A stretch of DNA of 64,000 nt, from positions 2,503,246 through 2,567,245 of the forward strand of contig NC_088296.1 in assembly GCF_032854445.1 (NCBI RefSeq). Direction: 5' to 3'. Source of the stretch: Liolophura sinensis. Its lineage: Eukaryota; Mollusca; Polyplacophora; Chitonida; Chitonidae. A model generated the notes under the pieces. That model was given only the letters and a program-made list of their open reading frames with translations. It was not told the DNA's origin and ran no database searches. Made by a program: the position numbers and the translations under genes. Below, one piece after another: positions 1 to 64,000 of the stretch; position 1 is the first letter of the stretch; each line of letters starts with the position of its first letter.

Positions 1-3000
1 AGAGTGTACTGTTTGTGAAGCCCTGAAATTGTCCAGCCCAATCAATATAGTTTTGTCTCCAAAATTAAATTGTAAATTGGGCGGTTCCTAGAGGACCACT
101 CGGTTTCCACCCACCATAATTCTGACTGCCGTCATACAAGTGAACTATTCTTGAGTACGGCGTAAAACACCAGTCAAATAAATATATAATGAACAGATGA
201 CTGTTGTGACAAGCAGTTCTCATTCTCACAACTTCCCGCATTCATTAATATTGGTTGCCCCACTTATGGTCTAGCCTTAACCAACCAGTTGGCTATATTT
301 TTCTACTGTATTATATTTCATGTCTGTGCTTGTCTCTATGTATACTGGCTGATGTCTGTGATCAGTGAGCTCCAAGGTATTAACAGTCGAGAGAAAGCTG
401 ACAAACCAAACCCTGATTTATGACGGGCCAGTTCATTAAGTCCGAGGAAAGCTTGAAGTTTTGTCGCGCTGTTAACGTGTCAGTACACAGATATGAAAGG
501 TACATGGACACGGCGAATATTGTTGGTCCTAAGGGGGGGGGGGGGGGACCGTGCGGGATTGGGGGTGAGGTGGTGGGTGATTCTTCATAGTTTAGAACTC
601 CACATGCTCACCTGGCAAAGGCCTGGTGCTTCACTTGGAAAGAGTTTAGTTTTTTCTAGGCTGCAAATATGTGGGTAGCCACTTCAACAAATAGCCGTTT
701 CACTTGGCTTGAAGTATTCTCATTGCCCTTAGCACATATTTGTTATTTTTAATTTTTGATTTGGCTGCACAGCTGTAGTACAGTGGTGTAAATAAACACT
801 GCCCTGAAAACTTGAACCTTTGTAGTGTTTACAACATCTAGTAGTAAATTACTCCATAGTGTGCAGGGCTTTCGAAAAGGGCAGAGATGAGGCTTTCATG
901 CCCATAATAGCTGCCTGTGTGTTATACTAACACATATGGCTGGTTATAAACTTCATAGTATTTTGCCCATTCAGCCTCAGATTCTTCAAGGGTTTTCTCC
1001 CAGCTTGGTTCATCTATTCATTCATTTATTTATTTATTTATTTGTATCATTAGTATGATTATAGGCAAAGAAAATGCTTACATGATGGATGTGTGAAATG
1101 GAAGACCACAAAATACTGTCTCACATCAGGTTTTTGCCACATAACCCATGCAAACTGCTAGTAGATTTTATTGTTCAGAATGCATATAGATCTATGAATG
1201 CATTCATTAATGTACCTTGAAAGAAACATGGCCAAATGGAATAAATTTTGCTCCCACATTACACATTTAAAATGGAGTTTATGAACCCCCAATTTTTTAT
1301 ATCTTTCATGCCAGCAGTACTTTTTATAAAGTTGCCATTTTTTGTTTTTTTTTTTAAATTGTTGGTGTTTTATGATTGAAGTAAAATCCAGATAAATATC
1401 AAACCAAATATGAACATTTATTTATTTATTTATTTATTTAATTAATTTAGTAATTTTCTTATGAACGGCCTGAATCTTTACAGAGGCCTATACTTGTGAA
1501 AGAGACTATAGAAAGTTTGTGCAAGTTATTTTTGTTTGGATCAAGGGAGACCACTCGTTTTTGTTATGTGCAACAGGTTGCCAAGCTTGTTTTCTCTCAA
1601 GTCTTGGGTGTTGCTCTCCATTAAAATTTTTTTTCTCAGGAGTTATCTCCACTGAGTGTATGCTAATTGTTTAAGACATGCTAGCGAGGACTGAAATTCA
1701 ACCAAAGGCAACAAATTGTCTATGTTTAGATGACAGATTTTAAATGTTTTCCCCTTGATTGATTTTTAATGTTGAAAGTTTGACATAATATGTCTTGCAA
1801 CAGTTTGATTTCATGTCACAAAATTTTATAACTTTTTGGGGTTAAGGGACTTAAAGGAAAAGGCCTCTGAAAATCAAAGTTAGCATCACTAAATAGACCA
1901 CTTCAAACTGTGCATAAATATTCTTTCATTTATTTTTTTAGATTTTTGTGAAGAGAATTAAAGGCATTCAAACGTTTGAATTTTAAGGTGGGCTTTTTTA
2001 TGGACCGTACTATCAGATTTTAGGAACAGAAAGTTTTTCTAACTCTAATCACGACACTGACTGTTAGAATAGCTCTTTTTATCCATGAGTAAATGATTAC
2101 TGAAATAATGTTCCCAAAATTCCTTCTTTCTGGTGAACAGCAGGGAAAAAAATTGTTGTGACATCAGAGTTCCTAGAGAAAGGCACATGAAGTCCAGCAT
2201 AGTATTCAAATATTTGAATGCTTTTCAAGACTTTTTAAAAAAATCTGGAAAAAAAAGATGAAATTATTTTACGCCTAGTTTTCAGTTGTCTGTATGATGA
2301 ACCTTATTTCATATTTTAGCTTTGTTTTACTTTAGATTATTCCCAAATGAAGTTTTCTTTGGCCACATTTTATTAGCTTTTTTTTATGTTTTCGTCCTTA
2401 CCTAGGTGTTAACACTGTATTTTGCCGGTTGGTTTGTGTGTGTGATGGAACAGAACTACAAAGAAAGAGGCCTGGGCTTCAGCAAAATCTACATGTATGC
2501 CAATAGTTGCTTTGGGTGTTTGACAAAATGTGGTAATTCTCATTCAAAAGTGACTGCATGATGTACTGTTTTTCTACAATCTGTATGTTCACCTGGTGTT
2601 CGTTTTAAGCCTAGATTGAGGCCATTTCTCTGCCCAGACTAAAAAAAAAGAAAAAAAAAATTTTAGGTGATGCATTGATACTGCCAAAACCATCAAACGT
2701 AACTGGTGTAACGTAGCACCTGCATGAAGGCATAGAATATTCATGCTGCCGTATTCTGTGTACATGTAAGTAAAAAGAAGGGATTTTTTCTTTATTTTTT
2801 TCAACAAGGAGCAATGAGATATCAGGCTTGCTGGTTTTGGCAGTGTATGTAGGTTAGGTTCATGTCAAGATTGTAGGCCTGCAAATACCTTATTGAGGCA
2901 TGGTTGACAAATTTCAAAACCAGCCGATCAAACTACAGATTTCAGATGTTATTTACATGTAAAGTTTATTAGATGCCACTTAGTTTGTGACTGACAAGAC

Positions 3001-3157
3001 AGGAGTTGATGTCGGAGTCTGCCCTTGTTGGGCTGCTGGACAAAAAAGATTTAGGGCCAAAAGGTGTGCATAAGTAAATGTTTGTTTAGGCCAGATAGGA
3101 GAAAGGTTAGAAGTGGTCATGATTTTGTAGTAAATATAGATTTAGTATGGTTTATCT
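1..3157. other. Noncoding T-rich region, no gene seen
   Basis: No open frame here resembles a known protein or is bordered by convincing splice sites. The plus strand is rich in T runs and TTTA-type simple repeats (about 1020-1045 and 1418-1442), and there is a G homopolymer near 533-547. The texture fits introns or a long untranslated region, but nothing decides which. A truncated SINE-A at the left end is listed separately. Confidence 0.5.
88..184 (+). repeat. SINE-A, 5'-truncated copy
   Basis: This matches the 3' half of the SINE-A family: it has 'CCACCATAAT', then 'TTCTTGAGTACGGCGTAAAA' and an AAATAAATA-type tail. The tRNA-like head is missing. Compare the complete copy at 59248-59511. 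Confidence 0.8.
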
Positions 3158-3313
3158 ATTTGGTTGGTGCTTTACACCGGTCTCAAGAATGTCACTTAGG
3201 TGTCCAGTGTTATGGTGGAAGGAGTATCATCCAAATATGATTGAAGAGGAAGTCAGCATGAACTGGACTTGAACTCACAGAGACGGCTATGCTGAGAGGG
3301 TCCTTACATGTAG
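3158..3313 (-). repeat. SINE-A, divergent minus-strand copy
   Basis: The plus strand reads as the reverse of the family: a 'TTGGTGCTTTACACCGGTCTC' like tail complement, then GGAAGTCAGCATGAACTGGA, then 'TTGAACTCACAGAGACGGC' (B-box side). It is strongly diverged and lies only about 60 bp from an opposite-facing copy. Confidence 0.65.
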
Positions 3314-3370
3314 TGCTATGATGCATGAATATAGCAAGCAAAGGTGTACACACACTTTGATGTAAAGATG

Positions 3371-3551
3371 TACGGTCTCTGGTCGTACGTGGGAAGGTCT
3401 TGCAGCAACCATCGGTTGGTCGGGCAGCAACCTGCTGATAATCGTCGGTTTCCCCTGGGCTCAGCCCGGTTTTCACCCACTATAATGCTGGTCGTATAAG
3501 TGAAATATACTTGAGTACGGCATAAAACACCAATCAAATAAATAAATAAAT
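3371..3551 (+). repeat. SINE-A, 5'-truncated copy
   Basis: It has the family core (GGTTTCCCCTGGGCTCAGCC), 'GTATAAGTGAAATATACTTG' and the ACACCAATCAAATAAATAAA tail. Together with the copy at 3158-3313 it forms an inverted pair. Confidence 0.8.
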
Positions 3552-5436
3552 GTTACCCGTTATCAACAGAAAATTGAGGAAAAGTGATTCCTATTTATTA
3601 TGAAACCCATCATGTGATGTGATGTGCTTAGATTACTGTACATTGTGTATTTTCAGGTGACATATTACCTGATTGTGGTGGATTCATCCGAAATTATATA
3701 TACATCATAACAAGTTTTTCGATGAAGGTTGATTTTCTTGCCAGTAAAACTTTGTGTTTAGCATCAAAAGAATCATTTTATGGCTTCATGTGCTTTTCAA
3801 AAGTGTGTTTTTGCGTAACAGACTTAGGTTGAAATACTGTATGTAAATGTACTCAGTTTTAATCTTTCTGGTCTACCTGCTAAGGGAGGGAAATAGAAGG
3901 GCTGGTCCTACCTATGTTTTGTCAAGTACCGATACAGTGCAGTAATTAGAGAGTATACAGGTGTGTGTGTGTGTGTGTGCGATAGCCGTTTTTTGGAGTT
4001 GAGCTGTATAAGGTTGTTGCATTGATGCGACTGTCTATGGGGTTATTGTGGATATGGTAAACCTTTGGTGTGAGGTGTGACCCCCAGTTTCTCCACCGAC
4101 CTTGTTGTCATCACAGAGGCATTTCATCCCCGTAACACTAGCAACCCCAGTTTTAATACCCAAGAATTTCAAGTAGGTTTTTCTAGAACCTCTTGTATGC
4201 CCGGGAGACACCTTCCGTGACCCCCCCCCCACCCCCCATCCCCAGCTCCTTTAACCATTTACCTGTGTTGTGTTAAAGACACCTATTAGAATGACTAAGG
4301 CCTTTGTTATGTCAGTGACTTTGCAACCTGTTGACTGTGTCACTTTATACACAAGAGCCAGTGAATTTACATATGAATTGAACAACTTAGCATGAATAGT
4401 CTGAATGGATGTGCATATGGCTAGTTTTTTTTTTAAGCCTTTAGGGGCTGGCGTGAAGTCGAAAGGGCCAAGAAAAAAACCTGTAAGTTGGTCAGGGTCG
4501 GGGCATTGTAAACGTGGTTTACACGGGAGGTTAGCATTGTCGTTGCTTTCACCTATGAATCTGACCACTGTCATATTGGTGAAATATTCTTTAATGCAGC
4601 TCTAAGAACCAGTCATTCAGTGAAGCAGGGTAGCATTTTCTTTTAGCTCATTTCTGCTGTGTATCTGCTTAAACACACGACTGTTTATACAGAGCGACTT
4701 TGAGTGACAACAACTTACCTCTACATCTGACGATATATATTTCTGGACTTTATTGGAGTTTTTTTTTTTGTTTTTTTTTGAAGAAGAAGAAACTAAATTG
4801 TGGCAAACCTAATTATAAGGCGAGGAAATACAGAACCCGAAGAGAGCCAGTGGGCTATGGTAGGTTGTGCATTGTCCCCCTTTTTTAAAGCAGGCACTAA
4901 GCACTGAAGACCTGGATTTGAGCCTTTGTCAGGCTGGCTGTGCCAGTGGCACCCCTATTTTACTGTAAGCAAAAGCACAAAATAGGTCCGATTCGGAAAA
5001 ATCAAATGGGCAAAAATTTGAAAAAAATCAAATATTTTTTTTTCTAAAAACAAAAATGTTTGTGTTCTAAAGTGTGTACCCCAATATACCTCTGAGTAAT
5101 GTGCTCCCTGCGAGGTATCGGTTATACACGTTTTAGCAGGCAGAGAAATATCTTAAAATGACATTTCCAAGCATTCACAAAATCTTTGTCCTCAACATCC
5201 ACGGGGCCCCACAAATTCCTGCATTCAGCACTGAAGATTTACCAGGGAAATAACAAACTGTGTAACAATCGGACTTGATAAACATTTTGAGGGAGATGAC
5301 TGCACATTAGTTTTTATCTTAGCAATTGATTGTTTTAAAGGATTGCTACATAGTACATACAGAGCATCTTAATGGGTTAGGCACTGTCCTCACCATTTGG
5401 CTTTTAAATGCCAAATGGCTTGAAAGTGCTTACATT
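3552..5436. other. Noncoding region
   Basis: No supported gene. It holds a (GT)n run near 3961-3980, a C-rich tract near 4219-4238 and poly-T/poly-A tracts (about 4760-4780 and 5028-5045). The short open frames lack splice context or recognisable sequence. Confidence 0.5.
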
Positions 5437-5635
5437 TTGATTTATTTGATTGGTGTTATACTCTGTACTCAAGAATATTTAACTTACCTAACGGCGGCCA
5501 GCATTATGGTGGGAGGAAACTGGGGAAATCCCACGATCATCGGCTGGTTGATGACAGACCGTCTCGCTTAGGGACAGAGAGGAAGCCACCATGAGCTGGA
5601 CTTGAACTCACAGTGATCGCATTCGTGAAAGACCC
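5437..5635 (-). repeat. SINE-A, minus-strand copy
   Basis: The reverse orientation of the family is seen: TTTATTTGATTGGTGTTATA, then GTACTCAAGAATATTTAACT, then a GGCCAGCATTATGGTGGGAG core, ending with the complement of the B-box ('TTGAACTCACAGTGATCGC'). The A-box end is lost. Confidence 0.85.
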
Positions 5636-5769
5636 TGCTTACATTTTGATAAAAAGTTTAAAAGTCTTAAAACTTGAAAAGGAGCTTATTATGGGCTGAA
5701 TACTAGAAAGAACTTGATGATAGTTAAAGGGTGTGGCCCAGCACGGAGAGGAGATGCCATATTCACGGG

Positions 5770-6260
5770 CTGGGGCAGGAATAAGTGCAATGTGGATGAT
5801 GTTTGAGGATGGAATAGATGAAGATGCAATGTGGATGATGTTTGAGGAAGGAATAGATGAAGGTGCAATTTGGATGATGTTTGAGGAAGGAATAGATGAA
5901 GGTGCAATGTGGATGATGTTTGAGGAAGGAATAGGTGGAATGAGAATAATGTTTGAGGCAGGAATAGGTGCAATGTGGATGATGTTTGAGGCAGGAATAG
6001 GTGCATTGGGGATGATGTTTGAGGCAGGAATAGGTGCAATGCAAATGATAAGGCTGGAATAGGTGCAGGAACAAGTATGATGGTTGAAACACTTTGGCAC
6101 AGAGAGAAGACATGATAGTCACTGGCTGAGGCAGGAATAGATGCGATGTGGGTGGTGTTTGAGGCAGCAGTAGGTGCAAGAACAGGTATGATGTTTGAAA
6201 CACATCAGCACAGAGAGAAGACATGATAGTCACTGGCTGAGGCAGGAATAGGTGCAATAT
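5770..6260 (+). repeat. Minisatellite, 33-39 bp unit
   Basis: Tandem units contain 'GTGCAATGTGGATGATGTTT' followed by GAGG(A/C)AGGAATAG. About seven good copies run to 6060, and looser copies follow to 6260. Unit lengths divisible by 3 keep both strands open for over 100 codons, which explains the repetitive open frames here. I do not regard those as genes. Confidence 0.8.
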
Positions 6261-6280
6261 GGATGATGTTTGAAACACAT

Positions 6281-7265
6281 ATTGCACTTGTCCCGGCCTC
6301 TGTAGGTGGACTGACATCATCCATTCCACAAAAAGTACATTGTCTCAGCCTCTGTAGGTGAACAGACACCAACTGTACCACAAATGTACGCTGCCCCAGC
6401 CCCTGGATGAAGACTTCTGGGTGTGGACTTACATGAGCTGTATCACAAAAAGTCCACTGTCACAGCCTTTCTAAATGCACAGACATCGACCGTACCACAA
6501 AAAGTACATTGTCTTGGACTGCTCATGAATGTGGACTGATGTCCATTTGTACCCAAACAAGTGTGTTGTCCCGGCATCTAACGGTGGGCTGACATTAGCA
6601 TACCACAACTAGTACAGTTTTTGTCACCTGAAGACTAACATAAGATGTTGCACAAAAGCACGTCTTGTCTGACTGTATCACCTAGAGATGTCCACAAAAA
6701 GTCCGCTGCGTCGGCCTCTGTAGGTTGACTGACTTTAAAATGGTACCACAATCATACATTATGTGCATGGGGGCGTATCGCGTGAAGCTTTGTTCAGCAG
6801 TCACGTTTTTCGAATGGTTTGTGGTTATTTACTGTTTTGTGCCAAGAACTGTCCTTTCATAGTTTGTTGGTCAACTTCATATGTTTATGACATAATTTTG
6901 GGGCTTTTCGGTAAATTAAATAAGCTACGCTAAAACTTTTCAGATCTGTCTTGAACATGATACAGGACAGAAAAGTATTGTAATTAACCTAAAATTTAAT
7001 GCGGAACGAGGGTACTCATTTTGCCGGATTCGTAAATAGTCTGCCATTGATATAAGGGCATTTACAAGTAGAAAGGTGTTACTTTAGGTTAATTTAGAAT
7101 GTAGGATGATATCTGATTGGGAAAATGTGAGTTCCATGCCCCCAATTCTTTTGCTGCAATGTGACATGTACCTATTACATACATTTACTTATTTTTTGCT
7201 CTCAAAAAATATCGTTCACAAAAAGTAGGCTGCTCCAGCCCCTATATTGGAGGGCTGAAATCCGT
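6281..7265 (+). repeat. Degenerate repeat block with 'CCACAAAAAGTACATTGTC' cores
   Basis: Irregular units (about 60-95 bp apart) share CCACAAAAAGTACATTGTC, CCCGGCCTCTGTAGGTGGAC and ACTGAC-like segments. The block decays after about 6740, with one more recognisable unit near 7214-7265. The first unit carries a 19-base match (ATTGCACTTGTCCCGGCCT) that recurs at 12.4-14.3 kb. Confidence 0.6.
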
Positions 7266-8607
7266 TCAGTGTTAACAGATCATTAAGGGCTGACGGTGAA
7301 TTCCTAGTCATGTCCCCTGGCTATCTCCTTGACGAACAATGGTGCGGTCAGCCTGTCTCTCCACATAGCTTTCTTAACACATGCAGCTTCCGTGGAACTG
7401 GGCACCCTGGTTGCCCAGCGATCGCGTGGGTAACCAGGAGAAAATGTAACGCTGTCGAGAAGGGGAACTTGTTACGGTCTCAAAACCCCAGTACGTGGTA
7501 TGCGTGCACGTGATCAGGCCGGTCGGTAAGGGGCCGACGTGCAACAACCTGTTGTAAACTTAATTGTGAAGAATCTCCGCGACTACACAATTCGGGAAGC
7601 CGGGTCGGAGAAAAATGCTCGAATGGTGGAGTGTCAATTGATTCGGGTTAAAAGGCGGCGTTTGTCCTGCAAACTTCACTTTTATGCATGTGCATTTGAC
7701 CGACACGTTGACTTGGTCTGTAGCTCCTGTCTCCTGGTGAAATGGGTAAACTTCGAGTGCCCGCTTCACCTACTCTTGAGCCCCCAAGGCAACAGTCACT
7801 CGTATGTCCCGACGTGTTAACATAGATTGCAGACAGAATGAAGAACTTTTACCGGCAGTGGCTTCTCGGGTTGTCAAGTTAATGAGATTAAGTCTTCTAC
7901 CGTGGCACTGTGTCTCAGATTGAAGATGTATTGACGGACTGACGGCTTGTGGATACGTGTGGCACGGAACTCCGGAAAGTCCCACAACTCACAGTCCCCT
8001 CGGTTCAACTGTGGGCGCAGGTAAGATAGACCAGCAAGCGCAGTGTACTTGTATGTACCTTACTCAGCTCCAAGTCAGCTGATTGTTCCATACATGCATA
8101 TATCAGCCTGATTTGCCTGGACCGCTTGGACGTGTTGTTTCTATCATGTTCATTAAATGTGTTGACAGCCCAGCATTTTGACAAATCCTATACCAATAAC
8201 ATCAACACATTGCTCTTCACGCCACGGCGTTTTAATGGTTAGAGGTAACGTTAACATGGACAGTTAAAATAAAACTCGGAGGTGAATTGAGAAGTGTCCA
8301 GATTTCAGCCGTGACATGTCACAATTTGCCAAGCAACTATCACACTGTTGTCTTTCACTCGACATGCTGTACTCGTGTGTCTCATTCGTGCCCGTCCTTT
8401 GTACAAGTAATTTATTCTGACATAAGCACACTGTTTCTTTATACATTTTAAATCGACTTAAAGGCGAAGAAGTGTTAAGACGATGATAGATATCATCCTT
8501 TCACAGAATACCGCTCAGATACCACGACCGGTCGTCGATCACTTACGACTGACACACACCGATGTTCTACTGCCCTTGTGACATTGTTATTTTAAGTCCG
8601 ACCTGGG
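7266..8607. other. Noncoding or unassigned region
   Basis: This stretch is more GC-balanced than its left flank and has several open frames of 65-95 codons (7310-7820), none recognisable. A donor-like sequence (GCGCAG|GTAAGATA) ends at about 8019 on the plus strand and could close a 5' leader exon. I find no matching downstream coding exon. Confidence 0.35.
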
Positions 8608-8830
8608 CCACCGTGGATCAGTTGGCTAGCGCAGCGCAGTGACTTAGAAGCCTCTCACGAATGCCGTCGCTGTGAGTTCAAGTCTAGCTTATGCTGGCTT
8701 CCTCTCCGGACGTATGTGGAAAGGCCTGCCAGCAACCTGCGGATGGTCGTGGGTTTGCCCCGGGTTCTGTCCGGTTTCCTCCCGCCATAATGCTGTGAAA
8801 TATTCTTGAGTACGGCGTAAGACACCAAGT
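8608..8830 (+). repeat. SINE-A, nearly full-length
   Basis: It starts with the tRNA-like head (CCACCGTGGATCAGTTGGCT, A-box-like), has the B-box-like GAGTTCAAGTCTAGC, the GGATGGTCGTGGGTTTGCCC core and the ATTCTTGAGTACGGCGTAAG end. A short internal deletion precedes the tail, and the A-rich tail is eroded. Confidence 0.85.
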
Positions 8831-8908
8831 CCGAATTATGACTTTTAATAGCGGTGTAAGAAGCCGGGTTAGACTTGGGTAAAGACGTGGGAGGGACTTC
8901 GTATTGCA

Positions 8909-8998
8909 CGGGCCTCCCTGGCCGAGTGGTTACGAGGCTCTGGAGCCTTTTACGAATGCGGTCGCTGTGAGCTCAAATCCAGCCCAGGCCGTTTAGCC
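8909..8998 (+). repeat. SINE-A head only
   Basis: Only the tRNA-like 5' part is present: 'GGCCTCCCTGGCCGAGTGGT' (A-box region), then CGGTCGCTGTGAGCTCAAAT (B-box region). It ends abruptly and lies 80 bp downstream of another SINE-A. It resembles a Ser/Leu-type tRNA head but has no paired acceptor stem, so I do not call it a tRNA gene. Confidence 0.7.
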
Positions 8999-9314
8999 TG
9001 GAAGGTTTAAACTTTTATGTAATATATGAAAGACACAAGACTCCGTTTCTTCTGATTCTTAAGTATCATGTGAAAATTCCATTTGGGAAGGTATTTTTTT
9101 CAGTGTTGGTAACTTTGACCTTCATAGGTTATCGGTATCCAATTTCTCATTCTCCATTGATTTTAGGGCATTCATAATTATACGGCTTCAAGCGTACATG
9201 CACTTCATGGTCTTGTGTGTATATTATTGCATATATGTGGAGAACAACCCTCGACCGCTATTAAACCATGTCTACATGTATGTGGGGTGAGGGTCACAAG
9301 TGTATTTTACGGCT

Positions 9315-9413
9315 ACCCCCCCCCCCCCCCACACACACACACAGTTTACCTTCTTTGCACAGCTCCCACCCCCCCCCCCCACCCCCCACCCCCCCACCAC
9401 CACCAAAAGAACC
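9315..9413 (+). repeat. C-rich low-complexity tract
   Basis: Long C runs are interrupted by (CA)n and CCACC units. The proline-rich and glycine-rich open frames over it are composition artefacts. Confidence 0.85.
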
Positions 9414-12335
9414 TGCCTTTCCACAGTGTCAGGACATTCGAGTTCAAGCCACACAACGTTCCGTGGCCACTGATCCGTATAATTATCAATTGACTTCATA
9501 TAACCTGCCCTAATAACAAAGCTTGTATGCGTACACATGCTGGATCAAATTGATCCCGTTCACGCACAGTTCCACTGATTTGGCTGTGGCTCGACGCGAC
9601 ATGGCGACCTGTATACTGTACAGACTGGTATCCTTTTTTTTTTTTTTTTCTATGCACGTATTATCGGTCATTTCTGCACAGTTTGCTGACAGGTGAATCG
9701 AAGTTTTCTCGAATGAATTCTTATCAAGCCTGGTCATGAAAAAGTAGCATGCGAACAGTTATCCACTCGCCTTCTTTCCGTTTTAGGCGGTAAATGAAAT
9801 GTTCGAATATTCTGACATACAAATAACCTGTTGCACGATCAGATACAAATCATTCCCATAAATTCAACTTGCCTTTAGGACAAAGTGAGAGGCAAGTATC
9901 TTTCGCCTTATATGACCAAGACTCTTAATAAGATCGATAATGAGCAACTGCCATTAAACACTTTCATTGGCTAGAATGTGTAGTATTGTCACATGATTGT
10001 GAAAAAAAAAAGGTAAATTACATCATTACAAATACCCATCATAGTGGTACAACCAGTACAGTCACTAAACCAGTTCTCTGGCTGATAAAAAGTCTTTGCA
10101 ATAGTCTTGCGAAACATCGTATTATCCCGACTATCTTCATGTCCAATAAAGGCTGGGTGCAAGAACAGTGTACCATTACCACGCTCAACTTTCCGCTGCT
10201 CTGCTAAGACGCCTTTCTGGATTGGTTTGTGAAGAACCACACATGAAGAAAATTATTCGGTTGAAGAATATAGTCACGCGCAAACGTCAGTAGGGGGGGT
10301 GAGTGTCAAACAAAGCGTTCTAATTTTCCTGCAATCAACCTGCACGCGTGCAGGCAACGCGAGCTGAACGAGATTTCGCGAGGCTGTTGTGGCAATTGAA
10401 ATCTGCTATAAATGTTTTTGAAATTCGCGAGTCGACCACTATCCCAGTTGGATACAAGATAACCTAAGGTAGTGTGAGACTGGACAAGGTTACTGACGAA
10501 ATCAACTTGCCGTAATAAGAATAAAATTGTTGTCGCTGTGTCATCTATGACGCCGGTTCTGAAGCGATCTGAACGGCGTTCCAGTGGTTAGTCTCATTCT
10601 TAATTGCAGACATTTTTTTGTCATATTCTTTGATGTACATGTATATGAACGCTGATTTCAGCCGATGACTTGTTGACTTCTGCCAATGTATACTGCTGAC
10701 TCCTCTCCCCCCCCCCCCCCCCCCCAACTCGAGAGCCCCAGCGGCTCACCTGGGAGACTCAATTATGGTATTTGTCGCGCTAAGTGATTTACCGTTAGCC
10801 TGGCTTCTCGGCGGGCCACCAGTATTACCGTGGTCAACAAACGGTCTAGCCTTGTGAAGCTGTATATATACATGCAGGCTACTTCGGGCAGGCCTGCCTA
10901 TACAACTCCGTTAGTGGGACTTCTTTTAGTTGAACAATGCATGTGGTTCACAAGCTAAGCTCCAAGGCGTGACCGAACTTGTTGGTTGGCAAAACCCGGG
11001 CCTCTCCCACCCAATAAAGCCCCGTCAGACAGCCAGTGTGGCCCGTGTGTTTGGGCCTGTGCGTATCGCAATGTGTCCAGTTGGCCCCATAACGTACATG
11101 TATATGGCCTTATACCTAGCTATGGGTCACTGGTACACGGACGGCAGCGGCGTTGTGTAACTTGCATGTGCGAATTTAAGATGAACATTGCGGCTATATA
11201 TTTATGTAATAGGTTACACCGCATCTTGGCTCGGTCAATCTTCGACTGAAAATCTCTGTCAAAAGTTCATTGACTTAACGTGGCTTGTGGTTGTTTCCTT
11301 CGATGCACTAGACGAGTGCATTTGTGGTGCGCTTAGTCTGGAACCAATCAACAGGTAAGCGACCTGTGTTGTTTTGTGGTTTCTATGTGTGTGTGAGGAG
11401 GGTTAGTGCATGTCACCAAAATAGGAAAAGGACTAGTGTCGTAAGCATAGCGATTTTGTTTTCCTTTCTTTAGGTAATAAGTGGCCTGGAGAACAGCTGC
11501 ACTTTTGAGTGACGCCAGAAGTAGACAGTATATCGCCTGCGACACTTGTACTTACGTCAGATCAGTGTCTAAGCCGCTAAAACGCTCCCCCAGGGTAAAA
11601 TCAGGGCCAAAGTCTGGACTGTTATTGTTTATGTATTTCACTCTATTGGAGTAATATAAATAAGGTAGGCTATAACGATTGGAGAAAATCATCCGTGGTG
11701 AGTTTTGTCTTACAAATGATGTTGAAGAAAGTAAAAAGAAAAGAACAAACCTGATTTCAGTGAACACGCGGGATGGCTGTTTTTTTGCTAATCCTACTAG
11801 GGACATGAGATCATGCCCGACACCCTCCATATGACGGTGTCATTAACTGTTTAAAGTATTTTGGCTTATATTATAAAATAGAATCGACACCTGTGTATAC
11901 ATCGCACTAGAATACCTGTACAAATCTTTCCTTTTTTATGGTTCTTCGCATTGATTTGAAGATTTTCAATTTTGAGGCATGTTTTATCTATTAATTAGCT
12001 CACAATTGTCTGTGTGTTCTCCGTCTGTGGTTGAGTATTTTCAGAAATGACGTCAATGATGAACTTACCAGCTTAGTGGAACTAGCTTATTTTCACCAGC
12101 CCCGGTGGGGCCTCGTTAATGTGGTCTATATCAGAAAAGTTCACTCGGTAAAATGGCAGAACCCTTGGAAAAACTTGCCATTTTCTCCTGAAAACACTGA
12201 CTGCTCCACTCAAGCGGCCTTCAGAATTGTTCACATACAAGGTGGAGTTGTACCACTTTTTTGTCACTCTTTTGTACTTTGCAGCATCCAGGAACAACAT
12301 AATCATCTAACACCACGTCGTTACGCAGTAATATT
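9414..12335. other. Noncoding region, no gene seen
   Basis: No supported gene. It contains poly-T near 9629-9649, poly-C near 10706-10726 and a donor-like AACAG|GTAAGC at about 11353 on the plus strand without a recognisable exon. None of the frames of 60-90 codons resembles a known domain. Confidence 0.45.
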
Positions 12336-12339
12336 CGTC

Positions 12340-12427
12340 GAGCGGCCAACACCGCGATGCAGGAAACATCGACGCTGTTTAGACTCATGTTCTTACGTCT
12401 GCTGGAAGGCAGGCCTTGAAAGGTGCA
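12340..12427 (+). repeat. Duplicated segment, copy 1
   Basis: About 85 bases are nearly identical to 14362-14447. Both contain GCAGGAAACATCGACGCTGT and GTTCTTACGTCTGCTGGAAG and end in GGCCTTGAAAGGTGC. The long plus-strand frame at 12031-12513 crosses this repeat and is not considered a gene. Confidence 0.85.
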
Positions 12428-12450
12428 ACATTTTGAGCTGTAGAACTGAA

Positions 12451-12471
12451 ATTGCACTTGTCCCGGCCTGC
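12451..12471 (+). repeat. Short dispersed motif
   Basis: ATTGCACTTGTCCCGGCCTG followed by C. The same word occurs at 12908, 13129 and 14245, and its first 19 bases at 6281, while the flanks differ. Confidence 0.85.
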
Positions 12472-12907
12472 CTACCAAAGACACCAATGATGGGAATGCG
12501 ACAGACAACCTAGTTCCTCTTGCAGAGTACTGGTGGAAGACTACAAACCTAACCGAAATCTGGAGGCTTCAGGAAAGAGTGAATAGTACCCACAGTTCAT
12601 CCAAAATGTCATGTGGAATCAGAACGTTTTTTTGTAGTTTTCGATTTGCATTATCAGGAGCCGGAAGGAGAGGACATCATTGTTAGTTTTCTGGGCATTC
12701 TATTTTTGAACACATCCTGTAACATTTCTTAGAAAAACTACCTCACACAAAAGAGTGTGGAAAAGTCCAAGAAGGAAAGCTACGGTATATCTCTGTCAGC
12801 GGAAGCTGGTCACAGCGGTCAGGCACGTGACAAGTCGTTGGTCTTCAGTGGTTGCTTCAGCTTTTGCAGGACGGAACATGTGCGATCTTTGTCTGAATCT
12901 GTTTCAA

Positions 12908-12928
12908 ATTGCACTTGTCCCGGCCTGC
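12908..12928 (+). repeat. Short dispersed motif
   Basis: This copy of ATTGCACTTGTCCCGGCCTG plus C is identical to those at 12451, 13129 and 14245. Confidence 0.85.
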
Positions 12929-13128
12929 TGAGGCGGAGCGTGCTCGCCCCGAACGCACTTCGTCTCTAGACATAACGCGTCATTATACGATAGTCACTTT
13001 CATATAAATGTACGAAGATGCTTGATAGTCTTCTCTAGGTTGATTCGAACTTTCGTTCGCTCTGTCGGCAGTTCAATCCCGAGTTACGGCGGGCGAGACG
13101 TGTGCAACTTGCTGAGTTGTGAAGACAA

Positions 13129-13149
13129 ATTGCACTTGTCCCGGCCTGC
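13129..13149 (+). repeat. Short dispersed motif
   Basis: This copy of ATTGCACTTGTCCCGGCCTG plus C is identical to those at 12451, 12908 and 14245. Confidence 0.85.
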
Positions 13150-13651
13150 CCCTGCTCTGGGAACAGCAGCCATGTGATACAAGTGGCAGCCTTTCCCCAA
13201 GGAATTTCAGTCTTCTCGTTTAATTTACGGCTTTTACCTCCAAGGCATTTCTGTGCGAAAAGATTACCAGCCAACCCGTCCTTCTTCATAAGTCTTTTCA
13301 TGGAAGTGCAGCGAAATTACTCATCTTCCAGTCTCTCACCAAGGAAAAAAAAAAGATCTGGTTCAGGTGCCCGTCCCAGTGCGCTTTATTCATGTTCATT
13401 TTCTTAGATTCTTTGCTAACAGCAGCGACAAATTTGATTACACCTCGTGTCATTTACAATGCTTTCATGGGTGTGCATTCAAGTCATTGCTACCCAGCTC
13501 TTGTATCAGGTATTGAGATGTTCTGGATTTCAAACCCAGTTTCCTTCGCCATTAAACGATGACCACAGTCGATTGAGTTAGATGTTTTCTGATATGACAT
13601 TTAACACAAACATATTCCTTCCAGTACACGTGCCGCTCTTTTGTATCGCTT

Positions 13652-13962
13652 TACATCACTGCCACCACTAGACAAGCATAACCTTTGCAGACGAGACGCA
13701 CGTAGGCTTCCTTAGGTTTAGCCTGGCCACTGGTGTCGTGGTACGGGACTAATCAGCAGTCGTCTACACAAATTGTCCAGGTGTTGCTTGGGATGATCTT
13801 CTGAATAGTTCAGATAAAAAGAATTCTTGCGTATGACGTATAATGAGAAACAAAAGTTTTTGGTGTTTTCTTACATCACTTCCTACCTCATCAGCATGAT
13901 CCCGGTGACCTCGACGATTTCAAAGATTTGTACAAATTTTGCTAGTGGTGGAATTGGTGTGA
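13652..13962. repeat. Dispersed element with inverted arms
   Basis: The left arm reads TACATCACTGCCACCACTAG (13652-13671). The right part (about 13873-13962), read on the minus strand, has CCACCACTAGCAAAATTTGT, then GAGGTCACCGGGATCATGCT and AGGAAGTGATGTAAGAAAAC. The same order of segments occurs on the plus strand at 63801-63900. The inverted arms suggest a small nonautonomous element or two head-to-head copies of one repeat. No transposase is present. Confidence 0.55.
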
Positions 13963-14244
13963 AGCGAACGTAGAGAGCGAAGCAAACGCTGCAAGGAGTA
14001 TAATAACACAGATCAGAGAAATGTGATGTACGAAGTTTGCCTAATTTTATCATAATGCACAAACTGTTATCTATACAGAAGATTGGTAGATGTATTGAGC
14101 CGTTTATGTGAACTTCCACTGTGTTCATATGCTCCTTGGAAACATCGAAGGTCGACATTAGATTTCCACTGCAAAGCTCCGTTGATGTCTGAGAGTAATC
14201 GTTGATGCTTAGGTCGTGATGGCTGCAATATTGTTACCAATCAA

Positions 14245-14265
14245 ATTGCACTTGTCCCGGCCTGC
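14245..14265 (+). repeat. Short dispersed motif
   Basis: This is the fourth full copy of ATTGCACTTGTCCCGGCCTG plus C. It sits directly before a degenerate array (14266-14600). Confidence 0.85.
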
Positions 14266-14600
14266 TCAGCCACGATTGGCCAACAGTGACAGGGGTTTAC
14301 GTCAGAATCTGCACATCTGTGATTTGCCAACTGTAACGACTGAGGTTGAACAGCTACAATCGGCCAACAGACACCGCTATGCAGGAAACATCGACGCTGT
14401 TTAGACTCTTGTTCTTACGTCTGCTGGAAGGTAGGCCTTGAAAGGTGCCGCGCATCTGAGATTATACAGCCCCTGTATGCCAACTGTAACGTCTTTGATC
14501 ACACAATCATACAGCCACGATTTGCCAAATGTAACGTGTTTAGGACTGTGCAGCTAGTACTAGCCAGTTGTAACGTCTAAGATTGCACAGCCTCGATTGG
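14266..14600 (+). repeat. Degenerate ~50-bp tandem repeat
   Basis: Units share ACAGCC(A/T)CGATT, then TTGCCAACTGTAACGTCT and a GATTGCACAG-like end. The block is interrupted by the second copy of the 85-bp duplication (14362-14447). Confidence 0.55.
14362..14447 (+). repeat. Duplicated segment, copy 2
   Basis: Nearly identical to 12340-12427; differences include CTCTTG for CTCATG and AAGGTAGG for AAGGCAGG. Confidence 0.85.
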
Positions 14601-17511
14601 CAAGCCCTAATCCCCAATCACCGTCATCTTTGGCATGAACAATGAGATTCGTTCTCTTACAGCGTCTTGAAATGAATTTCACACCGCAAACCTTTCTTGT
14701 GATCACAGGAGATTTTGGTATCCCGTCGATTTTATTGGCCATAATGCGAAGCGAAGTCCGGCCCATAAATTGTCAGCGGTTCAGGATAACGTTGAATGAT
14801 TAGGGGAAAAGACATCAAATAATGGATTTAGTACACCTCTAGAAAAAGTAAAACCACGTATGTTTCCATGAATACTATAGTCTGTTTCTTTCATCTTCGT
14901 ACAAGCAAGGTTAATACTGCGCTATGGGCTTCGTAATCGCCCTTGCTGTACTGTACATATAGCAGTCTTCAGACACCTGCTCTTTCGACAACTAATGTCA
15001 TTGTTTCTGGCGAACTTTCGCTGGGACATTTTCAGCCTACCACTGATCGTCCCTTATCAGTGCGTATTTCCTTCTTTCCAAGTAAATGCATGTACGTTAT
15101 GATCCGATATTTTCGGTAAGACATAATACAACAGCAATAAGCAGTGCTGCGAACGTTAATCGATGTGCTTTTATTGAAACGAATAGGCAGCGGAAAGTCA
15201 CTGCTATGAGGCAGTAGGCCCACTGGTGATCGCGAAAGAGGCGGAACAGCCAATCAATGTAGCTTGTGTTGTTGTTTCGCCACCAATTTCTGTCAAGCCT
15301 GTTTTGCCTCAAAATGCGCCCCACCCCACCTCCCCACCGATAACCCTGAACACATCGATGTGCAGGGGGATATTTTTTTGCGCTAGCACATCTACGTTTA
15401 GTGTGAAATAGATCTATCCCATACACCCCGTGCTTCCCATTACAGCTATATTCCATGTTGTTTTGAACTCCTTTAAGTGTCAGTAAATAAGGTGAAATGA
15501 TGTATATTTATGAAGGAAAGTTCTGGGTTTTGAAGAGTTAATATGACTCAGTAAATGAAGGTAGATGACGTCGGACATCGCTAGCTTGATTACATGAATA
15601 TGATTCCTTTTTTAGCTAGTCGCATATTTTTAACTGTCTGTGAGATAAGACATGCCACCAGAATTGCCTTTCGTTAGTAACACGTAACAACACAAGCTTT
15701 GCACATGGATGTGTTGGAAGTCTGTATTATTGAAAGGAAAAATCAGGTAGAATTTTATTTTTTCTAATTCATAATGTTGAACTCCATACACCTGGTTTCG
15801 ACGGCAAAAACTCTTTGCCTCGGGTCACGTTAAAATTATTCAAGAACAAATGGCACACCACAAACACTGAATTTGAAGAGTTAACCAATCCAAATGCATT
15901 TGCACAAGACAGTAAGTGATGCATCGTAACCTTTGTCTTCTCAGACTGTGACAACATATACCTTTCAGCGTATGTACCGCGCTTACTCGCTTCTTAGACA
16001 AAGCTGACCTTTGGAACCTGTGCGACGCACAAGAGCAGCCATCAATGAAACTGTTTCATGTGTAAATTAGAATCCTGAAGTCCTAACTGATTTAAGTTGA
16101 CAAGAAGCCGGGTTTCAGTAACTTTAAACCATTTGCCACCTATCAGTTTTATTTTCTTCAAAGACTAAATGTCCGTATCTTTTTTCATAGCTATATATAT
16201 ATATATCATGTAAAGCAACTCATCCTGTAATGCACGGCACCCGATCCGTGCTTGTTGAAATTGTATATAATTAAACAGCTGTAAAGCAGTGTCACCGACA
16301 TTAATCGTAAACTTTTGGATAATTTATTTGACACCGTTATTGTCAGAAATTTTCAAAAACATGGGTGGGGTGCCCTACAGGGATGTACAAAGCTTCTTTT
16401 GTGTCATTGTCTGCGTCATTTAGCTCTGCAATGTTCTTTCCCATCGCATTGCTCTACAAGATAATGCGTTATAATTAGAAAGGATTTAATTAGTGTATAA
16501 TGCTGATACGATCCGTATATTCTATGTGTTATGAGGATTATTTTCGAACAAAGATACAGGTAAATACAGATATGCAAATTGTCAGGATGCCCAAAATGGC
16601 ACCCGGTTCGGATTTGTCATCGTGCGAATGAGGAATATATTTTGGGATGGATTCCTATTACTACGTGTATTTTAATTGTATTTTATACAACATACTACAA
16701 AAACAAAACAAACAAAAAAAAACTGAATTATTTTCGTCATTAAGAGAATTTTAATAGATTTCTTCAACAAACCTGTAAACAAAAACTCGCTTTAGTTACT
16801 GTATAACAATCCAGACACACGCACTTTGGTGTAAACACTGGTTAAATGCGGGGAAAAATCCACACGTCTCACAGGCATAAAATATATTAGAAAATATAAC
16901 AATTCGAACAGAGCTATATTTCAAAATATATTATACAATTTGACTATAAAACAAAATAAAGCTGTATATATATTATCAGTGGAAATGTCTAAAACCGAGA
17001 AGTGAGCAAAGTTCAAAAGCCGTAGAGTACATCGCGGAAAAACGAATGGTTCTTATATTATGCGCGAAGTCAAAATGACAGCTGTTCATGCGTATTATAG
17101 AGTCCTGGGGCCAGTTTCACAAAGATGTCGTACATGTGCGATAATCGCACTTATAAGACAATGGTACGGTGATAGTGACGTACAAAATATTGTACAACAA
17201 ATATACTATAAAAAAAAAATGTCGTACGCCGCTTTGTGAAACTGAGCTCAGAGGCTAAGAGGAGTCTGGGTAACATTTCAACGCTAAACAAGGACGCAAG
17301 GGGACGGAACGCAATCCTAGTACAAACCTTAGACGAGGGGGTAGGGGGAGGGGCACATTTTAGCAAGACACCAGACACTTGAAAAAGGGGAGCTGAACAA
17401 CACATTAGTAGTAAACCTGAGATTTGGAGGGACGGAACAAATATTCCAGTGGGACACTGGACACGACAGAGGGCACTTGCCAGACTTGCGGGGATTTTAG
17501 CAGCATTTAAA
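14601..17511. other. Noncoding region, no gene seen
   Basis: It is AT-rich, with a TA run near 16193-16207 and A-rich patches near 16700-16725. The open frames of 60-120 codons lack recognisable sequence. Confidence 0.5.
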
Positions 17512-17757
17512 CTTATTTATTTGATAAGTGTTTTACGCCGTACTCAAGAATATTTCGCTTATATGACCGTGGCCAGCATTGTGGTGGGAGGAAACCAGGC
17601 AGAGACCGTGTGAAACCCACGAACATCCGCAGGTTACTGGAAGACCTTTCCACGTACGGCAAGAGGGGAAGCCAGCATAAACTGGACTTGAACTCATTGC
17701 AACCGAATTGGTAAGAGGCGCCTGGGTCATTGCGCCGCACTGGCGCGCTAAACACGT
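17512..17757 (-). repeat. SINE-A, nearly full-length, minus strand
   Basis: Read on the minus strand it has CGCGCCAGTGCGGCGCAATG (head), TTGCAATGAGTTCAAGTCCA (B-box region), the core, and CAAGAATATTTCGCTTATAT seen on plus near the 3' end. The tail complement TTATTTGATAAGTGTTTTAC marks 17514-17534. Confidence 0.85.
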
Positions 17758-20700
17758 CGGCCACAGAGTAAGTACAACATTTAAGTACTATGCCCGAGGC
17801 GTGGAGAAAAAGAACCAAGCAATAGCAGGACATAGTAAAGTTAAGGGGACGTCACATCTTTCCCGTGGGACACTGGAGACTATACATGAAACTTAAGGAA
17901 CGTATAAACACTAAAGTAAGATACGAGAGACTTACGTAACAACTTTCGAATACTAATCCTATGACACCGAGAAATAACAATACACCAGTACGGCGTTGGA
18001 GATTTCAGGTGATTGGGAAACTTTCTGTTGCAAACCAGACTTATGCACACGTGACAACACTCCATTAGGACACCGGGGGTGCGGGGGGTGGGGGGATACT
18101 ACAGTACCACACCGGAGAGGCATAGGGACGGAAAAGCATTCCAATGCTAAACCTCCGGTTATCTGTTGATGGAGGGCATGGTGCCCTACAGAAGTACTCT
18201 ACTTATTTGTCAGACATCAGTAAAGGTTTTGACTAAAAACATAAATGGAAATTCACTGAACAGGTAGAAATGTCCATTCAAATGTACATAATCAAGAAAA
18301 GGAAAAAAATGTCAAAAGATACTCATAATTTCTGAAAAACAAAAATGACATTATGGATGACAGTATTGGTCTAAAACTTTTAAAAGGGGGTAAAACTGAG
18401 CGAATTTATTATAATAGGAGGGTAAGCTTTTGTAGAGCATGGGTCACAAATGGCTTCGGGAGGCAGACGGACATGAAGTTAAGTGATCACATGATAACAT
18501 GTACCAAGCAAGTGCAGCCATTGAAGGGAATGTGTTCTCGGAGAGGAGGTAAATGTTACATGAGAATATTAAAGTGATAATTTAATTTACAGCACTGCAC
18601 GTCATCGTTATAAGATGCATAATCACGCCAATGTACTCTTAAGTGCGCGGTTCTTTACTCATTGAACTGAATAAGGCGTCACTATTAAATTCGCGGTGCA
18701 GTGTGGGACTTGGCGTGGGGCAAGAGTAGAAACTGTAAGAAAGGTGACATAACGCGAATCATTAAAAGGGATATATTCCACGTAATGCAAAATCGCTCTT
18801 AACGTGATTTCCTTTAACTTGAATATGACAGGAGTGACGCATGGACAGGAGTGTTATCTGATAACACACATATCTCGTTCTAAAGCGTGATTTCGCCATA
18901 CATGAATTTCATGGCGATCAAAGCCTCGTGTGCATTGAAACGAAAATAAGCTCCGGTATTCTTTATTGTTCTACAAACATTTACCCTTCACCCAGTTAAG
19001 ACCAGAGAAGTTGTGTATAACGACGGTCATTAATGCTGCTTTGAAATAAAATGCGTTGCAATCCGCACTTCCACGGCTTGGATCGAAACCCATGCTTTCC
19101 CGTGGAGCCCAGAATGGACATATTGCGTCTATGTACTTATATTTTCAGACATAAAAGTTATTTAATGAGGGGAGGCCGTGTGATATCTTGCCCTGGATGT
19201 AAATAATTTCTATGTTCTAATCAACTCTTACCTGCACCGCCGTCGTACAGCTGATATGTTCTTAATTCATATATTTGATTGGGGTTTTACGACGTTCTTA
19301 ATATCGATACTTACCCCGTTTCAAATCCCAAGATACCAAGCGGACACAGACACATAATAAAATCATAATTTGAATATGCAAACATACTTGCTTTGCAATA
19401 TGAAAACTTATTTCATATTGGACTTATCCACGAATGGTGAATTTGGTTACACCACAAACGATGAACATATCAAAAACAAAGGGGCAGAGAACCCCAGCTG
19501 ACTAAACCACAACATATCCACTGTAACACACACTATAAGTTATCTCCCCTGTACCATTTCAATAATCACATCACCAAGAACGGGATATTCCTTCCATCTT
19601 CCAGTTCAAAAAACCAAAAGTACCAGATCGCCAATATTTTTAACACACATCTGTTGTAAAAAAAACTTGCTGTTTTTGCAACAACAAAAAAACCCCCCCA
19701 AAAAACAACAACAAAAAACCCCAATTCATACATGAATGCTTAGAGATGTCAAGATACGGTACACTAGGTTCAGTGTTGGGAACACTGGTATCTGGTCAAC
19801 GGTGGAGTCTGGATGAAACACGGACTTTGATTCACAACAGGGATACTTAGAAAACACCGTGGCATTGTGCTCACAGGGGGCCTTGGTTTGGAAAGTAGGT
19901 TTTGGAAAGAGCTTGCCACAGTTAGGGGTTTGGAGTCGGGAAATCTGCTTAAAAAGGTAGCCAATGGAATGCTTGCAGGTATAGAGTAGACACAACTGTA
20001 AAGGAAAGCAATGAGAAATCTGTTACACACGAACGTCAAGAGAAACATGGAGAGCCTTCAGTTTTATACACTGGGAACCTTGGTCAAAACTGCGTCGGTG
20101 TCTTCGTTAACGCTGATTGCCTTGGTAAGAAATGGGGACCGTCTTGGAAAACCGTTGAAGTAGCGTGGGCTTAGGTTAAGCACATAACTATTTTCAACTG
20201 TAGGCACGAGTAAAGATATTGTCCCGTTGGACCGACCGGTTGAAGTCAGCCATTTAATTTTCAAGTTAAAGTGTGCGATCTGTTGGAAACCTTGATCACC
20301 AGGTTTTGGGATCACGTCAGTGTAGCAATAGTTACGTCCAGGAAGTTAGTTGCGGAAGAGTGCTCCTGTTGCAAGTTCCATAAATGGAACACAACCCAGC
20401 GATAATATGTTAAGGTACCAGTATTATGTTGTGCTGTGGTGGCTGATGGCGTCTAATTATGAGCGAGACCTTCGTGCACGGAAAGGCAGGACCCAAGCAT
20501 TCCGTGATCTTCGCGTCTTCCGCGGCGACACGACTTCCGCGGTTAGGTTAAAATCGCGACCTCCGCTCTAGATGGTTGCTATCAACCACCAAACTAAGCG
20601 GGTCTCCCTTGCTTGGATGAAGCTGGATGATTTTGGGTAATAGGCAAAGCGAAAAGGCTTGGGTAAATGGCAGCAAGGTGGTTCAAGAGAAGGAATGCAG

Positions 20701-21170
20701 CTCTGTGAAGGTTGATGGAGAAGAAGCCTCGTGAGCTGGGCACACGGAAGCTCTGGCAAGGTACAGGGAAGCTCATGGACTGGGCACACAAAAGTTCTTG
20801 GGCAGGACAGATGATCGCTCTTAGACAGGGTACACGGGAGTTCGTGGGCAGGGCACACAGGGTTGTGGCTACCGCTACAGGATATCAGCTCCAGTTCTCT
20901 GAAATACGAGTCAAATGCATTAGACATAGACAAAGCTATTACTATCCCCATTCCAACGTTTTAATAAAAATCAAATTGACTGACTATAAAATGCTTCTCA
21001 GTATTATATCGTGTGTGGGAACCATTTCTGAAAAAAGATCACTTTTGAAATAAAAAAAATTGACCCTTTTAAAATAAACATTGATCGCTTAAAAAGTTTA
21101 GTATAACTTTTTAAACAAAAAGTGACAAGTTATAAAATTTAGTGCATTTATAAATTTAAAAAATCAATTT
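17758..21170. other. Noncoding flank downstream of the SMYD-like gene
   Basis: No supported gene. A-rich tracts lie near 19680-19720. A 40-base SINE-A-like fragment (TTTGATTGGGGTTTTACGAC) lies near 19275. The minus-strand frames at 19726-20048 and 20568-20951 have biased composition but no family resemblance. Confidence 0.45.
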
Positions 21171-21200
21171 TTTATTTTATTAAATCATATTTTTTTTATT
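21171..21200 (-). terminator. Candidate poly(A) signals
   Basis: Two TTTATT hexamers (AATAAA on the minus strand) lie at 21195-21200 and 21171-21176, about 400 bases past the stop codon of the SMYD-like gene. The area is very A/T-rich, so chance occurrence is likely and the call is weak. Confidence 0.3.
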
Positions 21201-21598
21201 TTAAAAGTAGTATGTATGTTTAAGCTTTAAAACTAATCAAATTGTATGTGAAAAGTGAATTTTATCTAAAAAAATTGGTAAATTCTTATTTCAAAAAGCT
21301 TTCCTTGTTACAAATAGAGCTTCTTCATGACGAATCCATCTCAAAGTAAGTAGACTTTAAAGCGAGGGGTTTAAATTAGTTCAAACGGCAAGTCTGTGTG
21401 TTATAATGTCACTGTCAGTACTCATATTCCTCATTTTGCGATAATTTTCAAAAATCGGCTTTTCTAAAACCGTTGTGCTACATTTCTGACGTCAAACGCA
21501 AAGCGAATAGAAAAAACCGCTATGGCTGAACTAAACTAACACCCCACTTGGTTAAAACTCAAATACTATCAGTTACTGTTCTTTAAAACATTATCCGG

Positions 21599-22346
21599 TT
21601 ACTTTTTTATAACCGGTTCAAGACTAGAAAGTGGTAGAAGACATCTAATGACGTCATCAGATGGCGACGATGTGACGGAATGAGACATACTGCAGATTCG
21701 CTTGTGACCTTTCTTCCAAGCCTCCTTCTGGCATTTGCCGCTGCAGTACCACGCCCTGTGGCACTTGCCGCACGTTGGCAGTTTCTTGTCGCTCTCAGCT
21801 GGTGCGCCGCAGTTGGTGCACGCCTCCGGCCCGTCGCCTTCATACGTGCACCGGTCGCAGTTGCACCAGAAGTTGTATGCCCGATGTAGCCAAGCCCGGC
21901 GTTCCCGACGTGAAAGACGTGTGTCGATGTACGTCGTGAACAGCTCTTCGTCTTTCTTGAGCGGCTTCTTGGCTCTGACCTTGACTCCCACAGCGCCCTC
22001 TACCATAGCATCCATGATCTCCACGTTGTTGTCGCAGGAGTGATTGATACAGGCGTGCAGCGAGAACATCCCGGCGAACACAGCTTCCGGTTGACCATTG
22101 GTCAGCAGCCCCATGATGTAATTCCCCTTAGAGGTAGCTTTCACTTTGTCTACGAAGACTTTGAGAGGCGGTTCGGGATCAGAGAAGGCCTGGACGTTAC
22201 AGGTGGCCTGAAAGTAACGACCGTCAAACTCCCGCTGGGTGATGTCATAGGAGAGCCCGTCGCCGCAGTCGCGGAACACCTCAGCCATTATATGGTGCAT
22301 CTTTGGTATAACCTTAGCATTGCTGGAAGACCCGTAAGCGATGAAC
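21599..22346 (-). CDS. SMYD-like gene, coding exon 3 (SET C-part, second MYND)
   Basis: The acceptor is ATCTCTGACAG|GTTCATC. The first base completes an AGG arginine codon with exon 2. It encodes NHSC, the SET tyrosine, the post-SET cysteines and the C-terminal MYND finger, and ends in TAA at 21599-21601. Confidence 0.93.
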
Positions 22347-25300
22347 CTGTCAGAGATCCACAACAGAGCATATGCTCAGTAAGTCATTTACACGCTTGAC
22401 TGGCGATGTATACGCTCTACTTATGTGTGAAAAGGTACATGTACTATAAAACGAAGAGTATACTTTTAAGGAAAATAGACACATATAGCCAAAAAATTTG
22501 AAAAAAGAAAAAAAAAACATTTTGAGTGCACACTTTATATTTCTTAATAATCCATCCATTTTATGCTCATTGTCCGCCAATGATCGGAAATGTTCGAAAG
22601 TGACTCGTCGATGACTCTAATGCCTCCAAATCGGGTTTTCATCCCAACAAAGTTGTTTTTGCAGTTATCAGTTAACGTAATTTCCGCTGGGACCTTCAAT
22701 AGTGAATCAAGTTTAAGGCCATTTTTACTCCTACGAAGAAAGCTGAGAAACTTATGTGAGCTTTTAATTGTTAGGCTATACATGTGTAGGCTATATCATA
22801 TATTATATACTGTATTCCATACTCCGAATGAAAAGTCAAACATTTCAATCATGTATCCTGTAAAACTGTTGCTTCATGTGACTGATGTGTAGAGCCTCTG
22901 AGGTGGATTCGGACTAGCCCCCTAATTATCAGTGGTCTGCCTTCTAGGCTGATATAAGTGAGATTCATGGGATTGTGTGCTTGCAGCCCGCAACCACTGG
23001 TTTGGGTGCGCCAATTAATGCAGACGTTTGTAAGGTTAGTGCCAAAGGACGAGGTTTTCTCGTACGTTTACCCAGTTTCAAAAAATAAACAGTTTTTATC
23101 ATTATTGCAAATGGTTTACCTTCTGAATGGAGACATCGCTTTTGACCAATGGTCGTTGGTAGGTCTGAGCAGGCCGTCCTCCTTGGCCTGCTGTTTGGCC
23201 TGAGATATAATGGATGCCCAAATACGCGCGAGGACCATAGGAGAGAACGAGGCGTTCCACACGCCCGACCAAGCGCCCATCGCCCCGCTGACGGCGCCTG
23301 TATACTGATCACACACCTCGTACAGTTTCTCAGCCGCTTGGTTTTTCGTCGGGCAGAGAATACTGTGATGTCGCACCCAGGCCTCTTTACGACATTTGTC
23401 ACTGCAGTACAGTTCATGGCAACAAAACTCGCACGGAAGCTTCTTTACTTCGGGCCAAAAACTCAGCACGGCTTTCTTCAACACGGGATCTCGCGCGATC
23501 TCACCGTCGGTGAAGTAGTCCTCTGGCCGTAGCAGGTTTTTGGCACAGTAACTGCATGCCGGAATGTTCAAAGAGTCTAAAGTTTGAGCTAGAACAAGAG
23601 GTGCATCCGCGAACACCATCTCTCCCTTGCGGATGACACCGGAACTCCGGATGGCCCGACCGTACTGCGTGAAATCCACCTTGATAGGGAAGCCATTGAT
23701 CAGTGGCCCATACAGCCTTTGCACACGAACTTGCTGAAACAAGATGGCGGCCTCCTCATCTTTTCCTGTGGACAGTTTTGAAGCTTTTCGTAACCAGGAT
23801 TCTGCGGTTACCGGAAATCCCAGCTCGCGCAGAATCTTCCCTGAAAGAACATTGGAAAACAAAAAGCGTTATCGTTTATCTACCTCAGACTGAACACAGA
23901 TATAAATTTGTTTATTCATATCATTCGAATTCTTTAGTATGAAGATAAGTAAGAAATAAAACACGTTCGATTGGAGCTCTGGTATCGTCCTGTGTGTACA
24001 GTACCGTCCTCATTATACAGTGTGACCTGTAGTGAAGCTGATTCCAAGAGCAAAACTGAGTGCTTGGGGTTTAACGTCGTACTTAACAATTTTTCAGTCA
24101 TATGTCGACGAAGGAATCCTTAGGGTGCATGTAATGTGCCTCCTTGTTGTAGGACGGATTTCCTGCCGCTCTTTTATCTAGTGCTGCTTCACTGAGATGT
24201 CTTACCGAAGGCAAATAAACCGCCCCGCCCCAGCCATTATACTGATACGGGTCAACCAATCGTTGCACTATTCTCTTCGTGCTGAACGCCAAGCGAGGAA
24301 GTTACAACTTCCTCTTTTAAGGTCTTAGGTGTGGCTCGACCCAGGATTGATCCTGGATCTACCGCTCCCGAAGCCGACGCTCTACCAACTGTGCTATCGG
24401 AGCCGGTTTTTTGAGCAAAAGGCTCCAAATCAAAAATACATGGCTTATGTGACTGAATTCATAATCAGGCCTATGATATACACAGCGAAAATTGGAAGGA
24501 AGCCAAATATAGCTGGAAATTATTTATTTATTAATTATATATATTCACTTACATATGACGGCGGTTGGAGGTAACTGGATTGGTCAGAGTGAACTACTGT
24601 TTTTTTCCTCGTACCTGACACAACGCGTTAATGCCGACAAAACCAGAGCTGAACTTGAACAAGCGACCTCACTACTCAAGGGCATGATAGTTACAGCGAG
24701 CGAAATCAGTGGGGATATACGTTAAAAATTTAACGCAGTTAAGCTTGTCAAACCAGCAAGACCTGGATTTGAACACACGACCTCAGAAGCCTAAGTTCAT
24801 TTAATTCCCACAGCGAGGGCGTTACTAGTATGAAGAAGAAAAGATGAATTCGAATAACATACACAATGATGTAGAGCTTAATTCAGCCAGATATATGCAA
24901 AAGCAGCGAGGACACTGTGGTAACGGGATATCTCATCAAGCGTAAGTCTTACCATCGGACCACTTTACATTTTATATGCCTCAATCAAGGACTTATTCTC
25001 TGTGCATGCGACGATACATAAACTGTGCAGACTACGGTAAGATCCCCTGTTACTCGGTGGCTGACGAATGAACGAGCACATTTACATATTTTCACCCTGT
25101 ACCACGTGCGAGGTTTCTATTCTCGGAATGACGCTGTTAACAGTGACTCCCGAAATAAACATCATACAAGATCTCTGGCTGTGACGTCATCTAGGCGCGT
25201 AATAGCGCGTCAGTCTTCAGTATCTTGTGCAACAGACCAGTATCCGTGCAGATCGCAAACCGACCACCCGTCGGGATCTCTACAGCTACACGTGCAACCC

Positions 25301-28300
25301 AGACAGACTCTACAGTATATACACAAAGAAATTGTAGATATCTCTGGTGTCCATCGCAAGAGTCTAATTTAAAGCGCGTGAGATGACGTACAGGCTCGGG
25401 TGAGTTAGACACAAGCGAATCTGTTTGGTTGACCAGCCAAGGGACTGTTGAATTGCTTAAATTATTTAATCTCGGTGGTTAAGAATTTTCACTAGAATGC
25501 GGCAATGGCGAGGTTTACTCGACAAGGAAACCAGAGTGACCGGTGTAAATCACCCCCCTTTCTCATCTATAACTTCTTGACATAAAGTCGAGGCAAAACC
25601 AGCAAGGAGGAGATTCGATCCTGTGACCCAACTGTTCAATTGTCGATCAGTTGGGTCAACATCTGTACACTGATTCCAGTAAAGTAGTTGCTTATTTAAT
25701 CTTATTTTAGAAGATGACAAAACATGCACCGGCAAACCGTCCTGCAACAATAATCCAGCCGTTGAAAATTTTTAATTGAGATGTGTCGTATGCAAACATC
25801 AGGCAGTCCAATGACAATAGTACCTTATTGCTGATGGCACACCAAAAACAAAGAGAGAACCAACAGAAAAGTTCTCAACGAAACGTCCCGTCGCAAGACA
25901 CTTTCGACACCCATCATGTACCCTACTGGAACTTAACGGAAGTCCGAATTCAAGGCATCCCGGATGCTGATTTGACTTTCTGGATTTAAAATGTAGGCCA
26001 CACGGGCGGGTTAGCGTTAAAAAGTCGATCCCATTACCATGTTTCTACAGCAGGTTACCCATCTCATTACCACACTACGCGTGAAATGTTTGTACAGCAG
26101 ATTTCCCATCTCATTACCACACTACGCGTGAAATGTTTGTACAGCAGATTTCCCATCTTATTACCACACTACGCGTGAAATGTTTGTACAGCAGATTTCC
26201 CATCTCATTACCACCCTACGCGTGAAATGTTTGTACAGCAGATTTCCCATCTCATTACCACACTATGCATGCAATGTTTCTACAGCAGGTTTCCATCTCA
26301 TTACCACACTACGCGTGAAATGTTTGTACAGCAGATTTCCAATCTCATTACCACACTACGCGTGAAATGTTTGTACAGCAGATTTCCCATCTCATTACCA
26401 CACTACGCGTGAAATGTTTGTACAGCAGATTTCCCATCTTATTACCACACTACGCGTGAAATGTTTGTACAGCAGATTTCCCATCTCATTACCACACTAC
26501 GCGTGAAATGTTTGTACAGCAGATTTCCCATCTCATTACCACACTATGCATGCAATGTTTCTACAGCAGGTTTCCATCTCATTACCACACTACGCGTGAA
26601 ATGTTTGTACAGCAGATTTCCCATCTCATTACCACACTACGCGTGAAATGTTTGTACAGCAGATTTCCCATCTCATTACCACACTACGCGTGAAATGTTT
26701 GTACAGCAGGTTTCCCATCTCATTACCACACTACGCGTGAAATGTTTGTACAGCAGATTTCCCATCTCATTACCACACTATGCATGTAATGTTTCTACAG
26801 CAGGTTTCCCATCTCATTTCCACATTTTGCGTGCAATGTTTCCCATCTCATTACCACACTATGCGTGCGATGTGTCTACAGCGGGTTTCCCATCTCATTA
26901 CCGCAGTGTGCGTGCAGGGTTTCTACAGAGGGATTCCCATCGCATCACCACACTATACGCGCAATGCATTCATAGGGGCTTTTCGATCTGATTATTACAT
27001 TATGTGTCTTCTATAAAATAACTTCGACTTTCCCAACTTCTTTTTGAAGCATAGTATGTGAACAATGTTTGAACTGAAGAGTTTACTGTCTCATTATTAC
27101 AGTACGCTCGATACGTTTAACCTTCTTACATTTCACCTGTGAATATTTCGTTATTAAGGTGAGTGTGCTATTTGTATACTGAAGTTTTCATTGTTACAGT
27201 TAGAGTTATTTTTCTCCTGAAGTTCTCCTAAAACTAGAGTATGTGTGCAATGTTATTACAGTCAGTGTGTAGTGTTTCTCCTGAAGTTTTCATTATTACA
27301 ACAAGGGAATCGTGTTTCTGTTGAAGTTTTCGCTATAACATTAAGTGCATAATCTTTCTCCTGAAGTTTTCGTTATTACAGTAGATAATATTTCTCAAGA
27401 TATTTTCATTACGACGGCAAGTGTGTAATATGTTTCCTAAGTTTTAGTTATTACAGTAAGTGTGTAATGTTTCTCCTGAAGTTTTAAATATTACAGAAAG
27501 TGTGTCCTGTTTCTGTTGTTTCAAGTCAAGTTTTCATTACTATAGTAAATGTTTTATGTTTCTCCTGAAGGTTTCATTTCTACAGAAATTGTTTTATGTT
27601 TCCTCTAAAGTTGTCCTTATTTCAATAAGTGTGTAATATTTCTGCTGAAATTTTCATTATTGCAGTAAATGATTTATGTTTCTTCTATGGTTTTCTTTAT
27701 TTCAAAGAGTGCGCAGCGTAATGACCCAGGAACCTCTCACCAATGCGGTCGCTGTGAGTTCAAGTCCCCTTTATGCTGGCTTCCTCTCAGGCCGTACATG
27801 GGAAGGTCTGCCAGCAACCTGCGGATGGACGTGGATTTTTCCCGGGCTCTGCCCGGTTTCCTGCCACCATAATGCTGGCCGCCGTCGCATAAGGGAAATG
27901 TTCTTGAGTACGGAGTAAAATACCAATCAAATAAATAAATAAAATAAATCAACATGTGTGTAATGTTTTTGCTAAAGTTTTCATTAATACAGTAGGTTTG
28001 GAATGTTTCTTTTGAAGTTTTCATTATTACAGTATTTTTTTATGATTATCTGAAGGTTTTCCTTATTACAAGGTTTGTTATGTTTTTCCTAAAGTTTTCG
28101 TTTTTCAGCAAATGAATAATGTGACACCAGATGTATTCGTTATTGCAGTAAGTTTGTGTAGTTTCTCCTGCACTTTCTTATTTCTATTGTAATTGTGCGA
28201 TGTTTCTCCTAAGGTATTGTTATTACAGTAAGTGCGTTATGTTTCCCGTGAAGTTTTCACTACAGTGAGTATGCAGTGTATCTCCTAAAGACTTCGCTAC

Positions 28301-29136
28301 AGTATTTGTCTGCATATTTGTTTCTTACCTCCCATCTTCCATACCTCAGCGGTTCGCATCCCTTGTACCACAGCATTACAGCATAGCAACGCTTCCTTAT
28401 ACTGTCCTCTACCAAACAGAATCTCCGCCTTCTCTTTCCATAGTTCGGGGTTGTTAGGGTCGACTTGTAGCGCTGTACCGTAACACACCAACGCTGCCTC
28501 TGTGTCCCCGTCCTTCCTCAGCTTCCGAGCCCATGCCCCGGCCTCACCCCTATTTTCCAAACACGGTGTCTCATCCGTTAAAGCAGGTACGTCGTTCAGA
28601 CGCTTCTTGTCTATGATTTCAGCCTCAAGAAGTAGCAGCTCGTCATCCCCTGGGTAGGGGTCCTGGGAACACAACTTTAAGGCGTTGTAATCGTCCTCCA
28701 CTTCCTTACTCCCTGTCTCTCGGGCTGCTAAGATGTCAGTCTGCATTTTCTTCAGATCAGTCACAATCGTCTTGTGGTTCGGATCAATGTCCAGCCCGCG
28801 TCTGTAGGCGTTCAGGGCGTCTTCAAATCTCCCGAGCTTCACGAGGATTTTGCCACACCAGATGTAACCGTCAATACAGACCGGATGTTGCTGGGTGACG
28901 CGGTAAGCCTCTGTCAGAGCCACAGCGTACTTCTTCTCCCCGTACAGCTTAGCTACGCTCAGCAGCTCGAAATTCACTTCACATCCCGCGTCTTCGTTAT
29001 GCTTCCCCGGTATCTCCGCGATACCTCTACCCGACGGGTCAGGTTCCCAGCCCTCTGCCGCCTCATCTTCACCCTGGATGTTCTGTTTGCCACCACCACC
29101 AGACGTGCCGTTAACATTACTGTGTGTGTCAGCCAT
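21599..29136 (-). CDS. TPR-SET-MYND lysine methyltransferase (SMYD5-like), 3 coding exons
   Basis: Joined exons 29136-28329, 23840-23120 and 22346-21599 give 2277 bp, or 758 residues; phases 1 and 2 match at the two junctions. Residues 53-131 and 198-259 are TPR-like helical pairs. Residues 330-355 form the SET N-part (GRAIRSSG...KGE). Residues 365-432 form an inserted MYND finger (C365, C368, C406, C409, C415, C419, H428, C432). The SET C-part has the NHSC motif at 611-614 and the expected tyrosine at 649; post-SET cysteines are C671, C673 and C676. A second MYND finger is at 686-728 (C686, C689, C702, C705, C711, C715, H724, C728). SMYD proteins methylate lysines on histones or other proteins. 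The cysteine spacing and post-SET context look most like SMYD5, but human SMYD5, as I know it, lacks TPRs and the second finger. Substrate and location are unknown. SMYD4-like ancestry is the alternative. Confidence 0.9.
22347..23119 (-). other. Intron 2 of the SMYD-like gene
   Basis: A 773-bp GT-AG intron without a recognisable repeat or embedded gene. Open frames on either strand are short and unrelated to known proteins. Confidence 0.85.
23120..23840 (-). CDS. SMYD-like gene, coding exon 2 (SET N-part, first MYND)
   Basis: The acceptor is TGTTCTTTCAG|GGAAGATTC, and the donor is TTCAGAAG|GTAAAC with GT at 23119-23118. It enters in phase 1 and leaves in phase 2. It encodes residues 270-509 and part of 510: a last TPR-like helix, the SET start, the inserted MYND finger and the SET-I beginning. 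Confidence 0.92.
24059..24404 (-). repeat. SINE-B, full-length
   Basis: Read on the minus strand, it begins with a tRNA-like head (GGCTCCGATAGCACAGTTGG, A-box; GATCAATCCTGGGTCGAGCC, B-box side). A body with CAGTGAAGCAGCACTAGATA follows. It ends in 'TATGACTGAAAAATTG' and ACGACGTTAAACCCCAAGCA. The head alone could be mistaken for a tRNA gene, but it lacks a matched acceptor stem and continues into the SINE body. Confidence 0.85.
24640..24810 (-). repeat. tRNA-like repeat fragments
   Basis: Two stretches read on the minus strand as B-box-like words: TGTTCAAGTTCAGCTCTGG near 24640 and GTGTTCAAATCCAGGTCTTG near 24770. They are probably decayed tRNA-derived repeats. No cloverleaf can be completed. 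Confidence 0.35.
26029..26990 (+). repeat. 47-bp satellite with 281-bp higher-order repeat
   Basis: There are about 20 units carrying 'CCATCTCATTACCACACTAC', then GCGTGAAATGTTTGTACAGC. A distinctive pair (TATGCATGCAATGTTTCTAC with a 1-bp-shorter unit) recurs at 26268 and 26549, giving a 281-bp super-period (six units minus one base). Units decay towards 26990. It lies in intron 1 of the SMYD-like gene. Confidence 0.9.
27040..28310 (+). repeat. Degenerate ~40-bp tandem array
   Basis: Units contain ATGTTTCTCCTGAAGTTTTC, then ATTATTACAGTAAGTGTG. Lengths and sequence vary widely. It is interrupted by a SINE-A at 27710-27945 and stops about 20 bp from the exon 1 donor of the SMYD-like gene. Confidence 0.75.
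27710..27945 (+). repeat. SINE-A inside the degenerate array
   Basis: It has 'GCGCAGCGTAATGACCCAGG' (end of the head), TGTGAGTTCAAGTCCCCTTT, the GCGGATGGACGTGGATTTTT core, and a TACCAATCAAATAAATAAAT tail. It splits the array, so it inserted after the array formed. Confidence 0.85.
28329..29136 (-). CDS. SMYD-like gene, coding exon 1 (TPRs)
   Basis: Residues 1-269. The chosen ATG at 29136 has an excellent context (ACCATGG). An in-frame ATG 30 bases upstream (29166) has a weaker context. The exon ends ATGGGAG|GTAAGA, with the donor GT at 28328-28327, in phase 1. The N-terminal 50 residues are Gly/Glu-rich and probably disordered. The TPR-like segments follow. Confidence 0.9.
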
Positions 29137-29255
29137 GGTACTCGAGTCAGGCAGGTAGCATCTCATGTACAACACTCCCTCTACACTATACTAAACCATC
29201 ACTGTGTAACATCACCGCTTTCCTTTGACGCCCGACTGACTCCGTCATTTTAAAC
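29137..29255 (-). other. 5' leader of the SMYD-like gene with acceptor and uORF
   Basis: A good acceptor (CTTTTGTTTCACAG|GTTTAAAATG) ends at 29256, so the start-codon exon probably begins at 29255 and is preceded by a noncoding exon. The leader has an out-of-frame upstream ORF of 20 codons (29248-29186, ATGACGGAG...TAG). Possible donors for an upstream leader exon on the minus strand are TACG|GTGAGT near 30686 and GTTG|GTGAGT near 31085; neither is certain. Confidence 0.5.
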
Positions 29256-32200
29256 CTGTGAAACAAAAGTGTAAAGTAATAAAAAGAGGTCAAAATTTGT
29301 CTAGTGTGGCCTCTATATACCAAGTAAACTCCAAGAAGAAGAAAACGTTGCTTTTTTAAAAACTACTCATAAATTGCATATTCGTGACGCTTTATTGACT
29401 TTGTTATGTAATAACAGCTTTCTCTTTGGAAAGAAAAGTCCTGTGTACAATGAAGCTCTACAAAGCCTGACTACCAGTTCCGTTATAGTTTCAGTAAAAG
29501 GCCTTTCCTGCATGTATTTAATACGCCTTAGAATGTAGAAAAAGAATCGTTCCAAACAAACTAATCAAAGAACTAGCTGAGCGTCATGTAAATTCAGATA
29601 ATCAAAAGAATGTACATGAATTGTAAATGAATCAAATAAGAAAACTTATTCAATACAAGGAATATATATGCTTGTAGAACAACGAAACAAACAGAAACAG
29701 GAATGTATATAAACAGCTAAAACAATGAATATGCTTTCGAAGAGCAGTGTGTTGAAAAAGGGCAAGTCGCAGGTTACAGAAAGCCATCTGCGCCTGTCCG
29801 TGTAGCTGCCCACTCGGCATATTCAGATTGTTTAAACCAATAGTAATTGTGACATACATGTATAATTGCTTTTAATTCAGACGCTCATTTTTCAGCTCTG
29901 ATTTCCTTCTCTGGTTCTAAATGAAAACCCCGGAAGAGTAAGTCTATCAGGTAAGATAACTTACATGCATGTAGTAGCTGGACGAAATATGCGCCAACAC
30001 GTACGTGCACCAATTGAAGGGCAAGTACATGTCACTTGTGACGAGAAGTCCAAACCAAGAAATACACAGCAAATATGCTAAGTGCTGTGTGAAAAATCAA
30101 TGAATATTGAAATAAAGAAACTAACAAATGAACGAAACGCCATATAAAAAGTAAGAAACTATAGAATACCTATGTACTGGAATTCTAGCGAATGGAGGCA
30201 GATTCTATTCCTTTATGTTTATAAGAAACCCTACACGCATGGTGACAATTATAGATCGGACATTCCAGAGTGGATCAGAAAAATACTTTAGAATGATATG
30301 TTCTGAACGAAGTTTTGTGCTCAGCTTCGCTTACAACAAAATCACGCAAATGGGTTAACAAAATCACGCAAATGGGTTTACAACGAAATCACGCAAATGG
30401 ATAAACAAGAAAATCACGCAAATCGGTAAACAAGAAAATCACGCAAATGGGTTAACAGCAATGCTTTCTTGAGAGGAGACATTTTCTGGCTATTCCTCAC
30501 AGATGGAACACAAATAGTTTACTCCTTTCCGTGAAGAGTATGACTTTCTGGATACGAACATTTATACACTTCACTGCGAACTATAGTTACAAGTCAAGGG
30601 AAGGCGAGCTTTTCAATAATATATGTTAAATAGCCATATGCACATCACTACTAAACCAGAAAACAAAAAAAGTGGAGTTCACTGCTTGTCCTACTCACCG
30701 TACCTTGCCAATCTGCTCCCAGGTTGCTGTTCCCACGGACTTCGTCCTAGCTCTGCAGCCCCCAAGTCATGCAGCATCCCACTCAGCCACGGCCGATTGA
30801 CGACGTGGGGCTCCATAAGATTTCACCAGAATCATCGGTTCGCCTCGGATTTATGTGATGTATTTTGGGGAACGAATCTCAATACTGTATTCCTTTGCAG
30901 TATACAACAAACTATTTTACCGTTTTGAAATGGTGTGCAAATTTCTATCTACAACCAAAAAGAAATGTCACGGTACATCTTCTGTTAGAACATGTCGGTT
31001 TGGTTTTGCCTCCTACCCCTCGTTACCCGCCGGCGAGTGAAGGTCGTCCACCTACAGGTTGGTAGGTCTATAGGGTGCACTCACCAACATCCGAGGCGTG
31101 GGGAATGTGCGCCATGTGCTAGTGTGTGTAACGCGTGACGTCAAATCACTGGTTTTTTTCATAAGAAAAATCATAAGTGTTCAAGCCACGTATGCGGTGA
31201 GATTTCCTCTGGTTTCGTCGCCGATCATTTTTTAACGGTCCCGGAAAGGCAAGGTAGGGGACGATAGGCCGAAGTCACGGGAGTGGGGTGTGGTGTAGGG
31301 GTAGGGGCTGAGTGGAGCAGTTATGAGCTGATCGCCGCCAGCTGTGCAGGGTATCTGAGATCCGATACCTCCCCGCTGGTTTGCCCCACCCCTACTCAGA
31401 GCAGAGCTGCTAGCAGCTGACCCCCACGGGAGCCAACACACGTGGGCTGTTAGATACAGTACTGCCACTCTCCTCCTTTATACGCTGGATAGCCACAGAG
31501 AGAAAGCTGATGAAATTAGGCAGATAACAAGTGTTTATTTATTTACTGATTGATTGATGTATTCATTGGATTTTGTTATGCCACACTCAAGAATACTAAG
31601 TTGTTCAGATACGGATATTGACTACGCTTTACAGAAATAAAGTATGTCTACCTTTCAATAAAAACACCTGTTTTCAATAAGCCGTCTATCAAGTTATGGT
31701 TATTAACCGAAGCTTCCGTTTTTCGGGAGGACTGCAATATTGCGTATTTTAGAGAGTAAAGTCGCTTTCGCTGCCAGTGTACCATTTTATTTCGGCATCA
31801 AAATTATCTAAACTTTGGGCAGGTAGGAGTTTCAATGATGAAAGTTTGAAATTTTTGGCGAGACAACACAGAGACAGGTGGTGATGAAGCTGCGAGTGAC
31901 GTCCCCTTGGTGTTTATTGGTCACGAAACGTGTGGGACTGAGCTATATTTATGGTTGAACTTTCGTGACGGTGTTAGCGCAACATTATAAGTTTTTTAGC
32001 CAATTGGAGTTAAGTCGGTTGTACTTTAGAAGATGGAGGTTACTGCATGAGCATACACTGGGTGTATAAGATTATGGGCAGTGTCACGGACGGGAATCAC
32101 TATCCTTGACCCAGTGGAGTACTGGAGCAAATGCCAGCATCGGTGCATTGCTTAATAATGTGTGGCACCTCTGGCACGCAGTAAGGCACGACACATCTGT

Positions 32201-32530
32201 TCGTCAGCGAATTTTTTTAATGGTCATAATTCTATAGCCGTGTATAGGCTAACATGATGTCAGAAAAATTTATACTCTTACCTTGTATCCATACACACTT
32301 TAGAATTGATAGACAGCAATTTCAGATAGCAAAGCAATTAAGTGAAACAAGTAAAGTTGGCGTACTACCACAAGAAACAGGATGTATTTCTTTCGTAATG
32401 TGACAGCCGGGGATTCGTAGCTGTTTTTGTTGTCACTCTACTACTAAATACAAGTGCATTTTGCAGTTTGGTGTTAGACAAAAGATTGACGTCACAACAA
32501 ATGTTTAAAGTCTTCTAAAGGGAGGGTGTA
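29256..32530. other. Intergenic region upstream of the SMYD-like gene
   Basis: No coding gene is recognised. It holds a 25-bp repeat (30338-30451) and a SINE-A tail-like fragment near 31550-31600. 30680-31480 is less AT-rich and could hold the first exon and promoter, but no core element decides this. Confidence 0.4.
30338..30451 (+). repeat. 25-bp tandem repeat, ~5 copies
   Basis: Units share 'AAATCACGCAAATGGGTTA' followed by ACAAG. Differences between copies are few. Confidence 0.85.
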
Positions 32531-32533
32531 GGG

Positions 32534-32615
32534 TCTTCCCGTATAGCTCAATGGGATATTGCAATGTTTGTATAGCATTTGGTGCGTGTGTTCGAATCCC
32601 GCCCTATCGCACACC
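32534..32615 (+). repeat. tRNA-like SINE head
   Basis: It contains TATAGCTCAATGGGATATTG (A-box-like) and, 40 bp later, GTGTTCGAATCCCGCCCTAT (B-box). The acceptor arms do not pair convincingly. It is best read as a tRNA-derived repeat, not a functional tRNA gene. Confidence 0.5.
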
Positions 32616-32872
32616 AAACGAAGGCGCACTCAAGTGGTACAAGTCCTCACCGTCCACCTCGCAAATCACCAATTTTGAAATGTGGATTCGTTTAAAATAA
32701 TGAACGGCGCAGGCTATAGCGTGGCGTCACAGCAAACGACCAAGATGGGAGTTAACAGAGCAGAGCCCGGAACCCAAGACCATGAACAGGTTGCAGGAAG
32801 ATCTGCCCACGAACGAGGGACTGGGTTATAGCACTAAACATTATCGAGCGTTGGGTCATACCACATACTTTA

Positions 32873-33133
32873 AACATGGCACTTGCAACTGCCTCGCCTG
32901 GCGCTGAGCACTGAGAGGTAAAAGCAAAGAAACATAACTGGTTGGCTCGGTGTCAGTATAATTGGCTGGGTGAAGTCTCATTTCTGGTGTCTTGGGCATG
33001 ATACTTCAGTGACAGCAGCACTTTGCCCACATAGACTCGCCCTGTCGCACGAATGCACTATGTATGTACACACACCTCGTCGTCGTCTTATGACTGAAAA
33101 ATTACGACGTTAAACCCCAAGCATACATACATG
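32873..33133 (+). repeat. SINE-B, 5'-truncated
   Basis: It shares with 24059-24404 the CTCGCCTGGCGCTGAGCACT segment, TGATACTTCAGTGACAGCAG-like words, TATGACTGAAAAATTACGAC and GTTAAACCCCAAGCATACAT. The tRNA-like head is missing. Confidence 0.8.
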
Positions 33134-33639
33134 CATACGTACCATGTTGCCTGGTTTCCAATTTTACAAGATCCACCCAATGTCAGCAACTTCCCTAGCT
33201 CTCTGTCCTTCAGCTTGGGCATGTAAACACAGAAGAGCTACAGTATTTTACCTTGTCAGCTGCCTGCCTGACAACGGAACCACAGTTAATCGATCTAACC
33301 CGGAAACCTCTTCAGTTTTGTCTTAAAGTATTCCTACAATGTAACTGTGAAATTGTCATTGTAAAGGCTCAGTATTTAAGCTAAAAAAGTATAATAAAAA
33401 CATTTTTTTTAGATATACTTGTATTTATTATCTGGTATATTTATGATGCCCGTTTGTGCGCGTTTTAAAGTGACGTCAGGGGCGAACAGTAGTCACGAAA
33501 GAAAGAAGCCATGTATAGGGTCTATGCCTAGGCTTTATTGTAACCCCTTCCTTTCTTCTTTCCATAACATTATTTTGCCAACGTTCATAATCTATATATA
33601 GCTGAGGATAAGTAGATCTGGATCTAAGCAGAACATGTG

Positions 33640-34395
33640 GCCCAGAGCTGACATATTCTGCTGGCGCATTGACCCAGATTTGACATTCCACCCCGCTTCC
33701 TCTCGTGAGGTCTTAGACAGATCTGGTCCAGCAATGGCGTGCTAATCCATTTTTGTATGGCCCAGGTCCGGCTTAAAACAGGTTCAATTATGTGGCCCAG
33801 ATCTGGCCCTGATACATCTTAATACTACTGGCCCAGATCTGGCATCCGGCTCCCCTAGCTCTTACTACCAGGTCTCAGCCAGATCTGGCCAAGCCATGGC
33901 GTACTAATTTGACCTTGTCTGGCCCAGGCCCGGCTCTAACCAGGATCATTTTTGATGTGGCCCAAAACAGGCACTGGTGCATTTCAGGAGTATAGGCCCA
34001 TACCTAGCATCTCGTTTTGCTACCTCCTGTTACGTCTCTGACTGATCTGGCCATACGTGGCGTGCTAATTTGGCTCTGATTGGCCCAGGTCTGGCTTCCC
34101 GCTGTGCTTCTTGCCAGGTCTCAATCAGATCTAACCCGGGCGTGGCCTGCTAATCTGGCCCAGGTCGATCTTCCCGCTGTGCTGCTTGCCAGGTCTCAGC
34201 CAGATCTGATGCAGGCGTGCTAATCTGGCCCAGGTCTGACTTCCCGCTGTGGTGCTTGCCAGGTTTCAGCCAGATCTGATACGGGCGTGGCGTGCTAATC
34301 TGGCCCAGGTCTGACTTCCCGCTGTGCTGCTTGCCAGGTTTCAGCCAGATCTGATGCGGTCGTGGCGTGCTAATCTGGCCCAGGTCTGACTTTAA
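33640..34395 (+). repeat. ~75-bp tandem repeat, decayed on the left
   Basis: Good units from about 34085 contain CGTGCTAATCTGGCCCAGGT, CTTCCCGCTGTGCTGCTTGC and TTTCAGCCAGATCTGAT. Older units (33640-34085) keep 'TGGCCCAGATCTGGC' words at irregular spacing. The gradient from decayed to uniform suggests recent expansion at the right end. Confidence 0.8.
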
Positions 34396-35276
34396 CCAAG
34401 AACAGTAATATACATGTACATACACAAAATACTGGCGTGTGGGTATGCAAGGTTATACCGTAGAGGGTGTAGGTCTGTAAACCTTCTCAGTCGCGGATGT
34501 AAGGGATTCGCACGTTTAGATCACTTTCAGAAATTTCCGAGCTGGCCTGCCTTGGCAACTTTACGCAAAAGGCCGTATAGTTATGACAAGATTGTAATTG
34601 CGTCCTGAAAAAGAAAAAAAGCAATTGTGTTCATGCAACTTGGTTTTATTCGTTTTTTGCATGGCCAGAAAGCGCCTGGGGTATAGTTGGCACTTAGCCA
34701 AGAATCATCAACATGTAGAGTGTGACGTCATTACATCGAAGACCTGTTTCTGTTGTGTCCGGGCTTTGTGACAGTTCCGCAACAAGACCGTGTGCTGGAT
34801 GCTATGTAACACCAAACAGTATGTTATTTGGCGAGACTACACTGTACGCCTCGCACTCAGTGTGAGGCTACACCGCTTTGATCTGCCACGCAGTCATGCA
34901 GCTATATACATGTACCGCATCATGAAATCCTAGTCTCTCTCAAGCAATCTCTTTTCCAGACGCCAATCCCATACTGTTTTCTTTTACCGGGTGAGTTATG
35001 AGCCGGCTGAGTTAGTTTCTACAGGCAGTAGTATAATTACACAACATATGGGGACTACAAGTACAGTTCAGTATTCCTGTCAAAACCGTTTGTTTTAGTT
35101 GCTCATTTCCACAGCAGCTGTGTACCAGAGCATATCATGAGCCAGCTGTCAATCAGTATCAGGTGAAAGAAAGTGCATTAATTCACTGTACAAAAAATCT
35201 GTTAATGTTAAAGGAAAATATATTGATTGATGCTCAAGAGAATGTATCCTGTTATTATAACGTAATAAAAAAATGT

Positions 35277-35512
35277 AATGAATGAATGAATGCTTGTGAT
35301 TTAACGTCGTGCGTAACAAGTTTTCAGTCATATAAAGAGGATAAGTCATTAGGCGCGTGCACGTATACTGTGTCTTCTTGTGGCAGGGCGAGTCCATGCT
35401 GCTCAAGTGCTGTTACCACTGAAGTATCAAGACACCAGGCATGACACCCCACTAAGTCACGTTATACTGATACCAGAACAACCAGCTCTTTCCTTTGCTC
35501 TAGCCGCCAAGT
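35277..35512 (-). repeat. SINE-B related copy
   Basis: On the minus strand it has TTGATACTTCAGTGGTAACA, ACTCGCCCTGCCACAAGAAG, TATGACTGAAAACTTGTTAC and GCACGACGTTAAATCACAAG, then a (CATT)n tail. The body matches SINE-B with a different tail repeat. Confidence 0.75.
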
Positions 35513-35566
35513 GCGGCAACAAAAAGTATCATTTTTTAAGTTTTTGGTATGACATGACCCGAATTT

Positions 35567-35745
35567 GATATAATAAAATTGAGTCAAAGTACTACTCTGT
35601 TAGATACATTTGTTTTGAGGTAATAATAAAATTGAGTCATACTCAAAGTACTACTCTGTTAGATACATTTGTTTTGAGGTAATAATAAAATTGAGTCATA
35701 CTCAAAGTACTACTCTGTTAGATACAACATTCGTTTTGAGGTAAT
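35567..35745 (+). repeat. ~60-bp tandem repeat, 3 copies
   Basis: Units contain AATAAAATTGAGTCATACTC, AAAGTACTACTCTGTTAGAT and ACATTTGTTTTGAGGT. The first copy lacks 7 bp and the last has a small insertion. Confidence 0.9.
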
Positions 35746-36260
35746 AGAATATGTGTGCTACATTTATGGCAGTATAACATGCTGTTGAAACATTCCAGCA
35801 TCGCTCAGGCAACAGGCTTTTTGATTATTTCCGTGGGAATAAGGAACCGGTATATGCCAAGACTAGCCTTATCATTTGTAACCATCTAAGACCTAATCAA
35901 GCTCATTTCGTAGTTTTAAAGCAGTCGTTGGGGATTCAGCACTAAAACAGTGATTTATCTCCGGAAATTTTGTTTTAATATTATGACGCAAAATTGAAAA
36001 TTATCTTTCAAATCTAAGTGCAGAAATAATACCACAAAGTTATCATCGTAAGACTGATTCTGATTTAAGTCTAAGACAGCTTCGGGAACCATGCACTAGA
36101 GATTGCAACTGTATGCAACGGGGGCATCATAACTCTGTAGAGGATTATACTGTGTGCCATACTGAGCTGATATACAGGAACTGCCCTAAAGAGATGGCCA
36201 TGCGCAGGTCTCCAAACCTTGCATAGGGAAAATATATCCTCTAAGCCATGTTCGTTTCAA

Positions 36261-36831
36261 CAAAAAGTACACCCCTCAGTCTACCCAGTACTGACGTCAT
36301 CCGAGCCAGGAACTGATGGGAAAATTAACATTATTGGTGGACCGTGTCTGTCAGTCAGCGTCGATTAGCCGAGAATCGCCAACACGGATCTGAGACGATC
36401 TGAAACAAAAAGTACACCCCTCAGTCTACCCAGTACTGACGTCATCCGAGCCAGGAACTGATGGGAAAATTAACATTATTGGTGGACCGTGTCTGTCAGT
36501 CAGCGTCGATTAGCCGAGAATCGCCAACACGGATCTGAGACGATCTGAAACAAAAAGTACACCCCTCAGTCTACCCAGTACTGACGTCATCCGAGCCAGG
36601 AACTGATGGGAAAATTAACATTATTGGTGGACCGTGTCTGTCAGTCAGCGTCGATTAGCCGAGAATCGCCAACACGGATCTGAGACGATCTGAAACAAAA
36701 AGTACACCCCTCAGTCTACCCAGTACTGACGTCATCCGAGCCAGGAACTGATGGGAAAAGTAACATTATTGGTGGACCGTGTCTGTCAGTCAGCGTCGAT
36801 TAGCCGAGAATCGCCAACACGGATCTGAGAC
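36261..36831 (+). repeat. 145-bp tandem repeat, 4 near-identical copies
   Basis: Copies start at 36261, 36406, 36551 and 36696. The first three look identical. The fourth differs at one base (AAAAGTAACA for AAAATTAACA) and lacks the last few bases. Each copy carries the CRE-like palindrome TGACGTCA and a potential hairpin in CGATTAGCCGAGAATCG. Such identity means a very recent expansion. Confidence 0.93.
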
Positions 36832-37059
36832 GCATAACATGGACAGAATGCTCATATCCAAATGTTTCATTGGGATTTAAAAATTATCTATTTTCTTTTA
36901 TTTTATTGGGATTTTTCGATGAGTTCAAGACTATTCCTTTTATATGACACGGGTTTTTTTTATTGATGGAGGAAATTGGGGTCAGGAAAATTACCGATCA
37001 AGGTAAGGTACCTGAGTAACCCCCCAAAGTATATAAAGCAACGGCCCGACTATCGAGGG

Positions 37060-37130
37060 TTGCGAGTGCAAGAATCGAACCTACGACTACTGGCCAAAAG
37101 TTGGTACATTTCCGGCTGAAGTCGCTCCAC
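37060..37130 (-). repeat. tRNA-like repeat fragment
   Basis: Read on the minus strand, 'TAGTCGTAGGTTCGATTCTT' is a strong B-box match. No A-box or acceptor pairing was found, so it is probably the head of a decayed SINE. Confidence 0.3.
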
Positions 37131-37324
37131 AAACGTAGGTATAGGCACCACTTCGGACATTCCTATACACTGAGTCTAGCGAAAGAGAACGTTCATCACT
37201 TGACAAACAAAACAAGCTGATTCAGATAATTGGAATCAAAGATGACTTTCGAAGTCGAAGAGAGGCCACAAGAGGTATCTGCTTAACAATGATTTGATCA
37301 GTACATCCGTGTACCATGCATCAC

Positions 37325-38146
37325 AACATCTGTCAGTTACTTACAGCACTGTGTCCTCTGTGGCGTAAGTTACTTACAGCACTGTCCTCCATTTCCGTAA
37401 GCTAGTTACAGCAGTGTCCTCCATTCAAGTAAGCCATTTATAGCACTGTGTCCTCTATTTCCATCAGTTACAGCAGTGTCCCCCATTCCGTAAGTTACTT
37501 ACAGCACTGTGTCCATTTCCGCATGCTACTTACAGCGTTGTGCCCCTATTTCTGTAAGCTACTTACAGCACTGTGTCCTCCTTACCCGTAAGTTACTTTC
37601 AGCACTGTGTCCTACACTCCCGTCAGTTACTCACACCACTATGTCCCCCATTCCCGTAAGTTACTTACAGCACTGTGTCCTTCATTTCCGCACGCTACTT
37701 ACAGCGTTGTGCCCCTATTTCTGTAAGCTACTTACACCACTGCGTCCTCCTTACCCGTAAGTTACTTTCAGCACTGTGTCCTACACTCCCGTCAGTTACT
37801 CACACCACTATGTCCCCCATTCCCGTAAGTTACTTACAGCACTGTGTCCTTCATTTCCGCACGCTACTTACAGCGTTGTGCCCCTATTTCTGTAAGCTAC
37901 TTACACCACTGCGTCCTCCTTACCCGTAAGTTACTTTCAGCACTGTGTCCTACACTCCCGTCAGTTACTCACACCACTATGTCCCCCATTCCCGTAAGTT
38001 ACTTACAGCACTGTGTCCTTCATTTCCGCACGCTACTTACAGCGTTGTGCCCCTATTTCTGTAAGCTACTTACACCACTGCGTCCTCCTTACCCGTAAGT
38101 TACTTTCAACACTGTGTCCTCCATTCCCGTCAGTTACTCACACCAA
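37325..38146 (+). repeat. 34-bp satellite with 169-bp higher-order repeat
   Basis: Units of about 34 bp contain AGTTACTTACAGCACTGTGT then CC(T/C)CCATTCCCGTA. From about 37505 a five-unit block repeats with a 169-bp period (equivalent points at 37675, 37844 and 38013), and these copies are almost identical. The first units (37325-37500) are more varied. Confidence 0.92.
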
Positions 38147-40320
38147 TACTTATTCATTTGACTGGGTCTTTTATTCAACAATAATTCACTTCTACTGCGG
38201 TGGCCTGAACTTTGGTGGGAGCAATGTGGCAATATCACGGTGTACTATCCACTCCAGTGTGAAAACAAACTAAATCACACTTTCGTCATTTTGTAAAAAA
38301 AAAAATTATTTATTTGATTAGTATCATAACATACTGGTTACGGTACTGAAATAATCTTAAAATGCATCGCAATAGCACACATCTAGAAAACAAAGAAATA
38401 AAAAAGCAATGCCACGTAGAAATTATGGTACGATTATGCCCCTGTATGCTTTTATAGGCCTACAAATTAACGCACTCCAGAGCAAGGGACAACACCCTGT
38501 ATTTCTGTCCTATCTGTCCATGGTAAGGAATCTCGTTTTATCTTCCTGTACAAGCATCAGTATGTAATCGATTGACCCTTAACTTAGTCTACTGGACGGC
38601 ACCTTCCATCCGATATGATTTCAGTCATTACAGTACTGTCATACATCGTTATATGTACTTTTCTCCCTCTCAAGGCCGAACTTTGCATTCAAATATTTGA
38701 AAACTGTGTGGGCTTCATGAGCCATAATGAAGAAATCTAAGAACTCTGACGTCACATCAGTGTCGTGATTAGGTAAGAGGTCACAGTAAGATGGTGTACA
38801 TTGAACAATGTTCAATTCAAACATAATTTTACAAACCCTGAAAGATAAAATGCCATGAGAAAGAATCACAGTAAAATCTCTAATACACAATCCAAACAGC
38901 TCTTTCAAATTCAAACCTGCATAGGACAAGTTATCACGAAAAACTCTAACAGTTTTTTTACTTTCATACGAGGCTTCATCTAAAACATCTTATAGACAAC
39001 ACTATAGTGGATTTCAACAATAATTTCAAACTGGACAAAGTTTGTGATATGAATTCGTAAACTATATGTAAACACACATGTGTTACAATAATTAATCATA
39101 AACTCTGCACAAAGACCAAACTAATTCAATAGATGCTGTAGCGTCTAATTCATTATACAGGGGCTGCATGTGACATCATCACCTTGACAGAATAATAGCC
39201 AGTCGTCCATATTGGATTCCTGTTAACGTGTGCTGGTATAGCCACAAAACTCCAATATGGCTGCCGGAAGTGGGTCATGCGATGCAGCACCTCTTTAGGC
39301 CAACCAAACATGACCTTAACAGCGTAGCATGACACTTTTACTGTCATGTAATAGAATTCACATGAATGAAATGACCAGCTGTCTCGCGCTCAAACAGTGC
39401 AGAGCTATCCTTCTAACGTGACTGAAATAGTCACACACAACACGGTAAGAAATCCTTTTTTCTTTTTTTCTTTTTTGGGCCCACGGGACAACACTGCATC
39501 TGGTGAGGTGTATATACCATTCCCAAGATCCCCATCCTTGTGCCCCAGTTCAGCAGGCCAATGGGTTTGTCCTCTCTCAAACCATCAGCAGCCACTTCGA
39601 TATGCCAATTACTCAAAATAAATTTTCTCAGGCAAGCCTACAAATTTTCAGATTTCGGATACTGGAACCAAAAACTCCCCACAGCCCACTTAAAGGCCGC
39701 TGTACAGAAATCATGAAAAAAAAAAAAAAAACAACACATATGATCTCTGAAAAGTGCACACATTTCTCAACCCGTAATTCTTTTTCTTTAAACCTCTTCA
39801 CATCATCAAACATTCTCTTTCTCTCACGGCTTATAAAGCAATATATCAAATAACACTTTGGACCGCTGGTCCTATGGCAAATGGCAAAAATATGGCTAAC
39901 TGTAAATAAGACAAAGACATAGACAAATTGAAAGGTCAATATTATCTATTGTCGATACTGTGGCTGAGTAACTGAGTGGAGAATAGAAGTTCTGAATTTT
40001 TGGGTGTACAGGTAGGTCTTTCTGGTAGCACACAAGGGCCCAGTTGTTCGAAAGTGTATTAGCTAAAACTTATATTAAGTCAATTTTATACTTAAGATTT
40101 TCAGGCAAATTCATCAGCCAATTGAGCTGACCAAAGTCTAAGGATAACAGCAGCAGGCTTAGTTCATATTCATTGTACTGTTCTGCAATTATTTTTGGGC
40201 TGAGTACAAACAAGAGAACTTGGTCTAAAGTTAAATCTGGTATAAAGTCTACAAACAGTTTTGAACAACCGGACCAAGGTGACCAAGTATACAGGTGTAT
40301 ACAAAGCAGTACAAAGACTA
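38147..40320. other. Noncoding intergenic region
   Basis: No supported gene. It is A-rich on the plus strand with poly-A near 38297 and 39716-39731 and T-runs near 39459-39476. The open frames of 60-115 codons are unrecognised. Confidence 0.45.
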
Positions 40321-40556
40321 CAGCACAGAGAGTAAAACCAGAGCAGCGACGACAGTGTGATAGACGTACAGCACAGAGGGTAATACCAGAGCAGCGACGA
40401 CAGAGTGATAGACGTACAGCATAGAGAGTAAAACCAGAGCAGCGACGACAGTGTGATAATCGTAGAGCACAGAGAGTAAAACCAGATCATCGACGACAAT
40501 GTGACAGACGCACAGCACAGAAAGTAAAACCAGAGCAGCGACGACTGTGGAGATAG
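40321..40556 (+). repeat. 48-bp tandem repeat, 5 copies
   Basis: Copies start at 40321, 40369, 40417, 40465 and 40513. They share CAGCACAGAGAGTAAAACCA, then GAGCAGCGACGACAGTGTGA. The unit length keeps open frames on both strands; these are not genes. Confidence 0.93.
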
Positions 40557-42205
40557 ATGGCAAATGACACGTAACCGGCGAAATACGGTCTCTTGTCAAT
40601 TTACCTCTGTTAAGGTTTTAGTCCAGATGTTCAAGATACATGTATGTATGAACGAACTACACCATGATTTATGCAAAATTAGGTAAAAAAAAAAAAAATG
40701 CAGTGATGAAATATGACATATATTTGGCGCCACTAACCTAGAATTATTCAAAAGTCTGTACTGTTATCACATTTAACATACTAACACATTAAAATTGCAA
40801 AATTCTGTACAAAAAGAAACACACGCATAATAACAACTTGCATGTCAAGAATATTCCAAAGGGGACACCAAAACAGAAAAAAACTTGGCATCACAACAGC
40901 ATTAACTATACTGGAAGGAAAACTCCAAAATGAAATATACGTTCTTGTATGTAAAGTTTTTGGGTCACTGACATCTTTTCTTTCATTTTCATTCAATTGA
41001 AAGACAAAATGAGACTTTTCTTGTCTATAACGTTTCCACACTACATGTATTTAATGAATGAGATACACTGTACCAAAATGGGTTGAAAATTCATATGCAA
41101 GCCTGTGAAATGGTGTGACAATCATCTTCAATATTCTTCTCGAACCTTTCATGAAGAAGAAAAGGAGAGAACTGTATAAGTTTTTTTGTTGCACGTGTTC
41201 AAGCATGTTAAATCATGATTTTAACCACGTTTATATCGTTAACATATTCATAAACAGTGTGCACTGTCGTAATTCAGAATAATGCTTTGGTATAAACCAA
41301 AAACTTACAAACAAATAACGTATTGGAAATGCCACAAATACCCACCGTACAAAACGTGGGTAAAGTACAAACACACAACTCACATGAATGTGTCTGAAAG
41401 TATGAACATCATACACAGTTAGCTTTGTGATGGCTTTCAATCAATTCAAAGTTATCATTACTGTTTTGAGCTCTTACAAAGGACTGAATGACCACACAGT
41501 TTGACCCCCTGGAACTACAGATGCACTTTCCTGGAAGGTGGACTTCTGGGACATGTTCCGCAAAGCTTTCACAAGCTACAGTTGCCTGTAATTACCGGGA
41601 CAACATACATGTACTTTACACAATTACAACCAACTTAGCCTACGACAACTTGGGAGTTTGATGTCCTTTACTATCTATATTATATGTACAATATATACAA
41701 GACAAAAGTGGCTATGTTACAAGTTTCTATACATGTACTAGAAAGTAACTAACCTGGGCACTCTTTCAACAAACTTTGACCAAGATTTCTTCAACATAAC
41801 TTGAACAACTTTTTGGTGTTTTAGCATAAGATTGGAGAGTCAATTTAAACACACTGACGGCCATCTCAGGTTTGGATAAAACACAACACAACTTGCAAGA
41901 TTTAGCACACTGATCTTTGTTGTCAGTATTGATATAAATGACCCTTCACATGTCTACATATATAACTTCTATGACATAGGCGACTACATGTAAGGCCATG
42001 TTCAGTTTAATGTCTTTCTAGTAACCCAAACACTTACACGTACATGTTGTTTCTATTTCTTGCAGTGCTTTGTTTTTTTTTTCACCCATAGCATTTTTCT
42101 TTAGGCATAAAGACTTGTTTCAGACAAATGACCCATGCCAAATATTGCACAAAATACCCCTGTACATTTTCTTCACATAAAAGATACCAAACAGCTTGGA
42201 CACCA
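40557..42205. other. Noncoding intergenic region
   Basis: AT-rich, with no recognisable coding sequence or repeats beyond poly-A near 40686-40698. Part could belong to the 3' flank of STX17, but no poly(A) signal could be tied to it. Confidence 0.45.
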
Positions 42206-42212
42206 GTACATG

Positions 42213-42467
42213 TGTATTTATTTATCTGATTGGTGTTTTATGTCAAACTCAAGAATATTTCACCTATATGATGGTGACCAACATTATGGTGAGAGAAAGC
42301 AGGGCTGAGTTTGGGGGAATCCCCGACAATCCGCAGGTCGTTGACAGACATTCCCATGTACAAACAGAGAGAAAGGCAGCATGAGCTGGACGTCAACTCA
42401 AAACGACCGCATTCGGTGTTATTGCGCCACACTGGCATGCTAATCACTCAGCCAGGGAGGCTGCCTG
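42213..42467 (-). repeat. SINE-A, full-length, minus strand
   Basis: The complement tail TTTATTTATCTGATTGGTGT is at the left and GTGACCAACATTATGGTGAG in the core. The tRNA-like head complement (TGGCATGCTAATCACTCAGC, then CAGGGAGGC) is at the right. Confidence 0.85.
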
Positions 42468-42805
42468 GTACCTGCATAATAAAACCTGATTTGGCATCAC
42501 CACAAAATATGAGCGTATGTGGGAAAAGGTACTCGTGTTTGCAGCATGAGTTTGTGTCAGTAACTGCAACAAGAAACACATTATCAACTAAACATGGCCT
42601 ACTGATAATGCCTTTACTATACAGCCGGAGTACTATAGGTGGTGTAATGATTAACATGACCTTGGCGTGAAACTTTGTGAAACTGGGAGCGGCACAACTT
42701 TCACACATATGAAAAAATAACACATGGACAAATCTCAGTATCATACTAAAAATGTAAGACTTCTATAAGCTCAGGATATATATGGCGTGTACATCTTGTG
42801 TTGAG

Positions 42806-43695
42806 CATCTGTATTAAGGTGGGCACATTATGTAGATTTCATGATGTTTGTTGACACTGCCATGTTTGCAGACACCCCACACCCCCACCCCCCACCCCAC
42901 CCCCGAAGCAGGCTCCACAGGAGTACATCTTGTGTTGAGCATGTGTTGATGTACAAGTACTAAGGTGGGCAGTGGCACATTATACAGACTACTGGATGTT
43001 TGTTGACGCTGCCGTATTTGCCCCCCACACCCCCCACCCCACCCCTGAAGCGGGCTCAACAGGAGTACATCTTGCGTTGAGCATGTGTTGATGTACATGT
43101 ACTAAGGTGGGCAGTGGCACATTATACAGACTACTGGATGTTTGTTGACGCTGCCGTATTTGCCCCCCACACCCCCCACCCCACCCCTGAAGCGGGCTCA
43201 ACAGGAGTACATCTTGCGTTGAGCATGTGTTGATGTACATGTACTAAGGTGGGCAGTTGCACAATATACAGACTACTGGATGTTTGTTGACGCAGCCGTG
43301 TTTGCCCTCACCCGCCGAAGCGTGCTCGACAGGAGTACATCTTGCACTAAGCATGTGTTGATGTACATGTACTAAGGTGGGCAGTGGCACATTATACAGA
43401 CTACTGGATGTTTGTTGACGCAGCCGTGTTTGCCCCCCGCCGAAGCGGGCTCGACATCTTGTGTTAATCATGTGTGGATGAACATGTACTAAGGTGGGCA
43501 GTGGGACACTATACAGACTACTGGATGTTTGTTGACGCAGCCGTGTTTGCCCCCCCCCCCCCCTGCCGAAGCGGGCTTGACATCTTGTGTTAAGCATGTG
43601 TTGATGTACATGTACTAAGGTGGGCAGTGGGACACTATACAGACTACTGGATGTTTGTTGACGCTGCCGTGTTTGCCCCCCACACCCCTTCCCTC
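42806..43695 (+). repeat. 117-142-bp tandem repeat, ~7 copies
   Basis: Units start with TACTAAGGTGGGCAGTGGCA and contain GACTACTGGATGTTTGTTGA, a variable C-rich tract (CCCCCCACACCCCCCACCCC) and GAGCATGTGTTGATGTACAT. Starts at 42958, 43100, 43242, 43370, 43487 and 43613 give periods of 142, 142, 128, 117 and 126, the variation coming mainly from the C tract. Confidence 0.9.
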
Positions 43696-44596
43696 CCCCA
43701 GTGGGCACGTCACCAGTACTTGTTTGAATGGGAACACGTTGGGTGGGTATAGTTATTATGCATGTGTTCATTGGTTAATTCCAGCTTACTTCATAAATGC
43801 TAAAATTCTCAAAATATCAGTCGCAATCACCGGTTCTCATGAAATTAGTTCAGTTTTATGATTTCGAATATAAAACAAAAATGTCTGAAATCAGTCAAAA
43901 TGAAATTTGACAAAAATGCCCATGCATGGGAGCCTATGTTAAAGGTGTCCGATATCCCCAGAAAAGAATACTCCCTATAAACCTGTAGTGAATATGTATA
44001 ACATGACATGTACACAAAGAATGAGTATTTGTCTGTAAGCTGAGATCAGTTGGCTGACAGACCACACTGTGAGGAAGTGTGTATGAAACAGGTACATGAG
44101 AATTCATCAACGCTTAATCAGGATCAGATCTGATTTTGACACACCTGTTCAGACATACATGTACCTGTTCAGACATACCTGCATACCTGTATAGTCGTGA
44201 ACACAAACACAGACAGTGGGGAAATCAGAGACAGTGTGATGGAGACAGTCTACAGGTATAGTGTTCTCACCTTACACCTCAGTTACACCTTAGGGCAATT
44301 TCACCTCAGGATTCAAATATTTCACCTCATAATGGGTCACCTTGATATGTGTTCACCTCATATTTTCCTCCCAACCTGATGTGCTCACCTCAAGCACTAT
44401 TTACATCAACATTTGTTAAGCCCAAGATGCATTAATTCACCTCACTGATGGATCTCTTCACTTAAAGATCTGCTCATTTCATTATCTGGTTACTTGTTCC
44501 CCTCATGATCTCTACAGCTTATGATTCACCAAAACATGTGTTCATGTTAGAATTTTCTCACTTCAACTCTTCCTCACCTGATGATGCATTCATTTT
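43696..44596. other. 3' flank of STX17, noncoding
   Basis: No gene seen. 44255-44560 is rich in loosely repeated 'TTCACCTCA' words, probably a decayed simple repeat. If STX17 has a long 3' UTR it would run here, but I found no AATAAA on the minus strand between about 43700 and 45164. Confidence 0.4.
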
Positions 44597-45020
44597 AACA
44601 AGAGTTCACATCATGATCTGCTCTGTAAACAAGAGTTCACATGATGATCTGTTTCTGTAAACAAGGGTTCATCACATAATCTCTTCAGGTAAACAAGAGT
44701 TCACATAATGATCTGTTCTGTAAACAAGGGTTCATCACATGATCTCTTCAGGTAAACAAGAGTTCACATCATAATCTGTTCTGTAAACAAGGGTTCATCA
44801 CATGATCTCTTCAGGTAAACAACAGTTCATCACATGACCTCTTCAGGTAAACAAGAGTTCACATCATGATCTGTTCTGTAAACAAGGGTTCATCACATGA
44901 TCTCTTCAGGTAAACAAGAGTTCACATCATGATCTGTTTCTGTAAACAAGGGTTCATCACATGATCTCTTCAAGTAAACAAGGGTTCATCACATGATCTC
45001 TTCAGGTAAACAAGAGTTCA
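44597..45020 (+). repeat. 31/32-bp alternating tandem repeat
   Basis: Two related units alternate: 'AACAAGAGTTCACATCATGA' with TCTGTTCTGTA, and AACAAGGGTTCATCACATGA with TCTCTTCAGGTA. There are about 13 units. The array ends about 145 bp from the STX17 stop codon and may lie in its 3' UTR. Confidence 0.9.
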
Positions 45021-45164
45021 GCTAAGTATTTGCATTCACCTTGAGAATTGTTCCCAGCATGATATGTTCACATGAAGGCTTTTTTATAGATAGTGATCTG
45101 GTCTTCATCATCACAGCAGTCATCATTATGTCCTGTCAGAAATACCAGCCTCCGCCTGAGGCTG

Positions 45165-45274
45165 TCAGCTGTCCTTTGTTTGACTCTCCTGGTTCTCTCT
45201 TCTGCTGAGATTCTTCAGTTCTGTTTCTTGTATCTTGTCTTGTCTCCCCTTGACCAATCTGCCACCAGCAAAGC
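45165..45274 (-). CDS. STX17: STX17 coding exon 7 (C-terminus)
   Basis: The acceptor is GACTTTGCAG|GCTTTG. It completes the second membrane segment (GFAGGRLV) and a charged cytosolic tail of about 28 residues, ending in TGA at 45165-45167. Confidence 0.92.
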
Positions 45275-48200
45275 CTGCAAAGTCAAACAAATGTACCACA
45301 CAATGTACGACATGCTCTTCAGTTATAAGTCCAGTTTCAAGAGACATTGCTTTTACAATATACCAGACGGCAGGCCCAATGCCAAAACTAGGTCGAGGAA
45401 AAGGAAAATGGTTTTCTACATAAACAGTTCTTGGAGAGTTGAAGAGATATGTTTACAATCCTCTCCGAAAATCGGTCTTCAAAGACCTTGAAAATAATGA
45501 TCAATGCCACAAAAAATGAATAAGGTTCTTAATTCCCAATGATTGAGTGTATCAAAATTTGGTGTAAGTTTGGTGAACCTGGCTACAAACATTCAGGAGA
45601 TACTGGAAAGATGGATGGACAGACTAATGTCAATTCCTATGATGATTATTTAGGCTGAAAGTTTAAAAAACAAAATCATCATTCAGCGTTAGATACATTT
45701 TTCCAAAGTATATATGGTAGTGGCATTGAGGAGATCACTTTCATTTCTGTGAGATCACATAGCATGTCAGTGATCACAGACCCACCACACTGTGAGATCA
45801 CACAGCGTGTCAGTGATCACAGACCACCACACTGTAAGATCACACAGCATGTTATTGATCACAGACCCACCACACTGTGAGATCACACAGCACATCAGTG
45901 ATCGCAGACCCACCACACTGTGAGATCACACAGCATGTCAGTGATCACAGACCCACCACACTGTGAGATCACACAGCGTGCCAATGATCACACACCCACC
46001 ACTGTGAGATCACACAGCATGTTACTGATCACAGACCCAACACTCTGTGAGATCACACAGCATGTTAGTGATCACAGACCCACCACACTGTGAGATCACA
46101 CAGCATGTCAGTGATCACAGACCCACCACACTGTGAGATCACACAGTGTGTCAATGATCACACACCCACCACACTGTGAGATCACACAGCGTGTCAGTGA
46201 TCACAGACTCACCACACTGTGAGATCACACAGCATGTCAGTGATCACACACCCACCACACTGTGAGATCACACAGCGTGTTAGTGATCACAGGCCCACCA
46301 CACTGTGAGATCACACAGCGTGTCAGTGATCACAGACCCACCACACTGTGAGATCACACAGCGTGTCAGTGTTCACAGACCCACCACACTGTGAGATCAC
46401 ACAGCATGTCAGTGATCACAGACCCACCACACTGTGAGATCACACAGCATGTCAGTGATCACAGACCCACCACACTGTGAGATCACACAGCGTGCCAATG
46501 ATCACACACCCACCACTGTGAGATCACACAGCATGTTACTGATCACAGACCCAACACTCTGTGAGATCACACAGCGTGTTAGTGATCACAGACCCACCAC
46601 ACTGTGAGATCACACAGCATGTCAGTGATCACAGACCCACCACACTGTGAGATCACACAGTGTGTCAATGATCACACACCCACCACACTGTGAGATCACA
46701 CAGCGTGTCAGTGATCACAGACTCACCACACTGTGAGATCACACAGCATGTCAGTGATCACACACCCACCACACTGTGAGATCACACAGCGTGTTAGTGA
46801 TCACAGGCCCACCACACTGTGAGATCACACAGCGTGTCAGTGATCACAGACCCACCACACTGTGAGATCACACAGCGTGTCAGTGTTCACAGACCCACCA
46901 CACTGTGAGATCACACAGCATGTCAGTGATCACAGACCCACCACACTGTGAGATCACACAGCATGTCAGTGATCACAGACCCACAAACATGTCCTTTGTT
47001 ATTGTGCAATATCAACAGGGAACTTAACTTTTTTCTTCGTGGACATACTGACAGAAAAGATGTTAATAAAAGTTTTACTATAATATTTGACAAGAAAAAT
47101 CTTAAAGGGACGAGGTTCCCAACCAACAGTCATTCCCAAGCATTCTATCTTTTGTCCTTCCCTGTAATATGTCACAATTCTTCTGCACCGTACGTGTGCT
47201 CCTGATCTGGAGAATGTTGTGATGCTATACACGAGTAGCCCAGGGTTATTGTCCAGGCATAATTCAGCAACAACAAAGCCTTATCGTTAAGATTTATTTA
47301 TTTGTTTGATTAGTGTTTTACGCCGTACACAAGAATATTTTACTCATATGAAGATGGCCAGCATTATGGTGACAGGAAAACAGACAGAGCCCAGGAGAAA
47401 CCCATGACCGTCCACAGGTTGCCGACAGACCTTGTCACACACGGATTGTTAAGAAGACTTGGGCAATATATACTTTAGTCTCTATGGATAGGGTAAAGTT
47501 CTGGTTTGCTTGCCAATTTTGTCAAATTCACAAGTTCACCATTTTCCTTTCAAATTTCAACAGTAGGGGCACAAATGGTTTTGGTGATACTTAAAATAAA
47601 AGATATCCATACATGTTAGCAAGAATACCTGATTAAACTTTTTTCTGCACTATTCAGAACTTCATTAGCCTATTGTTTTGGGGTACTTGTTTGAGGTTTA
47701 ACGCCCCTTTCCACAGTATATATGGTATCGAATCATGAGGGTGATACTCTAACTTCAATCATTTTGAGAAGCAGCTGTATAAATGTCTGTCTGTGTGTTG
47801 GTTTGTCTGCTCACCGGTCACATTTCTAACATCCTATCTCGTAACTTGGGGCATAATCTCTTAACACGGAGTGTGAGTACAACGCAACACTGGCTTATGT
47901 ACATGTATGTTACATGAGAAGCAGCTGTATAAATGTCTGTCTGTGTGTTGGTCTGTCTGCTTCCCCGGTCACATTTCTAACATCCTATCTCGTAACTTGG
48001 GGCATAATCTCTTAACACGGAGTGTGAGTACAACGCAACACTGGCTTATGTACATGTATGTTACATGAGAAGCAGCTGTATAAATGTCTGTCTGTGTGTT
48101 GGTCTGTCTGCTCACCGGTCACATTTCTAACATCCTATCTCGTAACTTGGGGCATAATCTGTTAACACGGGGTGTGAGTACAACACAACACTGGCTTATG

Positions 48201-51200
48201 TACATGTATGTTACATGAGAAGCAGCTGTATAAATGTCTGTCTGTGTGTTGGTCTGTCTGCTCCCCGGTCACATTTCTAACATCCTATCTCGTAACTTGG
48301 GGCATAATCTCTTAACGCGGAGTGTGAGTACAACACAACACTGGCTTATGTACTTGTACGTCACAACTTTTTTAAATTTGTGTTTGTTACAATTAGGCCA
48401 TGCAGAAGATACCACAAATGACATCAACTTCCCAAAACACCCCCCACCCCCCACCCCAACTTGACCCCAGAAGCAAACTGCTTTCTTACCAACAATGCCG
48501 CCACCAACAGCTGCCAAACTTCCCACTTTCAGCCCAGCCACAAGCCCCACTGGACCCCCGATGACACCCCCGATGAGAGCCCCTGTGACCGGAAACATTG
48601 CAGCCTTCAACTTTGATGCCTGAGATGTAAAAGCAAAAAGACCACAATTAGACACCTATGCTACAAGTAAGTTTAATTAAATGAGTAAACCTTATGCTCG
48701 ATTAGAAAAAATCAAACTGCCTTTCTGGACATCATCTCAGTATTTAATGGTCTTTCATCTATATATCTATATATATGAAGATACATATATTCAATGTTTG
48801 TGTTTTCTTTGCCTTTAACAGTCTCTGCAGATCTGAGTTATATTAAAGCTGTCCATGGCTGTAATCTAAATGTCATGGTTACCGCTGAACTTATTTCATT
48901 CTGTATAAAAGTCACATGAGAAATGGTTTGAGGATATTCAGCTTTAAGGGACGCATGGAATGCTGGGTATTGTATCTTCATACGTAACTTAGGATGTGAA
49001 AGTATAATACAGCTGCACAGCCTTTTTCTCGGGGCGTAAAAATGGCTTTAAACTACAATTGTCCCGAGGCCCCAGCAGTCAGTCCTAAAATTAAGTAGCT
49101 TGCTGTAGTGATGTTAAGGGTAATAACTGTCAAAACAACTTTGCTGGCCAGTGGGGTGCTAAACTAGTCTCGCGTTCCCTGTATGCTTATCGATGGCGTC
49201 ATTTCTATGGCGACATTTACACCCACTGACACAAGTAATGCATAAAATAGAGAGGTTTGTAGGAAATATAAAATATGCCTCAAAAATGAACTTCTTTTGT
49301 GATTTTTTTTTTCCTTTCTTCAGTTTCCTTCAAATCATACTCTTTATTTTACAGTATCTTTTCATGTACCCGTTAAGATGGCAGGTCAGCCAACAGACAG
49401 AGAGGCAGAGCACTTACCTTTGACAAGCTATACACTCCCTGCTGCACATTTTCGTGAGCTTTGTCTATGTTTTCCTCAATTGTGTCAATCTTTTCCTGCT
49501 GGTCCTGAAACATTTTAATTCCCATATATCACTCTGCTCAGTACTCAATTTTGAGTCGGTCAGCCAAATGGGGCAGAGAATGCAGAAAACTATGACACCT
49601 CAACAGATGTATCTCAGAAAATAGTGGAGAATGTGACGCTAGTGTTGATACACTTCTTTACCTTTTCCATGGCTGTGTAATGTCACACTATGATCACAGT
49701 GGCTGATAACGGCCATCTAGACCATAAAGAGAATCGCAAATTTTCATCTCTGCAAACATGTGGAACATGCGAATGGGGTGCATCCTTGTTAAGGTTTAAG
49801 GGTGAAGGAACTCAAGACGGCCACTGGTACGCAACACGTACAGGTTTAAGGGTGAAGGAAATCGGAGCGCCACTGGTACGCACCACGTACAGGTTTAGGG
49901 GTGAAGGAACTCGGAGCACCACTGGTACGTACCACATACAGGTTTATGGGTGAAGAAACTCAAGACGGCCACTGGTACGCAACACGTACAGGTTTAAGGG
50001 TTAAGGAACTCAAGACCGCCACGGGTACGTACCACATCCAGGTTTAAGGGTGAAGGAACTCAGAGCGCCACTGGTACGCAACACATACAGGTTTAAGGGT
50101 TAAGGAACTCAAGACCGCCACGGGTACGTACCACGTCCAGGTTTATGGGTGAAGGAACTCAAGAGCGCCACTGGTACGCACCACGTACAGGTATTGGGGT
50201 GAAGGAACTCGGAGCGCCACTGGTACGTACCACATACAGGTTTATGGGTGAAGAAACTCAAGAGCGCCGCTGATACGCAACACGTACAGGTTTAAGGGTA
50301 AAGGAACTCGGAGCGCCACTGGTACGCAACACGTACAGGTTTAAGGGTTAAGGAACTCAAGACCGCCACGGCTACGTACCACATCCAGGTTTATGGGTGA
50401 AGGAACTCGGAGCGCCACTGGTACGTACCACGTACAGGTTTAAGGGTGATGGAACTCGGAGTGCCGCGGGTACGTACCATGTACAGGTTTATAGATGAAG
50501 GAACTCAAGAGCGCCACTGGTACGCAACACGTACAGGTTTGTGGGTGAAGGAACTCAAGAGCGCCACTGGTACGTACCACATACAGGTTTATGGGTGAAG
50601 AAACTCAGAGCGCCACTGGTACGCAACACGTACAGGTTTATGGGTGAAGGAACTCTAGCGCCACTGGTACGTACCACATACAGGTTTATGGGTGAAGAAA
50701 CTCAGAGTGCCACTGGTACACAACACGTACAGGTTTATGGGTGAAGGAACTCTAGCGCCACTGGTACGTACCACATACAGGTTTATGGGTGAAGAAACTC
50801 AGAGTGCCACTGGTACACAACACGTACAGGTTTATGGGTAAAGGAACTCGGAGTGCCACTGGTACGTACCACATACAGGTTTATGGGTGAAGAAACTCAG
50901 AGCGCCACTGGTACGTACCACATACAGGTTTATGGGTGAAGTAACTCGGAGAGCCACTGGTACGTACCACATACAGGTTTAAGGGTGAAGGAACTCTGAG
51001 CGCCACTAGTACGCAACGCGTACAGGTATTGGGGTGAAGGAACTCAAGAGTGATACAGGTACACACCAAGTACACTATCTGATTTGTCACGTTATTAACA
51101 ATTTTTCTCACAAGAGACATAAGGATTTGCATGCTGTGTTGATGAAAGACAAGTGATACAGGTACCTTGAAGTACTTAATTTTCACGTGGAACTAATTTT

Positions 51201-54200
51201 CGCGGATTTTGCAGTCAGTAATTTACCGTGAAAAATAATTTCTATGTAAAAACTTCCAATACTGAATCATAAAGGCTTATTTCAGGAAGTAGTGGTCTAG
51301 TAATAATGAAGGGAAATCTTTGCCGGGCTGGCAGAAATAAGAAAGCTTTTGAGAAGTTTGGATAAGAAAGCTCAGTGATTCAGCTAAAGGGAAGAAACAT
51401 TAGGCTTGAAATATATGCATACAAACTCTGGGGATAGGGCTGGGTGGGCATGAAACAAAGTGGGAGTTCATTGTTGGTTTCCAGTGAATGTTGCTCTGAG
51501 ACACGCCATCCCATTGGCTGTGTCTCTCCTGTAAGCCAATGAGTGAGCTGTTCACAGCACAATGGCTGTTTGAAAGCTTCGGCAATGCTATCAGTTTTAG
51601 ATCGGCTACACAGGATGTTTGAAACGGAAAACAATCCAAAACTAATCGTGTTGCTTGAGTGCGTTAATCAAGAATTAATGACTGGTGTTGAAATACTGGT
51701 TGCTGATTAAAATTACTCATCAAAGGTGTGAATTCTAGAGACAACTCTCTGAATTCTGCTCACGGTAGGTTCTCAGGTAATCTCACATATTTATTAAAAA
51801 ATACCTCATGGTTTTAATCTCTAATGCAGGATTAGCGACATCGCAGGAAATGGGAAATGGGAAAGGGTTAAAGCCACCCTTGATAATACCTGTTTGACAA
51901 ACTTGTGTAATTTGGGCCATATCATAACTAAGAAAATTAAACAATTTTAAGATTGTTACCTTGATTAAATTAATAAAAATTAATTCCCATAAACCCATTC
52001 TTGAAGTTTATCAGCGAAAATAAATTCCAGTGAATAATACAAAGTTTAAAGTATTCAACGAAGAGCACCATTTATTGTCCCAAATGCCACCAGAATTAAG
52101 GAATGACTTAACTATGGCACACCTTGTGTAGTAGTCGTCCTCAGTCGTGCAACCTAAGACTGAGCCATTACCTTCCCGTAAGATGATAATGATGAAGATG
52201 ATATTACTGAGAATGATTTTGTTAGTAAGGTTAATAATGACGACAGTGGAGGTAATGATGCTAGAGATGATACAGACAAAGATAATATTACTGAAGATAA
52301 TGCTGCTTTTATTGCATGATGATCATGATGATATGGATGAAGATGATCTTAGTGATGGAGATGATGCCAGCAATACTGCAAATGCAGATGGAGATGATGC
52401 CAGTGATACTGCAAATGCAGATGGAGATGATGCCAGCGATACTGCAAATGCAGATGGAGATGATGCCAGCGATAATGCAAATGCAGATGGAGATGATGCC
52501 AGCGATAATGCAAATGCAAACGGAAATGATGCCAGCAATACTGCAAATGCAGAGGGAGATGATGCCAGCGATAATACAAATGCAGATGGAGGTGATGCCA
52601 GCGATAAAGCCAATGCAGATGGAGTATGATGTTAAACCCCTAACACTCAATCACTCACTCAAATGCAGATGGACATAATGCCAGTGATAATACAAATGTA
52701 GACAGAGATGGATGAAGCCAGTGATAATGCAAATGTAGATAGAGATGATGAAAGAACATGATGATTATACATGATACAGATGAAGATAATGTTAGGGATG
52801 GAGACGGCTGCTATCACCCACTCCTCTCCGGCCGTAAGTGGGAAGGTTTCAGCAACCTACGGATGGTCGTGGGTTTCCCCTGGGCTGTGCCTGGTTTTCC
52901 ACCCACCATAATGCTGGCCACTGTCGTATAAGTGAAATATTCTTGAGTACATCGTAAAACACCAATCAAATAAATAAATAAATAAATGCTATCACCCACC
53001 ATAGTATGTTATTATAGAACAACAATGAAACAGATAAAGAAGTGTATCAACACTAGCATCATACTCTTGACTATTTTGTGAGATGCAGCTGATGAGGTGT
53101 TATAGTTTTCTGCATCCTCTGAACTCCTTAGTTGATGATAATGATGATGTTAGGGATGGAGATGACGCCAGTGATGACAATCACAAAGACAATGTAGATG
53201 GTGATGATGATGATGACGATGACGATGATGATGATGCTGCTGATGAAGACAATGACACTCTATGGAATCAGCCTACCTGTATCATGGTAGAGAAGTCATG
53301 GAATAGGGCATTCAGTTCAATCAGGCTCTGCAATGTAAACACAAAACACCTCGTCACCACAGTCACGCGCTGTGCAATAATATGTAGCAATAATACTACA
53401 TGGCAAATGATATCATTTTCAAAATAATATAATATTATTTCATGAATATTAAAGGTCATACGATCATGTAGCTCTTTCCTTTTGCACTATATACCAACTG
53501 ATCATTAAAGGCAGGGATCAGAAGACAGAATAAGATGCTGTTTCACTAGCCCCAAATGATACTTTACACCTTCAGTGAATGGGACATTGGTTTTATCATT
53601 TCTGGACACATTTAGCCACTACACCTTCACTACATTTGTCACATTTACCCTTAATACTATTCGTAAGTTTGCTGAAACAAATATCCCCATGATAATGATG
53701 TTACCTGTCCAAGGGAGATAACTAGGCTAAAATTTAGGTCAAACCAAGCTATTGTCCCTTGGCATGCCACACACTGATCCCACTTGGCATGCGTACATTT
53801 TGCGTTTTTTTTTGCACATACATTTGTGAAATTTATTTTTCAAAAAATAACACATCTTTACATGTATATGCTGTAAGACTGCTATGAGCATTCACAGAGC
53901 TGGCTAAGCCTTATCAACATATTCATCTGGACATATCACAGATCTGACACGACTGGCAATAAGCAAGAAAAACTGTCTCAAAAATTCTCCTCTATGAATT
54001 TTCCACCTAGGATTTTGCTAAGAAAAGAGTAGCTAACTACTACGGCATACATATACAAGTAGTAATATAGTAGGCTGCCATTTTGGTCCTTCTATACCTT
54101 CAGAACCCTGCATTTCTATTTCAAGAAATCTGATTGCAGTAGCTTACATGTGCAAAAGATATAATTAATTGCTTCTCATCAAAGTTAATGCTTTAGAATT

Positions 54201-57200
54201 CTTTCCTGTAGACTAATATCACCCTCTCCATAGAAGATATGAAGTGAGTGACTCAAAAACAAACTCAAGATCTGACCTAAAATCTTCATGTAAGTACTTC
54301 ATAAGTTTAAACAATGTCATTGGTTTTATACTTCGTAATTATTGTAGACAGCATAATCTTTGAGAGAAATTTAACATTCCTTTGTGGTCACTGTGTTGTC
54401 TGGGATGACTTAGGTGTGTACTTACCTCTCTCAGGTGGTCCCAGGACTCTGCAGAGTCTGTGTTGTCTGGGATGACTTAGGTGTGTACTTACCTCTCTCA
54501 GGTGTTCCCAGGACTCAGCAGCCTCTGTGTTGTCTGGGAAGAATTAGGTGTGTACTTACCTCTCTCAGGTGTTCCCAGGACTCTGCAGCCTCTGTGTTGT
54601 CTCGGATGAATTAGGTGTGTACTTACCTCTCTCAGGTGTTCCCAGGACTCAGCAGCCTCTGTGTTGTCTGGGATGAATTAGGTGTGTACTTACCTCTCTC
54701 AGGTGTTCCCAGGACTCAGCAGCCTCTGTGTTGTCTGGGATGACTTAGGTGTGTACTTACCTCTCTCAGGTGTTCCCAGGACTCAGCAGCCTCTGTGTTG
54801 TCTCGGATGAATTAGGTGTGTACTTACCTCTCTCAGGTGTTCCCAGGACTCAGCAACCTCTGTGTTGTCTGGGATGACTTAGGTGTGTACTTATCTCTCT
54901 CAGGTGTTCCCAGGACTTCGCAGCCTCAGTGTTGTCTGGGATGACTTAGGTGTGTATTTACCTCTCTCAGGTGTTCCCAGGACTCTGCAGAGTCTGTGTT
55001 GTCTGGGATGAATTAGGTGTGTACTTACCTCTCTCAGGTGTTCCCAGGACTCAGCAGCCTCTGTGTTGTCTGGGATGAATTAGGTGTGTACTTACCTCTC
55101 TCAGGTGTTCCCAGGACTCAGCAGCCTCTGTGTTGTCTGGGATGAATTAGGTGTGTACTTACCTCTCTCAGGTGTTCCCAGGACTCTGCAGAGTCTGTGT
55201 TGTCTGGGATGAATTAGGTGTGTACTTACCTCTCTCAGGTGTTCCCAGGACTCAGCAGCCTCTGTGTTGTCTGGGATGAATTAGGTGTGTACTTACCTCT
55301 CTCAGGTGTTCCCAGGACTCTGCAGCCTCTGTGTTGTCTGGGATGACTTAGGTGTGTACTTACCTCTCTCAGGTGTTCCCAGGACTCAGCAGCCTCTGTG
55401 TTGTCTGGGATGAATTAGGTGTGTACTTACCTCTCTCAGGTGTTCCCAGGACTCAGCAACCTCTGTGTTGTCTGGGATGACTTAGGTGTGTACTTATCTC
55501 TCTCAGGTGTTCCCAGGACTTCGCAGCCTCAGTGTTGTCTGGGATGACTTAGGTGTGTATTTACCTCTCTCAGGTGTTCCCAGGACTCTGCAGAGTCTGT
55601 GTTGTCTGGGATGAATTAGGTGTGTACTTACCTCTCTCAGGTGTTCCCAGGACTCAGCAGCCTCTGTGTTGTCTGGGATGAATTAGGTGTGTACTTACCT
55701 CTCTCAGGTGTTCCCAGGACTCAGCAGCCTCTGTGTTGTCTGGGATGAATTAGGTGTGTACTTACCTCTCTCAGGTGTTCCCAGGACTCTGCAGAGTCTG
55801 TGTTGTCTGGGATGACTTAGGTGTGTATTTACCTCTCTCAGGTGTTTCCAGGACTTCGCAGCCTCAGTGTTGTCTGGGATGAATTAGGTGTGTACTTACC
55901 TCTCTCAGGTGTTCCCAGGACTCAGCAACCTCTGTGTTGTCTGGGATGACTTAGGTGTGTATTTACCTCTCTCAGGTGTTCCCAGGACTCTGCAGAGTCT
56001 GTGTTGTCTAGGATGACTTAGGTGTGTACTTACCTCTCTCAGGTGTTCCCAGGACTCTGCAGCCTCTGTGTTGTCTGGGATGACTTAGGCGTGTATTTAC
56101 CTCTCTCAGGTGGTCCCAGGACTCTGCAGAGTCTGTGTTGTCTGGGATGAATTAGGTGTGTACTTATCTCTCTCAGGTGTTCCCAGGACTTCGCAGTCTC
56201 TGTGTTGTCTGGGATGACTAAGGTGTGTACTTACCTCTCTCAGGTGTTCCCAGGACTCTGCAGCCTCTGTGTTGTCTGGGATGACTTAGGTGTGTACTTA
56301 CCTCTCTCAGGTGTTCCCAGGACTCAGCAGCCTCTGTGTTGTCTGGGATGACTTAGGTGTGTATTTACCTCTCTCAGGTGTTCCCAGGACTCTGCAGCCT
56401 CTGTGTTGTCTGGGATGATTTAGGTGTGTACTTACCTCTCTCAGGTGTTCCCAGGACTCTGCAGCCTCTGTGTTGTCTGGGATGACTTAGGTGTGTATTT
56501 ACCTCTCTCAGGTGTTCCCAGGACTCTGCAGCCTCTGTGTTGTCTGGGATGATTTAGGTGTGTACTTACCTCTCTCAGGTGTTCCCAGGACTCTGCAGCC
56601 TCTGTGTTGTCTGGGATGACTTAGGTGTGTACTTACCTCTCTCAGGTGTTTCCAGGACTTTGCAGCCTCTGTGTTGTCTGGGATGACTTAGGTGTGTATT
56701 TACCTCTCTCAGGTGTTCCCAGGACTCTGCAGAGTGTGTTGTTTGGGATGAATTAGGTGTGTACTTATCTCTCTCAGGTGTTCCCAGGACTTTGCAGCCT
56801 CTGTGTTGTCTGGGATGACTTAGGTGTGTATTTACCTCTCTCAGGTGGTCCCAGGACTCTGCAGAGTCTGTGTTGTCTGGGATGAATTAGGTGTGTACTT
56901 ATCTCTCTCAGGTGTTCCCAGGACTTCGCAGCCTCTGTGTTGTCTGGGATGACTTAGGTGTGTACTTACCTCTCTCAGGTGTTCCCAGGACTCTGCAGCC
57001 TCTGTGTTGTCTGGGATGAATTAGGTGTGTACTTACCTCTCTCAGGTGTTCCCAGGACTCAGCAGCCTCTGTGTTGTCTGGGATGACTTAGGTGTGTATT
57101 TACCTCTCTCAGGTGTTCCCAGGACTCTGCAGCCTCTGTGTTGTCTGGGATGATTTAGGTGTGTACTTACCTCTCTCAGGTGTTCCCAGGACTCAGCAGC

Positions 57201-60200
57201 CTCTGTGTTGTCTGGGATGACTTAGGTGTGTATTTACCTCTCTCAGGTGTTCCCAGGACTCTGCAGCCTCTGTGTTGTCTGGGATGATTTAGGTGTGTAC
57301 TTACCTCTCTCAGGTGTTCCCAGGACTCTGCAGCCTCTGTGTTGTCTGGGATGACTTAGGTGTGTATTTACCTCTCTCAGGTGTTCCCAGGACTTTGCAG
57401 CCTCTGTGTTGTCTGGGATGGCTTAGGTGTGTATTTACCTCTCTCAGGTGTTCCCAGGACTCTGCAGAGTGTGTTGTCTGGGATGAATTAGGTGTGTACT
57501 TACCTCTCTCAGGTGTTCCCAGGACTTTGCAGCCTCTGTGTTGTCTGGGATGACTTAGGTGTGTATTTACCTCTCTCAGGTGTTTCCAGGGCTCTGCAGA
57601 GTCTGTGTTGTCTGGGATGACTTAGGTGTGTACTTACCTCTATCAGGTGTTCCCAGGACTTTGCAGCCTCTGTGTTGTCTGGAATGACTTAGGTGTGTAC
57701 TTACCTCCCTCAGGTGTTCCCAGGACTTTGCAGATCTGTGTTGTCTGGAATGACTTAGGTGTGTACTTATCTCTCTCAGGTGTTCCCAGGATTTTGCAGA
57801 TCTGTGTTGTCTGGGATGATTTAGGTGTGTACTTACCTCTCTCAGGTGTTCCCAGGACTCAGCAGCCTCTGTGTTGTCTGGGATGACATGTGTCTGCAGG
57901 GCTGAAGAGAGCTCTATATCCTCCATCCTCTCCCCCTCTCCTTGAGGTCCGTCGGCCACGTCACTTTCCACGTGCAGTATGGCAGGACCTACTAACAACA
58001 GGAATTGATTAACCTTTTAATGTATCTTGATTGGTCTTTTTATTTTGAACTCAAGAACATTTGGCGTTTTTAATGTGGCACTTATGTTTCTGGGTGGATG
58101 GAAACTGGCTCTACTACCACAATCGCATAACAAACTTTCTAGGAGCAAGACTCTTTCATCAGGCCTCCCTGATCAAAAGTTTCATAAGTTATGTATGAGG
58201 ACTGGGCTAGTGTCCGCACATTTAGAGAGGTCATGGAATAGGGCACTGCGTTCATTCAGGCTCTGACCCAGTAGTAAGGCGTGCCACCGACAACTGCTGA
58301 CACAAAAGGCGCAAGATCTATCCCAGCCATAGCCAAGCAATTACTAGTAACAGGTTCCTTCCAAACCCCACCCCATTTCTTATTGATTTAAGGGCCTTGG
58401 TGACAATAATGGTTGGTAGCAATCATGTGGCCGTCAACGCAGTCTTTACAATTGATAATACTTAATCATTTGTCTTCCACCAGTACAGCATTTTTGTGTG
58501 CAAGTTTGTTGATCCCATGCGAATGAATGAATGAATGAATGAATGAATGAATGAATGACAACGGCCTTTCAGCAAGATTTCAGTCACACTGTGATAATAC
58601 ATCCAATGCGGAGAAGCCTGTCAATGGCTTACTACAGGTTGGTGATTCACACTGGGCATTTAGGTACCCTTCACCCATTAAACTACTATCACATCAGTGA
58701 AAAACTACAATCAAATACATGCAAATAACTACTACTGAATGTTTTCACTACCTGACCCAAGTAACATCAGCTCACCAGACCTGTCCTGTCGACTGTGCAT
58801 GTCTGACCCACCACAGCTCTCCATGAACTCAACAACACCCTCCACAGCCAGCTTCTTCACCGCTAGCACTCTAGAGTCAAACTTTTCCCAGTCCTCTTCC
58901 TGAATCTGGTTCCTCGCTCTCTCCATCTCCCTCACTGTGGCGTTGATTTGCTGAACAGTGCGTGAGGCATTCACCTGCTCTGTGTGGAGACTGCTCCAGT
59001 CTTCATTGTTCAGAAACTAAACAAACAAGCAACTATTTATTATGTATTTACCATGAAAATTTGCCTGATATAGTGCATTTTTGGAGGCAAAAAATAAAGT
59101 ATATACCCTAAATGACCGAAAAATTTTTTTAGAGGCAAATACATATATCAAAATACTATGTTAGGTGCTGAACCTTACAACTTTCCCGTAGAATATCAAC
59201 CATTGTTCCAAGCAAAGGTCAAAACACCTCTCTACAATCAACAGGGGGGGCCTCCGTGGCTCAGTCGGTTAGCGCGCTAGCACAGCGCAATGACCCTGGA
59301 GTCTCTCGCCAATGCGGTCACTGTGAGTTCAAGTCCAGCTCATGCTGGCTTCCTCTCTGGTCGTACATGGGAAGGTCTGCCAGCAACCTGCGGATGGTCG
59401 TGGGTTTCTCCCGGGCTCTGCCCGGTTTCCTCCCACCATAATGCTGGCCGCCGTCGTATAAGTGAAATATTCTTGAGTACGGCGTAAAACACCAATCAAA
59501 TACATAAATAACTCTACAATCAACAGAACTCTCAGAATCAGGAAAAATGGGAAAGTTTGTCATGGACGAAATTTTTGGTGATTTAAGGTAAATGCAACTG
59601 TAAATGTGTATCAATACTTTCTGTGTTCAACAATTTTTGTTAACAGGATATTGATCTATGGTGCTCATAGCTCCCAGAGAAACCTTACAAACATCTGTCT
59701 AAGATGAACACCACTCTCAGTATCAGGCAGAATGAAAACACAGGTAACTGACAGTTGGGGGCCTCCATGGCTCAGTTGGTTAGTGCGCTAGCGCAGAATA
59801 ATGCCCCAGGAGTTTCTCACCAATGCTGTCGCTGTGAGTTCCAGTCCAGCTCATCCTGGCTTCCTCTCCGGCCGTAAGTGGGAAAGTCTGCCACCAACCT
59901 GTGGATGGTCGTGGGTTTCACTCGAGCCCTGCCCAGTTTCCACCCCTCATAATGCTGGCCACCGTCGTATAAGGGAAATATTCTTGAGTATGGCATAAAA
60001 CACCAATCAAAACATATAAATAAAATGAATAAACAGACAGTCAATACTTCCGGTCAAATACAGTATTTATTTATTAATTTGAATGACAGTTGATGTCATA
60101 CAATGAAATACATTTCTCTTATACAATGAGTATAAGACTTTGGAGTAAAAGGAGCCAGGCTAACCCAAGACAACAAAACCAGGTGCTTTATAAAGAAATA

Positions 60201-61238
60201 AATACAACATTGTGAAATAAATAAAGCCTAGATTAAAATTTTGTCAGAAAAGAACACAGGCTTCTCACTTCGATTCATGGATATAAACGGGTAGAGGAAT
60301 TAGCCCACCCCAAGTAACCCACTGCCCTGTACCGCGGGCACCAGATGTTTTACCTGACGAACCTTCTGCAGGGGTCAATGCCCCATGCCCCGGGCACCAG
60401 ACATGTTACCTGACAAACCTTCTGCTGGGGTGAAAAAGTTTGATCATTCACAGGATTTTCAGAGATCAAAAAAAAAAAAAAAAAAACTGATGACCTCAAA
60501 TGGAGAACAGAGGTACATACTCACAAGATGACATTAGAGAAATATTCGTAACTTCAGACACATAAATGACTGTTTGATGTAATTTGTCCACTTCCATGAA
60601 GATTGTTTTGCAGTGTCTATAACTCGAATTTAATACATTTTACACATTAGTTCCAAATGAATAACGTCAATTTTTCTTAAGGCAGATCTTAAAATATCGA
60701 ACATTTTGACCTTGTCCTTACCAATGTCTAACCTACAGTGCTGAGTGCCAGGAGAAAACCACTGGCCTGTGGTAAGTTACTGACAAATCTTTTCACAAGT
60801 GATGAATATGATATGCACACTATATTGGTGGAAGTGAAGAAATTCTCAGTAAATATTAGACTGTGCAAACTGCCAGACGTGCATAGTCAACAGCTTACAT
60901 GCTGTCACATGCTGTCATCTTGGCCTGAAAAGCAGGGATAGCCTTCAGTCACAAAAGTAGAAAGCAAATGTAAAGCCAAGCAAACAAAGAAAGAAATGGA
61001 CTGAACCTTTACCTGAGGAGTGCACAATTTAACACGACTTTTAACGTTTCTCTAGATGGTACCGGTACCTGTAGCTTACCTTTAGTATCTTCACCTGGTG
61101 TTTTTTTAAGCGGTCAATATTTGTCTCTAGGACCATAACAAACTTGCTGATACTGGGCTCCACGCGTTTGTACGGGAATTTTTGATAGGCATCGGATTCA
61201 CTGAGAGAGCGCCGGCGATCACAGTCAAATGACGCCAT
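45165..61238 (-). CDS. STX17: Syntaxin 17, autophagosomal Qa-SNARE, 7 coding exons
   Basis: Joined exons 61238-61080, 59016-58752, 57991-57837, 53327-53277, 49504-49418, 48619-48490 and 45274-45165 give 957 bp, or 318 residues; every junction phase agrees (0, 1, 0, 0, 0, 1). Diagnostic stretches are NASRTVQQ (69-76, Habc region), AAESWEHL (184-191), SLIELNALFHDFS (194-206), DQQEKID (211-217, around the SNARE zero-layer Q), and a glycine-rich hairpin of two membrane segments (about 247-269 and 271-290, with GALIGG and GGPVGL). In animals STX17 moves to completed autophagosomes through this hairpin and pairs with SNAP29 and VAMP8 for lysosome fusion. Human STX17, as I recall it, has about 302 residues, so this copy is near normal length. 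Introns are crowded with minisatellites, and intron 3 contains tandem copies of the exon 3 donor. Confidence 0.95.
45751..46985 (+). repeat. 43-bp satellite with 514-bp higher-order repeat (STX17 intron 6)
   Basis: There are about 29 units with GAGATCACACAGC(A/G)TGTCAG, then TGATCACAGACCCACCACAC. A marked run of variants (GCGTGCCAATGATCACACAC with a shortened unit, then GTTACTGATCACAGACCCAA) recurs at 45977 and 46491, giving a 514-bp super-period of 12 units. Each unit has two near-palindromes centred on GATC. Confidence 0.93.
47294..47445 (-). repeat. SINE-A, truncated (STX17 intron 6)
   Basis: It has ATTTGTTTGATTAGTGTTTT, then ACGCCGTACACAAGAATATT and GGCCAGCATTATGGTGACAG. The tRNA-like head is missing. 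It lies in the same orientation as STX17. Confidence 0.8.
47766..48362 (+). repeat. 150-bp tandem repeat, 4 copies (STX17 intron 6)
   Basis: Copies start at 47766, 47916, 48067 and 48217. All begin GAGAAGCAGCTGTATAAATG and contain CATCCTATCTCGTAACTTGG and GGCTTATGTACATGTATGTT. Few bases differ. The array lies about 130 bp downstream of the exon 6 donor. Confidence 0.93.
48490..48619 (-). CDS. STX17: STX17 coding exon 6 (membrane hairpin)
   Basis: Acceptor TTACATCTCAG|GCATCA; donor GGCATTGTTG|GTAAGA, in phase 1. Residues 240-282 and part of 283 hold two short Gly-rich hydrophobic segments separated by K270, the hairpin typical of STX17. Confidence 0.96.
48620..49417 (-). other. STX17 intron 5
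   Basis: A 798-bp GT-AG intron. Apart from a TATATATC run near 48761-48778 I see no repeat or other feature. It is the only larger STX17 intron without an obvious minisatellite or SINE. Confidence 0.8.
49418..49504 (-). CDS. STX17: STX17 coding exon 5 (87 bp)
   Basis: The acceptor ends GTTTCAG|GACCAG and the donor is TCAAAG|GTAAGTG. It encodes DQQEKIDTIEENIDK and the end of the SNARE motif (residues 211-239). Confidence 0.95.
49785..51060 (+). repeat. ~50-bp satellite, ~26 copies (STX17 intron 4)
   Basis: Units have GGTTTA(A/T)GGGTGAAGGAACTC, then GAGCGCCACTGGTACGTACC and ACATACAG. Units alternate in type (GAAGGAACTC or GAAGAAACTC; GTACGTACCAC or GTACGCAACAC), showing two-unit periodicity in places. 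It starts about 280 bp upstream (in transcription, downstream) of exon 5. Confidence 0.92.
51061..52330. other. STX17 intron 4, unique part
   Basis: Noncoding, AT-rich, without recognisable repeats until the 33-bp array. The minus-strand frames at 51380-51639 are unrecognised. Confidence 0.5.
52340..52750 (+). repeat. 33-bp minisatellite (STX17 intron 4)
   Basis: Units contain GATGGAGATGATGCCAGCGA, then TA(C/A)TGCAAATGCA. About eight units are clean to 52626; two or three decayed units follow after a 35-base fragment resembling a SINE-B tail (52627-52661). Because 33 is divisible by 3, a plus-strand frame of 160 codons (52147-52629) stays open and would encode 11-residue acidic repeats (DGDDASDTANA). 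No splice or promoter evidence supports it as a gene. Confidence 0.88.
52811..52988 (+). repeat. SINE-A, 5'-truncated (STX17 intron 4)
   Basis: It has CTCTCCGGCCGTAAGTGGGA, GGATGGTCGTGGGTTTCCCC, TATTCTTGAGTACATCGTAA and an (AAAT)n tail. It is antisense to STX17. Confidence 0.88.
53120..53250 (+). repeat. GAT-rich simple repeat
   Basis: Imperfect (GAT/GAC)n with ATGATGATGATGACGATGAC. It lies just 3' of STX17 exon 4 in the sense of transcription, and its open frame of Asp codons is a composition effect. Confidence 0.8.
53277..53327 (-). CDS. STX17: STX17 coding exon 4 (51 bp)
   Basis: The acceptor is GTTTACATTGCAG|AGCCTG and the donor ATGATACAG|GTAGGC. Seventeen codons, phase 0 at both ends, encode SLIELNALFHDFSTMIQ, which continues the SNARE helix from exon 3. 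Confidence 0.95.
53460..54390. other. STX17 intron 3, unique part
   Basis: About 930 bp of AT-rich noncoding sequence between exon 4 and the 67-bp array. No features recognised. Confidence 0.6.
54391..57837 (-). repeat. 67-bp array of exon 3 / 5' splice site copies (STX17 intron 3)
   Basis: There are 52 units, counting the exon's own. On the minus strand each reads ATCCCAGACAACACAGAGGC, ...TCCTGGGAACACCTGAGAGA, then G|GTAAGTACACACCTAAGTC. This is the last ~48 bases of exon 3 plus ~19 bases of intron. By my count 32 units have GTAAGT, 14 GTAAAT and 6 have GT changed to AT (54890, 55493, 56163, about 56763, 56897 and 57766). The period is 67, except 66 for the two units next to the exon and about 64 for two units with a 3-bp loss. 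Units 7-12 and 16-21 match in order, giving a 603-bp super-period. Confidence 0.95.
57837..57991 (-). CDS. STX17: STX17 coding exon 3
   Basis: The acceptor is GTTGTTAGTAG, a TAGTAG tandem site: use of the second AG would remove one valine codon. The donor is CTGAGAGAG|GTAAGTACAC (GT at 57836-57835), in phase 0. It encodes an acidic linker and the start of the SNARE motif (AAESWEHLRE, 184-193). The last ~45 bases with the donor are the founder of the 67-bp array that follows. Confidence 0.93.
58028..58115 (-). repeat. Decayed SINE-A fragment (STX17 intron 2)
   Basis: CTTGATTGGTCTTTTTATTT, 'TGAACTCAAGAACATTTGGC' and TTCTGGGTGGATGGAAACTG resemble the 3' part of SINE-A in minus orientation, with many changes. 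Confidence 0.4.
58216..58262 (-). pseudogene. Partial degenerate copy of STX17 exon 4
   Basis: On the minus strand it begins at an AG (GGTCAG|AGCCTGAATGAACG) exactly as exon 4 does. It keeps GCCCTATTCCATGAC and CTCTCT, so about 42 bases match exon 4 with a handful of changes. It would read SLNERSALFHDLS in the same frame. The donor end of exon 4 is not conserved, so it is probably a dead exon copy between exons 2 and 3. Flanks show no similarity to the exon 4 region. Confidence 0.7.
58503..58640 (-). repeat. (GAAT)n and SINE-B-like tail (STX17 intron 2)
   Basis: (GAAT)n at about 58520-58558 is followed by GGCCTTTCAGCAAGATTTCAGTC, which resembles the end of the SINE-B copy at 35277-35512 in the same orientation. 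Confidence 0.5.
58752..59016 (-). CDS. STX17: STX17 coding exon 2
   Basis: Acceptor CTTGTTTGTTTAG|TTTCTG; donor GGGTCAG|GTAGTG (GT at 58751-58750), in phase 1. It encodes residues 54-141, including NASRTVQQ and the rest of the helical Habc region. Confidence 0.93.
59248..59511 (+). repeat. SINE-A, complete reference copy (STX17 intron 1)
   Basis: tRNA-like head: CCTCCGTGGCTCAGTCGGTT (A-box) and GTGAGTTCAAGTCCAGCTCA (B-box). Body: AGGTCTGCCAGCAACCTGCG and GGCTCTGCCCGGTTTCCTCC. End: TTGAGTACGGCGTAAAACAC and CAATCAAATACATAAATAA. It is antisense to STX17. Confidence 0.92.
59757..60032 (+). repeat. SINE-A, complete (STX17 intron 1)
   Basis: Same order of segments as 59248-59511: CCTCCATGGCTCAGTTGGTT, GTGAGTTCCAGTCCAGCTCA, and TTGAGTATGGCATAAAACAC with a short A/T tail. 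CpG sites have decayed (TATGGCAT for TACGGCGT), so it looks older than its neighbour. Confidence 0.9.
60300..60432 (+). repeat. Two-copy ~65-bp tandem duplication (STX17 intron 1)
   Basis: Both copies have GGGCACCAGA(TG/CA)T then GTTACCTGAC(G/A)AACCTTC and TGC(A/T)GGGGT. A poly-A stretch follows at about 60469-60486. Confidence 0.75.
61080..61238 (-). CDS. STX17: STX17 coding exon 1
   Basis: It starts at ATG 61238 in the context GTCATGG, encodes residues 1-53 and ends CTAAAG|GTAAGC (GT at 61079-61078), in phase 0. The conserved 'RVEPSISKFV' and KKHQVKI stretches match the start of the Habc domain. Confidence 0.93.
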
Positions 61239-61660
61239 GACTTCAGATCAACCTGTTCGAAGGACATATATATACATGTACGATGGATTGCAATATCATC
61301 GTCTTAACATTTAAATCTTTCACACGATGTACATCCTAAATTGAACATTACACTCTGACTACATTATTTTCATTCATAAACTTCTTATTTTTTATTTTAT
61401 CTTGTTTATCCTGACTGAATGTTTTTGTTGGAACAGCTAGTTCAGTCTGACTCTCACACTGTCAAATCTGCGAAAACGTAGCTTGTACATCAACTTCCGG
61501 ATAAACAGACGTAATAATTTCTACCCTTGAGGCAAATTCACCGTCTATGTCGGACTGTCAACGTCTGTTGCCTATTCAGGAAGCATTTATGTTACGACTG
61601 TGGACGGCAATTTTGACACACGATTCGGTATAAGCGTGGAATACCTGGGGTAAGTGTCAA
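61239..61660. promoter_or_regulatory. Probable STX17 promoter region, possibly bidirectional
   Basis: ACTTCCGG at 61493-61500 is an ETS-type site (CCGGAAGT on the minus strand), common near housekeeping promoters, about 255 bp upstream of the STX17 ATG. On the plus strand a donor-like CCTGGG|GTAAGTG at about 61650 could close a leader exon of a divergent transcript. No TATA box is obvious. The transcription start was not determined. Confidence 0.4.
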
Positions 61661-63800
61661 CAACGCTTTGCCCATTTGCGTTTTTTTCCAACACGACGGT
61701 CAGTCAAATAGGTTAAGACGGTCCACAATTGTCTGCACCCTGTTACTCTTCAGATCCCTTACACAGGCTGAACCCGTTTTCAGCTAGTCGTTTATTCAAA
61801 ACCGCATCTCAGTCTGTGTGAAATAGGTCATGTTTACCGCCAAGCTTACTGTCCGCAAATCAATTGACAAACACATTTTAGCTTACTGTCCGCAAAACAA
61901 TTGACAAACACATTTTTCTACACATTTTTATCAACAGAGTGAGCTGGTTATACATCCAAAATTGTCACGACAAACCACATTAACCTTTCCGGTCGAAGAG
62001 CCTGTTAAGATTTCAGACGTGACCATCCTTGTTGTGGCGAGTAATTGAATTCCGGACAAAGCGAAGGCCACAAGAGATTGTAAGTTTTACATTTTGTGAC
62101 AGTTAGCTCACTGTAAGCGTGTTGTGTCCTTTTATTCCCATTTTATTTTGCCCAAAAGATCCTCTCTTTGAAGCGACAAAACCGTCTGACCAAGCAGGAC
62201 ATATGTCTGGAAGAATCCAGTGGAAACAGTTGATCGTTGACCGTTGTTGTTGTTATGCCCTCTCATTTTAGGCTTAGCAGCATATAAAATGCATTCGTTG
62301 CGCTACGTGTAAGATTAAGACGACCACTGAGAATGACTTGTAGGTCGAAGGTTCGAATCCAGTTCATGTCTTATTTTTTAATTTTTTTTGGTTTTTCACC
62401 AGTCTAGGGCTATCTTCGTACATGGTTAGCCCAAATCTAAGCTGGACGTACTTACCAAAGCCCACGGGTTTCCACAGACTGGTGGCAAAACTTTCACACT
62501 TTTGACCGGAGAGGAAGTCAGCATGATCTGGACATTAGGTTATCCACAGTATCTTCTGTCAGCACTTCTTGACATTCTAGATAGATGGCAGGATCCATAG
62601 AACAAGTTGTTGTGAGCTCTAAATTTTGAAAGAATGTCTCTTCTGTCTTGTTTTAATTAACGTGTAAAATAGATATGAATGGATTGTTAACCTACTGTAC
62701 TGTATTGCTATGTTAGATTGTGTGATTTGACTAGACAGGAAAGAGATTCTCCAAGAAAGCATGTTGTAATGTTGTAAAGACTTTTTATTGATTCATGACC
62801 AGTGAGTTGTAGCACTAAAACCTCCTACAATATCTACCAGCAGCTGGCAGTATGTGGACCCCTATCACGTGAGTGCAGTCAGATGTGTGTAAATAAGTAG
62901 CAGAAACCTTATGTATGTCACTGGTCACAAATTGTCCAAAAAAAAACTAAATCCAGCTAGTTTCCTGGAAAGTTTTTAGTGGTACATGTATTTCATCGGA
63001 CACATGCTTCATTTTACTGATTTCTTTGCCTTTAATTAAAGATAAGAGGTTTGCCAGATTTTAGGCTCTCTAGCTTCCTTGACTCATAAACTGGAGAGCT
63101 GTCAAAGAAATGAAAAATTCCGTCAGTCAACATAAAAACCGACATTAAAATGGAAATGAGGAGCCTGAATAAACACATGAACTCTGCATGTTTCAGTATA
63201 ATTCAACGAGCTGAATGATCTCCCTCCTTATTTGAACATTGTGACATTTGCCTTGTAAGTCGACTGAATGAACGTCAGAAATGTAAGAGATGGAGGTAGC
63301 GCATTTAACACTGTTGAATTGGTTTCAGTATATGTCAGGTAGAGATGTGAAGAGTAAATTTACACGATGGGAAGTGTGCCCCTGATTAGGTAGAATAGCT
63401 TGTACAGGGACGTTTGTGGTATAAATGATGTAAATGTTTACCTTTGACTACATGTAAGTTGCCTACTTGGCCTCATTATGAGAGGTGTATTGACCTTACA
63501 ATTGTGTCTCCAGGTAGGATTGTCAGGTATGATGATATCCCACAGGGAAATTGTAAGTCTCGGTATCAAAAGTGAGATTTTGTGACATTTATTTGCCTGT
63601 TAGAACACACTTTTGAGGTCATTTAGCTATATGTATGTCAGTTCTTAACAATCCAGCATGTGTTGAACATCTGCTGACATCTAACCCTCAGACCTCTTCA
63701 TAGTGCAGCTATGGTTAGGCTGTAGAGACCTGGTCAGTCACTGCTAAAATTTGTCTGTGTACGCATTCCTCTTACAGTGGATGTTCTCTACCCATATGTC
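61661..63800. other. Noncoding upstream flank
   Basis: No coding exon recognised on either strand. A near-duplicate of about 35 bp (TTAGCTTACTGTCCGCAAA...) occurs at about 61845 and 61878. A tRNA-like B-box word (GAAGGTTCGAATCCAGTTCA) is at 62348-62367. A plus-strand donor-like AGATTG|TAAGTTTT (GTAAGT) is near 62078. Confidence 0.45.
62270..62370 (+). repeat. tRNA-like repeat fragment
   Basis: TTAGCAGCATATAAAATGCA and, about 60 bp later, GAAGGTTCGAATCCAGTTCA, a strong B-box. There is no acceptor-stem pairing, so it is a likely tRNA-derived SINE remnant. Confidence 0.35.
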
Positions 63801-63900
63801 TACATCACTGCCACCACTAGCAAAATTTGTACAGAAACCTTGAACAATCCCCTAGGTCACCAGGGTCACAGTGATGCCGCAGGAAGTGATGTTAGAAAAC
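63801..63900 (+). repeat. Dispersed element, second copy
   Basis: TACATCACTGCCACCACTAG (identical to 13652-13671), then CAAAATTTGTACAGAAACCT, TAGGTCACCAGGGTCACAGT and AGGAAGTGATGTTAGAAAAC. The whole stretch aligns with the reverse complement of 13873-13962. Confidence 0.7.
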
Positions 63901-64000
63901 TCAAGAACTGAGCATTTGTTTCTGATAATAATTGATACATATCCATCCTCCGGATCTGAAGTATTCACATCATGTTTCTAGGCAACATTTGAAACAATTT

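Follow-up and report, generated by a model that had tools for sequence, protein, structure and literature searches.

Structure of the STX17 locus and its intronic array

The window, i.e., the whole 64-kb stretch of DNA that we analysed, carries a syntaxin-17 gene (STX17) on the minus strand (Table 1). PDB homology and open reading frames confirmed the gene, strand and exon (minus-strand STX17 exon 3) named in a preliminary description of this DNA. The two top phmmer matches in PDB are both syntaxin-17 (7bv6 and 4wy4), the SNARE motif is closest to that of syntaxin-17, and the alignment to 7bv6 (E 7.7e-14) shows no gap where it crosses the exon 3/exon 4 junction. The general SNARE model of Pfam scored 22.1 bits, below its curated cut-off of 26.8. 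The SNARE helix had been placed at the donors, and this holds only for the start of the motif: 57 residues align with the SNARE chain of syntaxin-17 (4wy4), of which 8 precede the exon 3/exon 4 junction and the rest lie in exons 4 and 5. Exon 6 encodes a glycine-rich hydrophobic stretch, which may correspond to the C-terminal glycine-rich hairpin anchor of syntaxin-17.

Table 1 Features of STX17 and of the tandem array in the window.
Feature	Position	Strand	Remarks
STX17 coding exon 1, from ATG	61080..61238	-	Open reading frame and GTAAGC donor
STX17 exon 2	58752..59016	-	End set by hand; phase 1, consistent with exon 3
STX17 exon 3, 152 nt	57837..57988	-	Last 51 nt are the putative founder copy; junction homology gapless
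STX17 exon 4, 51 nt	53277..53327	-	Ordinary acceptor, outside the array
STX17 exon 5, remainder of the SNARE motif	49418..49504	-	
STX17 exon 6	48490..48619	-	End tentative
67-bp array, 52 units and a 19-nt partial unit	54391..57887	-	Unit 1 joins the end of exon 3 to the first 16 nt of intron 3
Native exon 3 donor, GTAAGT	57831..57836	-	9/11 matches to CAG/GTAAGTAT, best of the six STX17 donors
Decoy 2, ATAAGT	57765..57770	-	Dead
Decoy 3, GTAAGT	57699..57704	-	Adds 132 nt (44 codons); sole GT decoy that is open and in frame
Partial unit	54391..54409	-	Far end of the array

TRF reported the array at 54391-57887 with a period of 67, 52.3 copies, 93% match and a score of 6049. Its unit consists of the last 51 nt of exon 3 and the first 16 nt of intron 3, and the array opens this intron. 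A 67-bp array reaching 54391 had been described before; its start lies at 57887 inside exon 3, not at 57837 as then given. Units are 67 bp long in 48 cases, 66 bp in two and 65 bp in two (n = 52). Splitting the array into units yielded the donor hexamers GTAAGT (32), GTAAAT (14) and ATAAGT (6), i.e., GT in 46/52 and GTAAGT in 32/52 donors with the exon's own donor at 57836 included, which reproduces the unit anatomy and the counts reported earlier (52 units, 46 with GT, 32 with GTAAGT). Leaving out the native donor, the intron holds 51 copies, and GT is kept in 45. The intronic portion of the array takes up 3,446 nt of the 4,509-nt intron 3 (57836-53328), or ~76%, and the acceptor of the intron, CATTGCAG at 53328-53335, lies ~1 kb beyond the array.

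With its head-to-tail, imperfect units, whose length falls within roughly 10-100 bp, the array is a minisatellite, and its units include the 5' splice site that belongs to the neighbouring exon, the end of which is placed by homology. Searching the 609-Mb assembly with the unit gave 52 matches, all in this array, and no sign of a dispersed element or introner with its unit at many loci, these counts being lower bounds. Tandem arrays are error-prone, and the array or its length might be an assembly artefact. This is very improbable given that the 52 units fall into 31 distinct types in ordered block repeats, that the window contains no N, that the unit was found at a single place in this lower-bound search, and that the same kind of array is present in other genes; the copy number may be off.

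Variation and growth of the array

A 609-nt block recurs 603 nt (9 units) further on with no more than 2 mismatches, and a stretch of 5 identical units is found again at lag 9. In this one assembly, such block duplications hint that the copy number may vary among individuals, a trait of minisatellites. The idea that the edge units are the oldest was rejected: units 2-5 differ from the consensus at 6, 5, 3 and 5 sites, compared with a mean of 2.6 for the units, and units 7, 16, 18, 27 and 31 also differ by 5-7.

The donor hexamers differed at 20 of 306 sites versus 114 of 3,111 in the rest of the unit (51 copies, exon copy excluded; variation in the array is shared by descent, and these counts are not independent events). 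The decoy donors of STX17 are no better conserved than the remaining unit sequence. In the exon-derived part, 16 of the 22 distinct substitutions are nonsynonymous (random expectation 78%), and the array copies show no coding constraint. Purifying selection on decoy donors or coding copies was looked for in the substitution counts and was not seen. The intron-derived 10 nt behind the donor are nearly invariant (2/510 changes), which weighs against the explanation that we prefer below.

Because the decoy hexamers are at least as variable as the remaining unit, the previously proposed role of the array as a U1 snRNP sink is unsupported. A broader version would have the copies recruit U1 snRNP, or be spliced at a fixed frequency, with the unproductive products adjusting STX17 dosage. 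Consistent with it, GTAAGT stands in 32/52 donors, the unit has the best U1 match among the six STX17 donors, nearly every use of a decoy would lead to a premature stop, and tandem copy number in a horse STX17 intron alters phenotype, as an enhancer, according to the available text of PMC11362437. We nonetheless regard such regulation as unlikely, as the donor hexamers are not kept better than the rest of the unit, unrelated genes bear similar arrays with differing units, and predicted local accessibility fails to separate native from decoy donors.

The predicted fold of three units was better than those of shuffled sequences (z -3.40), as was that of the exon with the first units (z -2.03), and ACCU and AGGU blocks are predicted to pair within and between units. 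RNA structure was rejected as the cause of correct donor choice, the native donor ranking 20th of 52 in predicted accessibility in STX17 and first in 1/8 other arrays. A cryptic cassette exon in each unit was also considered and seems unlikely: the AGs of the unit have 5-10 pyrimidines (-20 to -4) versus 7-14 at the five native acceptors, which is weak but overlapping. An intron from the donor of one unit to the CCCAG of the next would be only 26 nt long.

Reading frames at the decoy donors

Use of the decoys may yield many exon 3 length variants, as suggested earlier, but among the 45 GT decoys only the one at 57704 (decoy 3, +132 nt) would keep the frame without a stop, because units 2 and 3 are 66 bp long. 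Decoy 4 can be reached without a stop but shifts the frame, a premature stop precedes decoys 5-52, and the decoys of STX17 mostly shift the frame.

Similar arrays elsewhere in the genome

An array of this kind had been called very unusual. Within the genome this does not hold, as 8 more homology-supported donor arrays at exon ends were present among 32 other arrays sampled on one contig and selected solely for repeating one 8-mer, AGGTAAGT. Seven of the eight were supported by Pfam, meaning a match in the open frame leading to the first donor of the array, and one by PDB. With STX17 counted, the homology-supported genes in the genome number nine, and they include RPTOR (by PDB), DNA-PKcs and UTP20; in these three, the PDB match extends to the final or penultimate residue ahead of the first donor. 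The arrays behind real exons range from about 7 to over 100 units. STX17 is an autophagy gene, and RPTOR, UTP20 and DNA-PKcs, which bear such arrays, are genes of basic cell function.

As a control, arrays of the reversed 8-mer were searched with Pfam only, and a credible match was found in 0/19, compared with 7/32 for AGGTAAGT (one-sided Fisher p 0.029); a DUF898 match in the donor set (E 0.0044) and a P9_TM match in the control set (E 0.0053) were taken as chance. In the whole genome, AGGTAAGT occurs 26,582 times and TGAATGGA 29,090 times. Hand clustering among the matches listed gave at least 22 distinct array loci over 92 Mb for AGGTAAGT and at least 19 over 90 Mb for TGAATGGA. Raw matches were higher for AGGTAAGT (866 vs 608; 943 vs 440), and large arrays dominate these numbers because overlapping triples were counted.

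The idea that donors attract or repel arrays was considered and rejected. Pfam-supported donors were found at 7/32 array loci versus 4/54 isolated AGGTAAGT sites (E < 1e-4; Fisher p 0.09), or 6/54 when PEX11 and tetraspanin (E < 0.01) are added (Fisher p 0.22); these figures give no indication of removal and, at best, a faint one of enrichment. The 54 isolated sites were picked by hand from 100 listed, clustered ones being omitted, and 41 had an open segment. Their Pfam output was taken by family, with zinc-finger and zinc-ribbon as one site and DUF7837 (E 0.0015) and DUF7565 (E 0.0038) omitted.

Two of the nine supported arrays have a unit length divisible by 3, a chance-like proportion, and the other seven are out of frame. 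The in-frame units are those of GH31 (39 bp) and POT (96 bp); 7 copies can be reached in frame in the former, 5 in the latter and 2 in the branching-enzyme array (all by fuzzy matching). Several decoys could be productive in the GH31 and POT arrays, which counts against our main explanation. Such copies, together with decoy 3 of STX17, put in frame and open by the 66-bp length of units 2 and 3, are what one would expect if the exon end slides, some decoys being productive, chiefly decoy 3, which would insert 44 residues in frame where the SNARE motif begins. For STX17 this seems improbable: a single decoy of 45 qualifies, the copies show no coding constraint, the insert would presumably break the SNARE register, and units are out of frame in 7/9 supported arrays.

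Origin and tolerance of the array

The STX17 array is probably a non-adaptive intronic minisatellite that was founded at an exon-donor junction and is tolerated because the native, upstream-most donor wins. A 67-bp segment over the boundary of exon 3 and intron 3 (51 exonic nt and 16 intronic nt with the donor) would have been tandemly duplicated, and the array then grew by duplication of multi-unit blocks. As the copy in the exon agrees with the conserved protein, we infer that the direction was from exon to intron. The array belongs to a class in Liolophura sinensis, whose genome is rich in minisatellites, and arrays starting at exon ends seem to escape removal because the first copy stays the true exon end and the later copies are intronic. 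Judging from the reading frames, the spliceosome would mostly join the upstream-most donor to exon 4. Ladders of mis-spliced products would be minor and degraded, and the array would have no selected function. Textbook experiments with two equal donors favour the intron-proximal one; on that rule the last copy should be used, which speaks against this explanation.

We tentatively entertain, at slightly less than even chances, the idea that exon-end donor arrays form a class spread across the genome, numbering dozens or more by extrapolation from one contig, in which the upstream-most of many near-identical donors is reliably chosen, also in RPTOR, UTP20 and DNA-PKcs. If true, this mollusc would be a natural experiment in which donor choice follows transcription order or exon context, not nearness to the acceptor. 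Spliceosome choice among near-identical donors is usually studied with two-donor minigenes; the arrays offer a near-constant flanking context with mixed GTAAGT, GTAAAT and ATAAGT, so that donor use would be measurable against rank, distance and strength. Our observations suggest that exon ends can seed minisatellites which then persist in conserved genes, and exon-end arrays may add splice noise that is liable to be misread in gene annotation.

Comparison with known systems

In the Rogers model, introns are gained via tandem duplication of an AGGT segment (PMC4974935, in its available text), and the STX17 duplication likewise takes in an AG/GT segment. Intron gain by this route was rejected here: intron 3 has an acceptor of its own beyond the array and thus was not created by it, and the protein alignment is gapless over the junction. 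In human duplicated genes, internal tandem repeats across exon-intron boundaries can alter splicing (PMC2812944); unlike in STX17, they give novel introns or length variants between paralogs, and the available text does not describe an intron with a long array of copies of a single exon's donor. In C. elegans, intronic minisatellites are linked to multiple alternative splicing (PMC4039745), and they resemble the STX17 array in lying in an intron beside a splice decision, whereas CeRep25B is a dispersed repeat that the available text does not describe as a copy of a neighbouring donor. The accessible portions of two tandem-repeat surveys (PMC8096271, PMC3152781) contain none of the splice-site or boundary terms that were looked for, and those of two papers on mollusc introns (PMC3862624, PMC6905558) contain no precedent for such arrays. 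The grey-horse STX17 allele, a 4.6-kb intronic tandem duplication with an enhancer in 2-3 copies (PMC11362437, available text), shares with our case tandem copy number in an STX17 intron; it is another intron, and no common sequence is claimed.

A close parallel is the human gene 6-16 (IFI6), described, in the source portions available, as a minisatellite supplying many splice donors to one transcript; the STX17 array is likewise a donor-bearing minisatellite. The 6-16 unit reportedly measures about 12 bp, and its mRNA reportedly makes use of neighbouring donors. Unlike in that case, the STX17 unit includes 51 nt of coding exon and is present in 51 intronic copies whose decoys mostly shift the frame, and the pattern here has homology support in nine genes of one genome. 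A donor-bearing minisatellite is already known from human 6-16/IFI6; what is new is its coding-exon form, the length of the array and its recurrence.

The STX17 gene and the array at its exon 3

Six coding exons of the syntaxin-17 gene lie on the minus strand of the window. Their joined translation matched syntaxin-17 structures in the PDB (7bv6, E 7.7e-14; 4wy4, E 1.1e-10), and the match to the general SNARE model of Pfam fell under the curated cut-off. A translated search of the assembly returned five STX17 stretches at the window locus and one weak SNARE-like match on contig C7. The native donor was placed at 57836 because the alignment to 7bv6 passes from the tail of exon 3 (AESWEHLRE) into exon 4 (SLIELNALF) with no gap.

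TRF reported a single array over exon 3/intron 3 (54391-57887, period 67, 52.3 copies), whose unit joins the final 51 nt (17 codons) of exon 3 to the 16 nt that open intron 3 and which closes at its far end with a partial unit of 19 nt. Unit 1 is the tail of the exon itself. The preliminary description had counted a GT in 46 of 52 units and GTAAGT in 32, and our recount of the donor hexamers bears this out (GTAAGT 32, GTAAAT 14, ATAAGT 6). When the 609-Mb assembly was searched with the unit, it was found in at least 52 places, a lower bound, and every reported match lay inside the STX17 array. The 52 units fall into 31 types; a run of five identical units is repeated at a nine-unit lag, and a block of 609 nt recurs 603 nt further on with no more than two mismatches, so that growth by multi-unit blocks is visible in the array. 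Since the exon copy fits the conserved protein, we infer that exon 3 was the source of the copies and not the reverse.

Differences among the copies, the exon copy omitted, numbered 20 at 306 sites in the donor hexamer and 114 at 3111 in the remainder of the unit, and the exon-derived part showed 22 distinct substitutions, 16 of them nonsynonymous, near the random expectation of 78%; variants are shared among units by descent, and the counts are therefore of non-independent events. By this comparison, the copies appear to carry no sign of function. The ten intron-derived nucleotides behind the hexamer (units in 57821-54410) changed at only 2 of 510 sites, versus 112 of 2601 exon-derived sites, and this low change is an oddity that stands against plain drift.

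Because the second and third units measure 66 bp, the open frame reaches decoys 2-4, where decoys are the donors of copies 2-52. Of these three, decoy 2 is a dead site (ATAAGT), decoy 3, at 57704, keeps the frame and would add 44 residues, and decoy 4 is frame-shifted. Decoys 5-52 come after a stop, which falls at codon 137 when counting starts with the first complete codon of exon 3.

The window (1-64000) is rich in minisatellites, with about 15 further arrays of more than 120 bp, none of which overlaps an STX17 exon by coordinates. A 150-bp x 4 array (47765-48365) starts about 125 nt past the exon 6 donor. An extended open frame at 28300-29190 (minus strand), in which TPR-like repeats can be made out by eye, is probably an exon of another gene. 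Elsewhere in the assembly, eight consecutive molluscan hemocyanin beta-sandwich domains lie at G000:C8:37880506-37891931, a family matched in 0 of 14 control genomes; they mark the assembly as molluscan.

Donor arrays at other exon ends

The assembly was searched for three AGGTAAGT spaced 45-75 or 76-106 nt apart, and the matches listed extend along contig C1 as far as about 92 Mb for the first spacing and about 85 Mb for the second. Among them, hand clustering gave 32 array loci (22 + 10 new), all of which were fetched. Stop-free segments of at least 22 codons, at the upstream array edge on the donor strand and with at least 36 nt outside the array, were present in 27 of the 32 (at least one each, 55 in total). 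As a control, all 19 loci repeating the reversed 8-mer among the matches listed were fetched. Segments here came from either edge on either strand, had to reach 30 codons with 60 nt lying outside the array, and numbered 135; no segment was obtained for L057, and L043 and L047 were covered at one edge only. The printed units of L043 (G000:C1:14406400-14408400), a control array for another motif, also repeat a donor-like site, AAGGTAAAYATCGC.

Pfam matches were obtained in 7 of the 32 AGGTAAGT loci, whereas the 19 control loci with their 135 segments yielded no credible match (a single one, P9_TM, E 0.0053); one-sided Fisher p was 0.029 for these loci among the matches listed, in tests that were not identical in thresholds, edges and strands. 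Part of the difference is to be expected, AGGTAAGT being a donor consensus in its own right. A fairer comparison is with 54 isolated AGGTAAGT sites among the matches listed, 4 (or 6) of them Pfam-supported donors (7/32 versus 4/54, p 0.09). What can safely be said is that the arrays do not avoid real exon ends.

Eight queries, STX17 included, were compared with the PDB: STX17, RPTOR, UTP20 and DNA-PKcs were supported, RPTOR as the eighth supported locus, and for UTP20 and DNA-PKcs the support extends to the donor; the remaining four had no credible match there. Open frames that look like exons, with no homology match, occur at five further loci (L013, L017, L019, L020, L021). The STX17 array is one of a class of exon-end arrays in this assembly.

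Coordinates, units and homology support of the features (G000, the Liolophura sinensis assembly; C1, its contig; L, fetched array loci; bare numbers, window positions)
Feature	Position	Unit and copies	Support or remark
STX17 exon 3	57988-57837		minus strand
STX17 intron 3	ends at 53328, directly before exon 4		minus strand
STX17 array		67 bp	PDB
RPTOR array		61 bp	PDB 8e-15
Prominin array		76 bp	Pfam 1.3e-9
DNA-PKcs array		83 bp	Pfam 1.8e-15, PDB
GH31 array (L015)	G000:C1:26352400-26355100	39 bp, in frame	Pfam 6.4e-14
Core-2/I-branching enzyme array		46 bp	Pfam 1.4e-6
POT transporter array (L029)	G000:C1:6735200-6740000	96 bp, in frame, 32 copies	Pfam 1.5e-16
UTP20 array		106 bp	Pfam 2.2e-7, PDB
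EGF array (L016 and L038)	G000:C1:31595800-31602600	32 bp, ~143 copies, 4.6 kb	Pfam 2.2e-8
Window minisatellite	45747-46984	43 bp x 29	
Window minisatellite	49792-51050	49 bp x 25	
Window minisatellite	37335-38147	34 bp x 24	
Window minisatellite	26039-26966	47 bp x 17	

Unit length is a multiple of three in two of the nine supported arrays. The TRF array starts inside the exon except in the branching enzyme, where its start lies 46 nt past the first donor and coincides with the second copy of the exon end. The EGF-type unit comprises the last 27 nt of the exon and 5 nt of the intron. The first donor is GTAAGT in eight of nine; in GH31 it is GTATGT, whereas 14 of 23 later copies there carry GTAAGT.

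Reading beyond the first donor meets an immediate stop in DNA-PKcs and UTP20. Copies reachable in frame without a stop, scored approximately by fuzzy matching in the supported arrays except EGF, numbered 7 of 23 in GH31, 5 of 31 in POT, 2 of 42 in the branching enzyme and 1 of 23 in prominin (where the fuzzy match lies within a unit and does not repeat the donor), with none in RPTOR, DNA-PKcs and UTP20. The GH31 and POT fractions make productive sliding possible in these two genes, and each usable GH31 copy would add 13 residues.

Probable choice of the first donor

Reading frames and protein conservation suggest that the first donor most likely defines exon 3. The spliceosome would define the exon from its own acceptor to this donor, and the downstream copies would be mostly ignored or their products degraded. 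Such a choice is not trivial, because the intron-proximal of two equal donors is classically preferred, as Reed and Maniatis reportedly found. According to the part of PMC5585400 available to us, SRSF1 favours intron-proximal sites and hnRNP A1 intron-distal ones. Either the first donor may have an advantage of timing or exon context, or ladders may be made and then destroyed. Predicted RNA structure was rejected as the source of such an advantage, since the native donor was the most accessible copy in only one of nine arrays.

Relation to known systems

The STX17 array is of value chiefly as a test bed for how splice donors are chosen. In the literature searched, with most subscription papers outside it, exon-end donor arrays were nowhere found described as a genome-wide class. 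For the human 6-16 gene, Turri et al. 1995 are said to have described a minisatellite that supplies multiple splice donors. Human duplicated genes are already known to carry repeats at their exon-intron boundaries (PMC2812944), and intron gain via tandem duplication is known as well (PMC4974935), to go by the available parts of these papers. Horse STX17 has a known tandem duplication within an intron, there given the number 6, which is set beside the 150-bp x 4 array behind exon 6 by position only.
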